The notes under the pieces are model-generated. The model worked only from the letters and a program-made list of their open reading frames with translations. It did not search any database and had not been told where the DNA came from. A program made the position numbers and the translations under genes. From positions 496,001 to 560,000 of the forward strand of contig JAWPHD010000131.1 of NCBI GenBank assembly GCA_037043455.1: a DNA stretch of 64,000 nucleotides. The letters are read 5' to 3'. This document shows, one piece after another, positions 1 through 64,000 of the stretch. The stretch comes from Cyrtodaria siliqua (lineage: Eukaryota > Mollusca > Bivalvia > Adapedonta > Hiatellidae). How positions within the stretch are numbered: position 1 is the first letter of the stretch; each line of letters begins with the position of its first letter.

Positions 1-750
1 TACGATACGCCATAGACCTAGTTAGTCATATCAATCAGGATTTAGTTGCCGGACACTAAAGGTTTATCACACGGGTGAAATAAAGGGTAAAACATGTCAT
101 ATCACGGAAATAACCGAATGTTCTTTCTGACCATTTCACCGGAGTGATACGGCAATTAACGATTGTATATGATTTGTCGTCTGCTTTTCATTTGTTGCTT
201 CAATCCTGTTTTCGTGCCAGATTATTGGCCTTAGAACCATTATCTATAGATGATATAACCACTTATGACATTCATTTTCTTAATTAGACAATTTCAAATT
301 CAATAGCATTCATTTTAATTTAAGTTTCGTACAAAAAATGGCGTTTACTCTTACGCGACAGACGTGAACACACCAGAATGGGACTAATCTATTAATACGA
401 TTGATTTGTACTGCCTGGAAAACAGCGTAGTAAGTTAGCTGAAGTTGACAGTTCAACATAGTCATTGCTGAAGTATATGATAAATAGATTAAAAACTGTG
501 TATTCTCATATCACACCCTATATCAGGCCCTCGAAGCTTCATTTGAAACAAAAAAGTGTTGACTGAGCATTAATGAGACGATTTATAAAGATTTTTCTGC
601 ACACATTACCATATAACACGGATGATCCCACAGACAACAATCCGCGGGTATCGTAATATTTAAAGCACTCGGGTGATACAAGGTCGATCTTGACGCTGAA
701 TGGATATGCACATCTTGACATGATAGGTAAGCATACTGTAAAGTTTCGAA
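1..750. other. intergenic DNA, no gene seen
   Basis: AT-rich sequence without a convincing coding region. Short open frames here lack any recognisable domain. Confidence 0.5.
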
Positions 751-781
751 ACAGACAGACAGACAGACAGACAGACAGACG
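751..781. repeat. (CAGA)n microsatellite
   Basis: About seven to eight uninterrupted ACAG/CAGA tetranucleotides. The 400 bases that follow hold nothing recognisable. Confidence 0.9.
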
Positions 782-1185
782 AACGGACATGGCTAACGTG
801 ATATACCTCCTCACCATTCGGCGAATACATTCGCTGTTGTTTTATTTTTTAAAAAATACACTCAATAAATGCAAATTTTAATAACAAAATAATATTACAA
901 ACATATGAGAACCCTATTTACTTTTGAGCGGTATGGTCTTGTTAATATACTCAGTACATTTAAAAACGTTTTTGATTTTCGATTATTTTAAGTCTTCTGC
1001 TTTTTTGTTCGTCAAGAGTGTATCATTTGTCCCAAAGGTTAACATAAGGCGATAAACAGTTGCGTAATATTTGCTCTACTTTAACTTTTTTAATATCTCT
1101 AGAAATTCAAAAATTACCAACTGTTGCGTTTGCAAATGTACTGAGAGGATATTAAACCTGCTTCTATTATGTTAAACCGTTTAAC

Positions 1186-2225
1186 AGAATTTCATGTTGA
1201 CAATCAGTTTTAAATTACCATTGCATTCCTGTTGCCAGTGGGGTATATGGAATGGCCAATACATTTCATTTTGACAGTCTGGTAGGTATGCACTATGTTT
1301 CTCAAGTGCATAGCCAATGCATTTCCTGTTGACAGTAGGGTATACGGTATGTTTCACTGGTTCATGGCCAATACATGTCATGTTGACAGTCAGGTATACG
1401 GTATGTTTCACAGGTTCATGGCCAATACATTTCATGTCGACAGTCAGGTTAGTATACACTATGTTTCTCTGGTGCATGGCCAATACATTTCATGGTGACA
1501 GTCAGGTAGGTATGCGCTTTGTTTCACAAGTTTATGGCGAATGCATTTTATGTTGACAGTCAGTTATACGGTATTTTTCACCGGTTCATGGCCAATGCAT
1601 TTCATGTTGACAGTCTGGTATACGTTATGTTTCACTGGTTCATGGCCAATACATTTCATTTTGACAGTCAGGTATGCGGTATGTGTCACAGGTTCATGGC
1701 CAATTCATGTCATGTAGACACAGGTATACGGTATGTTTCACTGGTTGATGGCAGATATATTTCATGTTGACAGTCAGATAGGTATCTGATATGTTTCACT
1801 GTTTCATGGGAAATCGTTTCAGTTTGGCAGTCAGGTATACGGTATGTTTCACAGGTTCGTGGCCAATACATTTCATTTTGACAGTCAGGTAGGTATGCAC
1901 TATGTTTTTTATGTGCAAAGCCAATGCATTTCCTGTTGACAGTAGGGTATACGGTATGTTTCACTGGTTCATGGTCAATACATGTGATGTTGACAGTCAG
2001 GTATACGGTATGTTTCACAGGTTCATGGCCAATACATTTCATGTTGGCAGTCAGGTAAGTATACACTATGTTTCTCTGGTGCATGGCCAATACATTTCAT
2101 GGGGACAGTCAGGTAGGTATGCACTTTGTTTCACAAGTTTATGGCGAATGCATTTTATGTTGACAGTCAGTTATACGGTATTTTTCACCGGTTCATGGCC
2201 AATGCATTTCATTTTGACAGTCATA
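1186..2225. repeat. 54-58 bp minisatellite with ~605-bp higher-order period
   Basis: Units built on the words TTGACAGTCAGG, TATACGGTATGTTTCAC and TTCATGGCCAATACATTTCA repeat about 18 times. A larger period is visible: the variant GCCAATGCATTTCCTGTTGA near 1314 recurs near 1919, and the units after it follow the same order in both blocks. Open frames on both strands here are by-products of the repeat. Confidence 0.9.
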
Positions 2226-2539
2226 TTCAAGTATTTTCAATTAAACGATTTACACCTGAGCTATTACGAAGGGAATTTCAGTGACCATGCTGCAATATAA
2301 TATAAAAGTCATATTTAAGTGATTATCATATGAGCCCTATTTATGTTCCTGTTTTAGTTGTATTCAGGCTCAAACCCGCTTCGGAGTTGCCGTTAAGACA
2401 ATCAATTTTAAATGAATTATAAGTGATCTTATAGAAAATATTCAATTTCTTTACTTCTTTACTTCATTATAATACTCAATTATAAATAGATGCCGAAATG
2501 GTTTGATGCCGAAACGTCTAGGTGCCGATTCGTCTAGGC

Positions 2540-2565
2540 AGGGCTTTATATGAATATAAAGCCCT
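2540..2565. repeat. perfect 12-bp-arm palindrome
   Basis: AGGGCTTTATAT and its reverse complement are separated by two bases. It sits among short direct repeats of TGCCGAAATGGTTTG / TGCCGAAACGTC, so it may mark a small, unclassified mobile sequence. Confidence 0.7.
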
Positions 2566-2639
2566 GGTCTAGGTGTCGAAATGGTTTGGTGCCGAAACGT
2601 CCTGAATCGATCCTGATCACACAGACGCAAAAACGTATT

Positions 2640-3022
2640 ACACGGTATTTTAGCCACTAATAAACTTCTTGTTAAAATGAATTTGATTAATAATAACAGG
2701 TGTTCATTTTGTAATGAAGACACAGAATCATTAATCCATTTATTTTGGCACTGTAGAAATGTGCAGTCTTTCCGGAATAGAGTTTGCGAATGACTTAAAG
2801 AGGAATGCCAACATCTTAATAATTTAACATTAAACATAAGTACAGTTATATATGGAGACATTGCACTTGATAATACTCTAAATTATCTTATTCTTGTAGT
2901 CAAGAAATGTATTTATGCTTGTAGAATAGAAGGGAGATCACCGTGTTTAACAATGATAAAAATTCAGTACTTGACCAATATAAATAGCCTTCTGAACAAA
3001 TTATATTGACAGATTTAATGAA
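2640..3022 (+). pseudogene. LINE ORF2 C-terminal fragment
   Basis: The plus strand reads as the C-terminal region of a LINE reverse transcriptase. It has ATNKLLVKMN, then the zinc-binding motif CSFCNEDTESLIHLFWHC (C-x2-C-x8-H-x4-C), then a tail (LVVKKCIYACR) typical of this class. One in-frame TGA at 2791 stands where these proteins normally have tryptophan after VCE; the frame is otherwise open to a TGA near 3017. The copy is 5'-truncated, with no RT core or endonuclease beside it. It is a dead LINE end, most like L1/Tx1-type elements; the clade is inference. Confidence 0.75.
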
Positions 3023-3130
3023 AAATGGCAAACTTACACTAATCTTATTGAACATAATTAGAAAAAGGGTCTTTTTAATAAAAGTTTATTTTTCCACCTA
3101 TTTTTTTTTGTTTTTTTTCTAAGACAAAAG

Positions 3131-3428
3131 GGCTGGCGTGGCGCAGTCGGTAGCGCGGCGGATTTGTAACCGGAGGCCCCGGGTTCAATCCTCCGTGGTG
3201 CCACTGAGTTCCGTCGGTGTGTTCTTGGGCAAGACACTTTTCCTTAGCCTCGTCCGTCGGATGGGGACGTAAACCGGGCGGTCCCGTTTATCGATCTATC
3301 CTCCGAGCACGTTAAAGAACCATAGGAATCTATTCCCGGATTCCTATGTATCCTTCCCCTCTCTCTGGGGCGGCTCTAAATAACCTATGCTGTGTTGATG
3401 AGCCGTTAAACAACATTCAATTCAATTC
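3131..3428 (+). mobile_element. tRNA-derived SINE, copy 1
   Basis: The head is tRNA-like, with box A around TGGCGCAGTCGGTAGCGC and box B GGGTTCAATCC, and ends GGTGCCA. A conserved body follows (TTCTTGGGCAAGACACTT, CCGAGCACGTTAAAGAACC) and a tail of ATTCAATTC repeats. A nearly identical copy lies at 35340-35664; this one lacks a ~20-base piece (GATAATAAGAGTAGGGCAGG) present there. Box A and B imply pol III transcription. It is not a tRNA gene. Confidence 0.9.
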
Positions 3429-3489
3429 TTTCTTTAAATTCCATTTACTCGCAGGCTGATCTGGGTTTACAATCGACGCTTAGCGGGTT

Positions 3490-3885
3490 AAGTACCAGTG
3501 TCATGCTATGCTAAGTTGTTCTATACTAAAAGTAAGTATGAAAATCGAACAGGAAATGCAGCTTTCACAGAACACCCCAAAACACGCAGAAAGACTAACA
3601 AGAACGACACATACAAGTTCCGTTCTTTGCTTATGAAGACTATTGTACAGCTATGCTAGCAAATACCATTGTCGTGCTATGCCAACAAATACCATTGTCG
3701 TGCTATGCCAACAAATACCATTGTCGTGCTATGCCAACAAATACCTGTGTCCTGCTATGCTTACGAGTACCATTGTCATGCTGTGCTAATGTGTACGCAT
3801 TATCCTGCTACGCTAACGATTACATAGTGTCGTGCTATGTGAAAAAGTACCAGTGTCCATCTATGCCATAGAGTACCAGTGCCCT
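3490..3885. repeat. 26-bp minisatellite, left block
   Basis: Degenerate copies of a unit like GTACCAGTGTCGTGCTATGC. The same family fills 4708-5640. The 3890-4245 stretch after it holds nothing I recognise. Confidence 0.85.
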
Positions 3886-4254
3886 CATACCCTCAAACCC
3901 CCACCAAGGTATAAATGTTAGATTTCTCTTGATTGCTATGACACCCATCATTATGTTTATTATGTAAAAGTGTTTAAACCTTATATACGATATATTTCAA
4001 AAGAATCTACCATATACTTTTAAGGTAAATCTACATCTTGCTTTTTTTTTGAAGGCACATATCGTGTAATCAGCAGTAGAAACAGAAATCTGAGTCACTA
4101 AAATTAAAGGTTGGTGACAATAAGAATAATGAATTCACAGGAAAGTTTGTTTAAAAATGTGTTGGTGAAAAAGAAAACCTGTTTATGGAGGTATGTTTTC
4201 TGACAGTAATAGCTGGACAGGGACATCTAGCTGTACTTGAAGATATTGCATAAA

Positions 4255-4550
4255 ATCTAACAAGGAACACAGTTATGCAATTACTAATAGCAGAGTTATG
4301 CCCCTTGTACAAGGAACATAATTATGCAATTAATAATAGCAGAGTTATGCCCCTTGTACAAGGAACATAATTATGCAATTAATAATAGCAGAGTTATGCC
4401 ACTTGGAACATAACATCATCTAATGATGATACATTATGATAATTTCATGCACAAGTATATATATATAGTGCATTTTGAGACAAAAACCAAAGTGTACAAG
4501 GGGCATAATTATGCCATTAATAATAGCAGAGGTATGCCTCTTGGAACATC
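4255..4550. repeat. ~48-bp tandem repeat
   Basis: Copies of AACATAATTATGCAATTAAT followed by AATAGCAGAGTTATGCCCCT repeat about five times, the last more diverged. It separates the two blocks of the 26-bp minisatellite. Confidence 0.85.
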
Positions 4551-4707
4551 ACATCCAATGATGATACACATGTGTTTAAAGTATAAATTTGATTGAAGAA
4601 ATACTTTTCATGTTAATGTATGGAATATGATTGGGTTGGGACGGGACAAGACTGGATAAAGAGATTTCTATATCGCCCAAACAAGTTTGGTGGGGGTATA
4701 AGAAGCC

Positions 4708-5640
4708 ATGTTAACAAGTACTAGTGTCCTGCTATGCTAACAAGTACCAGTGCTGTGCTACGCTAATTTATACCAGTGTCCTGCTATGCTACCGAGTATC
4801 AGTGTCTTGTTATGCCAACGAATACCGCTGTCCTGCTATGGTAACGAATACCAATGCCCTGCTATGCTAACACGTACCAATGCCCTGCTATGCTAACACG
4901 TACCAGTGCCGTGCTATGCTAACACGTACCAGTGCCGTGCTATGCTAACACGTACCAGTGCCGTGCTATGCTAACACGTACCAGTGCCGTGCTATGCTAA
5001 CACGTACCAGTGCCGTGCTATGCTAACAAGTAGCAGTATCTTGCTATGCTAACGAATAACAGTGTCCTGATGTTTTAACAAACACCAGTGTCCTGCTATG
5101 CTAACAAGTACCAGTGCCGTGCTATTCTAACACGTACCAGTGCCGTGCTATGCTAACACGTACCAGTGCCGTGCTATGCTAACAAGTAGCAGTATCTTGA
5201 TATGCTAACGAATAACAGTGTCCTGCTGTTTTAACAAACACCAGTGTCCTGCTATGCTAACAAGTACCAGTGCCGTGCTATTCTAACACGTACCAGTGCC
5301 GTGCTATGCTAACACGTACCAGTGCCGTGCTATGCTAACAAGTAGCAGTATCTTGCTATGCTAACGAATAACAGTGTCCTGCTGTTTTAACAAGCACCAG
5401 TGTCCTGCTATGCTAACAAGTACCAGTGCCGTGCTATTCTAACAAGTACCAGGGTCTTGCTATGCTAAAGAAGACCAGTGTCCTGCTATGCCAGCAAGTA
5501 TTAAGTAAGCTAACGCGTATCAGTGTTCTGCTATATTAACAAGTACTAGTGCTGTTCTGTGCTAATGGGTACCAGTGTCCTGCTATGCTAGTGAGTACCA
5601 GTGTTCGGCTATACTAACAAATACCAGTGTTATGCTATGA
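4708..5640. repeat. 26-bp minisatellite with 156-bp higher-order repeat
   Basis: The unit is AACACGTACCAGTGCCGTGC + TATGCT. Consecutive units around 4921-5020 are identical. The marker AACGAATAACAGTGTCCTG recurs at 5051, 5207 and 5363, exactly 156 bases apart (six units), so blocks of six were copied together. Confidence 0.92.
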
Positions 5641-6093
5641 ACCTTTTTTCTTTTCTTGTTTTATGACAAACATTGTGAAAACTACGCTTTAAAATAGGTA
5701 ACATCAGTTCAGTGAAAACCACCTATTGAATTGCCTTAAACATACAGGTAGACATGTAATAAAACGGTAAATACACGGGGTAGCAGAGCCTTTAGTGATT
5801 GTAGCCCCGAAGAAAGATAATGGCCATTATGCCAATTTTCGTGGGATAGTATCGCTGAAAGACACTGATGTGCAATGTATTGTCGTAAAACCTTACAATC
5901 AGGGTTACCGTTACCATAAACTTCGTAAAACCTTTGCAAAATTGTATTATCGTAACCCTGATCTTCTTTCCAAATAATATGAAATAGGTTAAACCTATAG
6001 GGCGAGCACAGTTCATGTTTGATTGTGCCGCTGCGTATGTATGCACCGGTATCCGCTGCGTATGTATGCACCGGTATGTACAAGTCCAGCTGC

Positions 6094-6164
6094 GAGAATC
6101 GTAGCTCTCATGGCGTGTACCTATATCGTGGTAGGTACATACCACCATAAGAGCCATGATTCTC
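6094..6164. repeat. imperfect inverted repeat
   Basis: GAGAATCGTAGCTCTCATGG at the left is answered by CCATAAGAGCCATGATTCTC at the right, with GTACCTA/TAGGTAC pairing inside. Just left of it a 25-bp segment containing TATGTATGCACCGGTAT is duplicated (6043-6078). The 5640-6090 stretch has further short inverted repeats and no supported gene. Confidence 0.6.
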
Positions 6165-6240
6165 ATTCTCACGTCTACTGCAAGTCTACCTGTACGTGTC
6201 TTATGAATCGTGACATCCCACCCCAACAAATTTCAATTCG

Positions 6241-6245
6241 TGTGT

Positions 6246-6284
<39 letters not shown>
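6241..6284. repeat. (TG)n microsatellite
   Basis: Near-pure TG dinucleotide run with one AG interruption near the left end. Confidence 0.95.
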
Positions 6285-6285
<1 letters not shown>

Positions 6286-6544
6286 TTCTAAGGATTATAA
6301 TCCGTCCGCCTACGACAGGCATCGTACCCGACGATTATAGGCACAATTGAGTCTGGACTTGTATCTGTGTGTTTGTGTGTGATGTGATGATATGTCTACT
6401 TGAAGCAGCGAACTCAATGGTTTCTTTATAGTGCTGCCACACTGGAATACCACACCGTAGTAGACATGATACCCCCAGTCACATTATTCTGACACTGGTC
6501 AATCAATCGTAGCACTACCCATTATTTGCTCGTCAGGCAAGGGT

Positions 6545-6635
6545 TCCATTTTTAAAGTATCTGGGGACTCGAACCCACGACCTCCCGAATGCAAGGCAGA
6601 CGCTCTAACCAGTACACCACAATGCTTCGGTCAAA
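6545..6635 (-). mobile_element. tRNA-like SINE head
   Basis: The reverse complement reads GTGGTGTACTGGTTAGAGCG (box A) and then GTGGGTTCGAGTCCC (box B). The acceptor and anticodon stems do not pair well, so this is a SINE head or tRNA pseudogene. The body would extend left to about 6390; its end is not clear. Confidence 0.55.
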
Positions 6636-6639
6636 TTTC

Positions 6640-8460
6640 AATTCGTTCCCAGACAGGACAGATATGGCATGGAACGAACTTCGAACGGCTATCTAGTCAT
6701 GATCCAGTCTGGATCGACATTGGCTGAATCATCAGTGTATATAAGCTATATATACATAAACCGTGATGCACGCGTATACTTTTTTGCCGAACAACATGTA
6801 ATTACGGTTTCAACGTTATGTCATTACGAAAAATGTATATATATGATTTAACCTTTTTTTTTTTTTGAATATACGTCTTGTCTTCAACGTGTGTTAAATT
6901 GATTCATACGTATTGTCTAATCATTATGATGATGTATGTTTGAGAAAAGTACAATGATTTTAAAACATAGGAATTTGTTGTTTCCTACTTGACATTTGAT
7001 AAATGGTGGTCCATTTTCAGAATATTAGTTCAATATTTAGTTGAGTATGTCTGGGGGTGGAGGACACCGGGTTCGACGTTTTTCATCAATATATTCTGAA
7101 AATACACCAAATTCATCAAATGCTATGTAGAAAAGACGTTGGTTTGTTTCACTGTTCTTGACGTTTAGCACTAGCTGTGCTCAAGATACTTATTAGTTTC
7201 TACATCTACATTTTAAGAAACTGAGTGTCCTATTTGACCCTAATGTTTCTGTCGGTGGTAGAAAAACAAAAATAGTGAAATGATAGGAAAGAGAAAAGCA
7301 TAGATCGATTGAAGCAGAAGACAGGTAAAGTTTCCAAACCGTGTTTTCATCACCTTCAAATTTGAACTACTCCGTAGCATCAGACCAAACCGGATGACCG
7401 GTTACAGGTACACTGGCATAGGAACGTTTCATTTATATGGGGGTCCAGTGGAAACCTCAAACTTTGTTAAAAGTAACAAAAAAAAGAGAAAAAAGGTGAA
7501 GCACCAATAGTGGCGCGAAAGCCGGATTGCGAATTTAACATTTTAAGTGAAAAATCTGTGTGAAAAGTGGGGTAGTCCAGGTAAAATACATGACATAGTT
7601 AGGGTTATTTTCATATAACATTTGTAAAGATGTTGAACAAGTGTCAAGTTTCAAAGCTTTTCGACAATACATTTTATAGAAATGAGGAAAAAACAAAAAC
7701 TTTAACGAAAACTTCAAAACTCGTAGACGGAAGGACGGATAGTAGGACAGACACATGGAAATCGCCCAACTGCAAGCCTGGATTTGCTATGCAATCCAGC
7801 CAAAAATAAAAAATACAAATTCTGTACATTATGGTGGAGTCTAAACCCGACAAATTTGCTATTATTTCGGGCGTTTGTTTAAGCTAAAGGTTTTTCAGCT
7901 ATGTGAGTGAGTAATTTTAACAAAATGTAAATACATTATATATAATTGGAACTGGCAATTTTAATGGTAAATAAAAACACCTTAGTTTGGAAATTCGGTT
8001 AAAAAATAAATATTTTACAGCCATCAGTTCAGATGAGGCTTTTTGCATGTAAATTCCTATCTATCTGACTACATCCTGCATTAGCCTCTTTCGGGTGTAC
8101 ATCTGCCTTGTTGCTGGGACAGCAAAAAAATGAGAAATCTCAAATATAACTTCAGTTAGCTTCAGTAGTTTCAGAATGTCTTAATTTCGGTTTGTCCAAC
8201 TCATTAAAACCTTTTTTGGATAAAAGGTCGAAGCTCCCCCAAAATATGCAACATAGGGTAAAAATACCTTTTGAACTTCCCCTACCCAAACACGCCAGAC
8301 AAATTATTGGAATCTCGGGAAGGAAGCTGTTCCTACCCCTGTCAGTGTGAGTAACATCTTGGGCCTAACCATCGTTTAGTCACTCTAGACCTGGTGTTGT
8401 TCTAAATACTAGTAGTTATATTTTTTCATAATGGACCATAATGTTACTGTGCGGTAAAAA
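6640..8460. other. intergenic DNA, no gene seen
   Basis: AT-rich sequence with poly(T/A) runs. Short open frames here show no domain. Nothing else is supported. Confidence 0.5.
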
Positions 8461-8465
8461 AAGAT

Positions 8466-8545
8466 CCGATGACAGAGTGGTTAGCTTACTTGCCTCTGGA
8501 TATAGAAGTCTGGGGTTCGACTCCCGGAGGTTCACGTCTCGAGAA
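8466..8545 (+). mobile_element. tRNA-like SINE head
   Basis: GATGACAGAGTGGTTAGCTT resembles box A, and GGGGTTCGACTCCCGG is a near-consensus box B 40 bases on. No matching acceptor stem is present, which suggests a SINE rather than a tRNA gene. Confidence 0.5.
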
Positions 8546-8935
8546 TTGATAACGCACTCCCTTAGATCTAGAACTATTCGTGTACGATAGTTAAAGTTAC
8601 TGTGAAAGTATTTCATTCTTCCATACTGATGTAAAGCCGTTGGTCTCCTGTGCAGGGAGAGACATACCCTATTCGGGTTAAAAATCTCGCTGAACTTCTG
8701 TGGTTATCATAAAAAAAGCCTGCAGGTAAAGAAACTGTGATAATCATAAGTATGTGTATAATACGTCAATAGTATTGGAAGAAAGAAAGAAAGAAACAAA
8801 GAAAGATGGATCGGTAATAAGCACCTTGCTCACTAATTGTTTACTAACAGACCATACGTCATAATGTGACGACATACAATGATGACGTAAATCAATGACG
8901 TCTTGAATCGGGGCATATGACGTAAACACAAATAG

Positions 8936-9095
8936 GGTTGACAATAGGGCTACCACCGTGGAACGGTCAGTGGCCAAAAAGGGCGCTGGTGGTTAAAACA
9001 AGTTCTAGTGTGCACCAAACCTCACACTTATCCTACTGTCATCCCAATAAAACGGGACAGTGTAAATAAAGAAATCCCCACAATGAACTATTCTC
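8936..9095 (+). repeat. dispersed repeat family A, partial copy
   Basis: Begins GTTGACAATAGGGCTACC and shares GTGCACCAAACCTCACACTT and ACAGTGTAAATAAAGAAATC with copies at 9720-10055 and 31685-32068. On the minus strand it lies 3' of the LINE coding end at 9328, so it may be that LINE's 3' UTR. Confidence 0.85.
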
Positions 9096-9327
9096 TAACC
9101 AACAATGAATGGTGTTTTACGGCACGTCGACACATACATAGGTCATATTGTGCGCAAAAACTGACGAAAGATGAAGAAATTAAGTAGTAATTGAAAATTA
9201 ATGTAAAAATATAAAGATAAAACTATTAAACAATAAGAGATGATATGGTAGTAATATAAACTATATATGTAAATCAACAAATGCCCGTCAACGGGTATAT
9301 AAACAAGTAAATATATATAAGAACACA

Positions 9328-9752
9328 TTATAATGATTTATATAGTCTGATTTCTATTAGGAAATCTAAAACATGTCTAAAATCTACAGTATCAAATAAC
9401 TCTTTCATAGTATTAATATTGTAGTACACCTTCGACGCATAGGATCAAAGTCTACACATTGCAACAAGATATGTTTGACCGTTAACGGTGGAAAGCAGGG
9501 TATACATTCTGGCAATTGCTGAGCTTGTAATAAATCTGAATGAGTATAACGTGTATGCCCTATCCTGCACCAGGCTAGGACAACTTCTTCTACTATAAGA
9601 ACGCCATTCTCCAAGTAACGGCTTAATTGAATGGAGTTTATTGTTAATTTACAAATCCCAAGCGGCTTGCCAAGATTTACAAATAAATGTGTTAATACAA
9701 CTTTAAAATCAGTATAAAGAAATATAAAAAGATAGGACATGGAAAGTAGCAT
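9328..9752 (-). pseudogene. LINE ORF2 C-terminal fragment
   Basis: The minus strand carries RIGHTRYTHSDLL, then a C-x2-C zinc motif with LTVKHILLQC. This is the usual C-terminal end of RNase H-bearing LINEs of the I/Jockey group. After RRRC the frame slips by one; the continuing frame (NTMKELFDTVDFRHVLDFL) ends at a TAA at 9328-9330. The copy is therefore frameshifted and 5'-truncated; upstream of about 9740 the sequence turns into dispersed repeat family A. The clade assignment is by motif only. Confidence 0.75.
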
Positions 9753-10055
9753 TCAAGGAGGACAGTCAACCACAAAACACAGTAACAAACACGCAAACAG
9801 ACAAACAAGAAGGCAAAAGTAATAATAAATGCAAACTACATCACAAATACAAAGGGTTGACAATAGGGCTACCGCCTTGGAACGGTCAGAGGCAAAGTAG
9901 GCCACTGAGGGTTTAAACCGGTTCTAGGGTGCACCAAACCTCACACTTACCCTACTGTCATCCCGTTAAAACAGGACAGTGTAAATAAAGAAATCCCCGT
10001 CATGATCTAATCTCTAACCAACAAGGCAGCATCAATAGGCAATATAAGTAAAACA
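9720..10055 (+). repeat. dispersed repeat family A, long copy
   Basis: Shares with 31685-32068 (inverted there) both the GTTGACAATAGGGCTACCGC block and the adjoining block with CAAACAAGAAGGCAAAAGTA and GGAGGACAGTCAACCACA. Probably a LINE 3' region. Confidence 0.85.
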
Positions 10056-11083
10056 CAAATATGCTTGTGTAAATATAATACAAAAGAACAATAGCCTAGA
10101 AAGTCACAATGAAGGTACTGAATGACTTAGCAAAAGCCAGAGCAACAAGAGAATAAACCATTAAGGGCACGACAAGAAAGATCATAGACAAACATCAAAC
10201 GCCACCGTCGAAATGGGCTTTAGGTAGGCGTCATCATAGGGTCCACAGCCTGTCCGGTCATCGTACAATTACAGAGGAAAGCATAGTGGCGAACTGTAAT
10301 AGAGTCCACCACCAAGCATGCAGTACGTTGCAAAATGATAGAGTCATAACCTCTTTTGATAAACTTTTTAACAAGTTTAACAAAGATAGTATGAAAGTGA
10401 TCATGACCAAGAATCTTACGAAGTTTATAAATCACATCACCATCTAAGTCAGGTTGTGATTGTCCTTGTCGCACAAGAGTCCTTAAATTACTTTTATAGC
10501 GAGCGCAAGCGAGCTCCTATGGTGTCATGCAGGCGAAAGGTAAACATTTGAGCTGATCCTTTTGAAAAGTCTTGGGTCATTTACGGCAGTTTATGGGCGA
10601 CTTCAACCGTAAAGTAGCATATTTCGTTAAGAAATTAACAAGATAAGCATTCGTAGAAATCATTAAGAATGGTGGTTTCCAAGCAGAATGAGGTGAAAAA
10701 AACATTAAAAACCTTTCTCGAACCCATCCAAAAATGACAATGAAATTGCATGTTTACCTATGTCGCCAAAACGGCCATTAACCGGAAGCATTGCCCAAAG
10801 TGTTACCTTGCGCGTTGTTCATTGGCGAAAATTCGTCAACACATTTCACAATTTAAAAAAAGTAGATTTCGTGTCGCAGAAATGTATATGTCTTGCTAAC
10901 GATTAGGATAAACAAATGATTTGGTTAAAAACTATCTTTCATTTGTTTATTTTCTCGTAAAACCATCAATTTATTAACATTGCTATTCATGTTTGTCTTT
11001 TTGCGTGTTTTTGGGTTTACTGTTTCCTGTGAAGGCTGCATTTCCTGTTCGACTGTTGTACATATTTTTATTTGTTGAATAAC
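10056..11083. other. no gene supported
   Basis: A minus-strand frame at 10220-10474 (84 residues) shows no known motif and adjoins repeat family A, so it may belong to the same element. The rest is AT-rich. Confidence 0.4.
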
Positions 11084-11715
11084 GAATCTCGAGTTTTCCT
11101 ACTGCTACACATAAAGCAGTCAATAAAAGACCTTTTTATATGGCAAAACATGAAGCGTGAAAACACGACAGCAATTAATTATATAAAACTGTTATAGCAC
11201 TGTCAGGCTTCGTAGCAGATATATTCGGGTAAATAATTGTTTGTGTTTAATGACTAAAGACTGTCAAAAATATGTACATTTGATGATTAAAAATGATAAA
11301 TGATTGGCGTGCTATTTTTCTTCTTGAATTTCGTTTTGTCAAGAGGATGGTACTGGCATAAGCATGATATATAATATCCAAAGATTGACATGCTAATTCT
11401 CTTCTTGAATTTCATTTCGTCAAGGATGGTATTAACATAAGCATGATATATAGAATTTGGAAAATAAATCTGATTTGTTAACTTACCACTTGCATTATGA
11501 TTTAATCAACCAATGTATTTAAGTTAAACATTAAATAGCGCCGTAATATTAGTTCTACATGTTAATATTCTGAATTGTGTATGTATATATTGAATATATG
11601 TTTATTGTACGGTGTGACTGGGGGATGGCTCCCCGACCCCCACACACCTATGACGGGGAATTAAACGGGTTTCCTGTCAGAAACTCAAAAAAAAAAAAAA
11701 GAATCTCGAGTTTTC
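11084..11715 (+). mobile_element. 602-bp poly(A)-tailed retroposon with 15-bp target duplication
   Basis: GAATCTCGAGTTTTC occurs at 11084-11098 and again at 11701-11715. Between them lies 11099-11700, ending in 14 adenines directly before the second copy. This is the footprint of target-primed reverse transcription. The body has no open frame of note and no clear box A/B. It contains an internal ~77-bp duplication (11300-11460, CTTCTTGAATTTC and GCATAAGCATGATATATA in both halves). An ATTAAAC word lies about 35 bases before the tail. It may be a SINE of unknown head or a retroposed noncoding transcript; I do not recognise it. Confidence 0.8.
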
Positions 11716-11753
11716 ATGTTTTTCAATATTCAATTTGAATATTGAAAAACATG
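11715..11753. repeat. perfect palindrome, 19-bp arms
   Basis: CATGTTTTTCAATATTCAA and its exact reverse complement are separated by a single T. It abuts the target duplication of the retroposon to its left and could form a cruciform or a snapback. Confidence 0.9.
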
Positions 11754-12339
11754 ATAATTTCAGCCCGCCGATTAAATGTAGTCTGAATACATACCGGGGT
11801 CCCAACTGGGCGTGGTTGCAATAGATCAAGTTGTACTTTGCACGGTGCCATGTGAAACTGCTTGTGTTTAACTCTAAATATCCGAACTGAGGATCGTTTA
11901 ATTAGAGTAGGACGAGTTGGGGGAAACGAGGTGGCGTGTATTCAGAAGCAGTCGAGTTAAGGGGCAAGGTTGGGACTTCCGAAGTTACAGTGCTTTGATT
12001 GAAAGTGTAGTATGTCTAAAAGCAAATTTAAATAATACTATTACTCATAATTTATTACTTGTATTCTTGTTGTTGTTGTTGTTCTTTCAGTTAACGCTTC
12101 AGCTTCTATATTATACTTGGTGGTAAAATCACATATATAATAAACAAACAAAGACGGCATCAAGACAGATGGAGACGGTAATGGTGAGGAAAAATCATCT
12201 TTCGCTGCCAAAGGGGCGCTAAAAAGCGAAGGAAAACTTGACCGCTCAAAATTAGGCAACTATGTCAGCAGTCTAGGTAAGTAAAACTGCTGGTGTAAAA
12301 CGTTGATTTAAAATGTTGGTCTCCGCATGTTTTATTTAC

Positions 12340-13365
12340 AACAGGCAGTTATGGTCCAAAATCGATGGTACAAGTCCAGGTCATAAATCCGCAAAACAAT
12401 CATGCACGTGGAACACAAAGATAATATGCGCAACTAGGCTTGGTACTGAACATCCTTGCCAAGTTTCATGGAAATCCTGCAGGAGAACTAGTCCGGACAG
12501 TCCGTGTATTAAAACCTTTAAGGGGGCCATTACTCTGCCCAAAATCATTCAACCGAAACACGGTGATGATATGCATAACTGGGCTTGGTACTGATCATCC
12601 CTGCAGTTACGTTGAAATCCGGCCAGGGGTTAAGGAAAACTAGTCCGGGCAAAGTTTGTGTATTTAAACCTTTAAACGGTCAAACTCCGCCAAAAATCCC
12701 ATAACCGAAACATGGTGACGATATGCACAACTAGGTTTAGTACTGATCATCCCTGCAAAGTTTTGTTGAAATTCGGCCAGGAGTTAAGAACTAGTCCGGA
12801 CACAAGTTTGTGTATTAAAGGGCCATAACTCCGCTAAAAATCACTCAACCGGAACATGGCGACGATATGCATAACGAGGCTTGGTACTGCTCATCCCTGT
12901 AAAGTGGCCAGTGGTTAAGGAGAACTAGTCCGGACAAAGTTTGTGTATTAAAACCTTTAATGGGCCATAATTTCGCAAAAAATCACTCAACCGGAACACG
13001 GCGAAGACATGCATAACTAGGCTTGTTACTAATCAGCCCTGCAAAGTGTCGTTGAAATCCGGCCAGGGGTTAAGGAGAACTAGCCCGGAAAAAGTGTGTA
13101 TTAAAAATTTCAAAGGGCCACAACTCCGTCAATTGAACTGAATTGGGGTTATAAGGCGCACCAACACATTACAGGTTATATGGCGCCTAACAGGCATGAA
13201 CTTGCCAGGCTCATCTTCCATGTACATCGAGATAAAATATGGAAAATGGGCCTAGAACCTTCTCAACTCCGTCAAAAATCACTCAATCGGAACATGGTGA
13301 TGATATGCGCAACTAGGCTTGGTACTGATCATCCCTGCAACATTCCCCCTGAATCATTTAACTTT
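12340..13365. repeat. degenerate ~130-150 bp tandem repeat
   Basis: About six units, each with GGCCATAACTCCGC, AATCACTCAACCGGAACA, ACTAGGCTTGGTACTGATCA and GGTTAAGGAGAACTAGTCCGG in that order. One unit is interrupted near 13130-13200 by unrelated sequence. Open frames here are repeat artefacts. Confidence 0.85.
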
Positions 13366-13370
13366 TGAGT

Positions 13371-13879
13371 CACAGACATATTAATAAACAGATAGGAAAC
13401 TTCCTATCTTAACCAATGAAGTAACCAAAATATCACGTGGCATCTTAACTTTTCCTTCTATCTTCTCTCTCAATTATTCACCGATTTTGATGAGAATACA
13501 TCCAAAAGATTCATAGTGAATAGCAAAATGGTATTATAATAATTTATGTTTATTTTCAAAATAAGAAATTGTATAAAAAAATGTTTAAAGTTTAAAATGT
13601 CATCATTTTTCGCTTTTTTCTTAAAAATCAATGTTTTGACATAGTCAAAGTTTCCATCAAACTCCTTTTTTGCTCTCAATGTAAGAGAAAACAAAATACT
13701 ATCATTAGAAAGAATATTAAATTTGTGATGGTATTTGGCTTGAATGAAACTTGTATCTATAAAACTCTTCATGATATGTGTGTTTAAAGTTGGGAAATAT
13801 TTTGTGAAATTTTCGAACTGTGCCACTTGAAATTTACACAATTTTTATAGTGTCCAATCTATTTGTTATTAGGTCTGTG
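13371..13879. mobile_element. 509-bp MITE, family B
   Basis: Starts CACAGAC and ends TTTGTTATTAGGTCTGTG. It is flanked by a perfect 7-bp duplication TTTGAGT (13364-13370 and 13880-13886). A second copy at 30557-31071 shares both termini and GTGTGTTTAAAGTT near the right end. No transposase is visible, so it is non-autonomous. A 123-residue minus-strand frame inside has no recognisable domain. Confidence 0.85.
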
Positions 13880-14279
13880 TTTGAGTAAATATATCAGTTC
13901 TTAGGTTAAACATGCCATGAACAAAATTAATGCATAATGTATCAAGGTCATAGTGAATGTATTTGAACTTTTCATCATTATTCATTTGAGAAAATGATGG
14001 AATAATAACACTTATTTCCTGAAACAAAATCATGTTCAACCTCTGAATTACATAGCAAACATATTCTGTCATCATAAGGAATTTTCTTATGTCTATCTTC
14101 CTCAACGGCTAACTTATGAGTACTTGTACATAGTTTTACAAAAGAGGAAACTTTAAATCTGTAAGTCCGTTTTTAAATATATACCGTTCACATTCATATT
14201 ATCCTTAACTTTGCTTTATTGAGTCGCCATGCTGGCGCATGGCCGACTCTTTGGAATCGTATATACTGCAATTTCTGAA

Positions 14280-14665
14280 TATGGACTTTTTGGTTGAGGA
14301 GCTTTACCGTTTTCGACAATGTAGTCCCCTTTAACTGCCTCAAATACAACTTAATTTGATAAGGTGACTGACATGAACGTTATGTATACCGAGTAATATA
14401 ACTACTGATTGTGAAATAATGAAATAATTGTAATTGTATACAGTATAAACGTCCTTTTTGTAGATTTACCGAAATATTATGCTCATTAATACACCAATTG
14501 TCGGACGAGGAGCTTTACGCACTTCGAGAATGTAGTTCCTGTAACTGCCTCAAGTATAACTTAATTTCATAAAGTGACCGATATGAACCGAATAATATAA
14601 CTACTGATTGTGAATAATTGTCATTGTATACAGTATATACGTGTCTTTCTTGAAAATGTACTGAA
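14280..14665. repeat. tandem duplication of ~200 bp
   Basis: The segment with GAGGAGCTTTACC, AACTGCCTCAA and TATAACTACTGATTGTGAA occurs twice, at about 14295-14455 and 14507-14645. No gene is seen in 13880-15085. Confidence 0.8.
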
Positions 14666-15085
14666 CTACTATGCGCAATAATAAACGCATAAATATTTTA
14701 TGAAAGGAAAGTTTCAATAGCGTAGTTACCCGGATGTCGAAAACTAATTCATTTCATTTACCCATGTAGTGTTCATTTCCTTGCTGGAATTCAATAAATA
14801 ATAATTATCTCAGTGTATCAACATGAAATTTATTGGAACATACAGTGCTCGAAAAGTAGGATAGCCCGATGCCCGGGGCTCGATTGAATGTTTGTGAAAT
14901 GTTCGGGACGTAAAAAAGCGGCGTCATAGTAGTTCTTGTGGTACATAATTTCAGGATATTTTTTTTTTTTTACATAATCAAATAAGAAAAAATGTCCTTT
15001 ACAAATACATGTTGGTGGAAAAAATATATATATATGTATAGATACAGATATAAAGTATATTTCTATTCATTATTTAAGGTGTAAG

Positions 15086-15514
15086 CAGGGAGTAAGTTAT
15101 AGGGAGGAGAAACGGGCTCGTTTTGCCGATTTATGTTGTCGCGCATGTGTTTCACTACTCCGTGAAAATGACTACTTCCGGTTGTTTCGCGAGTGTGTGG
15201 AAAAACAGCAAATACTTATAAATTATAACACTTACAAATTCAATACAGGTGCTAAATGTAAACATAAGTATTATTTATTCACATTGTGTCCTCTGATACA
15301 GAGCGTGTATTTGTTTGCATGTTTAAAAGCACATTTTACCGGTTCCGTGTAACAAAGATGGCGCCACTCTGCGCCAAATAAAAAATGGTGACAGTGTATA
15401 GCTATTGCAAACGAGATAAGAAGAAGAAGAAGATTTTATTCATAAATCAATAGGCCATAGAGACTACGGGTTATTTAGGCATTAATAATAACAAAAAGTG
15501 AATAGTAAACATAT
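15086..15514. mobile_element. hAT-like MITE, left part (split by the LTR element)
   Basis: Starts CAGGGAGTAAGTTATAGGGA; the inverted counterpart ends at 27926. The terminal inverted repeats match over about 30 bases and again around ACATAAATCG. GTGTAAG flanks both outer ends (15079-15085 and 27927-27933). Without the 11.97-kb insertion the element would be about 870 bp. A CAGGG terminus and a 7-8 bp duplication suggest the hAT superfamily; that class is inference. Confidence 0.8.
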
Positions 15515-15720
15515 TAAAGCAATCTTGCCCTAGATATACATATTATACAGTGATTACAAATGGTAACTCACGTAATCAGAAGTCAGACACAGTCAGATGG
15601 AGGTTTTCCACTGTATTGGGTTGACGTCTGTCTTGTATGAGCTCTGGATTTGTAATGAATTCCAGGCTACAAACCGGAAGTGACGTATTTACCTAGACTG
15701 GTTCTAGCATAATTGCTACA
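15515..15720 (-). repeat. 3' LTR
   Basis: Identical over its whole length to 27275-27480. In sense orientation it begins TGTAGC and ends GCTTTA, so only the 5' end follows the TG..CA rule. Confidence 0.95.
15674..15687 (-). promoter_or_regulatory. CRE/ETS-like motif in LTR
   Basis: The sense strand reads TACGTCACTTCCGG, joining a CRE-like TACGTCA to an ETS-like ACTTCCGG. The same lies at 27434-27447 in the 5' LTR. Motif match only; a TATA-like GTATAATATG occurs further downstream in the LTR. Confidence 0.35.
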
Positions 15721-15740
15721 CACCTCCCCGTTCTCTTTTG
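15721..15740 (-). other. polypurine tract
   Basis: Directly upstream of the 3' LTR the sense strand reads AAAAGAGAACGGGGAGGTG, almost all purine, as expected for the primer of plus-strand DNA synthesis. Confidence 0.85.
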
Positions 15741-15760
15741 TAGAACTTCGTGGAATTCTT

Positions 15761-15840
15761 TGATTACCTGGATTGTGGGCTGAGACAAGCTCTAGTCCTT
15801 TGATTACCTGGATTGTGGGCTGAGACAAGCTCTAGTCCTT
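15761..15840 (-). repeat. 40-bp tandem duplication in the 3' untranslated region
   Basis: Two identical copies of a 40-base unit containing TGATTACCTGGATTGTGGGC. The surrounding 250 bases repeat TTCTAGTCC several times; no coding sequence lies between the third ORF and the LTR. Confidence 0.9.
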
Positions 15841-15973
15841 TGTGAGTCTTCAGCTTGAGAGAAGTATTCTTGTAAACTGGGACTGAATTAGATTCTAGTC
15901 CTAGCCTCTTTTTAGTTTCCTCACCCAGAATGGACTGAAATAAATTCTAGTCCGGGGACTGTACATGTTCTTT

Positions 15974-18900
15974 TTACATGTTCGTCGTTGATTCCTCCAC
16001 GGATGAGGCCACATAGAGTTGTTCCTCATTCACCCTGGAAGTCTGGATAACGACTGAAACTGGTTCTAGTCGTACCCGGGCCACCTGGTATGCCACGTCT
16101 CCAATGTAAGCCGGTGTTGTGACAACCAACCCAATGAGCATGGGTAAATAGGGTGCATCGGTCTCTATGAGGAGTCGATCTTGAGGGACGGCCTTAAGTG
16201 CTTCTCGTTGGGCTTTATTAAACCGAGAAACTTGCCCAGTAAATCCGAAGTAGCAATTCGGAAACGCACTTCTCCATGCTTTTAGCTGGTCCAGGTCCCC
16301 ACCGAAACAGTGTAAATGTATTCCTTGTTCTGGTGGGCAGTGACGCTTTACTATGTCCAGGCAGTGAGTTGAGACTTCTGCCAGATGGTCTCCTCTACTG
16401 CCTCTTATGTGTAAGACTAACACCAGCCTTGGATTGCACAGGCCCAATACCTTTTCCAACGTTCGGGTCTGGTTTTCCCATGTTGTAGAGGGATCGGTAT
16501 AATCTAGACCTACTTCCCCTAAAGCTACCACTTCTGGTTTCATCAGAATTTGGGCCAGACGATCAAATCTTGCCGGGGTAAGTTGCTCGATCTTCTTAGG
16601 ATGAACGCCCACAGCAACTCTCCATTGACTACCTAAACCCCACGGTATGTTCCCATGATTTATTGGGTCACAAAAAACCATTACTCCTCCCACCAGGGTT
16701 GTTGGGTGTTGAGATATTACCTCAGTGCTTTGAGTAACCACTCTCTCTAGGTCCTTCATTGACACGTTTAAGGTCTTAGAAAGACGATCGAGATGAAAGT
16801 GGCTATCAAACGCCTCGTTGTTTCTGCTGGTCAAGAGAGCTGGTTCCGGAGGTTTCGTCTCGGGACTTTGTCGAGCTTGAGGATTTATTCGGGCAACCGG
16901 AGACCTCTTTGCCATTGCTGCGTAGGAGGGCCTGGGTCCCGAAGAGGACACACATGACCCCAAAACGGTTATAGCAGGAAGAGTCCTCGTATACACGGCA
17001 CTTGCAACACTCCCGTCTGTCGTTAGCTCTGAAGGAGACTCAACGAGACTGGGCTCTGTCACAATGACTTCTGTCCTTAATTTGGTAGGTGACCCATCTA
17101 GACTGCCATGATCGGATCTCAGCAAAGCCTCTTCTTCACTCTGGGATGGAATTTCGATGGATCCAGCATTAGGTTTGTCTGGACTATCCTGATAATCCAA
17201 TTCCAGGTCCTTCATGGTGACGTCCGATACAAGAGTTAGATCCTGTACCTGCCTTGGTAGGGGCTCTTCCACAAGGGACAGCTTCAGTCCAGTTGTTGTT
17301 CCACAAGCGAACACAGACTGGGACATCCTTGATAGTGATCCACTTGTGGTTGAAGTCAATGAGACTGGTACTCCTGTAGTAGAAGTCAACACTAGGCTTC
17401 GTTCCTTGGATACCGACTCCTCCTTGGCTGGGGTTTCCTGATTCTCTTCAGAGACGTGTGTTTCCCGATTCTTGGCCTTGGCCCGTCTGATGGGATTAGG
17501 TCGATTCCTTCGGGACTTGCTGAACCCAGGAACAGATTGAGACGCAGTTGTTTGAACTGGTTCAACATCCGGTCCAAAATGCTCCCACATTAGTCTAGAG
17601 TCCGGTCCTGTGAGACGACTCATAAGGAATGACAATGGTCTCCAATGGATGAGCACGGCTGGCGAGTTGACAGGATTCAGTGTAAACTTCCCTGGATCAA
17701 TCCACCCTGCGGCTTGACACAAGCTTAGCATCGCTCTCCCGGTCTCGGGGGTTATAGTAGCTAGCGGGTCAATCCACAGGTTCGTCTCGACAAACCTTAC
17801 CAGTCTCTCTGGAGTTCCATCAGCACCAAGGACCATGGTAGCCAAGAGTTTGAGTCCTAATAGACGGCGCTCCTGAAACGAACGACTACTCAGCATTTCC
17901 GGGGTCTCGAAATCGTGAAACACTACCGGTATGTGTTTAGAGTAAACATGTCGTTTCACTCTGCGGGCATAAATTCCACAATCCTCTAAAGGACAGCAAG
18001 ATCTTCTAATCTTCTTGGCTGGTTCCGTTGGTAGGGGGGAATCTTGTGCCCTCTTGAGTGGAGCTCTTCGATCCTTGTCTATGGGATCATCCAGAGGTCG
18101 TCTTCTACCAGGGTCTACTGGAGATCTCCTAGAAGAATGCGAACCTCTGTGATCCCGGTGTGATTGGCGTCGTGAAATTCGATGAACCTGTTGGGCATAC
18201 CTCCGATCCAAAGGGGAACTTGAACTACTATGGCGTCGTCCTAGATGTTTCCTGGATGGACTTCTCCGGGATGAACGCGAACTTCGTTGTCGTTCATACA
18301 CCGGTGAGTAGTATTTCACTGCCCTCTGTGGCGAACGTGAAACTCTCCGGTCCGGATGAGGACGCACATCTTTTCGGTGTCCCTGGTGTTCCTTAGATTT
18401 CCTGGAGGGATTTCTCCGGTCCATAGGTGGACTCAAAGATCCCCGGTGATCCTTGTTGTAGGAATCTTTTCGACTTTTTCGGCGTTCCCGGTGTTCCCTG
18501 GATGGGCTTCTCCGGTCCCTAGGTGGACTCAAAGATCCCTGGTAGTCCTTGTTGTAGAACACCCGCGTCTCATACCGTTTATGGCTTAATGATCGCCCCT
18601 TTTCCACGACTGGCCGTGATATTCTGAAATCCACCACCAAGGGATTTGGTCCAGTCTTGGGTCTCGGGCCTATAGATCTGTGACCAGTCTCAGCTCTTGG
18701 TATGATGGACTTCTTCTTTGGTATAGATGCCTCCCTTGGCAACAGATAATCCCGAAGGAGGGAGGGAGAGGTCTCGCATGCCCGTGAAATCATGATCGGT
18801 TTTGCTCGAGCAGGTGAAACGCTGTACCCTTCCCTTGTTTGTGGTATCCGGATATCTATTTCCATCTCAGATACCTTACCGGTTGGATTAGTGTCAGCCT

Positions 18901-19372
18901 CGGCATCCTTTGGTCTAGTGACGGTCGCTGATCTAGAGACGATGGTCGCTAGATCAGCAACTCGCTGTGGCACTGACTGTTGTTTTGGTTGATCGCTGAC
19001 TTTCGCATCAGCCTCCTGGGTTCTACCGGCGGTCGCTGGTTTAGCAACTCGCTGTTTAGTTGACCGCTGCTTAGGTTGGCCGATGTCCTTTGGAATAGGA
19101 AAATTGTCCTTTATTTCCTTCCGGCTCAGAAATATCTCACATGCCCATTGGAAGTCTCGTATCCATGGCACATATTTCCTCTCTACGGCCAGACCATATT
19201 GCCCTTTGGCCAGCTGCAAGTAGGACGCTGTGGATATGCCTCTGATCATTCCTAGGTCCCTGGCTAACTGTACCGCAGGCACGAGAATCCCTCTGGAGGT
19301 TGAAGACCGGATGTCCTTCTCTCCCTTTGACATCACCCGCTTCCAGTCTTCATCCTTCGGGACCTCCATCAT
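15974..19372 (-). CDS. retrotransposon third ORF: RS-rich protein with C-terminal TatD-family nuclease domain
   Basis: A 1132-residue ORF in the position where retroviruses carry env. Residues 1-100 form a lysine/arginine-rich segment of unknown fold; 270-430 are RS/SR-dipeptide rich as in splicing regulators; about 458-480 hold a C-x4-C-x9-H-x4-H zinc-finger-like motif (CPLEDC...KRHVYSKH); 490-610 are probably helical with no known match; 850-1090 are a TatD-type metal-dependent deoxyribonuclease. All expected metal ligands are present: H858 and H860 (DSHFH), E953 (GEVGLD), H988 (LVLH), H1021 (HLHCFGG), D1072 (ETDAPYL). TatD enzymes are 3'-5' exo- and AP-type nucleases. No signal peptide or membrane segment, so not an envelope. 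The ATG lies 19 bases after the pol stop in another frame; reinitiation or a spliced RNA is needed. A TTATTTTAG acceptor-like word lies just upstream. The role in the element is unknown. Confidence 0.93.
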   Translation of the reverse strand: MMEVPKDEDWKRVMSKGEKDIRSSTSRGILVPAVQLARDLGMIRGISTASYLQLAKGQYGLAVERKYVPWIRDFQWACEIFLSRKEIKDNFPIPKDIGQPKQRSTKQRVAKPATAGRTQEADAKVSDQPKQQSVPQRVADLATIVSRSATVTRPKDAEADTNPTGKVSEMEIDIRIPQTREGYSVSPARAKPIMISRACETSPSLLRDYLLPREASIPKKKSIIPRAETGHRSIGPRPKTGPNPLVVDFRISRPVVEKGRSLSHKRYETRVFYNKDYQGSLSPPRDRRSPSREHRERRKSRKDSYNKDHRGSLSPPMDRRNPSRKSKEHQGHRKDVRPHPDRRVSRSPQRAVKYYSPVYERQRSSRSSRRSPSRKHLGRRHSSSSSPLDRRYAQQVHRISRRQSHRDHRGSHSSRRSPVDPGRRRPLDDPIDKDRRAPLKRAQDSPLPTEPAKKIRRSCCPLEDCGIYARRVKRHVYSKHIPVVFHDFETPEMLSSRSFQERRLLGLKLLATMVLGADGTPERLVRFVETNLWIDPLATITPETGRAMLSLCQAAGWIDPGKFTLNPVNSPAVLIHWRPLSFLMSRLTGPDSRLMWEHFGPDVEPVQTTASQSVPGFSKSRRNRPNPIRRAKAKNRETHVSEENQETPAKEESVSKERSLVLTSTTGVPVSLTSTTSGSLSRMSQSVFACGTTTGLKLSLVEEPLPRQVQDLTLVSDVTMKDLELDYQDSPDKPNAGSIEIPSQSEEEALLRSDHGSLDGSPTKLRTEVIVTEPSLVESPSELTTDGSVASAVYTRTLPAITVLGSCVSSSGPRPSYAAMAKRSPVARINPQARQSPETKPPEPALLTSRNNEAFDSHFHLDRLSKTLNVSMKDLERVVTQSTEVISQHPTTLVGGVMVFCDPINHGNIPWGLGSQWRVAVGVHPKKIEQLTPARFDRLAQILMKPEVVALGEVGLDYTDPSTTWENQTRTLEKVLGLCNPRLVLVLHIRGSRGDHLAEVSTHCLDIVKRHCPPEQGIHLHCFGGDLDQLKAWRSAFPNCYFGFTGQVSRFNKAQREALKAVPQDRLLIETDAPYLPMLIGLVVTTPAYIGDVAYQVARVRLEPVSVVIQTSRVNEEQLYVASSVEESTTNM

Positions 19373-19382
19373 GGCCGTATAC

Positions 19383-19391
19383 CTAAAATAA
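19383..19391 (-). promoter_or_regulatory. candidate 3' splice site before the third ORF
   Basis: The sense strand reads TTATTTTAG then GTATACGGCC and ATGATGG. The T-rich AG between the pol stop and the ORF start could accept a leader donor and make a subgenomic mRNA. The tract is short; weak on its own. Confidence 0.35.
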
Positions 19392-22300
19392 TTAAGGACT
19401 CGGTTCAGGTCTCACGATTGGGTCAGCCTTACAATTTGGGCAAGCATATTTCCCTAACCGCTTAACCATTTTGCTAGTAACCCCTACGCAAGCCCCGTGA
19501 AACCAATCTAGGCAGTCATCACACTGGACCATTAATTTCCCATCATCTGGCTTTCGGCAAGTACAATACAATTTTTCGTCCTCAAGGGCCCCCGCTTTAT
19601 CTACAGGACGTTCTGCTGTTAAGAGAGTGGGATCTTTCTGAAGTCGGATAATCCACGCAGGCAACTCTCTGTCCGAACAGAACTTCAGGCGATCGTGGTT
19701 TACAACAAATTCCTTGTTTCGGATCTTTACGCGAAACAACGCCGCTGTTATTTTTTCCACAACAATTCCAGGGCCTTTATACTTAGGACAAAGCTTCTTG
19801 CTTGTACCTTTTGTAGATGCTGTGTCCAACACAAACACTGGGTCTCCTACTTTGTATGTTTTCACAAGAACCTTGACATCATAATCTCTTTTCATCCGTT
19901 CTTGTGCTGTCTTGAGAGTTTCTCGGGCTACTTCATGAGCGGTCGTGATTGCCCCTCCCAACTCTTTAACATACTCATCCGGGGATTGTTCTGCCACTGA
20001 TCTGGGTGCTCCTGGAAACAATAAATCTGCTGGCTGGTTCAATTCCCTACCCAACATTAATCTGTTTGGCGTAAATCCGGTCTGACGATTGACCGAGGAC
20101 CTTATAGCTCCCGCCAACTGTGCCAGATGCTTATCCCAGCTGTTTTGGTTACCCACAAAACACCGGACCGCATCCATCAATGTTCTATTGAAACGCTCTA
20201 CCTGGCCGTTTGCGGAGGGCCGGTAAGGAGTGGTTCTAGACTTGTGGATTCCCAAAAGTTTGCAAATTGTGCTGAACAATTGACTTTCAAAGTTCCTACC
20301 TTGGTCGGTATGGATCTGAAATGGATACCCAAATCTGCTGAAGAATTCCGTGACGGCTGCATGGGCGGTTATCTCAGCTGTCTGTGATGGCAAAGGTATG
20401 CATTCTATCCATTTGGTGAACTGGTCTACCATCATCAGCACATACTCATTTCCCTGAGGTGTCTTCGGAAGAGGTCCCATAAAATCTAAATGAACTCTCT
20501 CCATTGGGGCTCCTGCCTGGAAATTTGTGAGAGGGAACCGGCCTAGTCTGTTTCCCCCTTTATTACGGTTGCACAGTCCGCAGGTACCCACATAATTTTT
20601 AATGGCTATAGACATTCCATACCAGTAATATTTTTCTTTGATACGTGCTTTGGTTCTATCCACGCCCTGGTGTCCCGCTGATGGTATATCATGATTGGCG
20701 TGTATCATAACTGTCTGCAATGATTTTGGTACCACTAAAAGGGTTTGACCGTCGAGCAATTTCTTCCATATTACTTGTGACTTCAAGCAGAACACCTCCT
20801 TGTTGATCCAGTAATACTTTGCTGCAGGGCTCGAAGAAAATAGCACATCCTCCTCTGGGATTTTCTGCTGTTCCAACCAGGCAGCTATTAACTTCAAATC
20901 AGTGTCCTCTTGTTGTTCTTTTAGAATATCCCAGTCATCATTGTCTAAAGTTACGCTTTTCACCTGCTGTTCAGGCCATGTAGTCTTGATCTGTATGACC
21001 TGACCTTTTATTTCTTCTCCTTGGAACACTGTGCGTTTGGAACCAGTCGCAAGTGGTTTGACATCGTCCACCGTCTCTGCAAAGTCTGACCAGTTTCTAT
21101 GTGCTTTCTCACAATACTTGCAAGGATAACATGGCAAGTCTGCTAGCTTCATACCCAGCCTGTATTCGGGACAGACCGCGTCTTCTTCTGGTCGTCTAGA
21201 CAGGGCATCTGCATTTCCATGTTTCTTTCCAGGGTGGTGTTCTATGACCAGGTGATATTGACTCAGCTCCTCAATCCATCTGGCCAGTTGCCCTTGGGGT
21301 TCTTTGAAGTTGAGAAGCCAGGTCAGACTACTATGATCTGTTCGCACCGTGAACTCTCTACCTAATAGATAATGTCTATATTGTCTTGTAAATCGCACAA
21401 CTGCTAACAGTTCCTTTCTAGTCACACAATACCGTCTTTGTTCATGGGATAGTGATAAACTGCCGAAACAAATCACTTTTTCTAGGCCAGCTTGAAGTTG
21501 TAACAGCTCTGCACCTATGGCTACCTCGGACGCATCTGTATCCAGGATGAAATAGTCAGTTTTATTCGGGAGTGCCAACACTGGTGTTGTTGTTAATGCT
21601 CTCTTGATGTTTATAAAAGCAACTTCCTGTGCCTCTCCCCACTCAAACTTATTCTTCCCTGTAATGCTGTACAAAGGCGCTGCCAGATGAGCAAAATCTT
21701 TAATGAAGCTCCTGTGGTAATTTACCAATCCCAGAAATTGTTCAACCTGTTTTGTATTTTTGGGTACGGACCAATCCTGTACAGCTTTGATATGACTTTC
21801 TCCTAATGCTAAACCCTCTGGTCCAACCATTCTTCCCAGGAATTCTACCTTTATTTGGAATAGGACACATTTACGGGGTTTTAATTTTAGTCGAAAGGTT
21901 CTAAATCGTTCCAGCACTTTTCTGAGATTCTTTAAATGCTCAGCAAAGATCCTACCCAAAACTAAGATGTCGTCAAGGAATGCGAGGACAATATCCCAAT
22001 TCAAACCTCTTAGAACTAAGTTCATCACTCGACAATAGGTAGCCGGGGCGTTGGTCAATCCGAACGGCATCCGAACAAACTCATATAATCCATACTTCGT
22101 ACAAAAAGCAGTCTTCTTCCGGTCCTCCGGTTTTAATTTGACCTGCCAATAAGCGGAGTTAGCGACGAGTTTGGAAAATAATGTGTTACCCGCCAGAGTG
22201 TCTAGACAGTCGTCTACTAGTGGCAATGGGAAAACATCCTTGACTGTTACAGCATTGAGGGCTCTGTAGTCTACACACCACCTGACGCTCCCATCTCGTT

Positions 22301-23597
22301 TTCGGATCAGGACTGGAGGGGATGCCCATTCCGACATAGAGGGTTTAACCACTTTTGTTTTTAGCATCTTTTCTAGATTTGCCTTTTCTTCACCAGCAAA
22401 ACAGATCGGTGTCCGTCGCATACGTTGCTTAACTGGTCTTTCGTTACCCGTATCAATAGCATGTTCAACTTCTGTAAAGTTTCCAAGATCTAGATCATCT
22501 TTGGCAAACACATCTTCGAATTCCACAAGTAAATCGGTGAGCTGTTCCTTTTCTTCATTGTTTAAGTTTATCACGGATCGCTCTAATAAACCTTGTAGGT
22601 GGGGTGGAATTTCCTTAGCTGGCTGCTCGTCGTGAGATATCTTTTGAATGATTATCTCTTCATAGCCATGTTCATCCTCTTCCATTGGCATTGACACCAT
22701 CGTAACCTCTGTTGCAAATCCAATGTGCTGTTTGCCCATCAAAATAATGTTTTGATCCGACACATTAACTACACAAACCTTTGGTTGTGTATTTCCAGAA
22801 TGCACCGTTCTTGGCATTGCCCCTGGCATGTCTTTTGTTGGCTCTATCATGAACTGCGACATCGGCCTACTGACTGAACATTCTACCCTCTTTACTGAAT
22901 TTGGTGGAACTACTGTTCTTTTGCATACCACTACATTGGCTACTCTTTCTCGCATCGTGGGCGCTCCTAACACCATTGAAATACATTCTTCGCCCAAGAT
23001 CATCTCAGTTTTCTGCAGATCGAGGGTGATACATTGCTTCCTCAAGAAATCCAATCCTAGAAGCATGTCATCTTCTATGGGCGCTACATACACTTCTTCG
23101 AGATATTTCCTCTTCCCCAGGGTCAATGAAACCGGTCCTATAACCGAACCGGGTATTTTCATTTGTCTTCCAGCAGTCTGTAGAACAATCTTTCTAATTG
23201 TGGGTGGTTTTCTCACAAGTTGGTTATATATCTTGTCTGATATTATAGTCACCTGAGCGGCTGTGTCGACTACCGCTTTTAACTCCATTTCTTCTATTGT
23301 CACAGGCACTTTTAACATCGACTCTGAGCGCAACTGGTTTACAAAGATGGGCTCTTCATAACTAGTGCTAATCTCAATATCTGATGGCAACTCATCGATG
23401 GACTTGGTTATGTGGATGTTCTCGAATGTTGTTGCTTCATTGTTATCGGACTGCACTAGATCTGCAAACCGTTGGCCTTTTTTGCTTTCATGTGTTGTTG
23501 TCAGGTCTTCAGCAAGATTATCGGAGTCTATTGGATGGCCTTCCTCGTCATGGGTTGATCTCAGGCCTGACTGATCAACCCTGGTTGGTTTAAATCC
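19392..23597 (-). CDS. pol: Pol polyprotein: protease, RT, RNase H, integrase, PHD finger
   Basis: Residues are counted from the GTG at 23456. Protease motif VDTAAQ with D64 (usual D-T/S-G altered to DTA); RT with FLDD at D495-D496 in place of YxDD; RNase H with DTDAS near 640; integrase zinc domain (HANH...CGLC); integrase core D991, D1051, E1087, a DD35E arrangement; a C-terminal integrase region (YKGPGIV). Residues 1296-1346 are a full C4HC3 PHD finger (LYCTC, QCDDC, WFHGAC, ACPNC). The frame is open upstream of 23456 to 23597 and overlaps gag by 37 bases, so translation as Gag-Pol by -1 frameshift is expected and no own start is needed. PHD fingers with a tyrosine before the first cysteine and a DWFHG tryptophan often bind H3K4me3; here that would guide integration. 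That is inference. Confidence 0.96.
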   Translation of the reverse strand, partial: GFKPTRVDQSGLRSTHDEEGHPIDSDNLAEDLTTTHESKKGQRFADLVQSDNNEATTFENIHITKSIDELPSDIEISTSYEEPIFVNQLRSESMLKVPVTIEEMELKAVVDTAAQVTIISDKIYNQLVRKPPTIRKIVLQTAGRQMKIPGSVIGPVSLTLGKRKYLEEVYVAPIEDDMLLGLDFLRKQCITLDLQKTEMILGEECISMVLGAPTMRERVANVVVCKRTVVPPNSVKRVECSVSRPMSQFMIEPTKDMPGAMPRTVHSGNTQPKVCVVNVSDQNIILMGKQHIGFATEVTMVSMPMEEDEHGYEEIIIQKISHDEQPAKEIPPHLQGLLERSVINLNNEEKEQLTDLLVEFEDVFAKDDLDLGNFTEVEHAIDTGNERPVKQRMRRTPICFAGEEKANLEKMLKTKVVKPSMSEWASPPVLIRKRDGSVRWCVDYRALNAVTVKDVFPLPLVDDCLDTLAGNTLFSKLVANSAYWQVKLKPEDRKKTAFCTKYGLYEFVRMPFGLTNAPATYCRVMNLVLRGLNWDIVLAFLDDILVLGRIFAEHLKNLRKVLERFRTFRLKLKPRKCVLFQIKVEFLGRMVGPEGLALGESHIKAVQDWSVPKNTKQVEQFLGLVNYHRSFIKDFAHLAAPLYSITGKNKFEWGEAQEVAFINIKRALTTTPVLALPNKTDYFILDTDASEVAIGAELLQLQAGLEKVICFGSLSLSHEQRRYCVTRKELLAVVRFTRQYRHYLLGREFTVRTDHSSLTWLLNFKEPQGQLARWIEELSQYHLVIEHHPGKKHGNADALSRRPEEDAVCPEYRLGMKLADLPCYPCKYCEKAHRNWSDFAETVDDVKPLATGSKRTVFQGEEIKGQVIQIKTTWPEQQVKSVTLDNDDWDILKEQQEDTDLKLIAAWLEQQKIPEEDVLFSSSPAAKYYWINKEVFCLKSQVIWKKLLDGQTLLVVPKSLQTVMIHANHDIPSAGHQGVDRTKARIKEKYYWYGMSIAIKNYVGTCGLCNRNKGGNRLGRFPLTNFQAGAPMERVHLDFMGPLPKTPQGNEYVLMMVDQFTKWIECIPLPSQTAEITAHAAVTEFFSRFGYPFQIHTDQGRNFESQLFSTICKLLGIHKSRTTPYRPSANGQVERFNRTLMDAVRCFVGNQNSWDKHLAQLAGAIRSSVNRQTGFTPNRLMLGRELNQPADLLFPGAPRSVAEQSPDEYVKELGGAITTAHEVARETLKTAQERMKRDYDVKVLVKTYKVGDPVFVLDTASTKGTSKKLCPKYKGPGIVVEKITAALFRVKIRNKEFVVNHDRLKFCSDRELPAWIIRLQKDPTLLTAERPVDKAGALEDEKLYCTCRKPDDGKLMVQCDDCLDWFHGACVGVTSKMVKRLGKYACPNCKADPIVRPEPSP
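23552..23594 (-). promoter_or_regulatory. programmed -1 ribosomal frameshift signal (gag-pol)
   Basis: The sense strand has the slippery heptamer TTTAAAC (23588-23594), in gag frame T TTA AAC at codons 648-649. Six bases later comes a perfect 9-bp stem, GGGTTGATC with GATCAACCC (23573-23581 with 23552-23560). The loop contains the self-complementary TCAGGCCTGA, and the gag stop TGA (23561-23563) lies in it. Moving back one base places the ribosome in the pol frame, which is open there. Heptamer, spacing and stem all fit the known -1 mechanism. Confidence 0.93.
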
Positions 23598-25534
23598 TCA
23601 TCACTGGAATCAATGTCGCTGTCCTCCTCCTCTTCATAGGTTTGATCATCCTCGACTACCTGAGACACTTTCTTCTCTTCTTTCCTTAACCGGGGGCAAT
23701 TTGTTTTATAGTGACCTTCTTGATTGCACTCGTAACATACCACTGACCTCATTCGGTTCGGCGACCTGGATGGGGACCGGGATTGGGAACGTGCTTCTCT
23801 ACGAGAATTCGTCAGCCTCTCCATGGCTTCCAATAAACTAGTTATTTTGGAATCCATGCTGCCCAATTTGGTATCCATACTGTCCATTCTATTCTCTAGA
23901 CGCTTCGTTTTTTTCTTCCATTCCGAGGACTTTTCTTCGATATTCCCGGTTTTCGGTATTACCTGAGGTTTTTCTTCGAAACGCACTTTCCTTTGAACCT
24001 CAGGTTGTGGTGCAAGCCTAGCAACTCTGGGAGTTATAACATTGAACGACTCCTCTCCCTCACTTTCCCTTTCATAATATGGGTCAAATGCTCTAGTCGC
24101 CATTACTTTCATGGGGTCTCTTTTGGTGGTCGGTCGATGAAACATAATTCTGTCCGTATGTTGGTACCACCGAATTTTGTCTATGGCTTCCTCCATGGTT
24201 TGCGGTCTAAGGTTGAGAGCATATTGTGCGGCTGTTCTATCTAGACATCCTTGGCAGAATTTCAGTATGGCTTGTTTGTATATCTGCGTGTCGGTCAAAT
24301 CCGGATAAGCTTTCATTGCCAAACACACGATTCTATCCGCCCATTCTACTGTTGATTCTGCAACTGATTGTGTTGCATATGAAAAACTAACTTGAGCCGT
24401 CTCAGGAAGTTCTTTCATATCAAATCGTTTCTCCAATTTGTCTAATACATCGAAGAGGTCCATTCCAGGCTCTCTTTCAATCAATCTAGAGTAGAATTCA
24501 CTAGCTCTTCCTTCTAAACTCCAGCACAAGTTGTTCCTCCTTTCTTTTGATGTCCATGCCTGACCATCAGCGAAAGATGTGAATTTGGTCTTAAATGCTT
24601 GCCAGTTTCCTTTACCATCAAAGGAAATAGACTTTGGCATTGATACGGACCGTGGTTTTACTGGATCCTTGAAAGGTCGTGGAGGTCCCACCAGTTGCAT
24701 TGGTGGCGGGTAACCAATTGGTGGTGGGTACGGTCTTTGAGCCATATCTATAGGTATATAGCCTGGGTATGTTTGTTGGTTGTTGACACCGTAATAACCA
24801 CCACTATACGCGTCTCTTTGTACATTTGACGGTGGTATACCTGTAGACCAAACTGGTGTTTTGAGAGATGCATCATACTGGAACTGTTGTTCTCGATATG
24901 TGCTCCCATCTGTCATCCTAGCTCGCGAAGGATCATATCGGATAGTTGTATCTCGATATTTGCTGTCGTCTCCTCTAGATGAATAAGGGTCAATTCTCAA
25001 TTGCGATTCTTGATTGTTACCCCTTTCTATCACCTTAAACGATGGGGACGCAATTGGTTGTTGTCCACTAGTTCCTTCTGGATTTTGTGTTTGTGGAGTT
25101 TTAACACTGTGAGACATTTCAGATATGTTCTCACTTGTTTGTTGATTTTGTGCGACTGGGCCGGTGTATGGGCTGGAATGTATCGCATCTATTGTGCGAG
25201 TCATGAACTCCCTCGTTTCCTTTTCCTCTTTCAATGCCCTTGAGTTATCTTGCCCTGATGTTATATCTAGGGCAGATCTGTTTTCTAGGGCTATAGGGTC
25301 TCTTTGTATAGGATTTGGTTGCCAAAATGTAAAATCTATACAGTCGACCAAGTTAACATTAGGCCTTATGTTCATTGAAATGAAATCCTCCCGAGATATG
25401 TTCCCATTCGCTTCCCTAAATTGCATTATATAATGCGCAATTTTATTACCGATACCCGGTAATGTCATTAAATCCCTTGCTGCACAAAAATTAATTCTAA
25501 CCTTTGACCCCAAGTAAGACTGACCCGAGTACAT
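23561..25534 (-). CDS. gag: Gag with N-terminal helix-hairpin-helix and CCHC zinc knuckle
   Basis: 657 residues. Residues about 12-55 match a ComEA-type helix-hairpin-helix: INFCAARDLMTLPGIGNK, then a helix and REANGNISREDF. HhH motifs bind DNA backbones without sequence preference and are not standard in Gag. Residues 60-290 are low-complexity, rich in Q, P, Y and S. About 295-460 form a capsid-like region (FDGKGNWQAFKTKF...WADRIV). About 540-575 is a probable coiled coil, followed by an RS-rich patch and the knuckle C600-x2-C603-x4-H608-x4-C613. The C-terminus is acidic (EEEEDSDIDSSDED) and ends in the frameshift zone. The ATG follows a T-rich leader. Confidence 0.93.
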   Translation of the reverse strand: MYSGQSYLGSKVRINFCAARDLMTLPGIGNKIAHYIMQFREANGNISREDFISMNIRPNVNLVDCIDFTFWQPNPIQRDPIALENRSALDITSGQDNSRALKEEKETREFMTRTIDAIHSSPYTGPVAQNQQTSENISEMSHSVKTPQTQNPEGTSGQQPIASPSFKVIERGNNQESQLRIDPYSSRGDDSKYRDTTIRYDPSRARMTDGSTYREQQFQYDASLKTPVWSTGIPPSNVQRDAYSGGYYGVNNQQTYPGYIPIDMAQRPYPPPIGYPPPMQLVGPPRPFKDPVKPRSVSMPKSISFDGKGNWQAFKTKFTSFADGQAWTSKERRNNLCWSLEGRASEFYSRLIEREPGMDLFDVLDKLEKRFDMKELPETAQVSFSYATQSVAESTVEWADRIVCLAMKAYPDLTDTQIYKQAILKFCQGCLDRTAAQYALNLRPQTMEEAIDKIRWYQHTDRIMFHRPTTKRDPMKVMATRAFDPYYERESEGEESFNVITPRVARLAPQPEVQRKVRFEEKPQVIPKTGNIEEKSSEWKKKTKRLENRMDSMDTKLGSMDSKITSLLEAMERLTNSRREARSQSRSPSRSPNRMRSVVCYECNQEGHYKTNCPRLRKEEKKVSQVVEDDQTYEEEEDSDIDSSDEDLNQPGLISQA

Positions 25535-27259
25535 GATTAGAATTAACAGTGATGAGAATAAAAAAATAGAAAATAAAAAAATAAAAAAAATGAAAAATTA
25601 CATAATTTCTGAAAGATAATTTTACTTACATTTTTAATAATTTTACATATTTATAAATAACGAAAGATATTGTATAATTGATAACTGGTAGTTTTGATTT
25701 AATTGAAAACCAAACCTTATCGATGAATAAGCCTGTGATGACACACTAGGCTTTTTGTCTTGTATCCCTTATCCCGCCATCCTGTGGTGTTACACTAGGA
25801 TGGTTACTAATATGCTCTTCGTGGTCCTGCACTTTAACTAGAACCAGTAAGAGATGTAATTACTCTGTGATAAAAAAAATATCAGTTATCTAAAAGTAAT
25901 AAAAAAAAATATTCGATATAGGAAGTATCCCTTTAAAAAAAATATATATATTCCTTACCGCACACAATAAAAGAGAAGAAACCGACAATTTCTCTCGTTT
26001 AGTGTTTGCGAGTAAGTGTCCCTTTAAAAAAAAAAATCTTATAGGAAGTTGCCCTTTAAAAAATTGTTCTTAAGTGTACATATTCTTTTTAAAAAAATAA
26101 ATAAAAAAAATCCCTTACCGCAACACAATAAAAGAGAAGAAACCGACAATTTCTTTCATTTAGTGTGAGCGAGTAAGTGTCCCCTTAATTTTTAAAAAAA
26201 AAAAGTGTATAAAAAAACAAAAGTTTACTTACCGCAACACACCAAAAGAGAAGAAACCGACAATTTCTTTCGTTTAGTGTGAGCGAGCAAGTGTTTCTTT
26301 AAAAAAAATTAAATCTTGAATACCATGTACTCTTTCTAAAGAATATATCACCTTTAAAAAAGTTTACTTACCGCAACACACCAAAAGAGACGAAACCGAC
26401 AGTTTCCTTCGTTTAGTGCGAGCGAGTAAGTATCCCTTTAAAAAAATATTATTGAATACTAAGTACCCTTTCTAAAGAATATATCACCTTTAAAAAAGTT
26501 TACTTACCGCAACACACCAAAAAAGACGAAACCGACAGTTTCCCTCGTTTAGTGCGAGCGAGTAAGTATCCCTTTAAAAAAAATAATATTCTTGAATACT
26601 ATGTACCCTTTGAAAGAATATATCACCTTTAAAAAAGTTTACTTACCGCAACACACCAAAAGAGAAGAAACCGACAATTTCTTTCATTTAGTGTGAGCGA
26701 GTAAGCGTCGCTTTAAAAAAATTAAATATTCTTGAAGTGAATATATCCCTTTAAGAGCAATACAAGAGTGAAGTGCTCTGTAATAAATTTTTTTTTATTT
26801 TAGAGTTTGAATATTTCTTTTAAAGTTTATCATATAATAATTTTGAACTCTAAAGATTTCTATGCATTAAATTATATGTTTTTCCTTTGATTAATCGATG
26901 TTTTTATTTCGATTTTGATGTTCCGGTTTGCAAAACGGATGTTTACAATTTGCAATACCTCGTGGTTCTAAATACATATCACTGCGCATGCTTCCAAGTT
27001 GAGCAAGCCGGATATGGTATGGCTGCCTTCCCGCCAAATTGCGTTTACCGCAACACAATAAAAGATAAAAACCGACAGTTTTTTCTCTTCTAGAGTGCTA
27101 ACGGACATAAAATGTCATCAAACAACATACAACAGTTGTTTACAACAGTTGTCTACCGAATTATTCGGCAACAGACCGAAATTCTACATCGAGCCTAACT
27201 TTGCTATCGATGTGAATTCCACAAGTGGGATTTTCCCAATATGTGCCTCTAGGTACAAT
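25535..27259 (-). other. 1.7-kb leader of the retrotransposon
   Basis: Noncoding, AT-rich, between the primer-binding site and gag. It contains the repeat array at 25950-27100. Near its 3' end the sense strand has ATCTTTCAG (splice-acceptor-like) and a long T-rich tract before the gag ATG. Confidence 0.8.
25950..27100 (-). repeat. seven-copy leader repeat carrying splice-donor consensus
   Basis: A ~75-base core recurs with TTACCG at 25955, 26115, 26229, 26368, 26504, 26643 and 27055. In sense orientation each unit reads from ACTYRCTCGC through CGGTTTCTTC to TTGCGGTAAGT. Four units (the third to sixth listed) have GCG|GTAAGT, two have GCG|GTAAGG, and the copy nearest the 5' LTR has GCGGTAAAC. 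Spacing is 114-160 bases, then 412 to the last. These are strong candidate 5' splice sites, or a packaging/promoter array. Confidence 0.9.
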
Positions 27260-27273
27260 TGCCGACAACGCCA
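27260..27273 (-). other. primer-binding site (probably tRNA-Ser type)
   Basis: One base after the 5' LTR the sense strand reads TGGCGTTGTCGGC. It is complementary to a tRNA 3' end of the form CGACAACG + CCA. A G discriminator with that acceptor stem fits serine tRNAs; the identity is inference. Confidence 0.65.
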
Positions 27274-27274
27274 T

Positions 27275-27480
27275 TAAAGCAATCTTGCCCTAGATATACA
27301 TATTATACAGTGATTACAAATGGTAACTCACGTAATCAGAAGTCAGACACAGTCAGATGGAGGTTTTCCACTGTATTGGGTTGACGTCTGTCTTGTATGA
27401 GCTCTGGATTTGTAATGAATTCCAGGCTACAAACCGGAAGTGACGTATTTACCTAGACTGGTTCTAGCATAATTGCTACA
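27275..27480 (-). repeat. 5' LTR
   Basis: Identical to 15515-15720. Supplies promoter and transcription start for the minus-strand element. Confidence 0.95.
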
Positions 27481-27484
27481 ATAT

Positions 27485-27926
27485 GTATCTTTGTAAAGAA
27501 GGTAATTTCATGGTGGTGATTATAAGACAAAGCCTAAAAAGAGGTGATGAAAATGTGCCTTTTGAGATATTAGCTAAATTTTTAATTTTATAGAATTAAA
27601 AATGGTGTGGAGCTATTGCAAACGAGATACGAAGTATGGGTTATATTAGGCATTAATAATAACAAAAAGTGAATAGTAGACATATTTATCTTTGTCAAGA
27701 ATGTAATTTCGTGATGTTGATTATAACACAAAGCCGTAAAAAGGGGCTGTACAAACTGCCTAATTTGAGATGTTGGCTGAAATTTTAACTTTTCAAATGT
27801 AACGCGCTTACGATCGATTTACCTGTTTCGATAAAATAGTAAATGGCGGCGTTCTAGCGCGACAACATAAATCGATAAACTAGAGCGTTTATGAACCCGT
27901 TTCTCCTCCCTATAACGTACTCCCTG
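27485..27926. mobile_element. hAT-like MITE, right part
   Basis: Ends TCCCTATAACGTACTCCCTG, inverse of the terminus at 15086. It contains a second copy (27611-27700) of the sequence found left of the LTR element (CTATTGCAAACGAGATA, AGTGAATAGTA), so the MITE itself holds an internal duplication. That copy preserves the unoccupied target site. Confidence 0.8.
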
Positions 27927-28789
27927 GTGTAAGGAGTTCCTGGAATCCTACTTTTAAATGCATTCTAGTCTAGGCTCCTAATTCCTTAACCTGTAGAAAG
28001 TGGTGACAAAAAGAAAAATATAGCCAGAGGAGGCCCTGATAGTCTAATAAAACCTGATTAAAAATTTGGCTCCAAGTTTTGCTCAAGTTTCACCAAGTCG
28101 GCTCTGATTATTATCGTTTGGCAAAAGTGCTAGTACTGTCCTTTGCATCAGCTTGCTTACTCCAGTACAAAAAAAATCATGTTCTAAGCAGCAACATTTC
28201 ATTTTAATACGCCACACCTGTACAATTTAACATAACCTTTAACCTCACCAAGAAGACGGACACTGTTCAATCTTGGCGACTCTCAGGAAGATCTCCAGAA
28301 GGATTCATAAAGATTTTTTATTTTCATAAAGATTGCATTTATTAATTTATGATTTGAAAATGTACCTCGACTGATATTGCCAGACATGATTAAAACTGAT
28401 AACTCCAAAATAGATTTTAATTTATTTCCAAATCCCTTATCCAAAATGTACTGTCTTTATATGCTTTATCATGTTTATGAGTTTTATCTGAAGATCGTAA
28501 AATGTGCAACCAAAAATGTGTGCTTTGTTTAAGGCCAAATATGGCAATGGGAAAAATTCCAAGTTCATCTCTAACAGCATTATTACTAGCTGACACCTAA
28601 CAAGAATTTAAAATATTTTAGTTCTTTCACGAACAAATGATTCATATTTAACCTCTAACTCATTAGTACATGGACCAAATAATCTGTACTTCAGATTTCA
28701 CTACAATATAACAGTATTGGCTTAACACAGTGTTCATATTAATTTAAGGTACAATTGATAATTCCTAAGTATTTATTTTCATTCACTAA
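27927..28789. other. no gene seen
   Basis: AT-rich DNA without recognisable coding sequence or repeat copies elsewhere in the window. Confidence 0.5.
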
Positions 28790-28793
28790 TTAA

Positions 28794-28974
28794 CATGTCG
28801 CCAGTTGTCAATCATTTATCCACTTTAACCAATCAAACCAATACCATACCTCCGACAAACAATAACACGTGCAACAGTATAATAAAGCACGTGCAGCTGT
28901 ATTATAATATAACCTATTGTCAATATACTCTGACATCAACAATAGGGCGGAGATATCTAAGTACTGGCGACATG
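28794..28974. mobile_element. 181-bp piggyBac-like MITE, copy 1
   Basis: TTAA flanks both ends (28790-28793, 28975-28978). Inverted termini CATGTCGCCAGT / ACTGGCGACATG are perfect. A second copy lies at 32406-32590. Exact TTAA flanks are the hallmark of piggyBac targets; no transposase is present. Confidence 0.85.
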
Positions 28975-28978
28975 TTAA

Positions 28979-29735
28979 ATTCTACCCCATTGCAATTATA
29001 TTTAAAATCGTAATTTTTCCAGATTTATTAAAGATAATAACTTTAGTCTTGTTGATATTAACTGATAACCAAAGAGTTCTGTAAGCCTCTCGCACTCTTC
29101 GACAGTAAAATTGCATACATGATACGTTTAAATCATCTACAGGCGCGCAAGTATCATCAAACAATCCAAAGAGGTCGTTTAAGTATAATGTAAAGTGTTG
29201 GACATAGAATGCAACCTTGTTTTACTCCAGTATTTGTAGTGAATGAGTCACTTGGACCCTCACTTGTTTTTACAGAACAAGATGGACCTTGATACATATC
29301 TTTAATAATCTTCAAAAATGTACACTTTATATTATATACTTTCAATTCATGGAGCAGTTTTCTATTAACTGTGTCAAACGCCTTACTCAAATCTATAAAA
29401 CATGCAAACAAATATTTTGACGATTTAAATGCTTTATCAATTAACGTTTTTAAAGTTAGAATATGGTCACTATTACGACAATTCTTCCTAAAATTTATTT
29501 GTTCATAAGATAAAATATTGTTATCTTCTATAAAAGTACCATGCCTATTAAACAGAACTCTGCTGAACAATTTGATAAAACAGCTAGGGAAAATAATTCC
29601 CCTATAGTTTGCTGGAACTAAATTACAGCCACCTTTATATAAAGGCGTGTGAAATTGACCACTTTTTAAAATAAAATTGAATACAAAAACATATTCTTTA
29701 ATTAAGTGATGATTGTTTAGGCTATGTGTGACGGT
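28979..29735 (-). pseudogene. LINE reverse transcriptase fragment
   Basis: The minus strand encodes part of an RT: PANYRGI, then FIDLSKAFDTVNR (motif A) and GVKQGC (motif B). The catalytic box is damaged, reading LFDDT in another frame where FADDT is expected, followed by VNINKTKVIIFNKSGK. At least one frameshift and an in-frame deletion are evident, so it is dead. The right part of the RT and the endonuclease are missing. It is a non-LTR element of the Jockey/I or CR1 type; clade uncertain. The piggyBac-like MITE at 28794-28974 adjoins it. Confidence 0.8.
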
Positions 29736-29741
29736 CAATTT

Positions 29742-30556
29742 CTAGTGGTGGAGGCAGCACACCCACTTCTTCCTGGGTAGAACCAGTACTGTATACCTCC
29801 CGCTATCCGTAATAATCAACAAGTTCCCATGAGTCACTGAGCTCCCAGTGGGATTCAAACTGGCAGTGGTGGAAGGTGAGAAGGTTTGTAATAAAATGAG
29901 AACGGAGACGTACACATGTATAATCACTTTACTATAGGCATTACAGTTAATCAACAGTGTAGGTAAAATGTCATGGATAAAAACAATACTGTATATCTAT
30001 GCATTTTGAAAATCATCACAACAGCTCAAAATGATTAACTTTAATATTGTGTTTGGAAAATAATTTTCAATAAATAAAATATTATTTAATTTGAATGCAT
30101 ATAATTATATCTGACTGCAGAAAAAGTACAAATGGACGGAAATATATGGACGGGATCCCTCATAAGGCCCAATAGCAAGGTATATCTAACAACTGAATAT
30201 AATTTATAAATGTTAAAAAATAACAGTATTTGATTTGGATTTTAATATGACAATTTTATGTTTTGAATAGAAATGTAATCAGCCCAACCAAAATGCGTTC
30301 TCTAAATAACATAGCTTTGATTTAAGGAACACAATGCACGTATATCACACTGTGAGACTAGAACATAAAAATGCTAATATTTATTCCATTTACATACATA
30401 TGCACAAAACTACTAAAATTACATTTTTTTAGCACTATAACACAAGTGTAGATGACATATTGAATACACTTCCATTGTTACTTAATACTGGCATATTAAG
30501 ATTTTAGCCTTTCTATATGTACATGGACACAATTCAAATCTGTGATGTATGTGTAT
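29742..30556. other. no gene seen
   Basis: AT-rich DNA; one 70-residue minus frame at the left lacks features. Confidence 0.5.
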
Positions 30557-31071
30557 CACAGACCTAATGACAAACAGACAGGAAGTAGCCAAAATATCAT
30601 ATGGCACTTTAACTTTCCCTTCCTTTTCCTTTAATAGTGTTCCTTTCCTTCGAACTCCCTATTTTGCTCAAAGTGTTTAACATAATAGGAAAGAGTGGAG
30701 TACGTGGTCCAGTGGCAGAGCGTCAAGCTCCAGACTGAGAGGCCGTGGTTCGAACTTTGCTATGACCATGTTATTTATCCTTGAGCAAGATAATTAATCC
30801 ACATTGCTTAGTACTGGTTCTACCCTGAAAGCCAGCGACAGTGATTAATACATGCTGAAGGAACCGGTATCGCAATCAATGTAAAATAAATATGTTTACA
30901 CTATAAGTGGAAAGAGAAAGAAATGTGTGATGGGTCAAAAAACGTTTATGCATACACCTCTATATGAAATGTGTGTTTAAAGTTAGGCAATATTTCTTGA
31001 GATCTCCATACTGTGCCAGTGAAATTTAGATAAATTTCAGTGTCTCCTATCCATTTGTTATTAGGTCTGTG
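30557..31071. mobile_element. 515-bp MITE, family B, second copy
   Basis: Starts CACAGACCTAATGACAAA and ends TTTGTTATTAGGTCTGTG, a near-perfect 18-bp inverted terminus. TGTAT flanks both ends. Its ends match 13371-13879, but the centre is replaced by a tRNA-like segment (30695-30770). Confidence 0.85.
30695..30770 (+). mobile_element. tRNA-like SINE head inside the MITE
   Basis: ACGTGGTCCAGTGGCAGAGC fits box A, and CCGTGGTTCGAACTTTG fits box B. The following CTTGAGCAAGATAATTAATC resembles the GGGCAAGACACTT body of the window's other SINEs. Confidence 0.6.
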
Positions 31072-31261
31072 TGTATATGGATACAATTACAGTCAGTTAT
31101 TTATGGGTACATTTTTATTAAATATATTGAAGATACCCTGCAATGAAAAGGAAAAAGACAAATAGAACAATAAATGTTTACTGTGTAAAGTCAGACCACC
31201 AAACCAGCACAGTAGTCAATATATCAATCATGTTTCCTGTCCTTAATATTACATGTAACGT

Positions 31262-31680
31262 CCCTCTTCATCATCCTGCGCACACTGTTCCACGAGCCCC
31301 GCACTGTTCCTCTGACCCCACGCTGTTGCCATAACCTCAAACAAAGATTCCTACACACTGTTCTCAGACACCTGAGTATAGTTTCATGAACACGACCTCC
31401 CACTGTTCCCTGACCCCAAAATCATGACCTCTGCACTGTTCCCTAAACCAAGACATTTGCACACTGTTGCCTGACCCTCAATCCACGACCCTCACATACT
31501 GCTCCCTGACCCTCAAACCACGACTTCCTCTCACTTTTCCCTGACCTCCACATGCTGTTCCTCCGACCCCACTACACTGTTCCACAACTACAGCTCTCTG
31601 TGCTATGAACTTGCAACACACTGTTCCCTTACACCCCCTCACAATGACCACACCCCTGTACACTATTCCCTAAGCCCTAC
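31262..31680. repeat. degenerate CACTGTTCCCTGACC repeat
   Basis: C-rich plus strand with CACTGTTCC recurring every 20-40 bases, poorly conserved. No gene. Confidence 0.7.
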
Positions 31681-31684
31681 ATTG

Positions 31685-32068
31685 TTTTTTGTATTATATT
31701 TACACGAGAATATTTGTGTTGTACTTATATTGCCTATTGATGCTGCCTTGTTGGTTAGAGATTAGATCATGGCAGGGATTTCTTTATTTACACTATCCTG
31801 TTTTAATGGGATGACAGTAGGGTAAGTGTGAGGTTTTGTGCACCCTAGAACCGGTTTAAACCCCCAGTGGTCTACATTGCCACTGACCGTTCCAAGGCAG
31901 TAGCCCTATTGTCAACCCTTTTGTGTTTGTGGTGTCGTTGCATTTATTATTACTTTTGCCTTCTTGTTTGTCTGTTTGCGTGTTTATTTCTGTGTTTGTG
32001 GTTGACTGTCCTCCTTGAATGCTGCTTTCCTTGTCCTATCTTTTTATATTTCTTTATACTATATCCCA
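31685..32068 (-). repeat. dispersed repeat family A, inverted copy
   Basis: Reverse complement of the unit at 9720-10055, over its full length and a little beyond (also GATGCTGCCTTGTTGGTTAG). Confidence 0.85.
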
Positions 32069-32405
32069 TTCAAATTGGTGGTAGCAGAAAAGAAGTCAGA
32101 AAATAATGACAACTGACAGCCGCTTTTGATTGATATGGTTAGAAATTACCAAAATATGTCATATAGACATCTTGACTCGGAAGTATAAAACTACCCTAAT
32201 GATGGGAGTTCCTTAAACATGTTAAACAGGAATCATTTTTATCATCCACGAATGGTCAATACTTCATTAATTTCTCTAAACCGAGGATCTGATCAAATCT
32301 TGCATTCCCATCCCTCAAAAATATGGCGGGCATAAAAACATAAAATCTGTTACTAACATAAAGAGTAAATGGTCAAAAAAGTATACAAATTTATCCGATA
32401 ATTAA

Positions 32406-32590
32406 CATGACGCCAGTTGTCAATCACCTATCCATTTCAACCAATCAAACCAATACGATACCTACAACAAACAATATATAGCACGTGCAACTGTATTACA
32501 AAGCATGTGTAACTGTATTATAATATAACCTATTGTCAATATTCTTCGACCTCAACAACAGGAAAGAGATATCTAAGTACTGGCGTTATG
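32406..32590. mobile_element. 185-bp piggyBac-like MITE, copy 2
   Basis: TTAA at 32402-32405 and 32591-32594. Left end CATGACGCCAGT, right end ACTGGCGTTATG. The interior matches copy 1 (AACCAATCAAACCAATAC, AATATAACCTATTGTCAATA). Confidence 0.85.
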
Positions 32591-32954
32591 TTAATTGTTT
32601 ACCTCGACCACCTGTACCCTGACAATTTAGACTAGAAAACTGGCACTGTACCACAAATATATATCTCTATTAAATATATATATATAATTATGTATCTCTA
32701 TGACAATTACACAACAATAATGAATATTTAAAAATATGGATGGACAATCAAGGCAATGTTACAAATATATAGGTTATTGTACAGGTACATATTTTGGCAA
32801 TTCTACTAATATATTAATGCTATTTTAGAGAAAATTGTTCATCTTAATATATTTTGTCCAAAATTTCTAAATGAAATTATATCAGACCTGCCAACTGTCT
32901 TAAATCAATGTATGCTAATGACTTTAGTGAAATGACAACTTATATGTCATATAA

Positions 32955-33800
32955 AATGGCTAAAATAAACAGTGTTATGGAATGGCTTTTATTTTCATGT
33001 AAACTGTATAAATCAACAATGGCATAGCTTTGATGGTTTTGTAAACTGTCTAAAAGTAGCATTGTTATGTACACTGTCTAAAAATCAAGTGCTATGGAAT
33101 GGCTTTTTTTATGTTAACTGTCTAAAACTAACAGTGTTATGGAAAGGCTATTATTTATCAAACTGTCTAAAAATAAGCAGTGCTATGGAATGGCTTTTTT
33201 TCAAGTAAACTGTCTAAAACTAACAGTCTTATGTCATGTAAACTGTCAAAAATAATAATTCATTTGTAATGACTATTATTTATTCAACTGTCTAAAATCA
33301 ACAGTGCTATGGAATGTGCTTTTTTTCATGTAAACTGTCTAAAACTAACAGTGTTATGGAATAGTTATCTTTGATTTGTCATGTAAACTGTCTAAAACTA
33401 ACAGTGTTATGGAATGGTTATCTTTGATTTGTCATGTAAACTGTCTAAAACTAACAGTGTTATGGAATGGTTATCTTTGATTTGTCATGTAAACTGTCTA
33501 AAAGTAACAGTGTTATGGAATGGTTATCTTTGATTTGTCATGTAAACTGTCTAAAACTAACAGTGTTATGGAATGGTTATCTTTGATTTGTCATGTAAAC
33601 TGTCAAAAAAGGTCTTGTAAAGACTATTATTTGTCATAACTGTCTAAAATCAACAGTGATGTGGACATGATATAGATTATCTAAAAATCAGCAATGTTAT
33701 GAAATGGCTTTGATTTTTCATGTAAACTGTCTAAAATAAAGTGTTATGTAATATATTTATGTAATATATATTATTTGTCATGTAAACTGTCTAAATTCAG
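32955..33800. repeat. ~53-bp minisatellite
   Basis: Units of ATGTAAACTGTCTAAAACTA + ACAGTGTTATGGAATGG + a T-rich stretch. The copies between 33360 and 33600 are almost identical; those to the left are diverged. Confidence 0.9.
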
Positions 33801-34599
33801 CAGTATGCAGTGTATCACAATAAGCACAAAGTATCTCAATGTTTTTTACAATTACCAAAAATGTCATATAATTATCACAAAACATTCACCAATTTTACAA
33901 TATGGATAAGTATTAGTTTGCTAATGTAACAATGTGTAATTATGAATTATGAAAAAAACATGATAATTGATATTATTTATTTTTATAGATATGAATTAAA
34001 AGAAATTATCTGAGTGATAGTATAATCCATCAACATCAGTTACATTACTGTTTTACTTTAAAGGCAGAGTATGCTTATTAACACATAAACTGAAACAGTT
34101 GACGAAGTACTCGGCAGCGTTACAACTAGAGAAATACGCTAAGAAATAAAATTAAACTGAACACACTATGCCGAATACATATTTGTGTACTAATTACGCT
34201 GTACCCCCCTACACGCCGCGCCAATGCTAAGCACACCACAGGAAGTGTGCAGATCCAAAATTAATGGTTTATTTTTAGCACAGGTAATGTTTATGTAAAC
34301 ACAGGAGTTAAAAAGTCAGCGTGCCTTTTTAACGAAGTGTACATTTCTGATCAGTTTCTTGATCAGTTTCTATTAACGGCTGGGTACATCGGGGGATTTA
34401 ATGCATATTTGACTGTAATATTATACATAAATACTTGACACAGTCTCTATCATCTCTGTTAAGGTTATAAGCATATTCTGACATTAAATGCATAACTCAG
34501 TGAATAGTTTAGTTGTCTTATTTGCATGTTTCAGTAAATGATTTAGTTACAATTCACAAGGTATGACTCGCATCGCATTTCACTTACTTTCTGTGCTCT

Positions 34600-34985
34600 T
34601 TTTTAGTCTAAGAATGATTGTCACACAAATACCGATGCAAAGATTTCCACCAATATTACAATACTCCAGTTATAAATAACACATCAATATCGGCCAATAT
34701 CGGGTTTCATTTAGTCAAATGTTCACCAATGTTACAATAGTAAGTTATGAATAACAATTCATTTACAATCTGGTTTCACCATTTAGACAAATGTTCACCA
34801 ATATTACAATACTAAGGTACGAATAACCCATAAATATCTGCCCATATCTGGATTGGCATTCAGACAAATGTTCACCAATGTTCACCAATGTTACAATAGT
34901 AAGTTATGAATAACAATTTAATCTGGTTTCCCAATTTAGACAAATGTTCACCAATGTTACAATAGTAAGGCATGAATTGCAATAT
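34600..34985. repeat. ~100-bp tandem repeat downstream of the channel gene
   Basis: Four copies with ACAAATGTTCACCAATGTTA and GAATAAC. It begins about 20 bases beyond the channel stop codon, so it probably lies in the 3' UTR. Confidence 0.8.
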
Positions 34986-35001
34986 ATATGACACCTGGCA
35001 T

Positions 35002-35160
35002 TTAGACATTGACTTTCCCCAGTTTGGCGTCCTTCAGGTTTATCGTCTTGGTAAACATGGCCGTCTTCTTCATCTTCTTCCAACGACTCTGTGACATCTT
35101 CTCTTTCTGTTTTCTTCTTTGTTCCTCCCTTGCTACTCGTCTTTCTTCTTTCTCTCTTTC
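35002..35160 (-). CDS. TRPV-type channel, last coding exon
   Basis: A TATATTTTAG acceptor (35161 on) precedes 52 codons and a TAA. The peptide is strongly basic and probably helical: EREKEERRVAREEQRRKQKE, then KKMKKTAMFTKTINLKDAKL. It is the cytoplasmic C-terminal tail. The phase is 0, matching the exon at 36546-36671. A longer minus-strand frame over this place is in the wrong phase and is not used. Confidence 0.85.
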   Translation of the reverse strand, partial: EREKEERRVAREEQRRKQKEKMSQSRWKKMKKTAMFTKTINLKDAKLGKVNV

Positions 35161-35339
35161 CTAAAATATACATGATTATATAAACACATCATATTACTCT
35201 TTTGTTAAATAAGTTTTCCACTTGTTGTCACTCTTTACCTATTGTTTGGGGCGCTTGTTTCAGCCAAAGGTTTTTCGGTCTGTTTGTCTTTTTTTGGTGG
35301 TAATCGAAAATTTAGGTCACCATCTTCAAAATGCCCTTA

Positions 35340-35664
35340 GGGGCTGGCGTGGCGCAGTCGGTAGCGCGGCGGATTTGTAACCGGAGGCCCCGGGTTTAAT
35401 CCTCCGTGGTGCCACTGAGTTCCGTCGGTGTGTTCTTGGGCAAGACACTTTACCTTAGCCTCGTCCGTCGGATGGGGACGTAAACCGGGCGGTCCCGTGT
35501 ATCGGTCTATCCTCCGAGCACGTTAAAGAACCATAGGAATCTATTCGATAATAAGAGTAGGGCAGGTTCCCGGATTCCTATGTATCCTTCCCCTCTCTCT
35601 GGGGCGGCTCTAAATAACCTATACTGTGTTGATGAGCCGTTAAACAACATTCAATTCAATTCAA
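35340..35664 (+). mobile_element. tRNA-derived SINE, copy 2, with 15-bp target duplication
   Basis: Same family as 3131-3428, nearly identical. TTCAAAATGCCCTTA flanks it at 35325-35339 and 35665-35679, with no mismatch, so it is a young insertion into the last intron of the channel gene. It keeps the GATAATAAGAGTAGGGCAGG segment that founded the 73-bp array at 60824-62425. Confidence 0.95.
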
Positions 35665-36545
35665 TTCAAAATGCCCTTATCTAGAATCGTCCATGTTTCT
35701 TATATAACCCCCAGTGAAATGCGTGTACTTGTTTTCCTGGTTTTGCAATATGGTGCATCGTGACATCGCGTCGTGGAACATTCTACTTTTGCACAAAGGT
35801 AATATTTTTTAAGGGAAACACTGTTTTTTCAAGTAAAGTTTTCTCAAAATATCTTAACAAATAAGCAATGCATTCAAAAGGAAAACCAATTTCTTTAACG
35901 AAAGAAGTCATGGAATGAATCAGCAGGGTCTATTTATGTTTTACAAAAGAATATCTTACAGGTTTTCCATTCGTTTCAAAAGTCAAAATTGAAGAATGGG
36001 TCGCACATGCACTGGGTGTATCAAGGCGGTCTGTTGACTGATGTCTTATGGAGCCATCAAAGAGTAACAGTACTAAATTATATATATATATATTAAATAA
36101 GCATAAGTTCTTGGCCAAGTTGTATTAAAATTTGTCCTATTTACTGGGCAAACTGAAATCTCTCCTTTCTGGGGGCGGGAGCATTTGTACACCGGTTCAG
36201 CACACAAAACCCATACAGTCATACAGATATGTAAAAAAAATGTTTAAACTGTATTCACTATAAAGCTTTTTATTGTTATCAATAGTTAACCTCAAGCGTA
36301 GAAGACTGCTACAAGTATATCAAACACCTGGGAAAAGGAAGATGCTAGAATGTAGTGCTAGAAGCCAAAATATTGCATTTTTCGTTAAATCAGGGGTCAT
36401 AACTCTGAAGTTTATTTTCCGATAAATGTGGTAAAAAAATTTGGTAAAGATCAGATGGACGGACTGACGGAACAACGACAGACCATTGCATAACCCCTAC
36501 TGGCAAAGGGCTGGCTGTGAAAACTGTATTAGAAACAGTACTTAC

Positions 36546-36671
36546 CGACTGATACCACCTGATGGGGAACGCCCGACGGCCATCAAGGGCTGGCTGTGAA
36601 TATTGTACCTGGTACTTCTGTCTCTCCTTGGTAGTGACACTCTGCTCCACCACCAGCACTATCTTAGCCCA
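36546..36671 (-). CDS. TRPV-type channel, post-S6 exon
   Basis: 42 codons, phase 0 at both ends, with a TTCCTACAG acceptor and a GTAAGT donor (36540-36545). It encodes WAKIVLVVEQSV and then YSQPALDGRRAF, the conserved cytoplasmic segment after S6 in invertebrate TRPV (Nanchung/OCR) channels. It joins the S6 exon 10 kb upstream across a satellite-filled intron. Confidence 0.9.
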
Positions 36672-36779
36672 CTGTAGGAATAAACGAGAAAAATGTTCTT
36701 GAAATTTGTAAAGCTCAACTGTGTTACAGTAAAATAAAGTTGCAGATTCAACTCAATTTGGCTTTCTCTTACGACTTGC

Positions 36780-37404
36780 TCATATCTGAACCATAAATCT
36801 GCTTCTGAACAGCCTTATATACGTCTAAACAGAAAATCTATTCCTGAACCCCTTTAAAGCTTCTTGAACCAAATACGTCCCCTGAAAGACCTGTCACAAA
36901 TATCTGCCACTAAACACTGACCAACCATATATCTTTCCTTGAATCCCCTACCCTTGAACCCCTTCAACCTGTCTCAAGCATATATCTGTCATTCAACTCC
37001 TATAGTACATGTCTGAACGACACATCTGTTACTGAATCCACTCCTACCTGTCTGAACCTAAACCTGCCCCTGAACCCATGCCTGATATAATTATATGGTC
37101 TGAATCATGTATTAACCCCTAAACCCCATCGATGCTGAACCATATATCCGCCCGTGAACCTCTCCTATATGTCTCAATTATATATCTGCCCCTGAAAACC
37201 CTCATATCTGTCCCAAACGCCATCAGATCTGAATGACATATCTACCCCTGAATCCCCTCATGCTGGAAAGACATATCTGCCCCAAATGCCATCAGGTCTG
37301 AATGACATATCCGCCCCTCAACCTCCTCATGTTTGAAGGACATATCTGCCCCTACACCCCCACATATCTGACATATCTCTCCCTGAGCCCCTCCTAATGT
37401 CTCA
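36780..37404. repeat. degenerate ~40-bp repeat, left flank of the 43-bp array
   Basis: Diverged copies of CCTACCTGTCTGAACC + ATATCTGCCCCTGAACCCCT. The same family lies at 46450-46732, next to the S6 exon. At about 37405 it passes without a break into the 43-bp array. Confidence 0.8.
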
Positions 37405-40400
37405 ACCATATATCTGCCCACAGACATCCAGACACGCCTGAGCAGCCTCAGTATATCTGCCCACAGACATCCAGACACACCTGAGCAGCCTCAGAATATC
37501 TGCCCACAGACATCCAGACACACCTGAGCAGCCTCAGTATATCTGCCCACAGACATCCAGACACGCCTGAGCAGCCTCAGTATATCTGCCCACAGACATC
37601 CAGACACACCTGAGCAGCCTCAGTATATCTGCCCACAGACATCCAGACACACCTGAACAGCCTCAGTATATCTGCAAACAGACATGCCTGAGCAGCCTCA
37701 GTATATCTGCACAGAGACATCCAGACTTGCCTGAGCAGTCTCAGTTTATCTGCCAACAGACATCCAGACACACCTGAGCAGCCTCAGTATATCTGCCCAG
37801 AGACATCCAGACACACATTAACAGCCTCAGTATATCTGCCAACAGACATCCAGACACACCTGAGCAGCCTCAGTATATCTACCCACAGACATCCAGACAC
37901 GCCTGAGCAGCCTCAGTATATCTGCCCACAGACATCCAGACACACCTGAACAGTCTCAGTATATCTGCCCACAGACATCCTGACACGCCTCAGCAGCCTC
38001 AGTATATCTGCCCACAGACATCCAGACTTGCCTGAGCAGCCTCAGTATATCTGACCAACAGACATCCAGACACACCTGAGCAGCATCAGTATATCTGCCC
38101 ACAGACATCCAGACACGCCTGAGCAGCCTCAGTATATCTGCCCACAGACATCCAGACACGCCTGAGCAGCCTCAGTATATCTGCCAACAGACATCCAGAC
38201 TTGCCTGAGCAGCCTCAGTATATCTGCACACAGACATCCAGACACACATGAGCAGCCTCAGTATATCTGCCCACAGACATCCAGACATACCTGAGCAGCC
38301 TCAGAATATCTGCCCACAGACATGCCTGAGCAGCCTGAGTATATCTGCCCACAGAGATCCAGACACACCTGAGCAGTCTCAGTATATCTGCCCACAGACA
38401 TCCAGACACACCTGAGCAGCCTCAGTATATCTGCCCACAGACATCCAGACATGCCTGAGCAGCCTCAGTATATCTGCCCACAGACATCCAGACACGCCTG
38501 AGCAGCCTCAGTATATCTGCCCACAGACATCCAGACATGCCTGAGCAGCCTCAGTATATCTGCCAACAGACATCCAGACATGCCTGAGCAGCCTCAGTAT
38601 ATCTGCCCACAGACATCCAGACACGCCTGAGCAGCATCAGTATATCTGCAAACAGACATCCAGACACACCTGAGCAGCCTCAGTATATCTGCAAACAGAC
38701 ATCCAGACACACCTGAGCAGCCTCAGTATATCTGCCCACAGACATCCAGACATGCCTGAGCAGCCTCAGTATATCTGCCCACAGACATCCAGACACACCT
38801 GGAGCAGCCTCAGTATATCTGCCCACAGACATCCAGACACGCCTGAGCAGCATCAGTATATCTGCAAACAGACATCCAGACACGCCTGAGCAGCCTCAGT
38901 ATATCTGCAAACAGACATCCAGACACGCCTGAGCAGCCTCAGTATATCTGCCCACAGACATCCAGACACGCCTGAGCAGCCTCAGTATATCTGTCCACAG
39001 ACATCCAGACACGCCTGAGCAGCCTCAGTATATCTGCCCACAGACATCCAGACACGCCTGAGCAGCCTCAGTATATCTGACCACAGACATCCAGACACGC
39101 CTGACCAGCCTCAGTATATCTGCCCACAGACATCCAGACACGCCTGAGCAGCCTCAGTATATCTGCCCACAGACATCCAGACACGCCTGAGCAGCCTCAG
39201 TATATCTGACCACAGACATCCAGACACGCCTGAGCAGCCTCAGTATATCTGCCCACAGACATCCAGACACGCCTGAGCAGCCTCAGTATATCTGCCCACA
39301 GACATCCAGACACGCCTGAGCAGCCTCAGTATATCTGTCCACAGACATCCAGACACGCCTGAGCAGCCTCAGTATATCTGTCCACAGACATCCAGACACG
39401 CCTGAGCAGCCTCAGTATATCTGACCACAGACATCCAGACACGCCTGAGCAGCCTCAGTATATCTGCCCACAGACATCCAGACACGCCTGAGCAGCCTCA
39501 GTATATCTGACCACAGACATCCAGACACGCCTGAGCAGCCTCAGTATATCTGCCCACAGACATCCAGACACGCCTGAGCAGCCTCAGTATATCTGTCCAC
39601 AGACATCCAGACACGCCTGAGCAGCCTCAGTATATCTGACCACAGACATACAGACACGCCTGAGCAGCCTCAGTATATCTGTCCACAGACATCCAGACAC
39701 GCCTGAGCAGCCTCAGTATATCTGACCACAGACATACAGACACACCTGAGCAGCCTCAGTATATCTGCCCACAGACATCCAGACACGCCTGAGCAGCCTC
39801 AGTATATCTGCCCACAGACATCCAGACATGCCTGATCAGCCTCAGTATATCTGCAAACAGACATCCAGACACGCCTGAGCAGCCTCAGTATATCTGCCCA
39901 CAGACATCCAGACACGCCTGAGCATCCTCAGTATATCTGCCCACAGACATCCAGACACGCTTGAGCAGCCTCAGTATATCTGCCAACAGACAACCAGACA
40001 CACCTGAGCAGCTTCAGTATATCTGCCGAAAAACATCCAGACACGTCTGAGCAGCCTCAGTATATCTGCCCACAGACATCCAGACACACCTGAGCAGCCT
40101 CAGTATATCTGCCAACAGACATCCAGACTTGCCTGAGCAGCCTCAGTATATCTGCACAGAGACATCCAGACACACCTGAGCAGCCTCAGTATATCTGCCC
40201 ACAGACATCCAGACATGCCTGAGCAGCCTCAGTATATCTGCCAACAGACATCCAGACACACCTGAGCAGCCTCAGTATGTCTGCCAACAGACATCCAGAC
40301 TTGCCTGAGCAGCCTCAGTATATCTGCACACAGACATCCATACATGCCTGAGCAGCCACAGTAAATCTGCCCACAGACATCCACACACCTGAGCAGCCTC

Positions 40401-43400
40401 CGTATATCTGCCAACAGACATCCAGACACACCTGAGCAGCCTCAGTATATCTGCCCACAGACATCCAGACACGCCTGAGCAGCCTCAGTATATCTGTCTA
40501 CAGACATCCAGACACACCTGAGCAGCCTCAGTATATCTGCAAACAGACATCCAGACACACCTGAGCAGCCTCAGTATATCTGCCCACAGACATCCAGACA
40601 TGCCTGAGCAGCCTCAGTATATCTGCCCACAGACATCCAGACACACCTGAGCAGCCTCAGTATATCTGCAAACAGACATCCAGACACACCTGAGCAGCCT
40701 CAGTATATCTACCAAAAGACATCCAGTCTTGCCTGAGCAGCCTCAGTATATCTGCCCACAGACATCCAGACTTGCCTGAGCAGCCTCAGTATATCTACCA
40801 AAAGACATCCAGACTTGCCTGAGCAGCCTCCGTATATCTACCAAAAGACATCCAAACACACCTGAGCAGCCTCAGTATATCTACCAAAAGACATCCAAAC
40901 ATGCCTGAGCAGCCTCAGTATATCTGTCCACAGACATCCAGACATGCCTGAGCAGCCTCAGTATATCTGTCCACAGACATCCAGACACACCTGAGCAGCC
41001 TCAGTATATCTGCACACAGACATCCATACATGCCTGAGCAGCCTCAGTATATCTGCCCACAGACATCCAGACACACCTGGAGCAGCCTCAGTATATCTGC
41101 CCACAGACATCCAGACATGCCTGAGCAGCCTCAGTATATCTGTCCACAGACATCCAGACACACCTGAGCAGCCTCAGTATATCTGCACACAGACATCCAT
41201 ACACGCCTGAGCAGCCTCAGTAAATCTGCCCACAGACATCCAGACACACCTGAGCAGCCTCAGTATATCTGCCCACAGACATCCAGACACACCTGAGCAG
41301 CCTCAGTATATCTGCCCACAGACATCCAGACATGCCTGAGCAGCCTCAGTATATCTGCCCACAGACATCCAGACACACCTGGAGCAGCCTCAGTATATCT
41401 GCCCACAGACATCCAGACATGCCTGAGCAGCCTCCGTATATCTGCCCACAGACATCCAGACACACCTGAGCAGCCTCAGTATATCTGCCCACAGACATCC
41501 AGACACACCTGAGCAGCCTCAGTATATCTGCCCACAGACATCCAGACATGCCTGAGCAGCCTCAGTATATCTGTCCACAGACATCCAGACACACCTGAGC
41601 AGCCTCAGTATATCTGCACACAGACATCCATACACGCCTGAGCAGCCTCAGTAAATCTGCCCACAGACATCCAGACACACCTGAGCAGCCTCAGTATATC
41701 TGCCCACAGACATCCAGACACACCTGAGCAGCCTCAGTATATCTGCCCACAGACATCCAGACATGCCTGAGCAGCCTCAGTATATCTGCCCACAGACATC
41801 CAGACACACCTGGAGCAGCCTCAGTATATCTGCCCACAGACATCCAGACATGCCTGAGCAGCCTCCGTATATCTGACCACAGACATCCAGACTTGCCTGA
41901 GCAGCCTCAGTATATCTGCCAACAGACACCAGACACACATGAGCAGCCTCAGTATATCTGCAAACAGACATCCAGACACACCTGAGCAGCCTCAGTATAT
42001 CTGCAAACAGACATCCAGACACACCTGAGCAGCCTCAGTATATCTGCCCACAGACATCCAGACATGCCTGAGCAGCCTCAGTATATCTGCCCACAGACAT
42101 CCAGACACACCTGAGCAGCCTCAGTATATCTGCCCACAGACATCCAGACACACCTGAGCAGCCTCAGTATATCTGACCACAGACATCCAGACACGCCTGA
42201 GCAACCTCAGTATATCTGCCCACAGACATCCAGACACATTGAGCAGCCTCAGTATATCTGTCCACAGACATCCAGACATGCCTGAGCAGCCTCAGTATAT
42301 CTGCCCACAGACATCCAGACACACCTGAGCAACCTCAGTATATCTGCCCACAGACATCCAGACATGCCTGAGCAGCCTCAGTATATCTGCCCACAGACAT
42401 CCAGACACACCTGAGCAACCTCAGTATATCTGCCCACAGACATCCAGACACACCTGAGCAGCCTCAGTATATCTGCCCACAGACATCCAGACACACCTGA
42501 GCAGCCTCAGTATATCTGCCCACAGACATCCAGACACACCTGAGCAACCTCAGTATATCTGCCCACAGACATCCAGACACACCTGAGCAGCCTCAGTATA
42601 TCTGCCCACAGACATCCAGACACACCTGAGCAGCCTGAGTATATCTGCCCACAGACATCCAGACATGCCTGAGCAGCCTCCGTATATCTGCCCACAGACA
42701 TCCAGACACACCTGAGCAGCCTCAGTATATCTGTCCACAGACATCCAGACACACCTGAGCAGCCTCAGTATATCTGCACACAGACATCCATACACGCCTG
42801 AGCAGCCTCAGTAAATCTGCCCACAGACATCCAGACACACCTGAGCAGCCTCAGTATATCTGCCCACAGACATCCAGACACACATGAGCAGCCTCAGTAT
42901 ATCTGCCCACAGACATCCAGACATGCCTGAGCAGCCTCAGTATATCTGCCCACAGACATCCAGACACACCTGGAGCAGCCTCAGTATATCTGCCCACAGA
43001 CATCCAGACATGCCTGAGCAGCCTCCGTATATCTGACCACAGACATCCAGACACACCTGAGCAGCCTCAGTATGTCTGCCAACAGACATCCATACACGCC
43101 TGAGCAGCCTCAGTATATCTGCAAACAGACATCCAGACACACCTGAGCAGCCTCAGTATATCTGCCCACAGACATCCAGACATGCCTGAGCAGCCTCCGT
43201 ATATCTGACCACAGACATCCAGACTTGCCTGAGCAGCCTCAGTATATCTGCCAACAGACACCAGACACACATGAGCAGCCTCAGTATATCTGCAAACAGA
43301 CATCCAGACACACCTGAGCAGCCTCAGTATATCTGCAAACAGACATCCAGACACACCTGAGCAGCCTCAGTATATCTGCCCACAGACATCCAGACATGCC

Positions 43401-45390
43401 TGAGCAGCCTCAGTATATCTGCCCACAGACATCCAGACACACCTGAGCAGCCTCAGTATGTCTGCCAACAGACATCCATACACGCCTGAGCAGCCTCAGT
43501 ATATCTGCAAACAGACATCCAGACACACCTGAGCAGCCTCAGTATATCTGCCCACAGACATCCAGACATGCCTGAGCAGCCTCAGTATATCTGCCCACAG
43601 ACATCCAGACACACCTGAGCAGCCTCAGTATGTCTGCCAACAGACATCCATACACGCCTGAGCAGCCTCAGTATATCTGCAAACAGACATCCAGACACAC
43701 CTGAGCAGCCTCAGTATATCTGCCCACAGACATCCAGACATGCCTGAGCAGCCTCAGTATATCTGCCCACAGACATCCAGACACACCTGAGCAGCCTCAG
43801 TATATCTGCCCACAGACATCCAGACATGCCTGAGCAGCCTCAGTATATCTGCCCACAGACATCCAGACACACCTGAGCAGCCTCAGTATGTCTGCCAACA
43901 GACATCCATACACGCCTGAGCAGCCTCAGTATATCTGCAAACAGACATCCAGACACACCTGAGCAGCCTCAGTATATCTGCCCACAGACATCCAGACATG
44001 CCTGAGCAGCCTCAGTATATCTGCCCACAGACATCCAGACTTGCCTGAGCAGCCTCAGAATATCTGCCCACAGACATCCAGACACACCTGAGCAGCCTCA
44101 GTATATCTGCCCACAGACATCCAGACACACCTGAGCAGCCTCAGTATATCTGCCCACAGACATGCTTGAGCAGCCTCAGTATATCTGCCTACAGACATCC
44201 AGACACACCTGAGCAACCTCAGTATATCTGCCCACAGACATCCAGACACATAGAGCAGCCTCAGTATATCTGTCCACAGACATCCAGACATGCCTGAGCA
44301 GCCTCAGTATATCTGCCCACAGACATCCAGACACACCTGAGCAACCTCAGTATATCTGCCCACAGACATCCAGACACATTGAGCAGCCTCAGTATATCTG
44401 TCCACAGACATCCAGACATGCCTGAGCAGCCTCAGTATATCTGCCCACAGACATCCAGACACACCTAAGCAGCCTCAGTATATCTGCCCACAGACATCCA
44501 GACACACCTGAGCAGCCTCAGTATATCTGCCCACAGACATCCAGACACACCTAAGCAGCCTCAGTATATCTGCCCACAGACATCCAGACACACCTGAGCA
44601 GCCTCAGTATATCTGCCCACAGACATCCAGACATGCCTGAGCAGCCTCAGTATATCTGACCACAGACATCCAGACACACCTGAGCAGCCTCAGTATATCT
44701 GCCCACAGACATCCAGACATGCCTGAGCAGCCTCAGTATATCTGCCCACAGACATCCAGACTTGCCTGAGCAGCCTCAGTATATCTGCCCACAGACATTC
44801 AGACACACCTGAGCAGCCTCAGTATATCTGCCAACAGACATCCAGACACACCTGAGCAGCCTCACTATATCTGCCCACAGACATCCAGATATGCCTGAGC
44901 AGCCTCAGTATATCTGCAAACAGACATCCAGACACACCTGAGCAGCCTCACTATATCTGCCCACAGACATCCAGACACACCTGAGCAGCCTCAGTATATC
45001 TGCCCACAGACATCCAGACACACCTGAGCAGTCTCAGTATATCTGCAAACAGACATCCAGACACACCTGAGCAGCCTCAGTATATCTGCCCACAGACATC
45101 CAGACACACCTGAGCAGCCTCAGTATATCTGCCAACAGACATCCAGACACACCTGAGCAGCCTCAGTATATCTGCCCACAGACATCCAGACACACCTAAG
45201 CAGTCTCAGTTTATCTGCACACAGACATCCAGTCATGCCTGAGCAGCCTCAGTATATCTGCCCACAGACATCCAGACATGCCTGAGCAGCCTCAGTATAT
45301 CTGCCCACAGACATCCAGACACACCTAAGCAGTCTCAGTATATCTGCCCACAGACATCCAGACATGCCTGAGCAGCCTCGGTAGATAAGG
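37405..45390. repeat. ~8-kb minisatellite, 43-bp unit, ~185 copies
   Basis: The unit is CCTGAGCAGCCTCAGTATAT + CTGCCCACAGACATCCAGACACA. Variants cluster: CACGCC with TCTGACCAC or TCTGTCCAC dominates 38880-39980, and CACACC dominates elsewhere. Marked segments recur at multiples of 43 (GTAAATCTGCCCACAG near 41220 and 41650; CCATACACGCC near 43457, 43629, 43887), which shows block duplication. The minus strand carries CAG|GTGTGT in CACACC units. The 64-95 residue frames here are artefacts. It lies in one intron of the channel gene. Confidence 0.95.
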
Positions 45391-45392
45391 CC

Positions 45393-46380
45393 TTGCACTT
45401 TATTGCTGCAGATTACACTAGGGTGTGCTATCTGGTGTCATGTTTGATGTGCTGCAGATTACACTGGGGTTTGCCATCTGGCTGCATGCCTAATGTGCTG
45501 CAGATTACACCAGGTTTCTATCTGGCTGCATGTCCGATGTGCTGCAGATTACACCAGGTTTCTATCTGGCTGCATGTCCGATGTGCTGCAGATTACACCA
45601 GGTTTCTATCTGGCTGCATGTCTGATGTGCTGCAGATTACACTGGTGTTTGCCATCTGGCTGCATGTCTGATGTGCTGCAGATTACACCAGGTTTCTATC
45701 TGGCTGCATGTCCGATGTGCTGCAGATTACACTGGGGTTTGCCATCTGGCTGCATGTCTTATGTGCTGCAGATTACACCAGGTTTCTATCTGGCTGCTTG
45801 TCTGATGTGCTGCAGATTACACTGGGGTTTGCCATCTGGCTGCATGTCTGCAGATTACACCAGGTTTCTATCTGGCTACATGTCTGATGTGCTGCAGATT
45901 ACACTGGGGTTTGCCATCTGATGTGCTGCAGATTACACCAGGGTTTGGTATCTGGCGGAATGTCTGATGTGCTGCAGATTACACAACGGTTTCTATCTGG
46001 GTGCATGTGTCAACTGTTTTCTTGTGTACTGTGAGCCTGCTTACAGCATAGAAATAGAAAGTATACAATGTTTGGCTTTTCAGCTTTTTTTGGATGTCGC
46101 CAAACACTTTCGCCAAAGTTTGAAATTTAGAGCCATTTTGATTTTTCTTTCTCATTTGGCTCCATTGGCGATGCCCAGAGGAAGCCCTGATGTCTGATGT
46201 GCTGCAGATTACACCAGGGTTTGCTATCTGGCAGAATGTCTGTGCGGCATATTACACCAGGGTTTGCTACCTGGCTGCATGTCTGATGTGCTGCAGATTA
46301 CACCAGGGTTTGCTATCTGGCGGAATGTCTGTGCTGCATATTACACCAGGGTTTGCTATCTGGCGGAATGTCTAATGGGA
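45393..46380. repeat. 44-bp minisatellite
   Basis: The unit is GTGCTGCAGATTACACCAGG + TTTCTATCTGGCTGCATGTC + CGAT. It is interrupted by unique sequence at about 46005-46190. Its plus-strand frame of 142 residues is a repeat artefact. Confidence 0.92.
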
Positions 46381-46449
46381 AGCTTTATCCTTCATCTCAT
46401 CTTCCTCTGAGGTAGCTGTCACAATATGACCATATGAGCAATAAAGAGA

Positions 46450-46732
46450 CATATTCCATTTCCTGAACCATGTATCAGCCCCTGAACCTCCTCCTAACTG
46501 TCTAAACCATATATCAGTCCCTGACCCCGTCCTAACTGTTTCCATATATCAGGCCGATTCCCCTCATACCTGTCTGAACCATATATCAGGCCCTGACCCC
46601 ACTCAGAACTGTCTGAGCCATATATCAGCCCCTGACCCCTCCCCCCCCCCCCTCGTACCTGTCTGAACCATATATCAGCCCCAGACCCACCTCGTACCTA
46701 TCCGAACCATATATCAATCCCTGAACCCCCTC
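46450..46732 (-). repeat. ~40-bp repeat copying the S6-exon 5' splice site
   Basis: About seven units. On the minus strand each holds a form of TGGTTCAGACAGGTACGAGG, which is the last 12 bases of the S6 exon plus its intron start. The copy at 46651-46670 is identical over all 20 bases; the one near 46562 has GTATGAGG. The units continue into the intron as decoy donors. Confidence 0.88.
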
Positions 46733-46736
46733 GTAC

Positions 46737-46853
46737 CTGTCTGAACCACTCCTTCTGTGTCTCTGCGATGAGCTGGTATGTGTTCCCCATCATGGCAATC
46801 AGCATGTTCACCAACAGTAACGTCACCATGATCATGTAGATCAAGAATATGAT
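46737..46853 (-). CDS. TRPV-type channel, S6 exon
   Basis: 39 codons, phase 0 at both ends, with a TGTTACAG acceptor and a GTACGAGG donor. The peptide is a transmembrane helix, [20 protein letters not shown], followed by [30 protein letters not shown] is the S6 signature of invertebrate TRPV channels (Nanchung and OCR groups). All four pore exons upstream end in phase 0 with isoleucine and join here. Confidence 0.93.
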
Positions 46854-47289
46854 CTGTAACAGTCATACACAACAGGCTCAACATTCATAACCAAACATCA
46901 CTGGTCTATGCTTTTAATTTTTTGAATTTATGGATTAAAAAGTAATTTCTATTTATTATTCTCTTTTATGATTTATTTAGTGATTCAAATTTAAAACATT
47001 ACTGTTGGTTATATAAAATCCAATGTCTCGCCTACACTAACTACGAACAAGATATAGAGGAATTTGGATAACCTCCACCCTTCTAACTGGCCGGTTCAAG
47101 GCCAAAAGTGATGCAGCTAATAGTTCCTGATAGACAACTAAATGTCAAACAAGTTAAGAACTCTTAAAATTGAAGGTCACGGTCATTTGTGTAACTGTGC
47201 TGCTATACCCAAAAAAAGGTTATGATCTGTCTGGTTGATCTAGGGCATATAGTGCCTGAGAAACAGGGCCAGTTGCAAAAACTTGACTC

Positions 47290-47460
47290 TAAATTGACAA
47301 AGTTAATGACCCGTGAAGAACCACAGTCAAGGTTAATGACCCTTGAAGATCCAAGGTCAAGGTTAATGACCCATGAAGATCCAAGGTCAATGTTAATGAC
47401 CTGTGAAGATCCAAGGTCAAGTTTGATAACCTCTAAGATTCAAGGTCAAAGTTACTTGTG
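47290..47460. repeat. ~30-bp tandem repeat in intron
   Basis: GTTAATGACC + TGAAGATCCAAGGTCAAG repeats five times. The 114-residue frame over it is an artefact. Confidence 0.8.
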
Positions 47461-47559
47461 GAACTGCTCTAATGTTACTGAGCTTACAACCCAATTAACA
47501 ACTACGATCCAAATTTGGTTGATCAAGCGCTTACTGTTTCCAAGAAATAGAGCTAGATC

Positions 47560-48180
47560 TACATGAGACTGATACATGAAATTGAAAAGTTAATGAATAT
47601 TCAATGTATTTTTCTGAATTGCTCTAAGTACATGAGATGTTCTACCCAAGTACAAGTCAACTATGACAAAGACTTGGTTGATATCGGGCATGTAGTTCTG
47701 GAAACAAACTTAAGGATAAACTGAACAAGTTGACCCATAAAAAGCAAGGTCATTGTAATATGTGGGAATGCCTGGCATCACAGAGCTGTAACTACCACAT
47801 ATACAACTATGATATAGGCTTCATTGATCTAGGACATGTAGTTTCAGGAAACAAAATATGAAAAAGTTGACCTATGAAAAGCAAGGGTTGTGTAGTATGT
47901 GGGAATGCTTTGCATAACAGAGCTGAAACTACCCCATATACAACTATGATAAAGGCCTTGTTGATCGAGGAAATGTAGTTTCAGGAAAGAAACTTAATAT
48001 AAATTGAACAAGTTGACCTATAAAAAGCAAGGGATGTGTAGTATGTGGGAATGCTGTGCATAACAGAGCTGTAAGTGCCCCATATACATCTATGATCCAA
48101 ATCTGGTTCATTTTGTGCATTTAGTTCCTGCCTTAAACTCAAAAACTTAACGTTAAATTGAAAATGTTCATGGACATATA
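47560..48180. repeat. ~130-140 bp degenerate tandem repeat in intron
   Basis: Copies with TGTAGTATGTGGGAATGC, ATAACAGAGCTG and ACCCCATATACAACTATGAT. This style of repeat also fills 57520-58420. Confidence 0.75.
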
Positions 48181-48224
48181 ACATATAGCCACATGAACAT
48201 GATGAAGTTCATTATACAATATTA

Positions 48225-48465
48225 AAGTGGAAAATTCTAAGTCAAACAAAGGGCCATAATTCTGTAAGAAATTAAGCAACCAAAAATGTTTGATGTAAAA
48301 GTTCATAAGGCCATCAGTTGTTATGTGTATATGAAGTTTGAGAACAATCCATTGGAAACTGTTTGAGAAATGTCAGCAATAAAAATGTGTTACGCGATGG
48401 GACAGGACGTGACGCGACAGGACATTACGGACAGTGTAATTCCTAAATAGACCCCACTTCTCTTT
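48225..48465 (+). repeat. dispersed repeat family C, copy 1
   Basis: Matches 55157-55437: GGGCCATAATTCTGTAA, AAGGCCATCAGTTGTTAT, then GGGAC(A)..GACATTAC and CCCCACTTC.CTTTGTGAA. No class assigned. Confidence 0.75.
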
Positions 48466-48469
48466 GTGA

Positions 48470-50690
48470 ACTATGACCAAAGTTTTGTTTTGATCTAGTG
48501 CATGTTGTTCCTGAGCAACGGAGCTAATTGTAAAATCTTAACTTTGGCACCTTCGCATTTATTGTCGCCAGAAGAGCGAACACATGTATCATACCTTCCT
48601 TCAGAAAGGTAGGATGATTAATAAATATAAAAGAGTAATAACAGGACTAGATCTAGTATTTATTTTTTTAAATATCTTGCTGATTTTTAAATCTGGAAGT
48701 AAGCATAACTTTTAACAAATTCATAATGAATCAAACCAAAAAAATATTAAGAATGTAGATCTGTATCAAATTAAGAAGTAAACAAGGCAGAAGTGTTATG
48801 ATCTTGAAATAATAAATACTCATAAGGTTCATCAAACGAAAGTGTAAATTAATTTTCTTATTACACAATCTTATGAAAGATCTTTTTTCAATTATTTTTT
48901 TTTTATGAAAGATCTGTTTTCAAAAAAAAAAATTATAAATAAAAATCATTTGACATTTTACAACCATGATTGCAATACATTTTAATAGTATGTGAGTTGT
49001 TTTGTTATCTTTTACCATTTATATTATAACTAATACTATAAAGTTTTGCCTGCAGATTTTAATTATTAAACCACAAATTTTCTATTTTCTACAAAAATCA
49101 ACATGTTGGGTTTTTAGTTATCAAAATGTTGTGAGTTGGCTCAGGTAGTTTAGAGAGATTAGTTAGTGCTATTTCTGGGTGGGGTTTGGTTTCACTATTC
49201 CTGGGAGGGTATGTTGAACGAAATAATAATACATAGTATAAATCAATATGGTTAGCAATAGTAGTTTTGTGGATGTCTCACTACATAAACAAAAATCAAC
49301 TGTTACTGAGCTTGGTTTGCTTGAATTTTATGAATTGTGAAGGATTAACAAACAAACAATATTCCACGTAAGGGTTATTTCTTGGGTTGGAGTGAATATT
49401 AGACTTTATTTAATCCAAAAGAATTCTTCTTTGCAAGCTATAAACCATCCATGTTCAATTACATCAATAAATCAGCTTTTAACCAAAGAAAAATAATTGT
49501 TGAGGATGTTTTTCTTCATTTTAATAAAATGTTTGAGATCTGGTCACTTTTCTATAATAAAATGTGTCAATTTGACAAAAAAAATAAATTCTATAACAAA
49601 ATGCGTCAATCTGATTTTTTGGTACACTGTAGTGAAAAAAATAATCAATCATTTAAGTCATATAATGCCGTATTTGACTGGTCGATTACGATAGTCCTTC
49701 TATAACATTGATTGCTTTCATTATTAGGCGGACTGAGAAAAACAAACTCATGAACTGCGAGCCATGTGAACTCAGGTTAGGGTGATTATTATGTATGAAG
49801 TTCTATAAATAACTAGGACAACAATTTTTTCTTTGGCTGACTCTTGCATTTACAACAAACTGTTTTCCTGCTCTTGCTGTTACAGTATCTGTTACAATAA
49901 ATAGTTTATTTTACCTAATAATTATTAATGCTAAATCAATCAATAAACAAACAATAGCTCCGCTGGCAGATGCAGATGCCATTCTGTGTTGAGTTAACCA
50001 GAATATGTTAATTGTAGAAAGAAGGATTGAGATATCTATAACAGAGCCAGTCCATTACAAAGGTCAAGGTCAGCCAGTGACCTAATTTTTGTATGTATGT
50101 GAAGTAGGGAGTTTGAAGACTGTGTAATTGTGTCTTAAAAAAGTAAGCAAAAACTGTTGAATGGAGGAAGTTTCTTAAGTAGGTCAAGGTCATTCATGGA
50201 GGCCTGCATTGTTTTGATACTATTAATGTGTTCTTATATAGAAAGTTTGAAGACTATCTAATAGTGCCTGAGGAACTGAGATATTTCAAATATTGTTTCA
50301 GGAATTGAACTTATACAATAACTGTTGACCAATATAAGTTCATGTATTGCTCATCAAAGTGTTTTACATAAAATGTTTGAAGACCAACTAAAAGTGTCCT
50401 AAATGTTTGTTTTTTTGTTGTTAATTGTAATATTCTGTAAAATAATCGCAAATACCTATATAAATAACATTAAATATGGCTTTTTAAAGATACGGTTTCT
50501 TAAAGCTGCATGTTGCATGTGTAAATTAACATTGCCTGGTGTAATACTTATGTTACCAATATGAAACTAATACTTCGCCTCAAAACAACCATATCTCGAC
50601 TTGTTATTTAGCGCCTGATGAGTTTATGTGTGCAAGCTAGTTATTAGGTAATGCCTGTTTAGTGTTAAAATTTCTACAACATACCAATAA
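48470..50690. other. intron of the channel gene, no exon seen
   Basis: Very AT-rich. Short frames lack domains and splice context. Confidence 0.5.
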
Positions 50691-50693
50691 ATA

Positions 50694-50775
50694 CCCGTGG
50701 TCTAGTGGTTTAGCGTACATCCTTCAAAACTTAAAAGTGAAACGCTGTGGTTCAAATCTCGTTCCGGGCAACTGT
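50694..50775 (+). mobile_element. tRNA-like sequence with oligo(T) terminator
   Basis: CCCGTGGTCTAGTGGTTTAG fits box A, GTGGTTCAAATCTCG resembles box B, and CCGGGCA could pair with the 5' CCCG. A run of 13 T follows. The cloverleaf middle is poor, so a tRNA pseudogene or SINE is likelier than a tRNA gene. Confidence 0.5.
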
Positions 50776-51424
50776 TTTTTTTTTTATCACATAATTTTTA
50801 TATTCTGAAGCCGTATATTTATTGATGTTACCTGTAAAATTTTACACATCGATTTCTGCCTTATATACTTTTGCGGTGTTCGTCGATTTAAAACTACTTC
50901 ACACCATGACTCATGACTCATTCATATTCGTGACTTATTACCAGTTAAAATAGGGAACTTAAAGTATTACAACGAGTAGGTCAAATTGGCTTATGCACGG
51001 AAGACTAGTGATATTCTACCTGTGAGGTGAGAGTGTTGTTTCATTACTTTAACGTCTGAACATTGCAAGAAACTGGATCAAACGCAAAAACATAACCGGG
51101 TCTTGCAGACATCACTAAGATGGTGACAATAGTTATTTAGTAGTTAATTCAATGCAAGTAAACCTAACAAGAGTGCCTGACGCAGTGTCAATGAAAGGTG
51201 AAAAAATACCAGAAAATGGAAAGAAATAACACTTTTTTTTCAAAAGGTTTGAAAATATTTTAAAACAAACTGAAAAATTGAAAATGAGTTGCCCTGGAAA
51301 GAATTCCACATACTATATCTATGCATGACAAGCTTTAGTTATTGAGTTACGAATGGCAGAAAGTCTCATAAAACACAAGTTAATTAGTAAGAGGGAACGG
51401 TAGCCTCCAACGTGAACATGTGGA

Positions 51425-53960
51425 ATTTCCAGTTTCCACCCACATCAAGTCCACACTAACACTGTCCTCCCACATCAAGTTCCCACTAACACTGTCCACC
51501 CACATCAAGTCCCCACTAACACTGTCCTCCCACATCAAGTCCCCACTAACACTGTCCTCCCACATCAAGTCCCCACTTACACTGTCCACCCACATCAAGT
51601 CCCCACTTACACTGTCCACCCACATCAAGTCCCCACTAACACTGTCCACCCACATCAAGTCCCCACTAACACTGTCCACCCACATCAAGTCCCCACTAAC
51701 ACTGTCCACCCACATCAAGTCCCCACTAACACTGTCCACCCACATCAAGTCCCCACTAACACTGTCCACCCACATCAAGTCCCCACTAACACTGTCCACC
51801 CACATCAAGTCCCCACTAACACTGTCCACCCACATCAAGTTCCCACTAACACTGTCCACCCACATCAAGTTCCCACTAACACTGTCCACCCACATCAAGT
51901 TCCCACTAACACTGTCCACCCACATCAAGTCCCCACTAACACTGTCCACCCACATCAAGTTCCCACTAACACTGTCCACCCACATCAAGTCCCCACTAAC
52001 ACTGTCCACCCTCATCAAGTTCCCACTTACACTGTCCACCCACATCAGGTCCCCACTAACACTGTCCACCCACATCAAGTCCCCACTAACACTGTCCTCC
52101 CACATAAAGTCCCCACTAACACTGTCCACCCACATCAAGTCCCCACTAACACTGTCCTCCCACTTCAAGTTCCCACTAACACTGTCCACCCACATCAAGT
52201 CACCACTAACACTGTCCACCCACATCAAGTCCCCACTAACACTGTCCACCCACATCAAGTCCCCACTAACACTGTCCACCCACATCAAGTCCCCACTAAC
52301 ACTGTCCACCCACATCAAGTCCCCACTAACACTGTCCACCCACATCAAGTTCCCACTAACACTGTCCACCCACATCAAGTTCCCACTAACACTGTCCACC
52401 CACATCAAGTCCCCACTAACACTGTCCACCCACATCAAGTTCCCACTAACACTGTCCACCCACATCAAGTCCCCACTAACACTGTCCACCCTCATCAAGT
52501 TCCCACTTACACTGTCCACCCACATCAGGTCCCCACTAACACTGTCCACCCACATCAAGTCCCCACTAACACTGTCCTCCCACATCAAGTCCCCACTAAC
52601 ACTGTCCACCCACATCAAGTCCCCACTAACACTGTCCTCCCACTTCAAGTTCCCACTAACACTGTCCACCCACATCAAGTCACCACTAACACTGTCCACC
52701 CACATCAAGTCCCCACTAACACTGTCCTCCCACTTCAAGTTCCCACTAACACTGTCCACCCACATCAAGTCACCACTAACACTGTCCTCCCACATCAAGT
52801 CCCCACTAACACTGTCCTCCCACTTCAAGTTCCCACTAACACTGTCCACCCACATCAAGTCACCACTAACACTGTCCACCCACATCAAGTCCCCACTAAC
52901 ACTGTCCTCCCACTTCAAGTTCCCACTAACACTGTCCACCCACATCAAGTCACCACTAACACTGTCCTCCCACATCAAGTCCCCACTAACACTGTCCACC
53001 CACATCAAGTCCCCACTAACACTGTCCTCCCACTTCAAGTTCCCACTAACATTGTCCACCCACATAAAGTCCACACTAACACTGTCCTCCCACATCAAGT
53101 CCCCACTAACACTGTCCCCCCACATCAAGTCCCCACTAACACTGTCCACCCACATCAAGTCCCCACTAACACTGTCCTCCCACTTCAAGTTCCCACTAAC
53201 ACTGTCCACCCACATCAAGTCACCACTAACACTGTCCACCCACATCAAGTCCCAACTAACACTGTCCTCCCACATCAAGTTCCCACTAACACTGTCCACC
53301 CACATAAAGTCCACACTAACACTGTCCTCCCACATCAAGTCCCCACTAACACTGTCCCCCCACATCAAGTCCCCACTAACACTGTCCACCCACATCAAGT
53401 CCCCACTAACACTGTCAACCCACATCAAGTCCCCACTAACACTGTCCACCCACATAAAGTCCACACTAACACTGTCCACCCACATCAAGTCCCCACTAAC
53501 ACTGTCCCCCCACATCAAGTCACCACTAACACTGTCCACCCACATCAAGTCCCCACTAACACTGTCCCCCCACATCAAGTCCCCACTAACACTGTCCACC
53601 CACATCAAGTCCCCACTAACACTGTCCACCCACATCAAGTCACCACTAACACTGTCCACCCACATCAAGTCCCCACTAACACTGTCCCCCCACATCAAGT
53701 CCCCACTAACACTGTCCACCCACATCAAGTCCACACTAACACTGTCCACCCACATCAAGTCCCCACTAACACTGTCCACCCACATCAAGTCCCCACTAAC
53801 ACTGTCCACCCACATCAAGTCCCCACTAACACTGTCTACCCACATAAAGTCCACACTAACACTGTCCTCCCACATCAAGTCCCCACTAACACTGTCCTCC
53901 CACATCAAGTCCCCACTAACACTGTCCTCCCACATCAAGTCCCCACTAACACTGTCGTCA
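51425..53960. repeat. 30-bp minisatellite, ~84 copies, open in frame on both strands
   Basis: The unit is CACTGTCCACCCACATCAAG + TCCCCACTAA. Copies differ at few positions (CCACC/CCTCC/CCCCC, CCCC/TCCC/CACC), and a block of about 480 bp is duplicated (51841-52155 and 52321-52635). Because 30 is divisible by three and the unit lacks stops in two frames, it gives an 856-residue plus frame and an 898-residue minus frame. It sits in the intron between the last pore exon and the S6 exon. Confidence 0.95.
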
Positions 53961-54400
53961 AGAGTGATTTGTATAAGTTGTGTATGGTAAAATTTCGTAA
54001 TCGATGTAAAACAATTTTTAAAGGTTTTGAACTCAAAGTTTTCAACAATTTTATTTGTTATTATTAACAACAACAAAATTTAATGTGTTTTTTTACTGTG
54101 TAGGACACTGATTCAAACTCATTGTTTAAAAATATATCTCAGATTGATAAGTAGTTTGTATTTGTTTAACTATTTGGGGTAAGTTGTCAACATACACAGG
54201 CAATGCCAAATGCTGATCTGATTAACATTTAATGATACTTTCTGGAATTTTTTTGTTAAAACATGTTATGAGCCATTCCCTTATACTTGTGTATCCATAT
54301 CAATAAAAAACAAAGCCATGCTTAAAATCTCTAAATATACCATGCAAACCCCCTCCTGCTATACTAATAAACCAAACAACAAAATGAATGACAGACTTAC

Positions 54401-54564
54401 AATGACGACATTTGGGTATCTAGAGGTGGGGAAGGTTGCGACAACATCTTCAAAATCCCCGACTGACATTGTGAAAACACCGAGCATGGCCTCGGCTGGG
54501 TGTTTAAACACGCAGGGGTCTACCTCGGAGTCACAAGAACTACCAATGAAAGCTATGAAAAAGG
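54401..54564 (-). CDS. TRPV-type channel, alternative pore exon P1
   Basis: 164 bases, with a strong acceptor (TTTTGTTGCAG) and a consensus donor GTAAGT (54395-54400). It enters in phase 1 (two bases of a split codon) and leaves in phase 0, as do P2-P4. The peptide has FKHPAEAMLGVFTMSVGDFE, the pore helix and filter, with SVGDF where the others have SLGEF. It is six codons longer than the other versions, with an extra cysteine-bearing turret segment (SSCDSEVDPC). It is the version nearest the S6 exon and the most diverged. Confidence 0.88.
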
Positions 54565-54869
54565 CTGCAACAAAACAAAACTGTGACAGCAGTGCTGCTA
54601 AACAAAACAGGAGGATTGATAACAACATCAATAACATAAATGAAGCGCTAAGTTTCATTTGTCAACAAAGCAGAAATTTCTACAAGAATCTAATTAATCT
54701 AAGAGTTGATGTATTACAACCAATGTTAAATTATTAAAATAAATATGGGATATTACATAATTATATTGTATCAAAAAAGACAGTGCACGTTTATTCTGAG
54801 CCTTAAAGCACATGTATTTGTACCAAATATAAACCTGGTAACAAACATCTGCACAGTGAAGGAGATGCA

Positions 54870-55078
54870 AAAAAAACCACTGAACACTTGGTCTAAAATT
54901 TGGTCGAAAAAACACTGAACACTTCGTCTAAAATTTGGTCTAAAAAACACTGAACACTTCGTCTAAAATTTGGTCTAAAAAACACTGAACACTTGGTCTA
55001 AAATTTGGCCTAAAAAACACTGAACACTTCGTCTAAAATTTGGTCTAAAAAACACTGAACACTTGGTCTAAAATGTTC
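54870..55078. repeat. 35-bp tandem repeat
   Basis: AACACTGAACACTTCGTCTA + AAATTTGGTCTAAAA repeats five to six times just upstream of P1. Confidence 0.9.
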
Positions 55079-55156
55079 CACCTGCCATTAGTTTTCTAGA
55101 CAAAGCAGGCAATATGGACTTGATTGCTTACAGAGAGATGTATACTAGATCACTGA

Positions 55157-55437
55157 AGGATTCTAAATCAAACGAAGGGCCATAATTCTGTAATAAATTA
55201 GACAATCATGAATGAATGATGTAGAGGGATATAAGGCCATCAGTTGTTATATATAATTATGAGTATATGAATTTTGGGAACGTCCATTCAAAACTGTTTC
55301 AGTAATGCAAGAAAGAATGTGTTACGCCACGGGACAAAAATGTGTTATGTGGCAGGACGAGATGCAATGGGACATTACAGGCAGCGTGATTCCTATAAAG
55401 CCCCCACTTCGCTTTGTGAAAGCGGGGGTATATATAT
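55157..55437 (+). repeat. dispersed repeat family C, copy 2
   Basis: Matches 48225-48465. It ends in a hairpin (CCCCCACTTC...GAAAGCGGGGG) followed by (TA)n. Confidence 0.75.
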
Positions 55438-55948
55438 ATATATATATAGCAACTGTCAAAACAAATCAGTCAGGCAATTATTGCAATATGGTGCACTTTC
55501 TTTTTTGACCCAGTTTAATAATATATCTATCAATTAATCATAATTTATGTGTAAAATGCTAACATATGGTTATGCAATGCCATGATAAAAAAATTAATCT
55601 AAATTGGAATAAAACCTTAAAAAAAGTAATTGTTTAATCTATAAATATTTTTTATTTGTTTTTAAAACACAACTTCTAAAGATTAAAACTTGAAATGTGC
55701 TTGGCTTAATTAAAACTATATCAAAACGTGTATATGCAATAAATTCAATTCTAATACACCCGCACTATATAGCCTCGTTTAAAATATCTCGTTATATTGA
55801 ACGATATATCACTGTAATTTTTGCAACGTTAGAAGAATAAGCATTGCGCATTGTAACGTATGCAACGTTAGGAGAGTAAGCAAAGCAAATTGCCAATGCG
55901 AAGATTTCAGATGTGTGCGTTATTTTCACATTTTAGGGGTATTAGAAT

Positions 55949-56108
55949 AGAAATAGAACATCGTTTACGATGAATTATCTATAATATATCACGGTTTGTC
56001 ATTCAATTGTAAACAATAAATTTCCGGGTCGTGAAATTATTGTTTACAATTGAATTCCAAACAGTGATATATTAAACGATAATTCACAGTAAACGATGTT
56101 CTATTTCT
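55949..56108. mobile_element. foldback element, ~72-bp arms
   Basis: AGAAATAGAACATCGTTTAC at the left is answered at the right end. The arms meet at AATAAATTTCCGGGTCGTGA, leaving a loop of about ten bases. A nearly complete inverted repeat of this size suggests a small foldback MITE. Confidence 0.85.
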
Positions 56109-56623
56109 TAATTATATACTAAAACATGAATGGTCCATTTCACACGTTAATAAGTTATGAATTAACAGCAAAAAAGCAAAATAAAAACAAATTAGATCTT
56201 TGTGTACCATTGACCTTGGTCAAAGGTTAGTATATCTGACAGTGATATCAATGTATATCTGATTTTGGTCACTATATCTGACCTTGACATATTATCTAGG
56301 ACTTTTTTTTTTATAATTTAATATTTTATTTCACAAGAAAACATTTGTAAGTCATATCATACAATAATGCATAACGATATTATCAAGATACATATATTCT
56401 ATCAAACAGTATTTTATTCATGACATGTTCATAGACTTAACCAACAAAGATTTCCAGTGAAACAGTTTAGTTATGTAGAGAGTAGATGAAGAAAATAGTT
56501 CATAGAAGAAAGAAAGAGAAGTAAGACAGACACATAATACAGATGGAAGAAGTGAAAATGTACGATGAAAGAAGTAGAGTTTCGGTTTGTCTAATTTGGT
56601 GTCTAATAATTATACTTGATCGA

Positions 56624-57328
56624 TCAGTTAATAAAGTTTCGCCATTTTGTCTCATGGGTCTCTAATTTATCGTTCGCAAGTGCTATACATTTTTCAATTT
56701 CGATTCGTCTGTATAGATAAGTCTTGAAACAAATAAATTTAGGAATGGTGTTTGTGCATTTATTTCTAAAAATAAAATACTTTCCACTAATAATCAAGAA
56801 GTTTTTTATAGTGTTATTGATAGAAAAATCTGTTATGCCAAAAGATATAGTGTCAAAGTTCAAATCTATGAATAAGTTTAAGCCGGAAATGTATGTTTTT
56901 AACTCCGACCAAAACGTTTGAGCAATATTACATTCCCAGAACAAATGATTTACAGATTCAATATGCATACTGCAAAAGTCGCAGAGATTGGACTGAACAA
57001 TATTGCATTTGAATAAAAATTTATTTGTCGGGACTATGCGCATTAAATATTTATATTGAAATTCTCGGAGTTTCGTATCTATAGTTGCTTTCATTGGCAG
57101 CATATATATTTTTTTCCAGGTTAATGTAGTATTTGTAAAAGCTTCCCATTTTTTCTCTGATTTAATTTCTATTTTTCTGTCAATATTCATTTGATATTCA
57201 TATAAAAATTTATTGGCCCGTTTAGCCTTTAACAATTTGTTTAGGAGTGTCTCATCTCTTTTTATATTTATATTTTCTAACTTTAATTTTGATTTCCAAT
57301 CTTTTGGTATACTTGATAGTATAGACAT
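56624..57328 (-). pseudogene. LINE ORF2 C-terminal fragment
   Basis: An intact 234-residue frame covers the C-terminal third of a LINE ORF2. It has FQYKYLMRIVPTNKFLFK and the zinc motif LCDFCSMHIESVNHLFWEC (C-x2-C-x8-H-x4-C), then FWSELKTY and the usual basic tail. RT and endonuclease domains are missing, so it is 5'-truncated. It has the same layout as the fragment at 2640-3022. It lies in the intron between P2 and P1. Confidence 0.85.
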
Positions 57329-57519
57329 ATAAAATAAGAAATCGTGTTTAGAGATCTCATATATTTATCAGCTATTATCTATGACTTGGCCACTATATAT
57401 ATTGGCCTTGATTTTACTTTGTTGTGTCGCCTGCATAGGATGGCACTTAGGGATCACTTTGTATATCATCCGTTGTCGTCTGTCATCGTCCGCTGTCTGT
57501 CGTCCGTTCGTCACGTTTT

Positions 57520-58420
57520 AACCTGTAACCGAACCTTGGCCATAACTTGAAAACTATTAGACCTCTGTTCATGAAACTTCACACACATCTTCATCTCAAC
57601 TCAAAGTGTGTCGTTACACATGTCCAATAACTTTGACTTTCATTTTGGCAATGTTATGCCCCTTTTTATAAATCTTTAACATGGTATCTAAACTTGGCCA
57701 TGACTTGAAAAGTATTTGACCTCTATTCATAAAACTTCAAACACATCCTCATCTCACCTCAAAGAATATCGTTACATATGCTCATTAACTCTGACTTTTA
57801 CGTTGCCAGTGTTAAAACTAACCTCCAACCTAACCTAAGGCCAATATAACTTGAAAAGCACTTGACCTATGTTCATAACACTTTATATACATCTTAATCT
57901 TACCTCAAGGAATGTTGTTACACATGTCCAAAAACGATGACTTTCATTTTGACAGAGTTATTCCCCTTTTCATAAAACTTGAACCTGCAACATAACCAAG
58001 CTCATAACTTAGAAAGTATTTGACCTTTGTGCATGAAACTTCACACACTTATTCCTTTTACTCGAAGGAATGTTGTTACCCATGAACAACAACTCTGACT
58101 TTCATTTTGGCTGAGTAATGTCCCTTTCCATAAAACTTTAACCTGCAACCTTACCAAGCTCAAAACTGGCCATAACTTAGAAAGTATTTGACCAGTGTTC
58201 AAGAAACTTTATACATATCTTCATCTAACTCCAATGAATGTCATTACACATGATCAATCACTCTGACTTTCATTCAGCAGAGTTATGGCCCTTTCCATAA
58301 AATTTTAAACTGCAACCAAACCTAACTCATAACTTGGCAAAAAATGTACTTATGGTCATGAAACTTATACAGTTCTTCTTTGTTAATTATCCAATACACA
58401 GTTTTGCCCCTTTTTAATAA
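57520..58420. repeat. ~130-150 bp degenerate tandem repeat in intron
   Basis: About six units with GGCCATAACTTGAAAAGTAT, TTCATGAAACTTCACACA, TACACATGTCC and GACTTTCATTTTGGC. Confidence 0.8.
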
Positions 58421-58729
58421 ACTTTAACAATTTAAAAAAAATTGCAGTCCTCTGAAACTTTAAATTATCCGAAACTGTATTTCCATAACTACCCATTGAA
58501 ATAGTGATTGTCTATGAAAACTCACTATTACATAATTATGTTAGCTAGAACATCCTAAACATACATATGTCTAGGCCTTAGTATTTAAACCTAAAATAAA
58601 ATATAGAATCTCTGACCAAGTCACTAGTACACAAAACATAAACATGTTACATGCAAGTGGGTGGGGTAAATTGTTAACATGTTTTTAATATTATCTGGAA
58701 CTAAAACATTAAAACATTCAGTAGCATAC

Positions 58730-58875
58730 AATAGCGAGTGTCTGGTATTTAGTTTCATCAAAGGCATCATAAAAATCGGCGAACTCTCCGAGGGACATCA
58801 TAAACATTCCCATGATGGCCTCCGCTGGGTGGGAAAACGCACTTCCTTCAATGCCCAAGTGTATGATATAAAATG
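58730..58875 (-). CDS. TRPV-type channel, alternative pore exon P2
   Basis: 146 bases; acceptor TTCTACATGATTTCAG; donor GTATGC, a weak site. Phase 1 in, phase 0 out. The pore carries SHPAEAIMGMFMMSLGEFAD, with the acidic SLGEF filter usual for this TRPV group. P3 is its closest relative: 41 of 48 whole codons encode the same residue, and the 16 intron bases before the exon differ by one. The 2-bp split codon ends in CA. Confidence 0.9.
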
Positions 58876-59089
58876 CTGAAATCATGTAGAATATGAAATG
58901 TAGAAATTCCCGCCTAATTATTATCATGCTCACAAATCAACAATGATCAGTCAATTCTGTGTAAAGAAGATGAAAAAGGCATTCATTACTCTGCTTTTCA
59001 CCAGGTTGAAAGAGATGCTTTTCATTGGTTAACACTAGAGTACTGGAAACAGGGTAGTAAGCCATTGCCGGGAACAAAGCAATATGACT

Positions 59090-59640
59090 TTGCAGATGAC
59101 AATACGACATTGCAGGGGACACGACAATACAACATAGCACGGACATCTCAATACGACATTGCAAGGACATGACAATACGACATTGCAAGGACATCTCAAT
59201 ATGACACTGCAAGGACATGACAATACGACATTGCAGGGGACATGACAATACAACATTGCAAGGACATGACAATACAACATTTCAGGGGACATCTCAATAC
59301 GACATTGCAAGGACAGGACAATACGACATTGCAGGGGACATATCAATACGACATTGCAGGGACATCTCAATATGACATTGCAGGGGACATCTTAATACGA
59401 CATTGCCGGGAACATCTCAATATGACATTGCAAGGACATGACAATACGACACTGCAGGGGACATCTTAATACGACATTGCAGGGGACATCTCAATATGAC
59501 ATTGCAGGGGACATCTCAATACGACACTGCCGGGGACATCTCAAAACGACATTGCCGGGGACATGACAATATGTCATTGTAGGGCAATTACAATACAGCA
59601 TAATGCAAGCGAAATGGCAATACAGCATTGCAGGGAAAAT
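59090..59640. repeat. ~24-26 bp minisatellite between P2 and P3
   Basis: Units of CAATACGACATTGCAGGGGACATCT (25, broken here by variants AAGGACATGA). The 72-111 residue frames are artefacts. Confidence 0.9.
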
Positions 59641-59876
59641 GAAATATGCCCAAATGACAATACACCAGAGCAGGGGACATGAAAATACACCCAAATGATA
59701 ATACACCATTGCAGTGGAAATGACAACATGTCGAGTAAACAGACGACTGACAGCACTATACTACATCATGTGCTATTTTTCAAATGAACATATCAAAATA
59801 AAATACGGGACTGTGTCATATGCAAGTGGATATCTTTATTTCAATACAACATTCAACTGGACATTGTGTGGCATAC

Positions 59877-60022
59877 AATAGCGAGCGTCTGATGCTCAGT
59901 TTCATCAAAGGAGTCATAAAAGTCTCCGAATACTCCGAGGGACATCATAAACATCACCATGATGGCCTCTGCCGGGTGGGAGAACGCACTTCCTTCAATG
60001 CCCAAGAATATGATATAAAATG
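59877..60022 (-). CDS. TRPV-type channel, alternative pore exon P3 (valine filter)
   Basis: 146 bases; acceptor TTCTACCTGATTTCAG; donor GTATGC. Same phases as P2. The filter reads MSLGVFGDFY: the acidic residue of SLGEF is valine (GTA for GAG), and a glycine in the pore helix is also valine (AIMVMF). No stop or frameshift, and splice sites are kept. In this family the glutamate is expected to face the pore, so ion selectivity or conductance would change; that is inference. Confidence 0.88.
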
Positions 60023-60344
60023 CTGAAATCAGGTAGAATATGATTTTTTATACCTTCCTGCCTTTTTATTTGCTGCTAACAAATTTAAACAATTACTACG
60101 TATGAATTCACAGATCACATTACAAGGACATGTTCGAACGAAATTTGTTACAAACGGCACAATCGTCTAATTGTTATATAAAATTTACAATCAAACTTTA
60201 TATCAACTAGAAATGTTTTAAATATAAACATGGACCCTTTTATGATGTTCATAAAACTATAACAGGTGGTAAAATATTGATTTTAATAATGGATCTAAAC
60301 CCTACTTTGTCGGAGGTCACACAATCTGCGTTCTCATTGAAATG

Positions 60345-60823
60345 GGAGCACGGAGGCCCAGTGGATACAGGGCTTTTTTTCCCTTCATAAACAGGGGCCA
60401 ATATTTGGCCCCTTCCCCTAGAAAATTAAAATCTACTTTTTTTCCCTCTTTGGCTGAGAAAATTAAAAAAAATTTTTTTTATAGAAGACAGTTTATCTAA
60501 AATGTTACATTGTACCTTTTTTGCATATTTGCACACCCAAATCTTCAATTTCTTCACTGTTCCCCCTATATCTCGAAATCGCACATTTTCCCCCCTTTAT
60601 TGTGAAAATCCCCCTTTTTTCCCCCTACTGAAGGGCCTGGGCCTCTTCCCTATTTCCAAGAAAAGGCCCTAGGATAGCTAGACTCTAAATCCTGGTATCA
60701 CAGGTTTGAGCCTTGCTGTCACCACTGGGTAACTGTGGTGTGTCCTGAAGAAAAACACTTCTCACCCTAAGCCTGGAGCTCCTGTCCTCTGAACATGTTG
60801 AAGAACAACAGGAATCTATTTGT
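60345..60823 (+). mobile_element. diverged SINE split by a MITE
   Basis: The head (GAGCACGGAGGCCCAGTGGA, then AGCTAGACTCTAAATCC and AGGTTTGAGCCTTGC) is tRNA-like. The body GTGTGTCCTGAAGAAAAACA and TGTTGAAGAACAACAGGAAT parallel the SINE at 35340. A 304-bp insert splits box A (60368-60671). Its 3' part runs into the 73-bp array. Confidence 0.75.
60368..60671. mobile_element. 304-bp TIR element inside the SINE
   Basis: Starts CAGGGCTTTTTTTCCC and ends AAGAAAAGGCCCTA. GGATA flanks both ends (60363-60367, 60672-60676). The interior is T/C-rich with several CCCCTTTTT runs. Confidence 0.7.
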
Positions 60824-62425
60824 CAGTAAGAGTAGGGTGGGATTCATGGATTCCTATGTATCCTTGCACTCTCTTTGGAGTGGATCGAAATAACCTCTGT
60901 AAGAGTAGGGGGGGATTCATGGATTCCTATGTATCCTTGCACTCTCTTTGGAGTGGATCGAAATAACCTCAGTAAGAGTAGGGGGGGATTCATGGATTCC
61001 TATGTATCCTTGCACTCTCTTTGGAGTGGATCGAAATAACCTCAGTAAGAGTAGGGGGGGATTCATGGATTCCTATGTATCCTTGCACTCTCTTTGGAGT
61101 GGATCGAAATAACCTCAGTAAGAGTAGGGGGGGATTCATGGATTCCTATGTATCCTTGCACACTCTTTGGAGTGGATCGAAATAACCTCAGTAAGAGTAG
61201 GGGGGGATTCATGGATTCCTATGTATCCTTGCACTCTCTTTGGAGTGGATCGAAATAACCTCAGTAAGAGTAGGGGGGGATTCATGGATTCCTATGTATC
61301 CTTGCACTCTCTTTGGAGTGGATCGAAATAACCTCAGTAAGAGTAGGGGGGGATTCATGGATTCCTATGTATCCTTGCACTCTCTTTGGAGTGGATCGAA
61401 ATAACCTCAGTAAGAGTAGGGGGGGATTCATGGATTCCTATGTATCCTTGCACTCTCTTTGGAGCGGATCGAAATAACCTCAGTAAGAGTAGGGGGGGAT
61501 TCATGGATTCCTATGTATCCTTGCACTCTCTTTGGAGCGGATCGAAATAACCTCAGTAAGAGTAGGGGGGGATTCATGGATTCCTATGTATCCTTGCACT
61601 CTCTTTGGAGCGGATCGAAATAACCTCAGTAAGAGTAGGGGGGATTCATGGATTCCTATGTATCCTTGCACTCTCTTTGGAGTGGATCGAAATAACCTCA
61701 GTAAGAGTAGGGGGGTTTCATGGATTCCTATGTATCCTTGCACTCTCTTTGGAGTGGATCGAAATAACCTCAGTAAGAGTAGGGTGGGATTCATGGATTC
61801 CTATGTATCCTTGCACTCTTTTTGGAGTGGATCGAAATAACCTCAGTAAGAGTAGGGTGGGATTCATGGATTCCTATGTATCCTTGCATTCTCTTTGGAG
61901 TGGATCGAAATAACCTCAGTAAGAGTAGGGTGGGATTCATGGATTCCTATGTATCCTTGCACTCTTTTTGGAGTGGATCGAAATAACCTCAGTAAGAGTA
62001 GGGTGGGATTCATGGATCCCTATGTATCCTTGCACTCTCTTTGGAGTGGATCGAATAACCTCAGTAAGAGTAGGGTGGGATTCATGGATTCCTATGTATC
62101 CTTGCATTCTTTTTGGAGTGGATTGAATAACCTCAGTAAGAGTAGGGTGGGATTCATGGATTCCTATGTATCCTTGCACTCTCTTTGGAGTGGATCGAAT
62201 AACCTCAGTAAGAGTAGGGTGGGATTCATGGATTCCTATGTATCCTTGCATTCTTTTTGGAGTGGATCGAAATAACCTCAGTAAGAGTAGGGTGGGATTC
62301 ATGGATTCCTATGTATCCTTGCACTCTCTTTGGAGTGGATCGAAATAACCTCAGTAAGAGTAGGGTGGGATTCCTGGATTCCTATGTATCCTTGCACTCT
62401 CTTTGGAGTGGATCGAATAACCTCA
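60824..62425. repeat. 73-bp satellite derived from a SINE tail, ~22 copies
   Basis: The unit is AGTAAGAGTAGGGGGGGATT + CATGGATTCCTATGTATCCT + TGCACTCTCTTTGGAGTGGA + TCGAAATAACCTC. The words GATTCCTATGTATCCTT, CTCTCT.TGG.G.GG.TC and AAATAACCT occur once, in the same order, in the SINE at 35340. Early copies have seven G, late ones GGGTGGG. The 60-126 residue frames are artefacts. Confidence 0.95.
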
Positions 62426-62436
62426 ACAATGTGTAG

Positions 62437-62760
62437 ATGTGCCCATTAACAAATACTCAATTCCCATGGCAACAGTACTACTCACAGTTCAGAAAGATTG
62501 CCAAAATACTACAAATAATACAGTGGTCTTTTAATTCTAGTGTGAAAGATGAAAGAACCAAACAAGATAGGAAGATTTGTACATCAGAAGTAGGTATAAA
62601 AGTCAACCAGGAAATGTAGCTTTCACAGAACACAGTCAACCAAAAAAAAACAACAACGGAATAACAACACACGAAAAGACACAATTACAAAACTTTTACA
62701 TGGAACACCCTCAGCTTGCCACTAGACAAGGTCTCAAACTGGAAGGCCTACTCTAAATTC
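62437..62760. other. intron with a dispersed repeat fragment
   Basis: GGAAATGTAGCTTTCACAGAACAC near 62610 also occurs near 3555 and, inverted and diverged, near 11035. No exon is seen. Confidence 0.5.
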
Positions 62761-62824
62761 AAAATGATAAATAGTCAAAAAACAAAATCATAAAGCTGTT
62801 AATAGTAATAAATTCAATAAGTAC

Positions 62825-62970
62825 AATAGCCATAGCCTGGTAGTTTATTTCCTCAAACGAATCGTAAAAATCTCCAAACTCTCCAAGTGACATCATAAAC
62901 ATAGCCATGATCGCCTCAGCTGGGTCGCTAAACGACGTGTCGGCCGTGTCACGAAATATTATATACATCG
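62825..62970 (-). CDS. TRPV-type channel, alternative pore exon P4
   Basis: 146 bases; acceptor TGTTTATTTCACAG; donor GTACTT, weak beyond GT. Phase 1 in, phase 0 out. The pore reads SDPAEAIMAMFMMSLGEFGD, keeping the acidic filter but with D for H before PAEA. Its turret (RDTADTSF) differs from the others. It is the most upstream version seen; the preceding exon, with S5, must lie beyond the right edge. Confidence 0.87.
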
Positions 62971-63522
62971 CTGTGAAATAAACATACAGTGTGGTAGTGT
63001 TAGGGATGATTTGTGCCTGACAAACATACAAAAGAAAATAATGCTGACCATAACTTCTAAACTGGAATCAATTGAAAACTGTAGTAGAAGTTGAGGGATA
63101 AACTGTAGTAGAAGTTGAGGGATAAACTTTGCAGCAAACAAGGGCAATAACTCTGTGGAAAATCATCCATCCAGAATGCCTGGGATAATATGGGCATCTC
63201 CACTTCCAAAGATTTCTTTCCTAAAAGTTTCATGAAAAAAAACACGTTAAAAACTGTAGGAGTTTAAATAACAAATGGCAATCAAACAAGGGAAGCAAAA
63301 ATCATCTGACGGGGACAGCGTGATAATACGAATATCTTCACTTCATATTGTTTCTTTGTTATTCTACCATTGGTCTGAATATATAATTAACAGTACTATC
63401 TGATGGCAAAATTCATCCTTCATCTCAGTGAAATATAAACAATGAAAATATAAGGTTTTATTTTAATCATAAAATCCACTATTTCACTGGAAAGTATATA
63501 ATAAATCCTGATTTCACGTGTT
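62971..63522. other. intron upstream of P4, no exon seen
   Basis: Contains a perfect ~29-bp direct duplication (CTGTAGTAGAAGTTGAGGGA, 63078-63130). No S5-like sequence is visible. Confidence 0.5.
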
Positions 63523-63706
63523 CAGGGGCGTTCCTGGGGCTAATTTAGGTATACGCACCATCGAGTTTTGGATTCACAAATGTGCCTAACCCTCCTATAC
63601 CTTCAGTTTTTATTGCATTTTTTGCATATTTAGCCCTTTTTATTTGTTTGCTTCTTAAATAGCCTGTACGCACGTGCGTCAGTGCGTATGCCCAGGTACG
63701 CCCCTG
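63523..63706. mobile_element. 184-bp TIR MITE
   Basis: Starts CAGGGGCGTTCCTGGGG and ends CCCAGGTACGCCCCTG; the termini pair over about 17 bases with one or two mismatches. GTGTT flanks both ends (63518-63522, 63707-63711). Confidence 0.8.
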
Positions 63707-63711
63707 GTGTT

Positions 63712-64000
63712 AACAGGATCTAAAACCCAATTTTATTTCTACAGGCATAACAAAACTCCTTAATACGTATCACAAGTTACGGCATGCAACACATTATATT
63801 TAGTTTACATTTGTAAACTGTAACATCTGGATTCTCTGAAATGCAATGATAACGACTGTTTGCATTATTCAAGCAACTTACATTATTCAAGCAAGCAGTT
63901 ACAAAGAGTTGTACAACATATTCAGATAGCTCAATTGCATGATGGTAGAAACCTATCGGATTGTTTCATATTGAACTTTTTTTAATATTTAAACAAATAT
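63712..64000. other. no feature seen
   Basis: AT-rich, probably still intron of the channel gene. Confidence 0.4.

What the first reader, a model, noticed from the sequence alone, without database searches (positions are those of the whole stretch)
15974..19372. LTR retrotransposon encodes a TatD-family nuclease in the env position
All six expected metal-ligand residues are intact, the ORF has no break over 1132 codons, and it lies within identical LTRs 19 bases after pol. This looks like a cellular DNA-repair/apoptotic nuclease captured by a mobile element. It could trim DNA ends, process flaps at integration or act on host DNA. I do not recall a described Ty3/gypsy group defined by it, but I could not search.
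Basis: partly seen in the sequence, partly recalled or inferred. Interest (0 to 1): 0.92.

Follow-up and report, generated by a model that had tools for sequence, protein, structure and literature searches.

The report
Retrotransposon clade carrying a DNA-cutting enzyme
A jumping element in this animal genome carries, in the place where retroviruses keep their envelope gene, what looks like an intact nuclease of a repair-enzyme family, and distantly related elements in the same genome carry it too, so it looks like a long-kept working part rather than a chance passenger.

Summary
In a 12-kb LTR element (window 15515-27480) the third ORF (15974-19411; 1132 codons from its ATG, 19 nt after the pol stop) ends in a TatD domain (Pfam E 5.3e-37) with all six metal ligands. 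It is not a one-off. Of 40 scored ORF3 loci in the host assembly, 34 have the LTR 168-254 nt after ORF3, 29 keep all six ligands, one has a ligand substitution and 10 lack or do not align a ligand position. All 33 scored pol loci have ORF3 or its TatD downstream. Variants shared between copies are depleted of amino-acid changes in TatD, a sign of selection while the element spread. One copy each of three further families, with pol about 45-52% identical, also has a zinc-finger plus TatD ORF after pol with the ligands intact. TatD thus looks like an old, retained part of a Ty3/gypsy-like lineage. Likely role: a nuclear accessory nuclease acting on RNA:DNA hybrids or DNA ends of the element. Role, donor gene and spread beyond this genome are untested. 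No such element turned up in my literature searches; nuclease ORF3s of another fold exist in bdelloid rotifers.

The parts
27275..27480 (-). 5' LTR (TGTAGC...GCTTTA, 206 bp)
   Evidence: the repeat finder gives 208 identical bases 27273-27480 / 15513-15720; end set by flanks and target duplication
15515..15720 (-). 3' LTR, identical to the 5' LTR
27481..27484 (-). target-site duplication ATAT, 5' side
   Evidence: a second copy (C5614) shows ATAC on both sides
15511..15514 (-). target-site duplication ATAT, 3' side
27256..27273 (-). probable primer binding site, TGGCGTTGTCGGC..., one base after the 5' LTR
   Evidence: sequence; tRNA not identified
26051..26736 (-). tandem array of about 139-bp units in the 5' leader
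23561..25597 (-). gag ORF: helix-hairpin-helix near the N-terminus, PNMA-like capsid (below Pfam cut-off), CCHC knuckle
19392..23597 (-). pol ORF: aspartic protease, reverse transcriptase, RNase H, integrase, PHD finger
19431..19565 (-). PHD finger at the end of pol
   Evidence: PF00628, E 1e-9, residues 1345-1389
19383..19391 (-). splice-acceptor-like tract (TTATTTTAG) between the pol stop and the ORF3 ATG; possible route to a spliced ORF3 mRNA (inference)
   Evidence: sequence only
15974..19411 (-). ORF3, open 1145 codons; first ATG 19372, 1132 codons
17609..18016 (-). conserved middle of ORF3: C2H2-like zinc finger (CCPLEDC...KRHVYSKH) and a domain with an H-W motif
   Evidence: 37% identity to the 803-aa family over residues 466-601; alignment of four families; no Pfam family at E up to 1
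16013..16810 (-). TatD DNase domain, class II type (HxH), ligands H871 H873 E966 H1001 H1034 D1085
   Evidence: PF01026 E 5.3e-37; ligands in 40 copies; fold
15721..15735 (-). polypurine tract (GAGAACGGGGAGGTG) before the 3' LTR
   Evidence: sequence; its last ten bases recur before the LTR in the other copies whose 3' LTR start was printed

Best explanation
The window holds a young copy of a multicopy Ty3/gypsy-like LTR retrotransposon whose third ORF is a retained accessory nuclease. Shown: gag, pol and ORF3 lie between identical LTRs; ORF3 ends in a class II type TatD domain with an intact metal site and has, before it, a long part with a basic, Ser/Arg-rich stretch and a zinc finger and no envelope features; the same ORF type follows pol in four diverged families (three seen in one copy each); and in this family TatD bears marks of purifying selection. 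Inferred: one ancestral element captured a TatD gene, possibly of the TATDN2 type, and its descendants kept it. The protein would be made from a separate (perhaps spliced) mRNA, enter the nucleus through its basic region, and be held on nucleic acid by the zinc finger. There it would cut RNA:DNA hybrids, free 3' ends or abasic sites in the element's cDNA or at the integration gap, raising the yield of finished insertions.
For: TatD match and ligands. Predicted TatD fold, mean pLDDT 83.9, pTM 0.85; the 17 best PDB rows are TatD-family enzymes or uncharacterised hydrolases (3gg7, 3e2v). ORF3 in 40 scored loci; LTR 168-254 nt after ORF3 on the same strand in 34 of 40, an LTR in another arrangement in 2 of 40, none in the fetched stretch in 4 of 40. 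Eleven copies whose 3' LTR end was printed have eleven different flanks, so they are separate insertions. ORF3 or TatD downstream of pol in 33 of 33 scored pol loci, tallied by hand from the tables. Variants shared by at least two copies have a nonsynonymous/synonymous ratio of 0.275 in TatD (17 syn, 15 non) against 0.816 for singletons (34, 89), Fisher p 0.010; for the pol C-terminus 0.16 against 0.491. Families of 803, 503 and 475 aa (one copy each) have pol upstream (52%, 48% and 45% identical to this pol), ORF3 with zinc finger plus TatD, and all six ligands. The four element TatDs lie on one side of a 100/100 branch from 28 bacterial ones. Class II HxH and a long N-terminal region, often with a nuclear signal, are TATDN2 traits (PMC10085689, abstract and passages); TATDN2 is described as an R-loop ribonuclease with germ-cell expression (PMC12709183, abstract start and passages).
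Against: No activity, expression or localisation data. No host TATDN gene was found or compared, so the donor is open. The LTRs of the other three families were not checked. The selection test treats copies as independent; in the nine uninterrupted copies alone TatD shows 1 shared synonymous change and six singleton changes, all nonsynonymous, too few to test. One copy has the Glu ligand changed to Asp (L007). The long branch between the two pairs of element TatDs is flagged by the tree program, and the pairing of this family with the 803-aa one is weak (92/57). Only best-scoring loci were seen. Everything about the element comes from one genome.
Confidence: 0.7

Rival explanations
1. Counter-defence: ORF3 degrades or blocks host nucleic acid of silencing or sensing (small RNA precursors, R-loops, cytosolic cDNA) rather than processing the element's own DNA.
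For: TatD proteins occur in defence systems: the QatD anti-phage model matches at E 3.9e-17, below its cut-off. Among shared variants the first 860 codons of ORF3 have a higher ratio than TatD (0.531 against 0.275), as a host-facing part might, but the difference is not significant (p 0.12).
Against: No direct evidence; the basic, Ser/Arg-rich region suits nuclear nucleic-acid work of either kind.
Confidence: 0.2
2. Repair of damaged cDNA: TatD acts as an abasic-site endonuclease that clears lesions from the reverse transcript, in the same service as dUTPase in other retroelements.
For: Human TATDN1, TATDN3 and the three E. coli TatD paralogs have AP endonuclease activity (PMC10085689, abstract and passages); a dUTPase domain is encoded by rotifer LTR lineages (PMC5408684, abstract).
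Against: The passages I saw report no AP test for TATDN2, the type that ORF3 resembles in layout; Pfam found no uracil glycosylase or dUTPase in the three ORFs.
Confidence: 0.2
3. A passenger: a host TatD gene was trapped once and merely hitch-hikes.
For: Many copies are broken: 22 of 40 have at least one in-frame stop in the aligned part.
Against: Four families, the other three with pol about 45-52% identical to this one, keep it with all ligands; shared variants show selection; 33 of 33 scored pol loci have it.
Confidence: 0.04
4. An envelope-like protein in which TatD is incidental.
For: Its place after pol and a possible splice acceptor.
Against: No hydrophobic stretch of transmembrane grade: the best 19-residue mean hydropathy is 1.49 and lies inside TatD; Ser/Arg-rich and zinc-finger part before TatD.
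Confidence: 0.03

Closest known systems
Bdelloid rotifer LTR retrotransposons (Vesta, Juno) with DEDDy-exonuclease or GDSL-esterase ORF3 (PMC5408684, abstract and passages)
   Same: Retrovirus-like LTR element, gag, pol, then an enzymatic non-envelope ORF3, family-specific; one ORF3 type is a nuclease
   Different: DEDDy/DnaQ-like or SGNH enzymes, not the TatD metal-dependent barrel; three of those lineages encode dUTPase; their ORF3 types are shared with Penelope-like elements, which was not looked for here
TATDN2 / class II TatD proteins (PMC10085689 and PMC12709183, passages)
   Same: HxH metal site; long N-terminal extension before the TatD domain
   Different: Here encoded by an LTR element, multicopy, one open frame, with a C2H2-like finger and H-W domain; sequence identity to a TATDN2 protein not measured
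Orchid Ty3/gypsy elements with an m6A RNA demethylase domain (PMC9289625, title and start of abstract in a search listing only)
   Same: Ty3/gypsy element that acquired a cellular enzyme domain
   Different: Plant hosts, different enzyme
E. coli TatD and YcfH and S. aureus TatD DNases (PDB 4p5u, 1yix, 6l25)
   Same: Fold and metal site
   Different: 23-25% identity in the structure alignments; free-standing bacterial enzymes

Membership tests
TatD nuclease family (PF01026) | Profile match over the curated cut-off | tested here: met
   128 bits against 27, positions 1-252 of 253
TatD nuclease family (PF01026) | Metal ligands H, H, E, H, H, D | tested here: met
   also read by eye in the 803-, 503- and 475-aa ORFs printed
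TatD nuclease family (PF01026) | TatD barrel fold | tested here: met
   model pLDDT 83.9; best matches TatD structures
TatD nuclease family (PF01026) | Nuclease activity | not testable with these tools
   needs purified protein
TATDN2 orthologue | HxH motif and N-terminal extension | tested here: met
   H871, H873; 867 residues before TatD; trait list
TATDN2 orthologue | Groups with TATDN2 and not TATDN1 or TATDN3 in a tree | not tested
   no TATDN2 sequence was at hand; host genes not recovered; protein search switched off
Ty3/gypsy LTR retrotransposon | LTRs, PBS, PPT, short target duplication | tested here: met
   PBS by position only
Ty3/gypsy LTR retrotransposon | pol order PR-RT-RH-IN | tested here: met
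Ty3/gypsy LTR retrotransposon | RT placed in a named Ty3/gypsy clade by a tree | not tested
   no reference elements were at hand
Env-bearing errantivirus-like element | ORF3 with transmembrane fusion protein features | tested here: not met
   hydropathy scan, Pfam; signal peptide not tested by a program

The most novel reading that the evidence does not exclude
A lineage of animal Ty3/gypsy-like elements, at least four families in one genome and perhaps widespread, is defined by a vertically kept ORF3 nuclease (zinc finger, H-W domain, TatD) that processes RNA:DNA hybrids or DNA ends in the nucleus. Many genes annotated as TATDN2 in mollusc and other invertebrate genomes would then be parts of these elements.
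Probability: 0.45. Interest if true: 0.8.

Novelty: new variant of a known kind. Interest (0 to 1): 0.7.

Why it matters
LTR elements are held to need only gag and pol; a nuclease kept after pol across families with pol only about half identical says that a further DNA- or RNA-processing step is worth its cost. TatD proteins have few known jobs in animals, so an element that keeps one under selection offers a separate handle on what class II TatD enzymes cut. It also warns annotators: multicopy TATDN2-like genes may be transposon ORFs. The giant squid paper lists a predicted TATDN2 ORF together with a POGK (pogo transposable element) gene among the non-Hox genes drawn in its Hox cluster figure (legend passage, PMC6962438); whether that one is an element was not tested.

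Tried and rejected
Viral relatives: the TatD domain alone and pol found none in viral contigs; a TatD alignment found 8 loci, none with a pol or gag match. Known element in print: six searches pairing TatD or TATDN2 with element terms and three looser ones showed no TatD-bearing retrotransposon in titles and abstract starts; most listed papers were not opened. One that kept recurring, PMC5408686, names only a TATDN2P2 retrocopy (passage). Repbase and most subscription papers are not held. Envelope reading: rejected on hydropathy. The first selection count mixed strands and was discarded; replace it. Pfam on the ORF3 parts before TatD found nothing. Copy number by LTR was never obtained. A line that should have searched the LTR in L141-L143 ran with an emptied query file and tells nothing; one search failed for the same reason and one search replaces it. 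In L034 and L035 ORF3 pieces lie on both strands, so their rows are composites; they are among the 10 of 40 without all six ligands.
Full report
WHAT IS THERE. The features lie on the minus strand. Identical direct repeats at 15513-15720 and 27273-27480 are LTRs; reading the junctions sets each LTR at 206 bp (TGTAGC...GCTTTA, 15515-15720 and 27275-27480) with a 4-bp duplication ATAT on both sides. A second copy on contig C5614 has ATAC on both sides, although its target lies in a local repeat. A primer-site-like TGGCGTTGTCGGC follows the 5' LTR after one base and a purine tract precedes the 3' LTR. Between them are gag (23561-25597), pol (19392-23597; protease, RT, RNase H, integrase, PHD finger) and ORF3 (15974-19411).

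ORF3. Pfam finds one family, TatD_DNase, over residues 868-1133 (E 5.3e-37). NCBIfam's best model is TIGR00010 (1.5e-31), below its cut-off. The six ligands H871, H873, E966, H1001, H1034 and D1085 are in place and align with those of bacterial enzymes. The AlphaFold2 model of residues 860-1145 (29-row alignment, mean pLDDT 83.9, pTM 0.85) matches TatD structures best, from S. aureus and E. coli TatD to human TATDN1 and TATDN3; its first 70 residues, which hold the HxH motif, are less sure (block means 59-77). The 867 residues before TatD have a Ser/Arg-rich basic stretch (about 300-450), a C2H2-like finger near 472 and no transmembrane-grade stretch; Pfam names none of it. The ATG is 19 nt after the pol stop, behind a splice-acceptor-like TTATTTTAG; that it is spliced is inference.

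COPIES. The assembly is 2.88 Gb in 26,948 contigs. A protein search with ORF3 scored 40 of 4011 first-look candidates (49 matches in 40 loci); in 12 of the 40 loci ORF3 is open from residue 1 or 2 to 1145 without a stop (counted by hand). On the DNA of all 40 loci, 29 of 40 keep all six ligands, 1 of 40 (L007) has Glu changed to Asp, and 10 of 40 lack or do not align at least one ligand position; 18 of 40 have no in-frame stop in the aligned part. In 34 of 40 the LTR lies 168-254 nt after ORF3 on the same strand; in 2 of 40 (L034, L035) it lies in a rearranged order; in 4 of 40 (L024, L025, L026, L029) none was found in the stretch fetched. Eleven copies whose 3' LTR end was printed run into eleven different flanks. 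A search with pol scored 33 of 17,817 candidates; all 33 contigs also have an ORF3 match or TatD match downstream on the same strand, with extra DNA between in C29 and C4344 (tallied by hand). One of the 33, C2530, is a diverged relative (pol 59-60% identical) with its TatD match about 2.3 kb downstream. Only best-scoring loci are seen, so copies without ORF3 at lower scores cannot be excluded.

SELECTION. Single-base codon variants were split into those shared by at least two of the 40 copies and singletons. In TatD (267 codons) the nonsynonymous/synonymous rate ratio is 0.275 for shared (17 synonymous, 15 nonsynonymous) and 0.816 for singletons, p 0.010. In the first 860 codons of ORF3 it is 0.531 and 0.896 (109, 299), p 0.009. 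The last 332 codons of pol in 29 copies, as yardstick, give 0.16 (18, 10) and 0.491, p 0.015; the PHD finger by itself shows no sign of constraint (shared 0 and 1, singletons 2 and 13). So older variants carry the mark of selection in TatD and recent ones look like decay after insertion. In the nine uninterrupted copies alone TatD has 1 shared synonymous change and 6 nonsynonymous singletons, which says little. The copies are related, so the p-values are only guides.

OTHER FAMILIES. A whole-genome search with PF01026 scored 150 of 556 candidates and all 150 pass the cut-off. Beside this family, the table shows groups of equal open-frame length: by my hand count 20 rows of 803 aa, 10 of 503, 11 of 475, 8 of 481 and 4 of 898. 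I read DNA for one copy each of three. The 803-aa family (L141) has integrase plus PHD finger 52% identical to this pol directly upstream, and its ORF3 matches ours in TatD (37%), the finger/H-W region (37%) and a stretch near the N-terminus (28%). The 503-aa family (L144, L142) has 3 kb of open pol, 48% identical, and the 475-aa family (L146, L143) 2.6 kb, 45% identical; neither gave a match to our PHD finger, and their ORF3s start with the same type of finger; outside TatD their match to ours is by alignment only, not by a significant BLAST hit. All three have HxH, E, H, H and D at the ligand places (by eye, sequences).

ONE ORIGIN. In a tree with 28 bacterial TatDs, the four element domains lie on one side of a branch with 100/100 support; 503 pairs with 475 (100/99) and this family, weakly, with the 803-aa family (92/57), the same split as presence of the PHD finger. 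The program warns of long branches. No host TatD was in the tree, so a single capture by the ancestor is likely but not shown against several captures from one host gene.

HOW IT MAY WORK. PMC10085689 (abstract and passages) describes class II TatD proteins (TATDN2, TATDN3) as having the HxH motif and two metals, and TATDN2 in higher eukaryotes as having an extended N-terminal region often with a nuclear signal; ORF3 fits in layout. PMC12709183 (abstract start and passages) cites TATDN2 as an RNA 3' exonuclease and endonuclease that resolves R-loops and reports germ-cell expression. Reverse transcription makes RNA:DNA hybrids and integration leaves gaps (established knowledge), so a nuclear TatD enzyme could clear hybrids or ends. 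Rivals are abasic-site repair of cDNA and counter-defence. I put about half of my belief on processing of the element's own nucleic acid.

NOVELTY. Nuclease ORF3s have a precedent in bdelloid rotifers (DEDDy type, PMC5408684, abstract and passages), whose authors suggest auxiliary roles. Nine library searches showed no TatD-bearing retrotransposon in their listings. The mollusc LTR survey (PMC6238403) does not contain the word TatD (a find in the text). Hence a new variant of a known kind. The host group is not named by any tool; simple repeats in the window reminded me of bivalves (recalled, not tested).

Noticed in passing
19431-19565 (pol); L141:829-963: A PHD finger closes pol in this family and in the 803-aa family but gave no match in the 503- and 475-aa copies; it may target integration to chromatin as chromodomains do. 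Its own variants show no clear constraint.
   Followed up: partly
23561-25597, residues 31-68 of the gag frame: A helix-hairpin-helix motif (HHH_3, E 4.5e-7; ComEA-like) sits near the start of gag, to my knowledge an unusual place for a DNA-binding motif.
   Followed up: no
26051-26736: The 5' leader holds an array of about 139-bp units, arranged differently in the one other copy compared (L041); possible promoter or packaging repeats.
   Followed up: no
L034, L035 (G000:C4365): Two nearly identical pieces about 7.9 kb apart: ORF3 broken off inside TatD, then an inverted LTR and an inverted TatD stretch; a duplicated rearranged copy.
   Followed up: partly
G000:C2530:139629-146856: A further diverged relative: pol 59-60% identical with a TatD match downstream; DNA not read.
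   Followed up: no
37409-45383: Satellite-like array of 43-bp units, 186 copies, 92% matches.
   Followed up: no
51380-54079: A 30-bp repeat array (84 copies) stays open in frames on both strands and draws a spurious-looking Pfam match (DUF4097).
   Followed up: partly
29157-29741 and 56624-57364: Fragments of other reverse-transcriptase elements (RVT_1; zf-RVT).
   Followed up: no
16013-16810 (ORF3 TatD domain): NCBIfam's QatD (anti-phage TatD nuclease) model matches at E 3.9e-17, below its cut-off; TatD nucleases recur in genetic conflicts.
   Followed up: no
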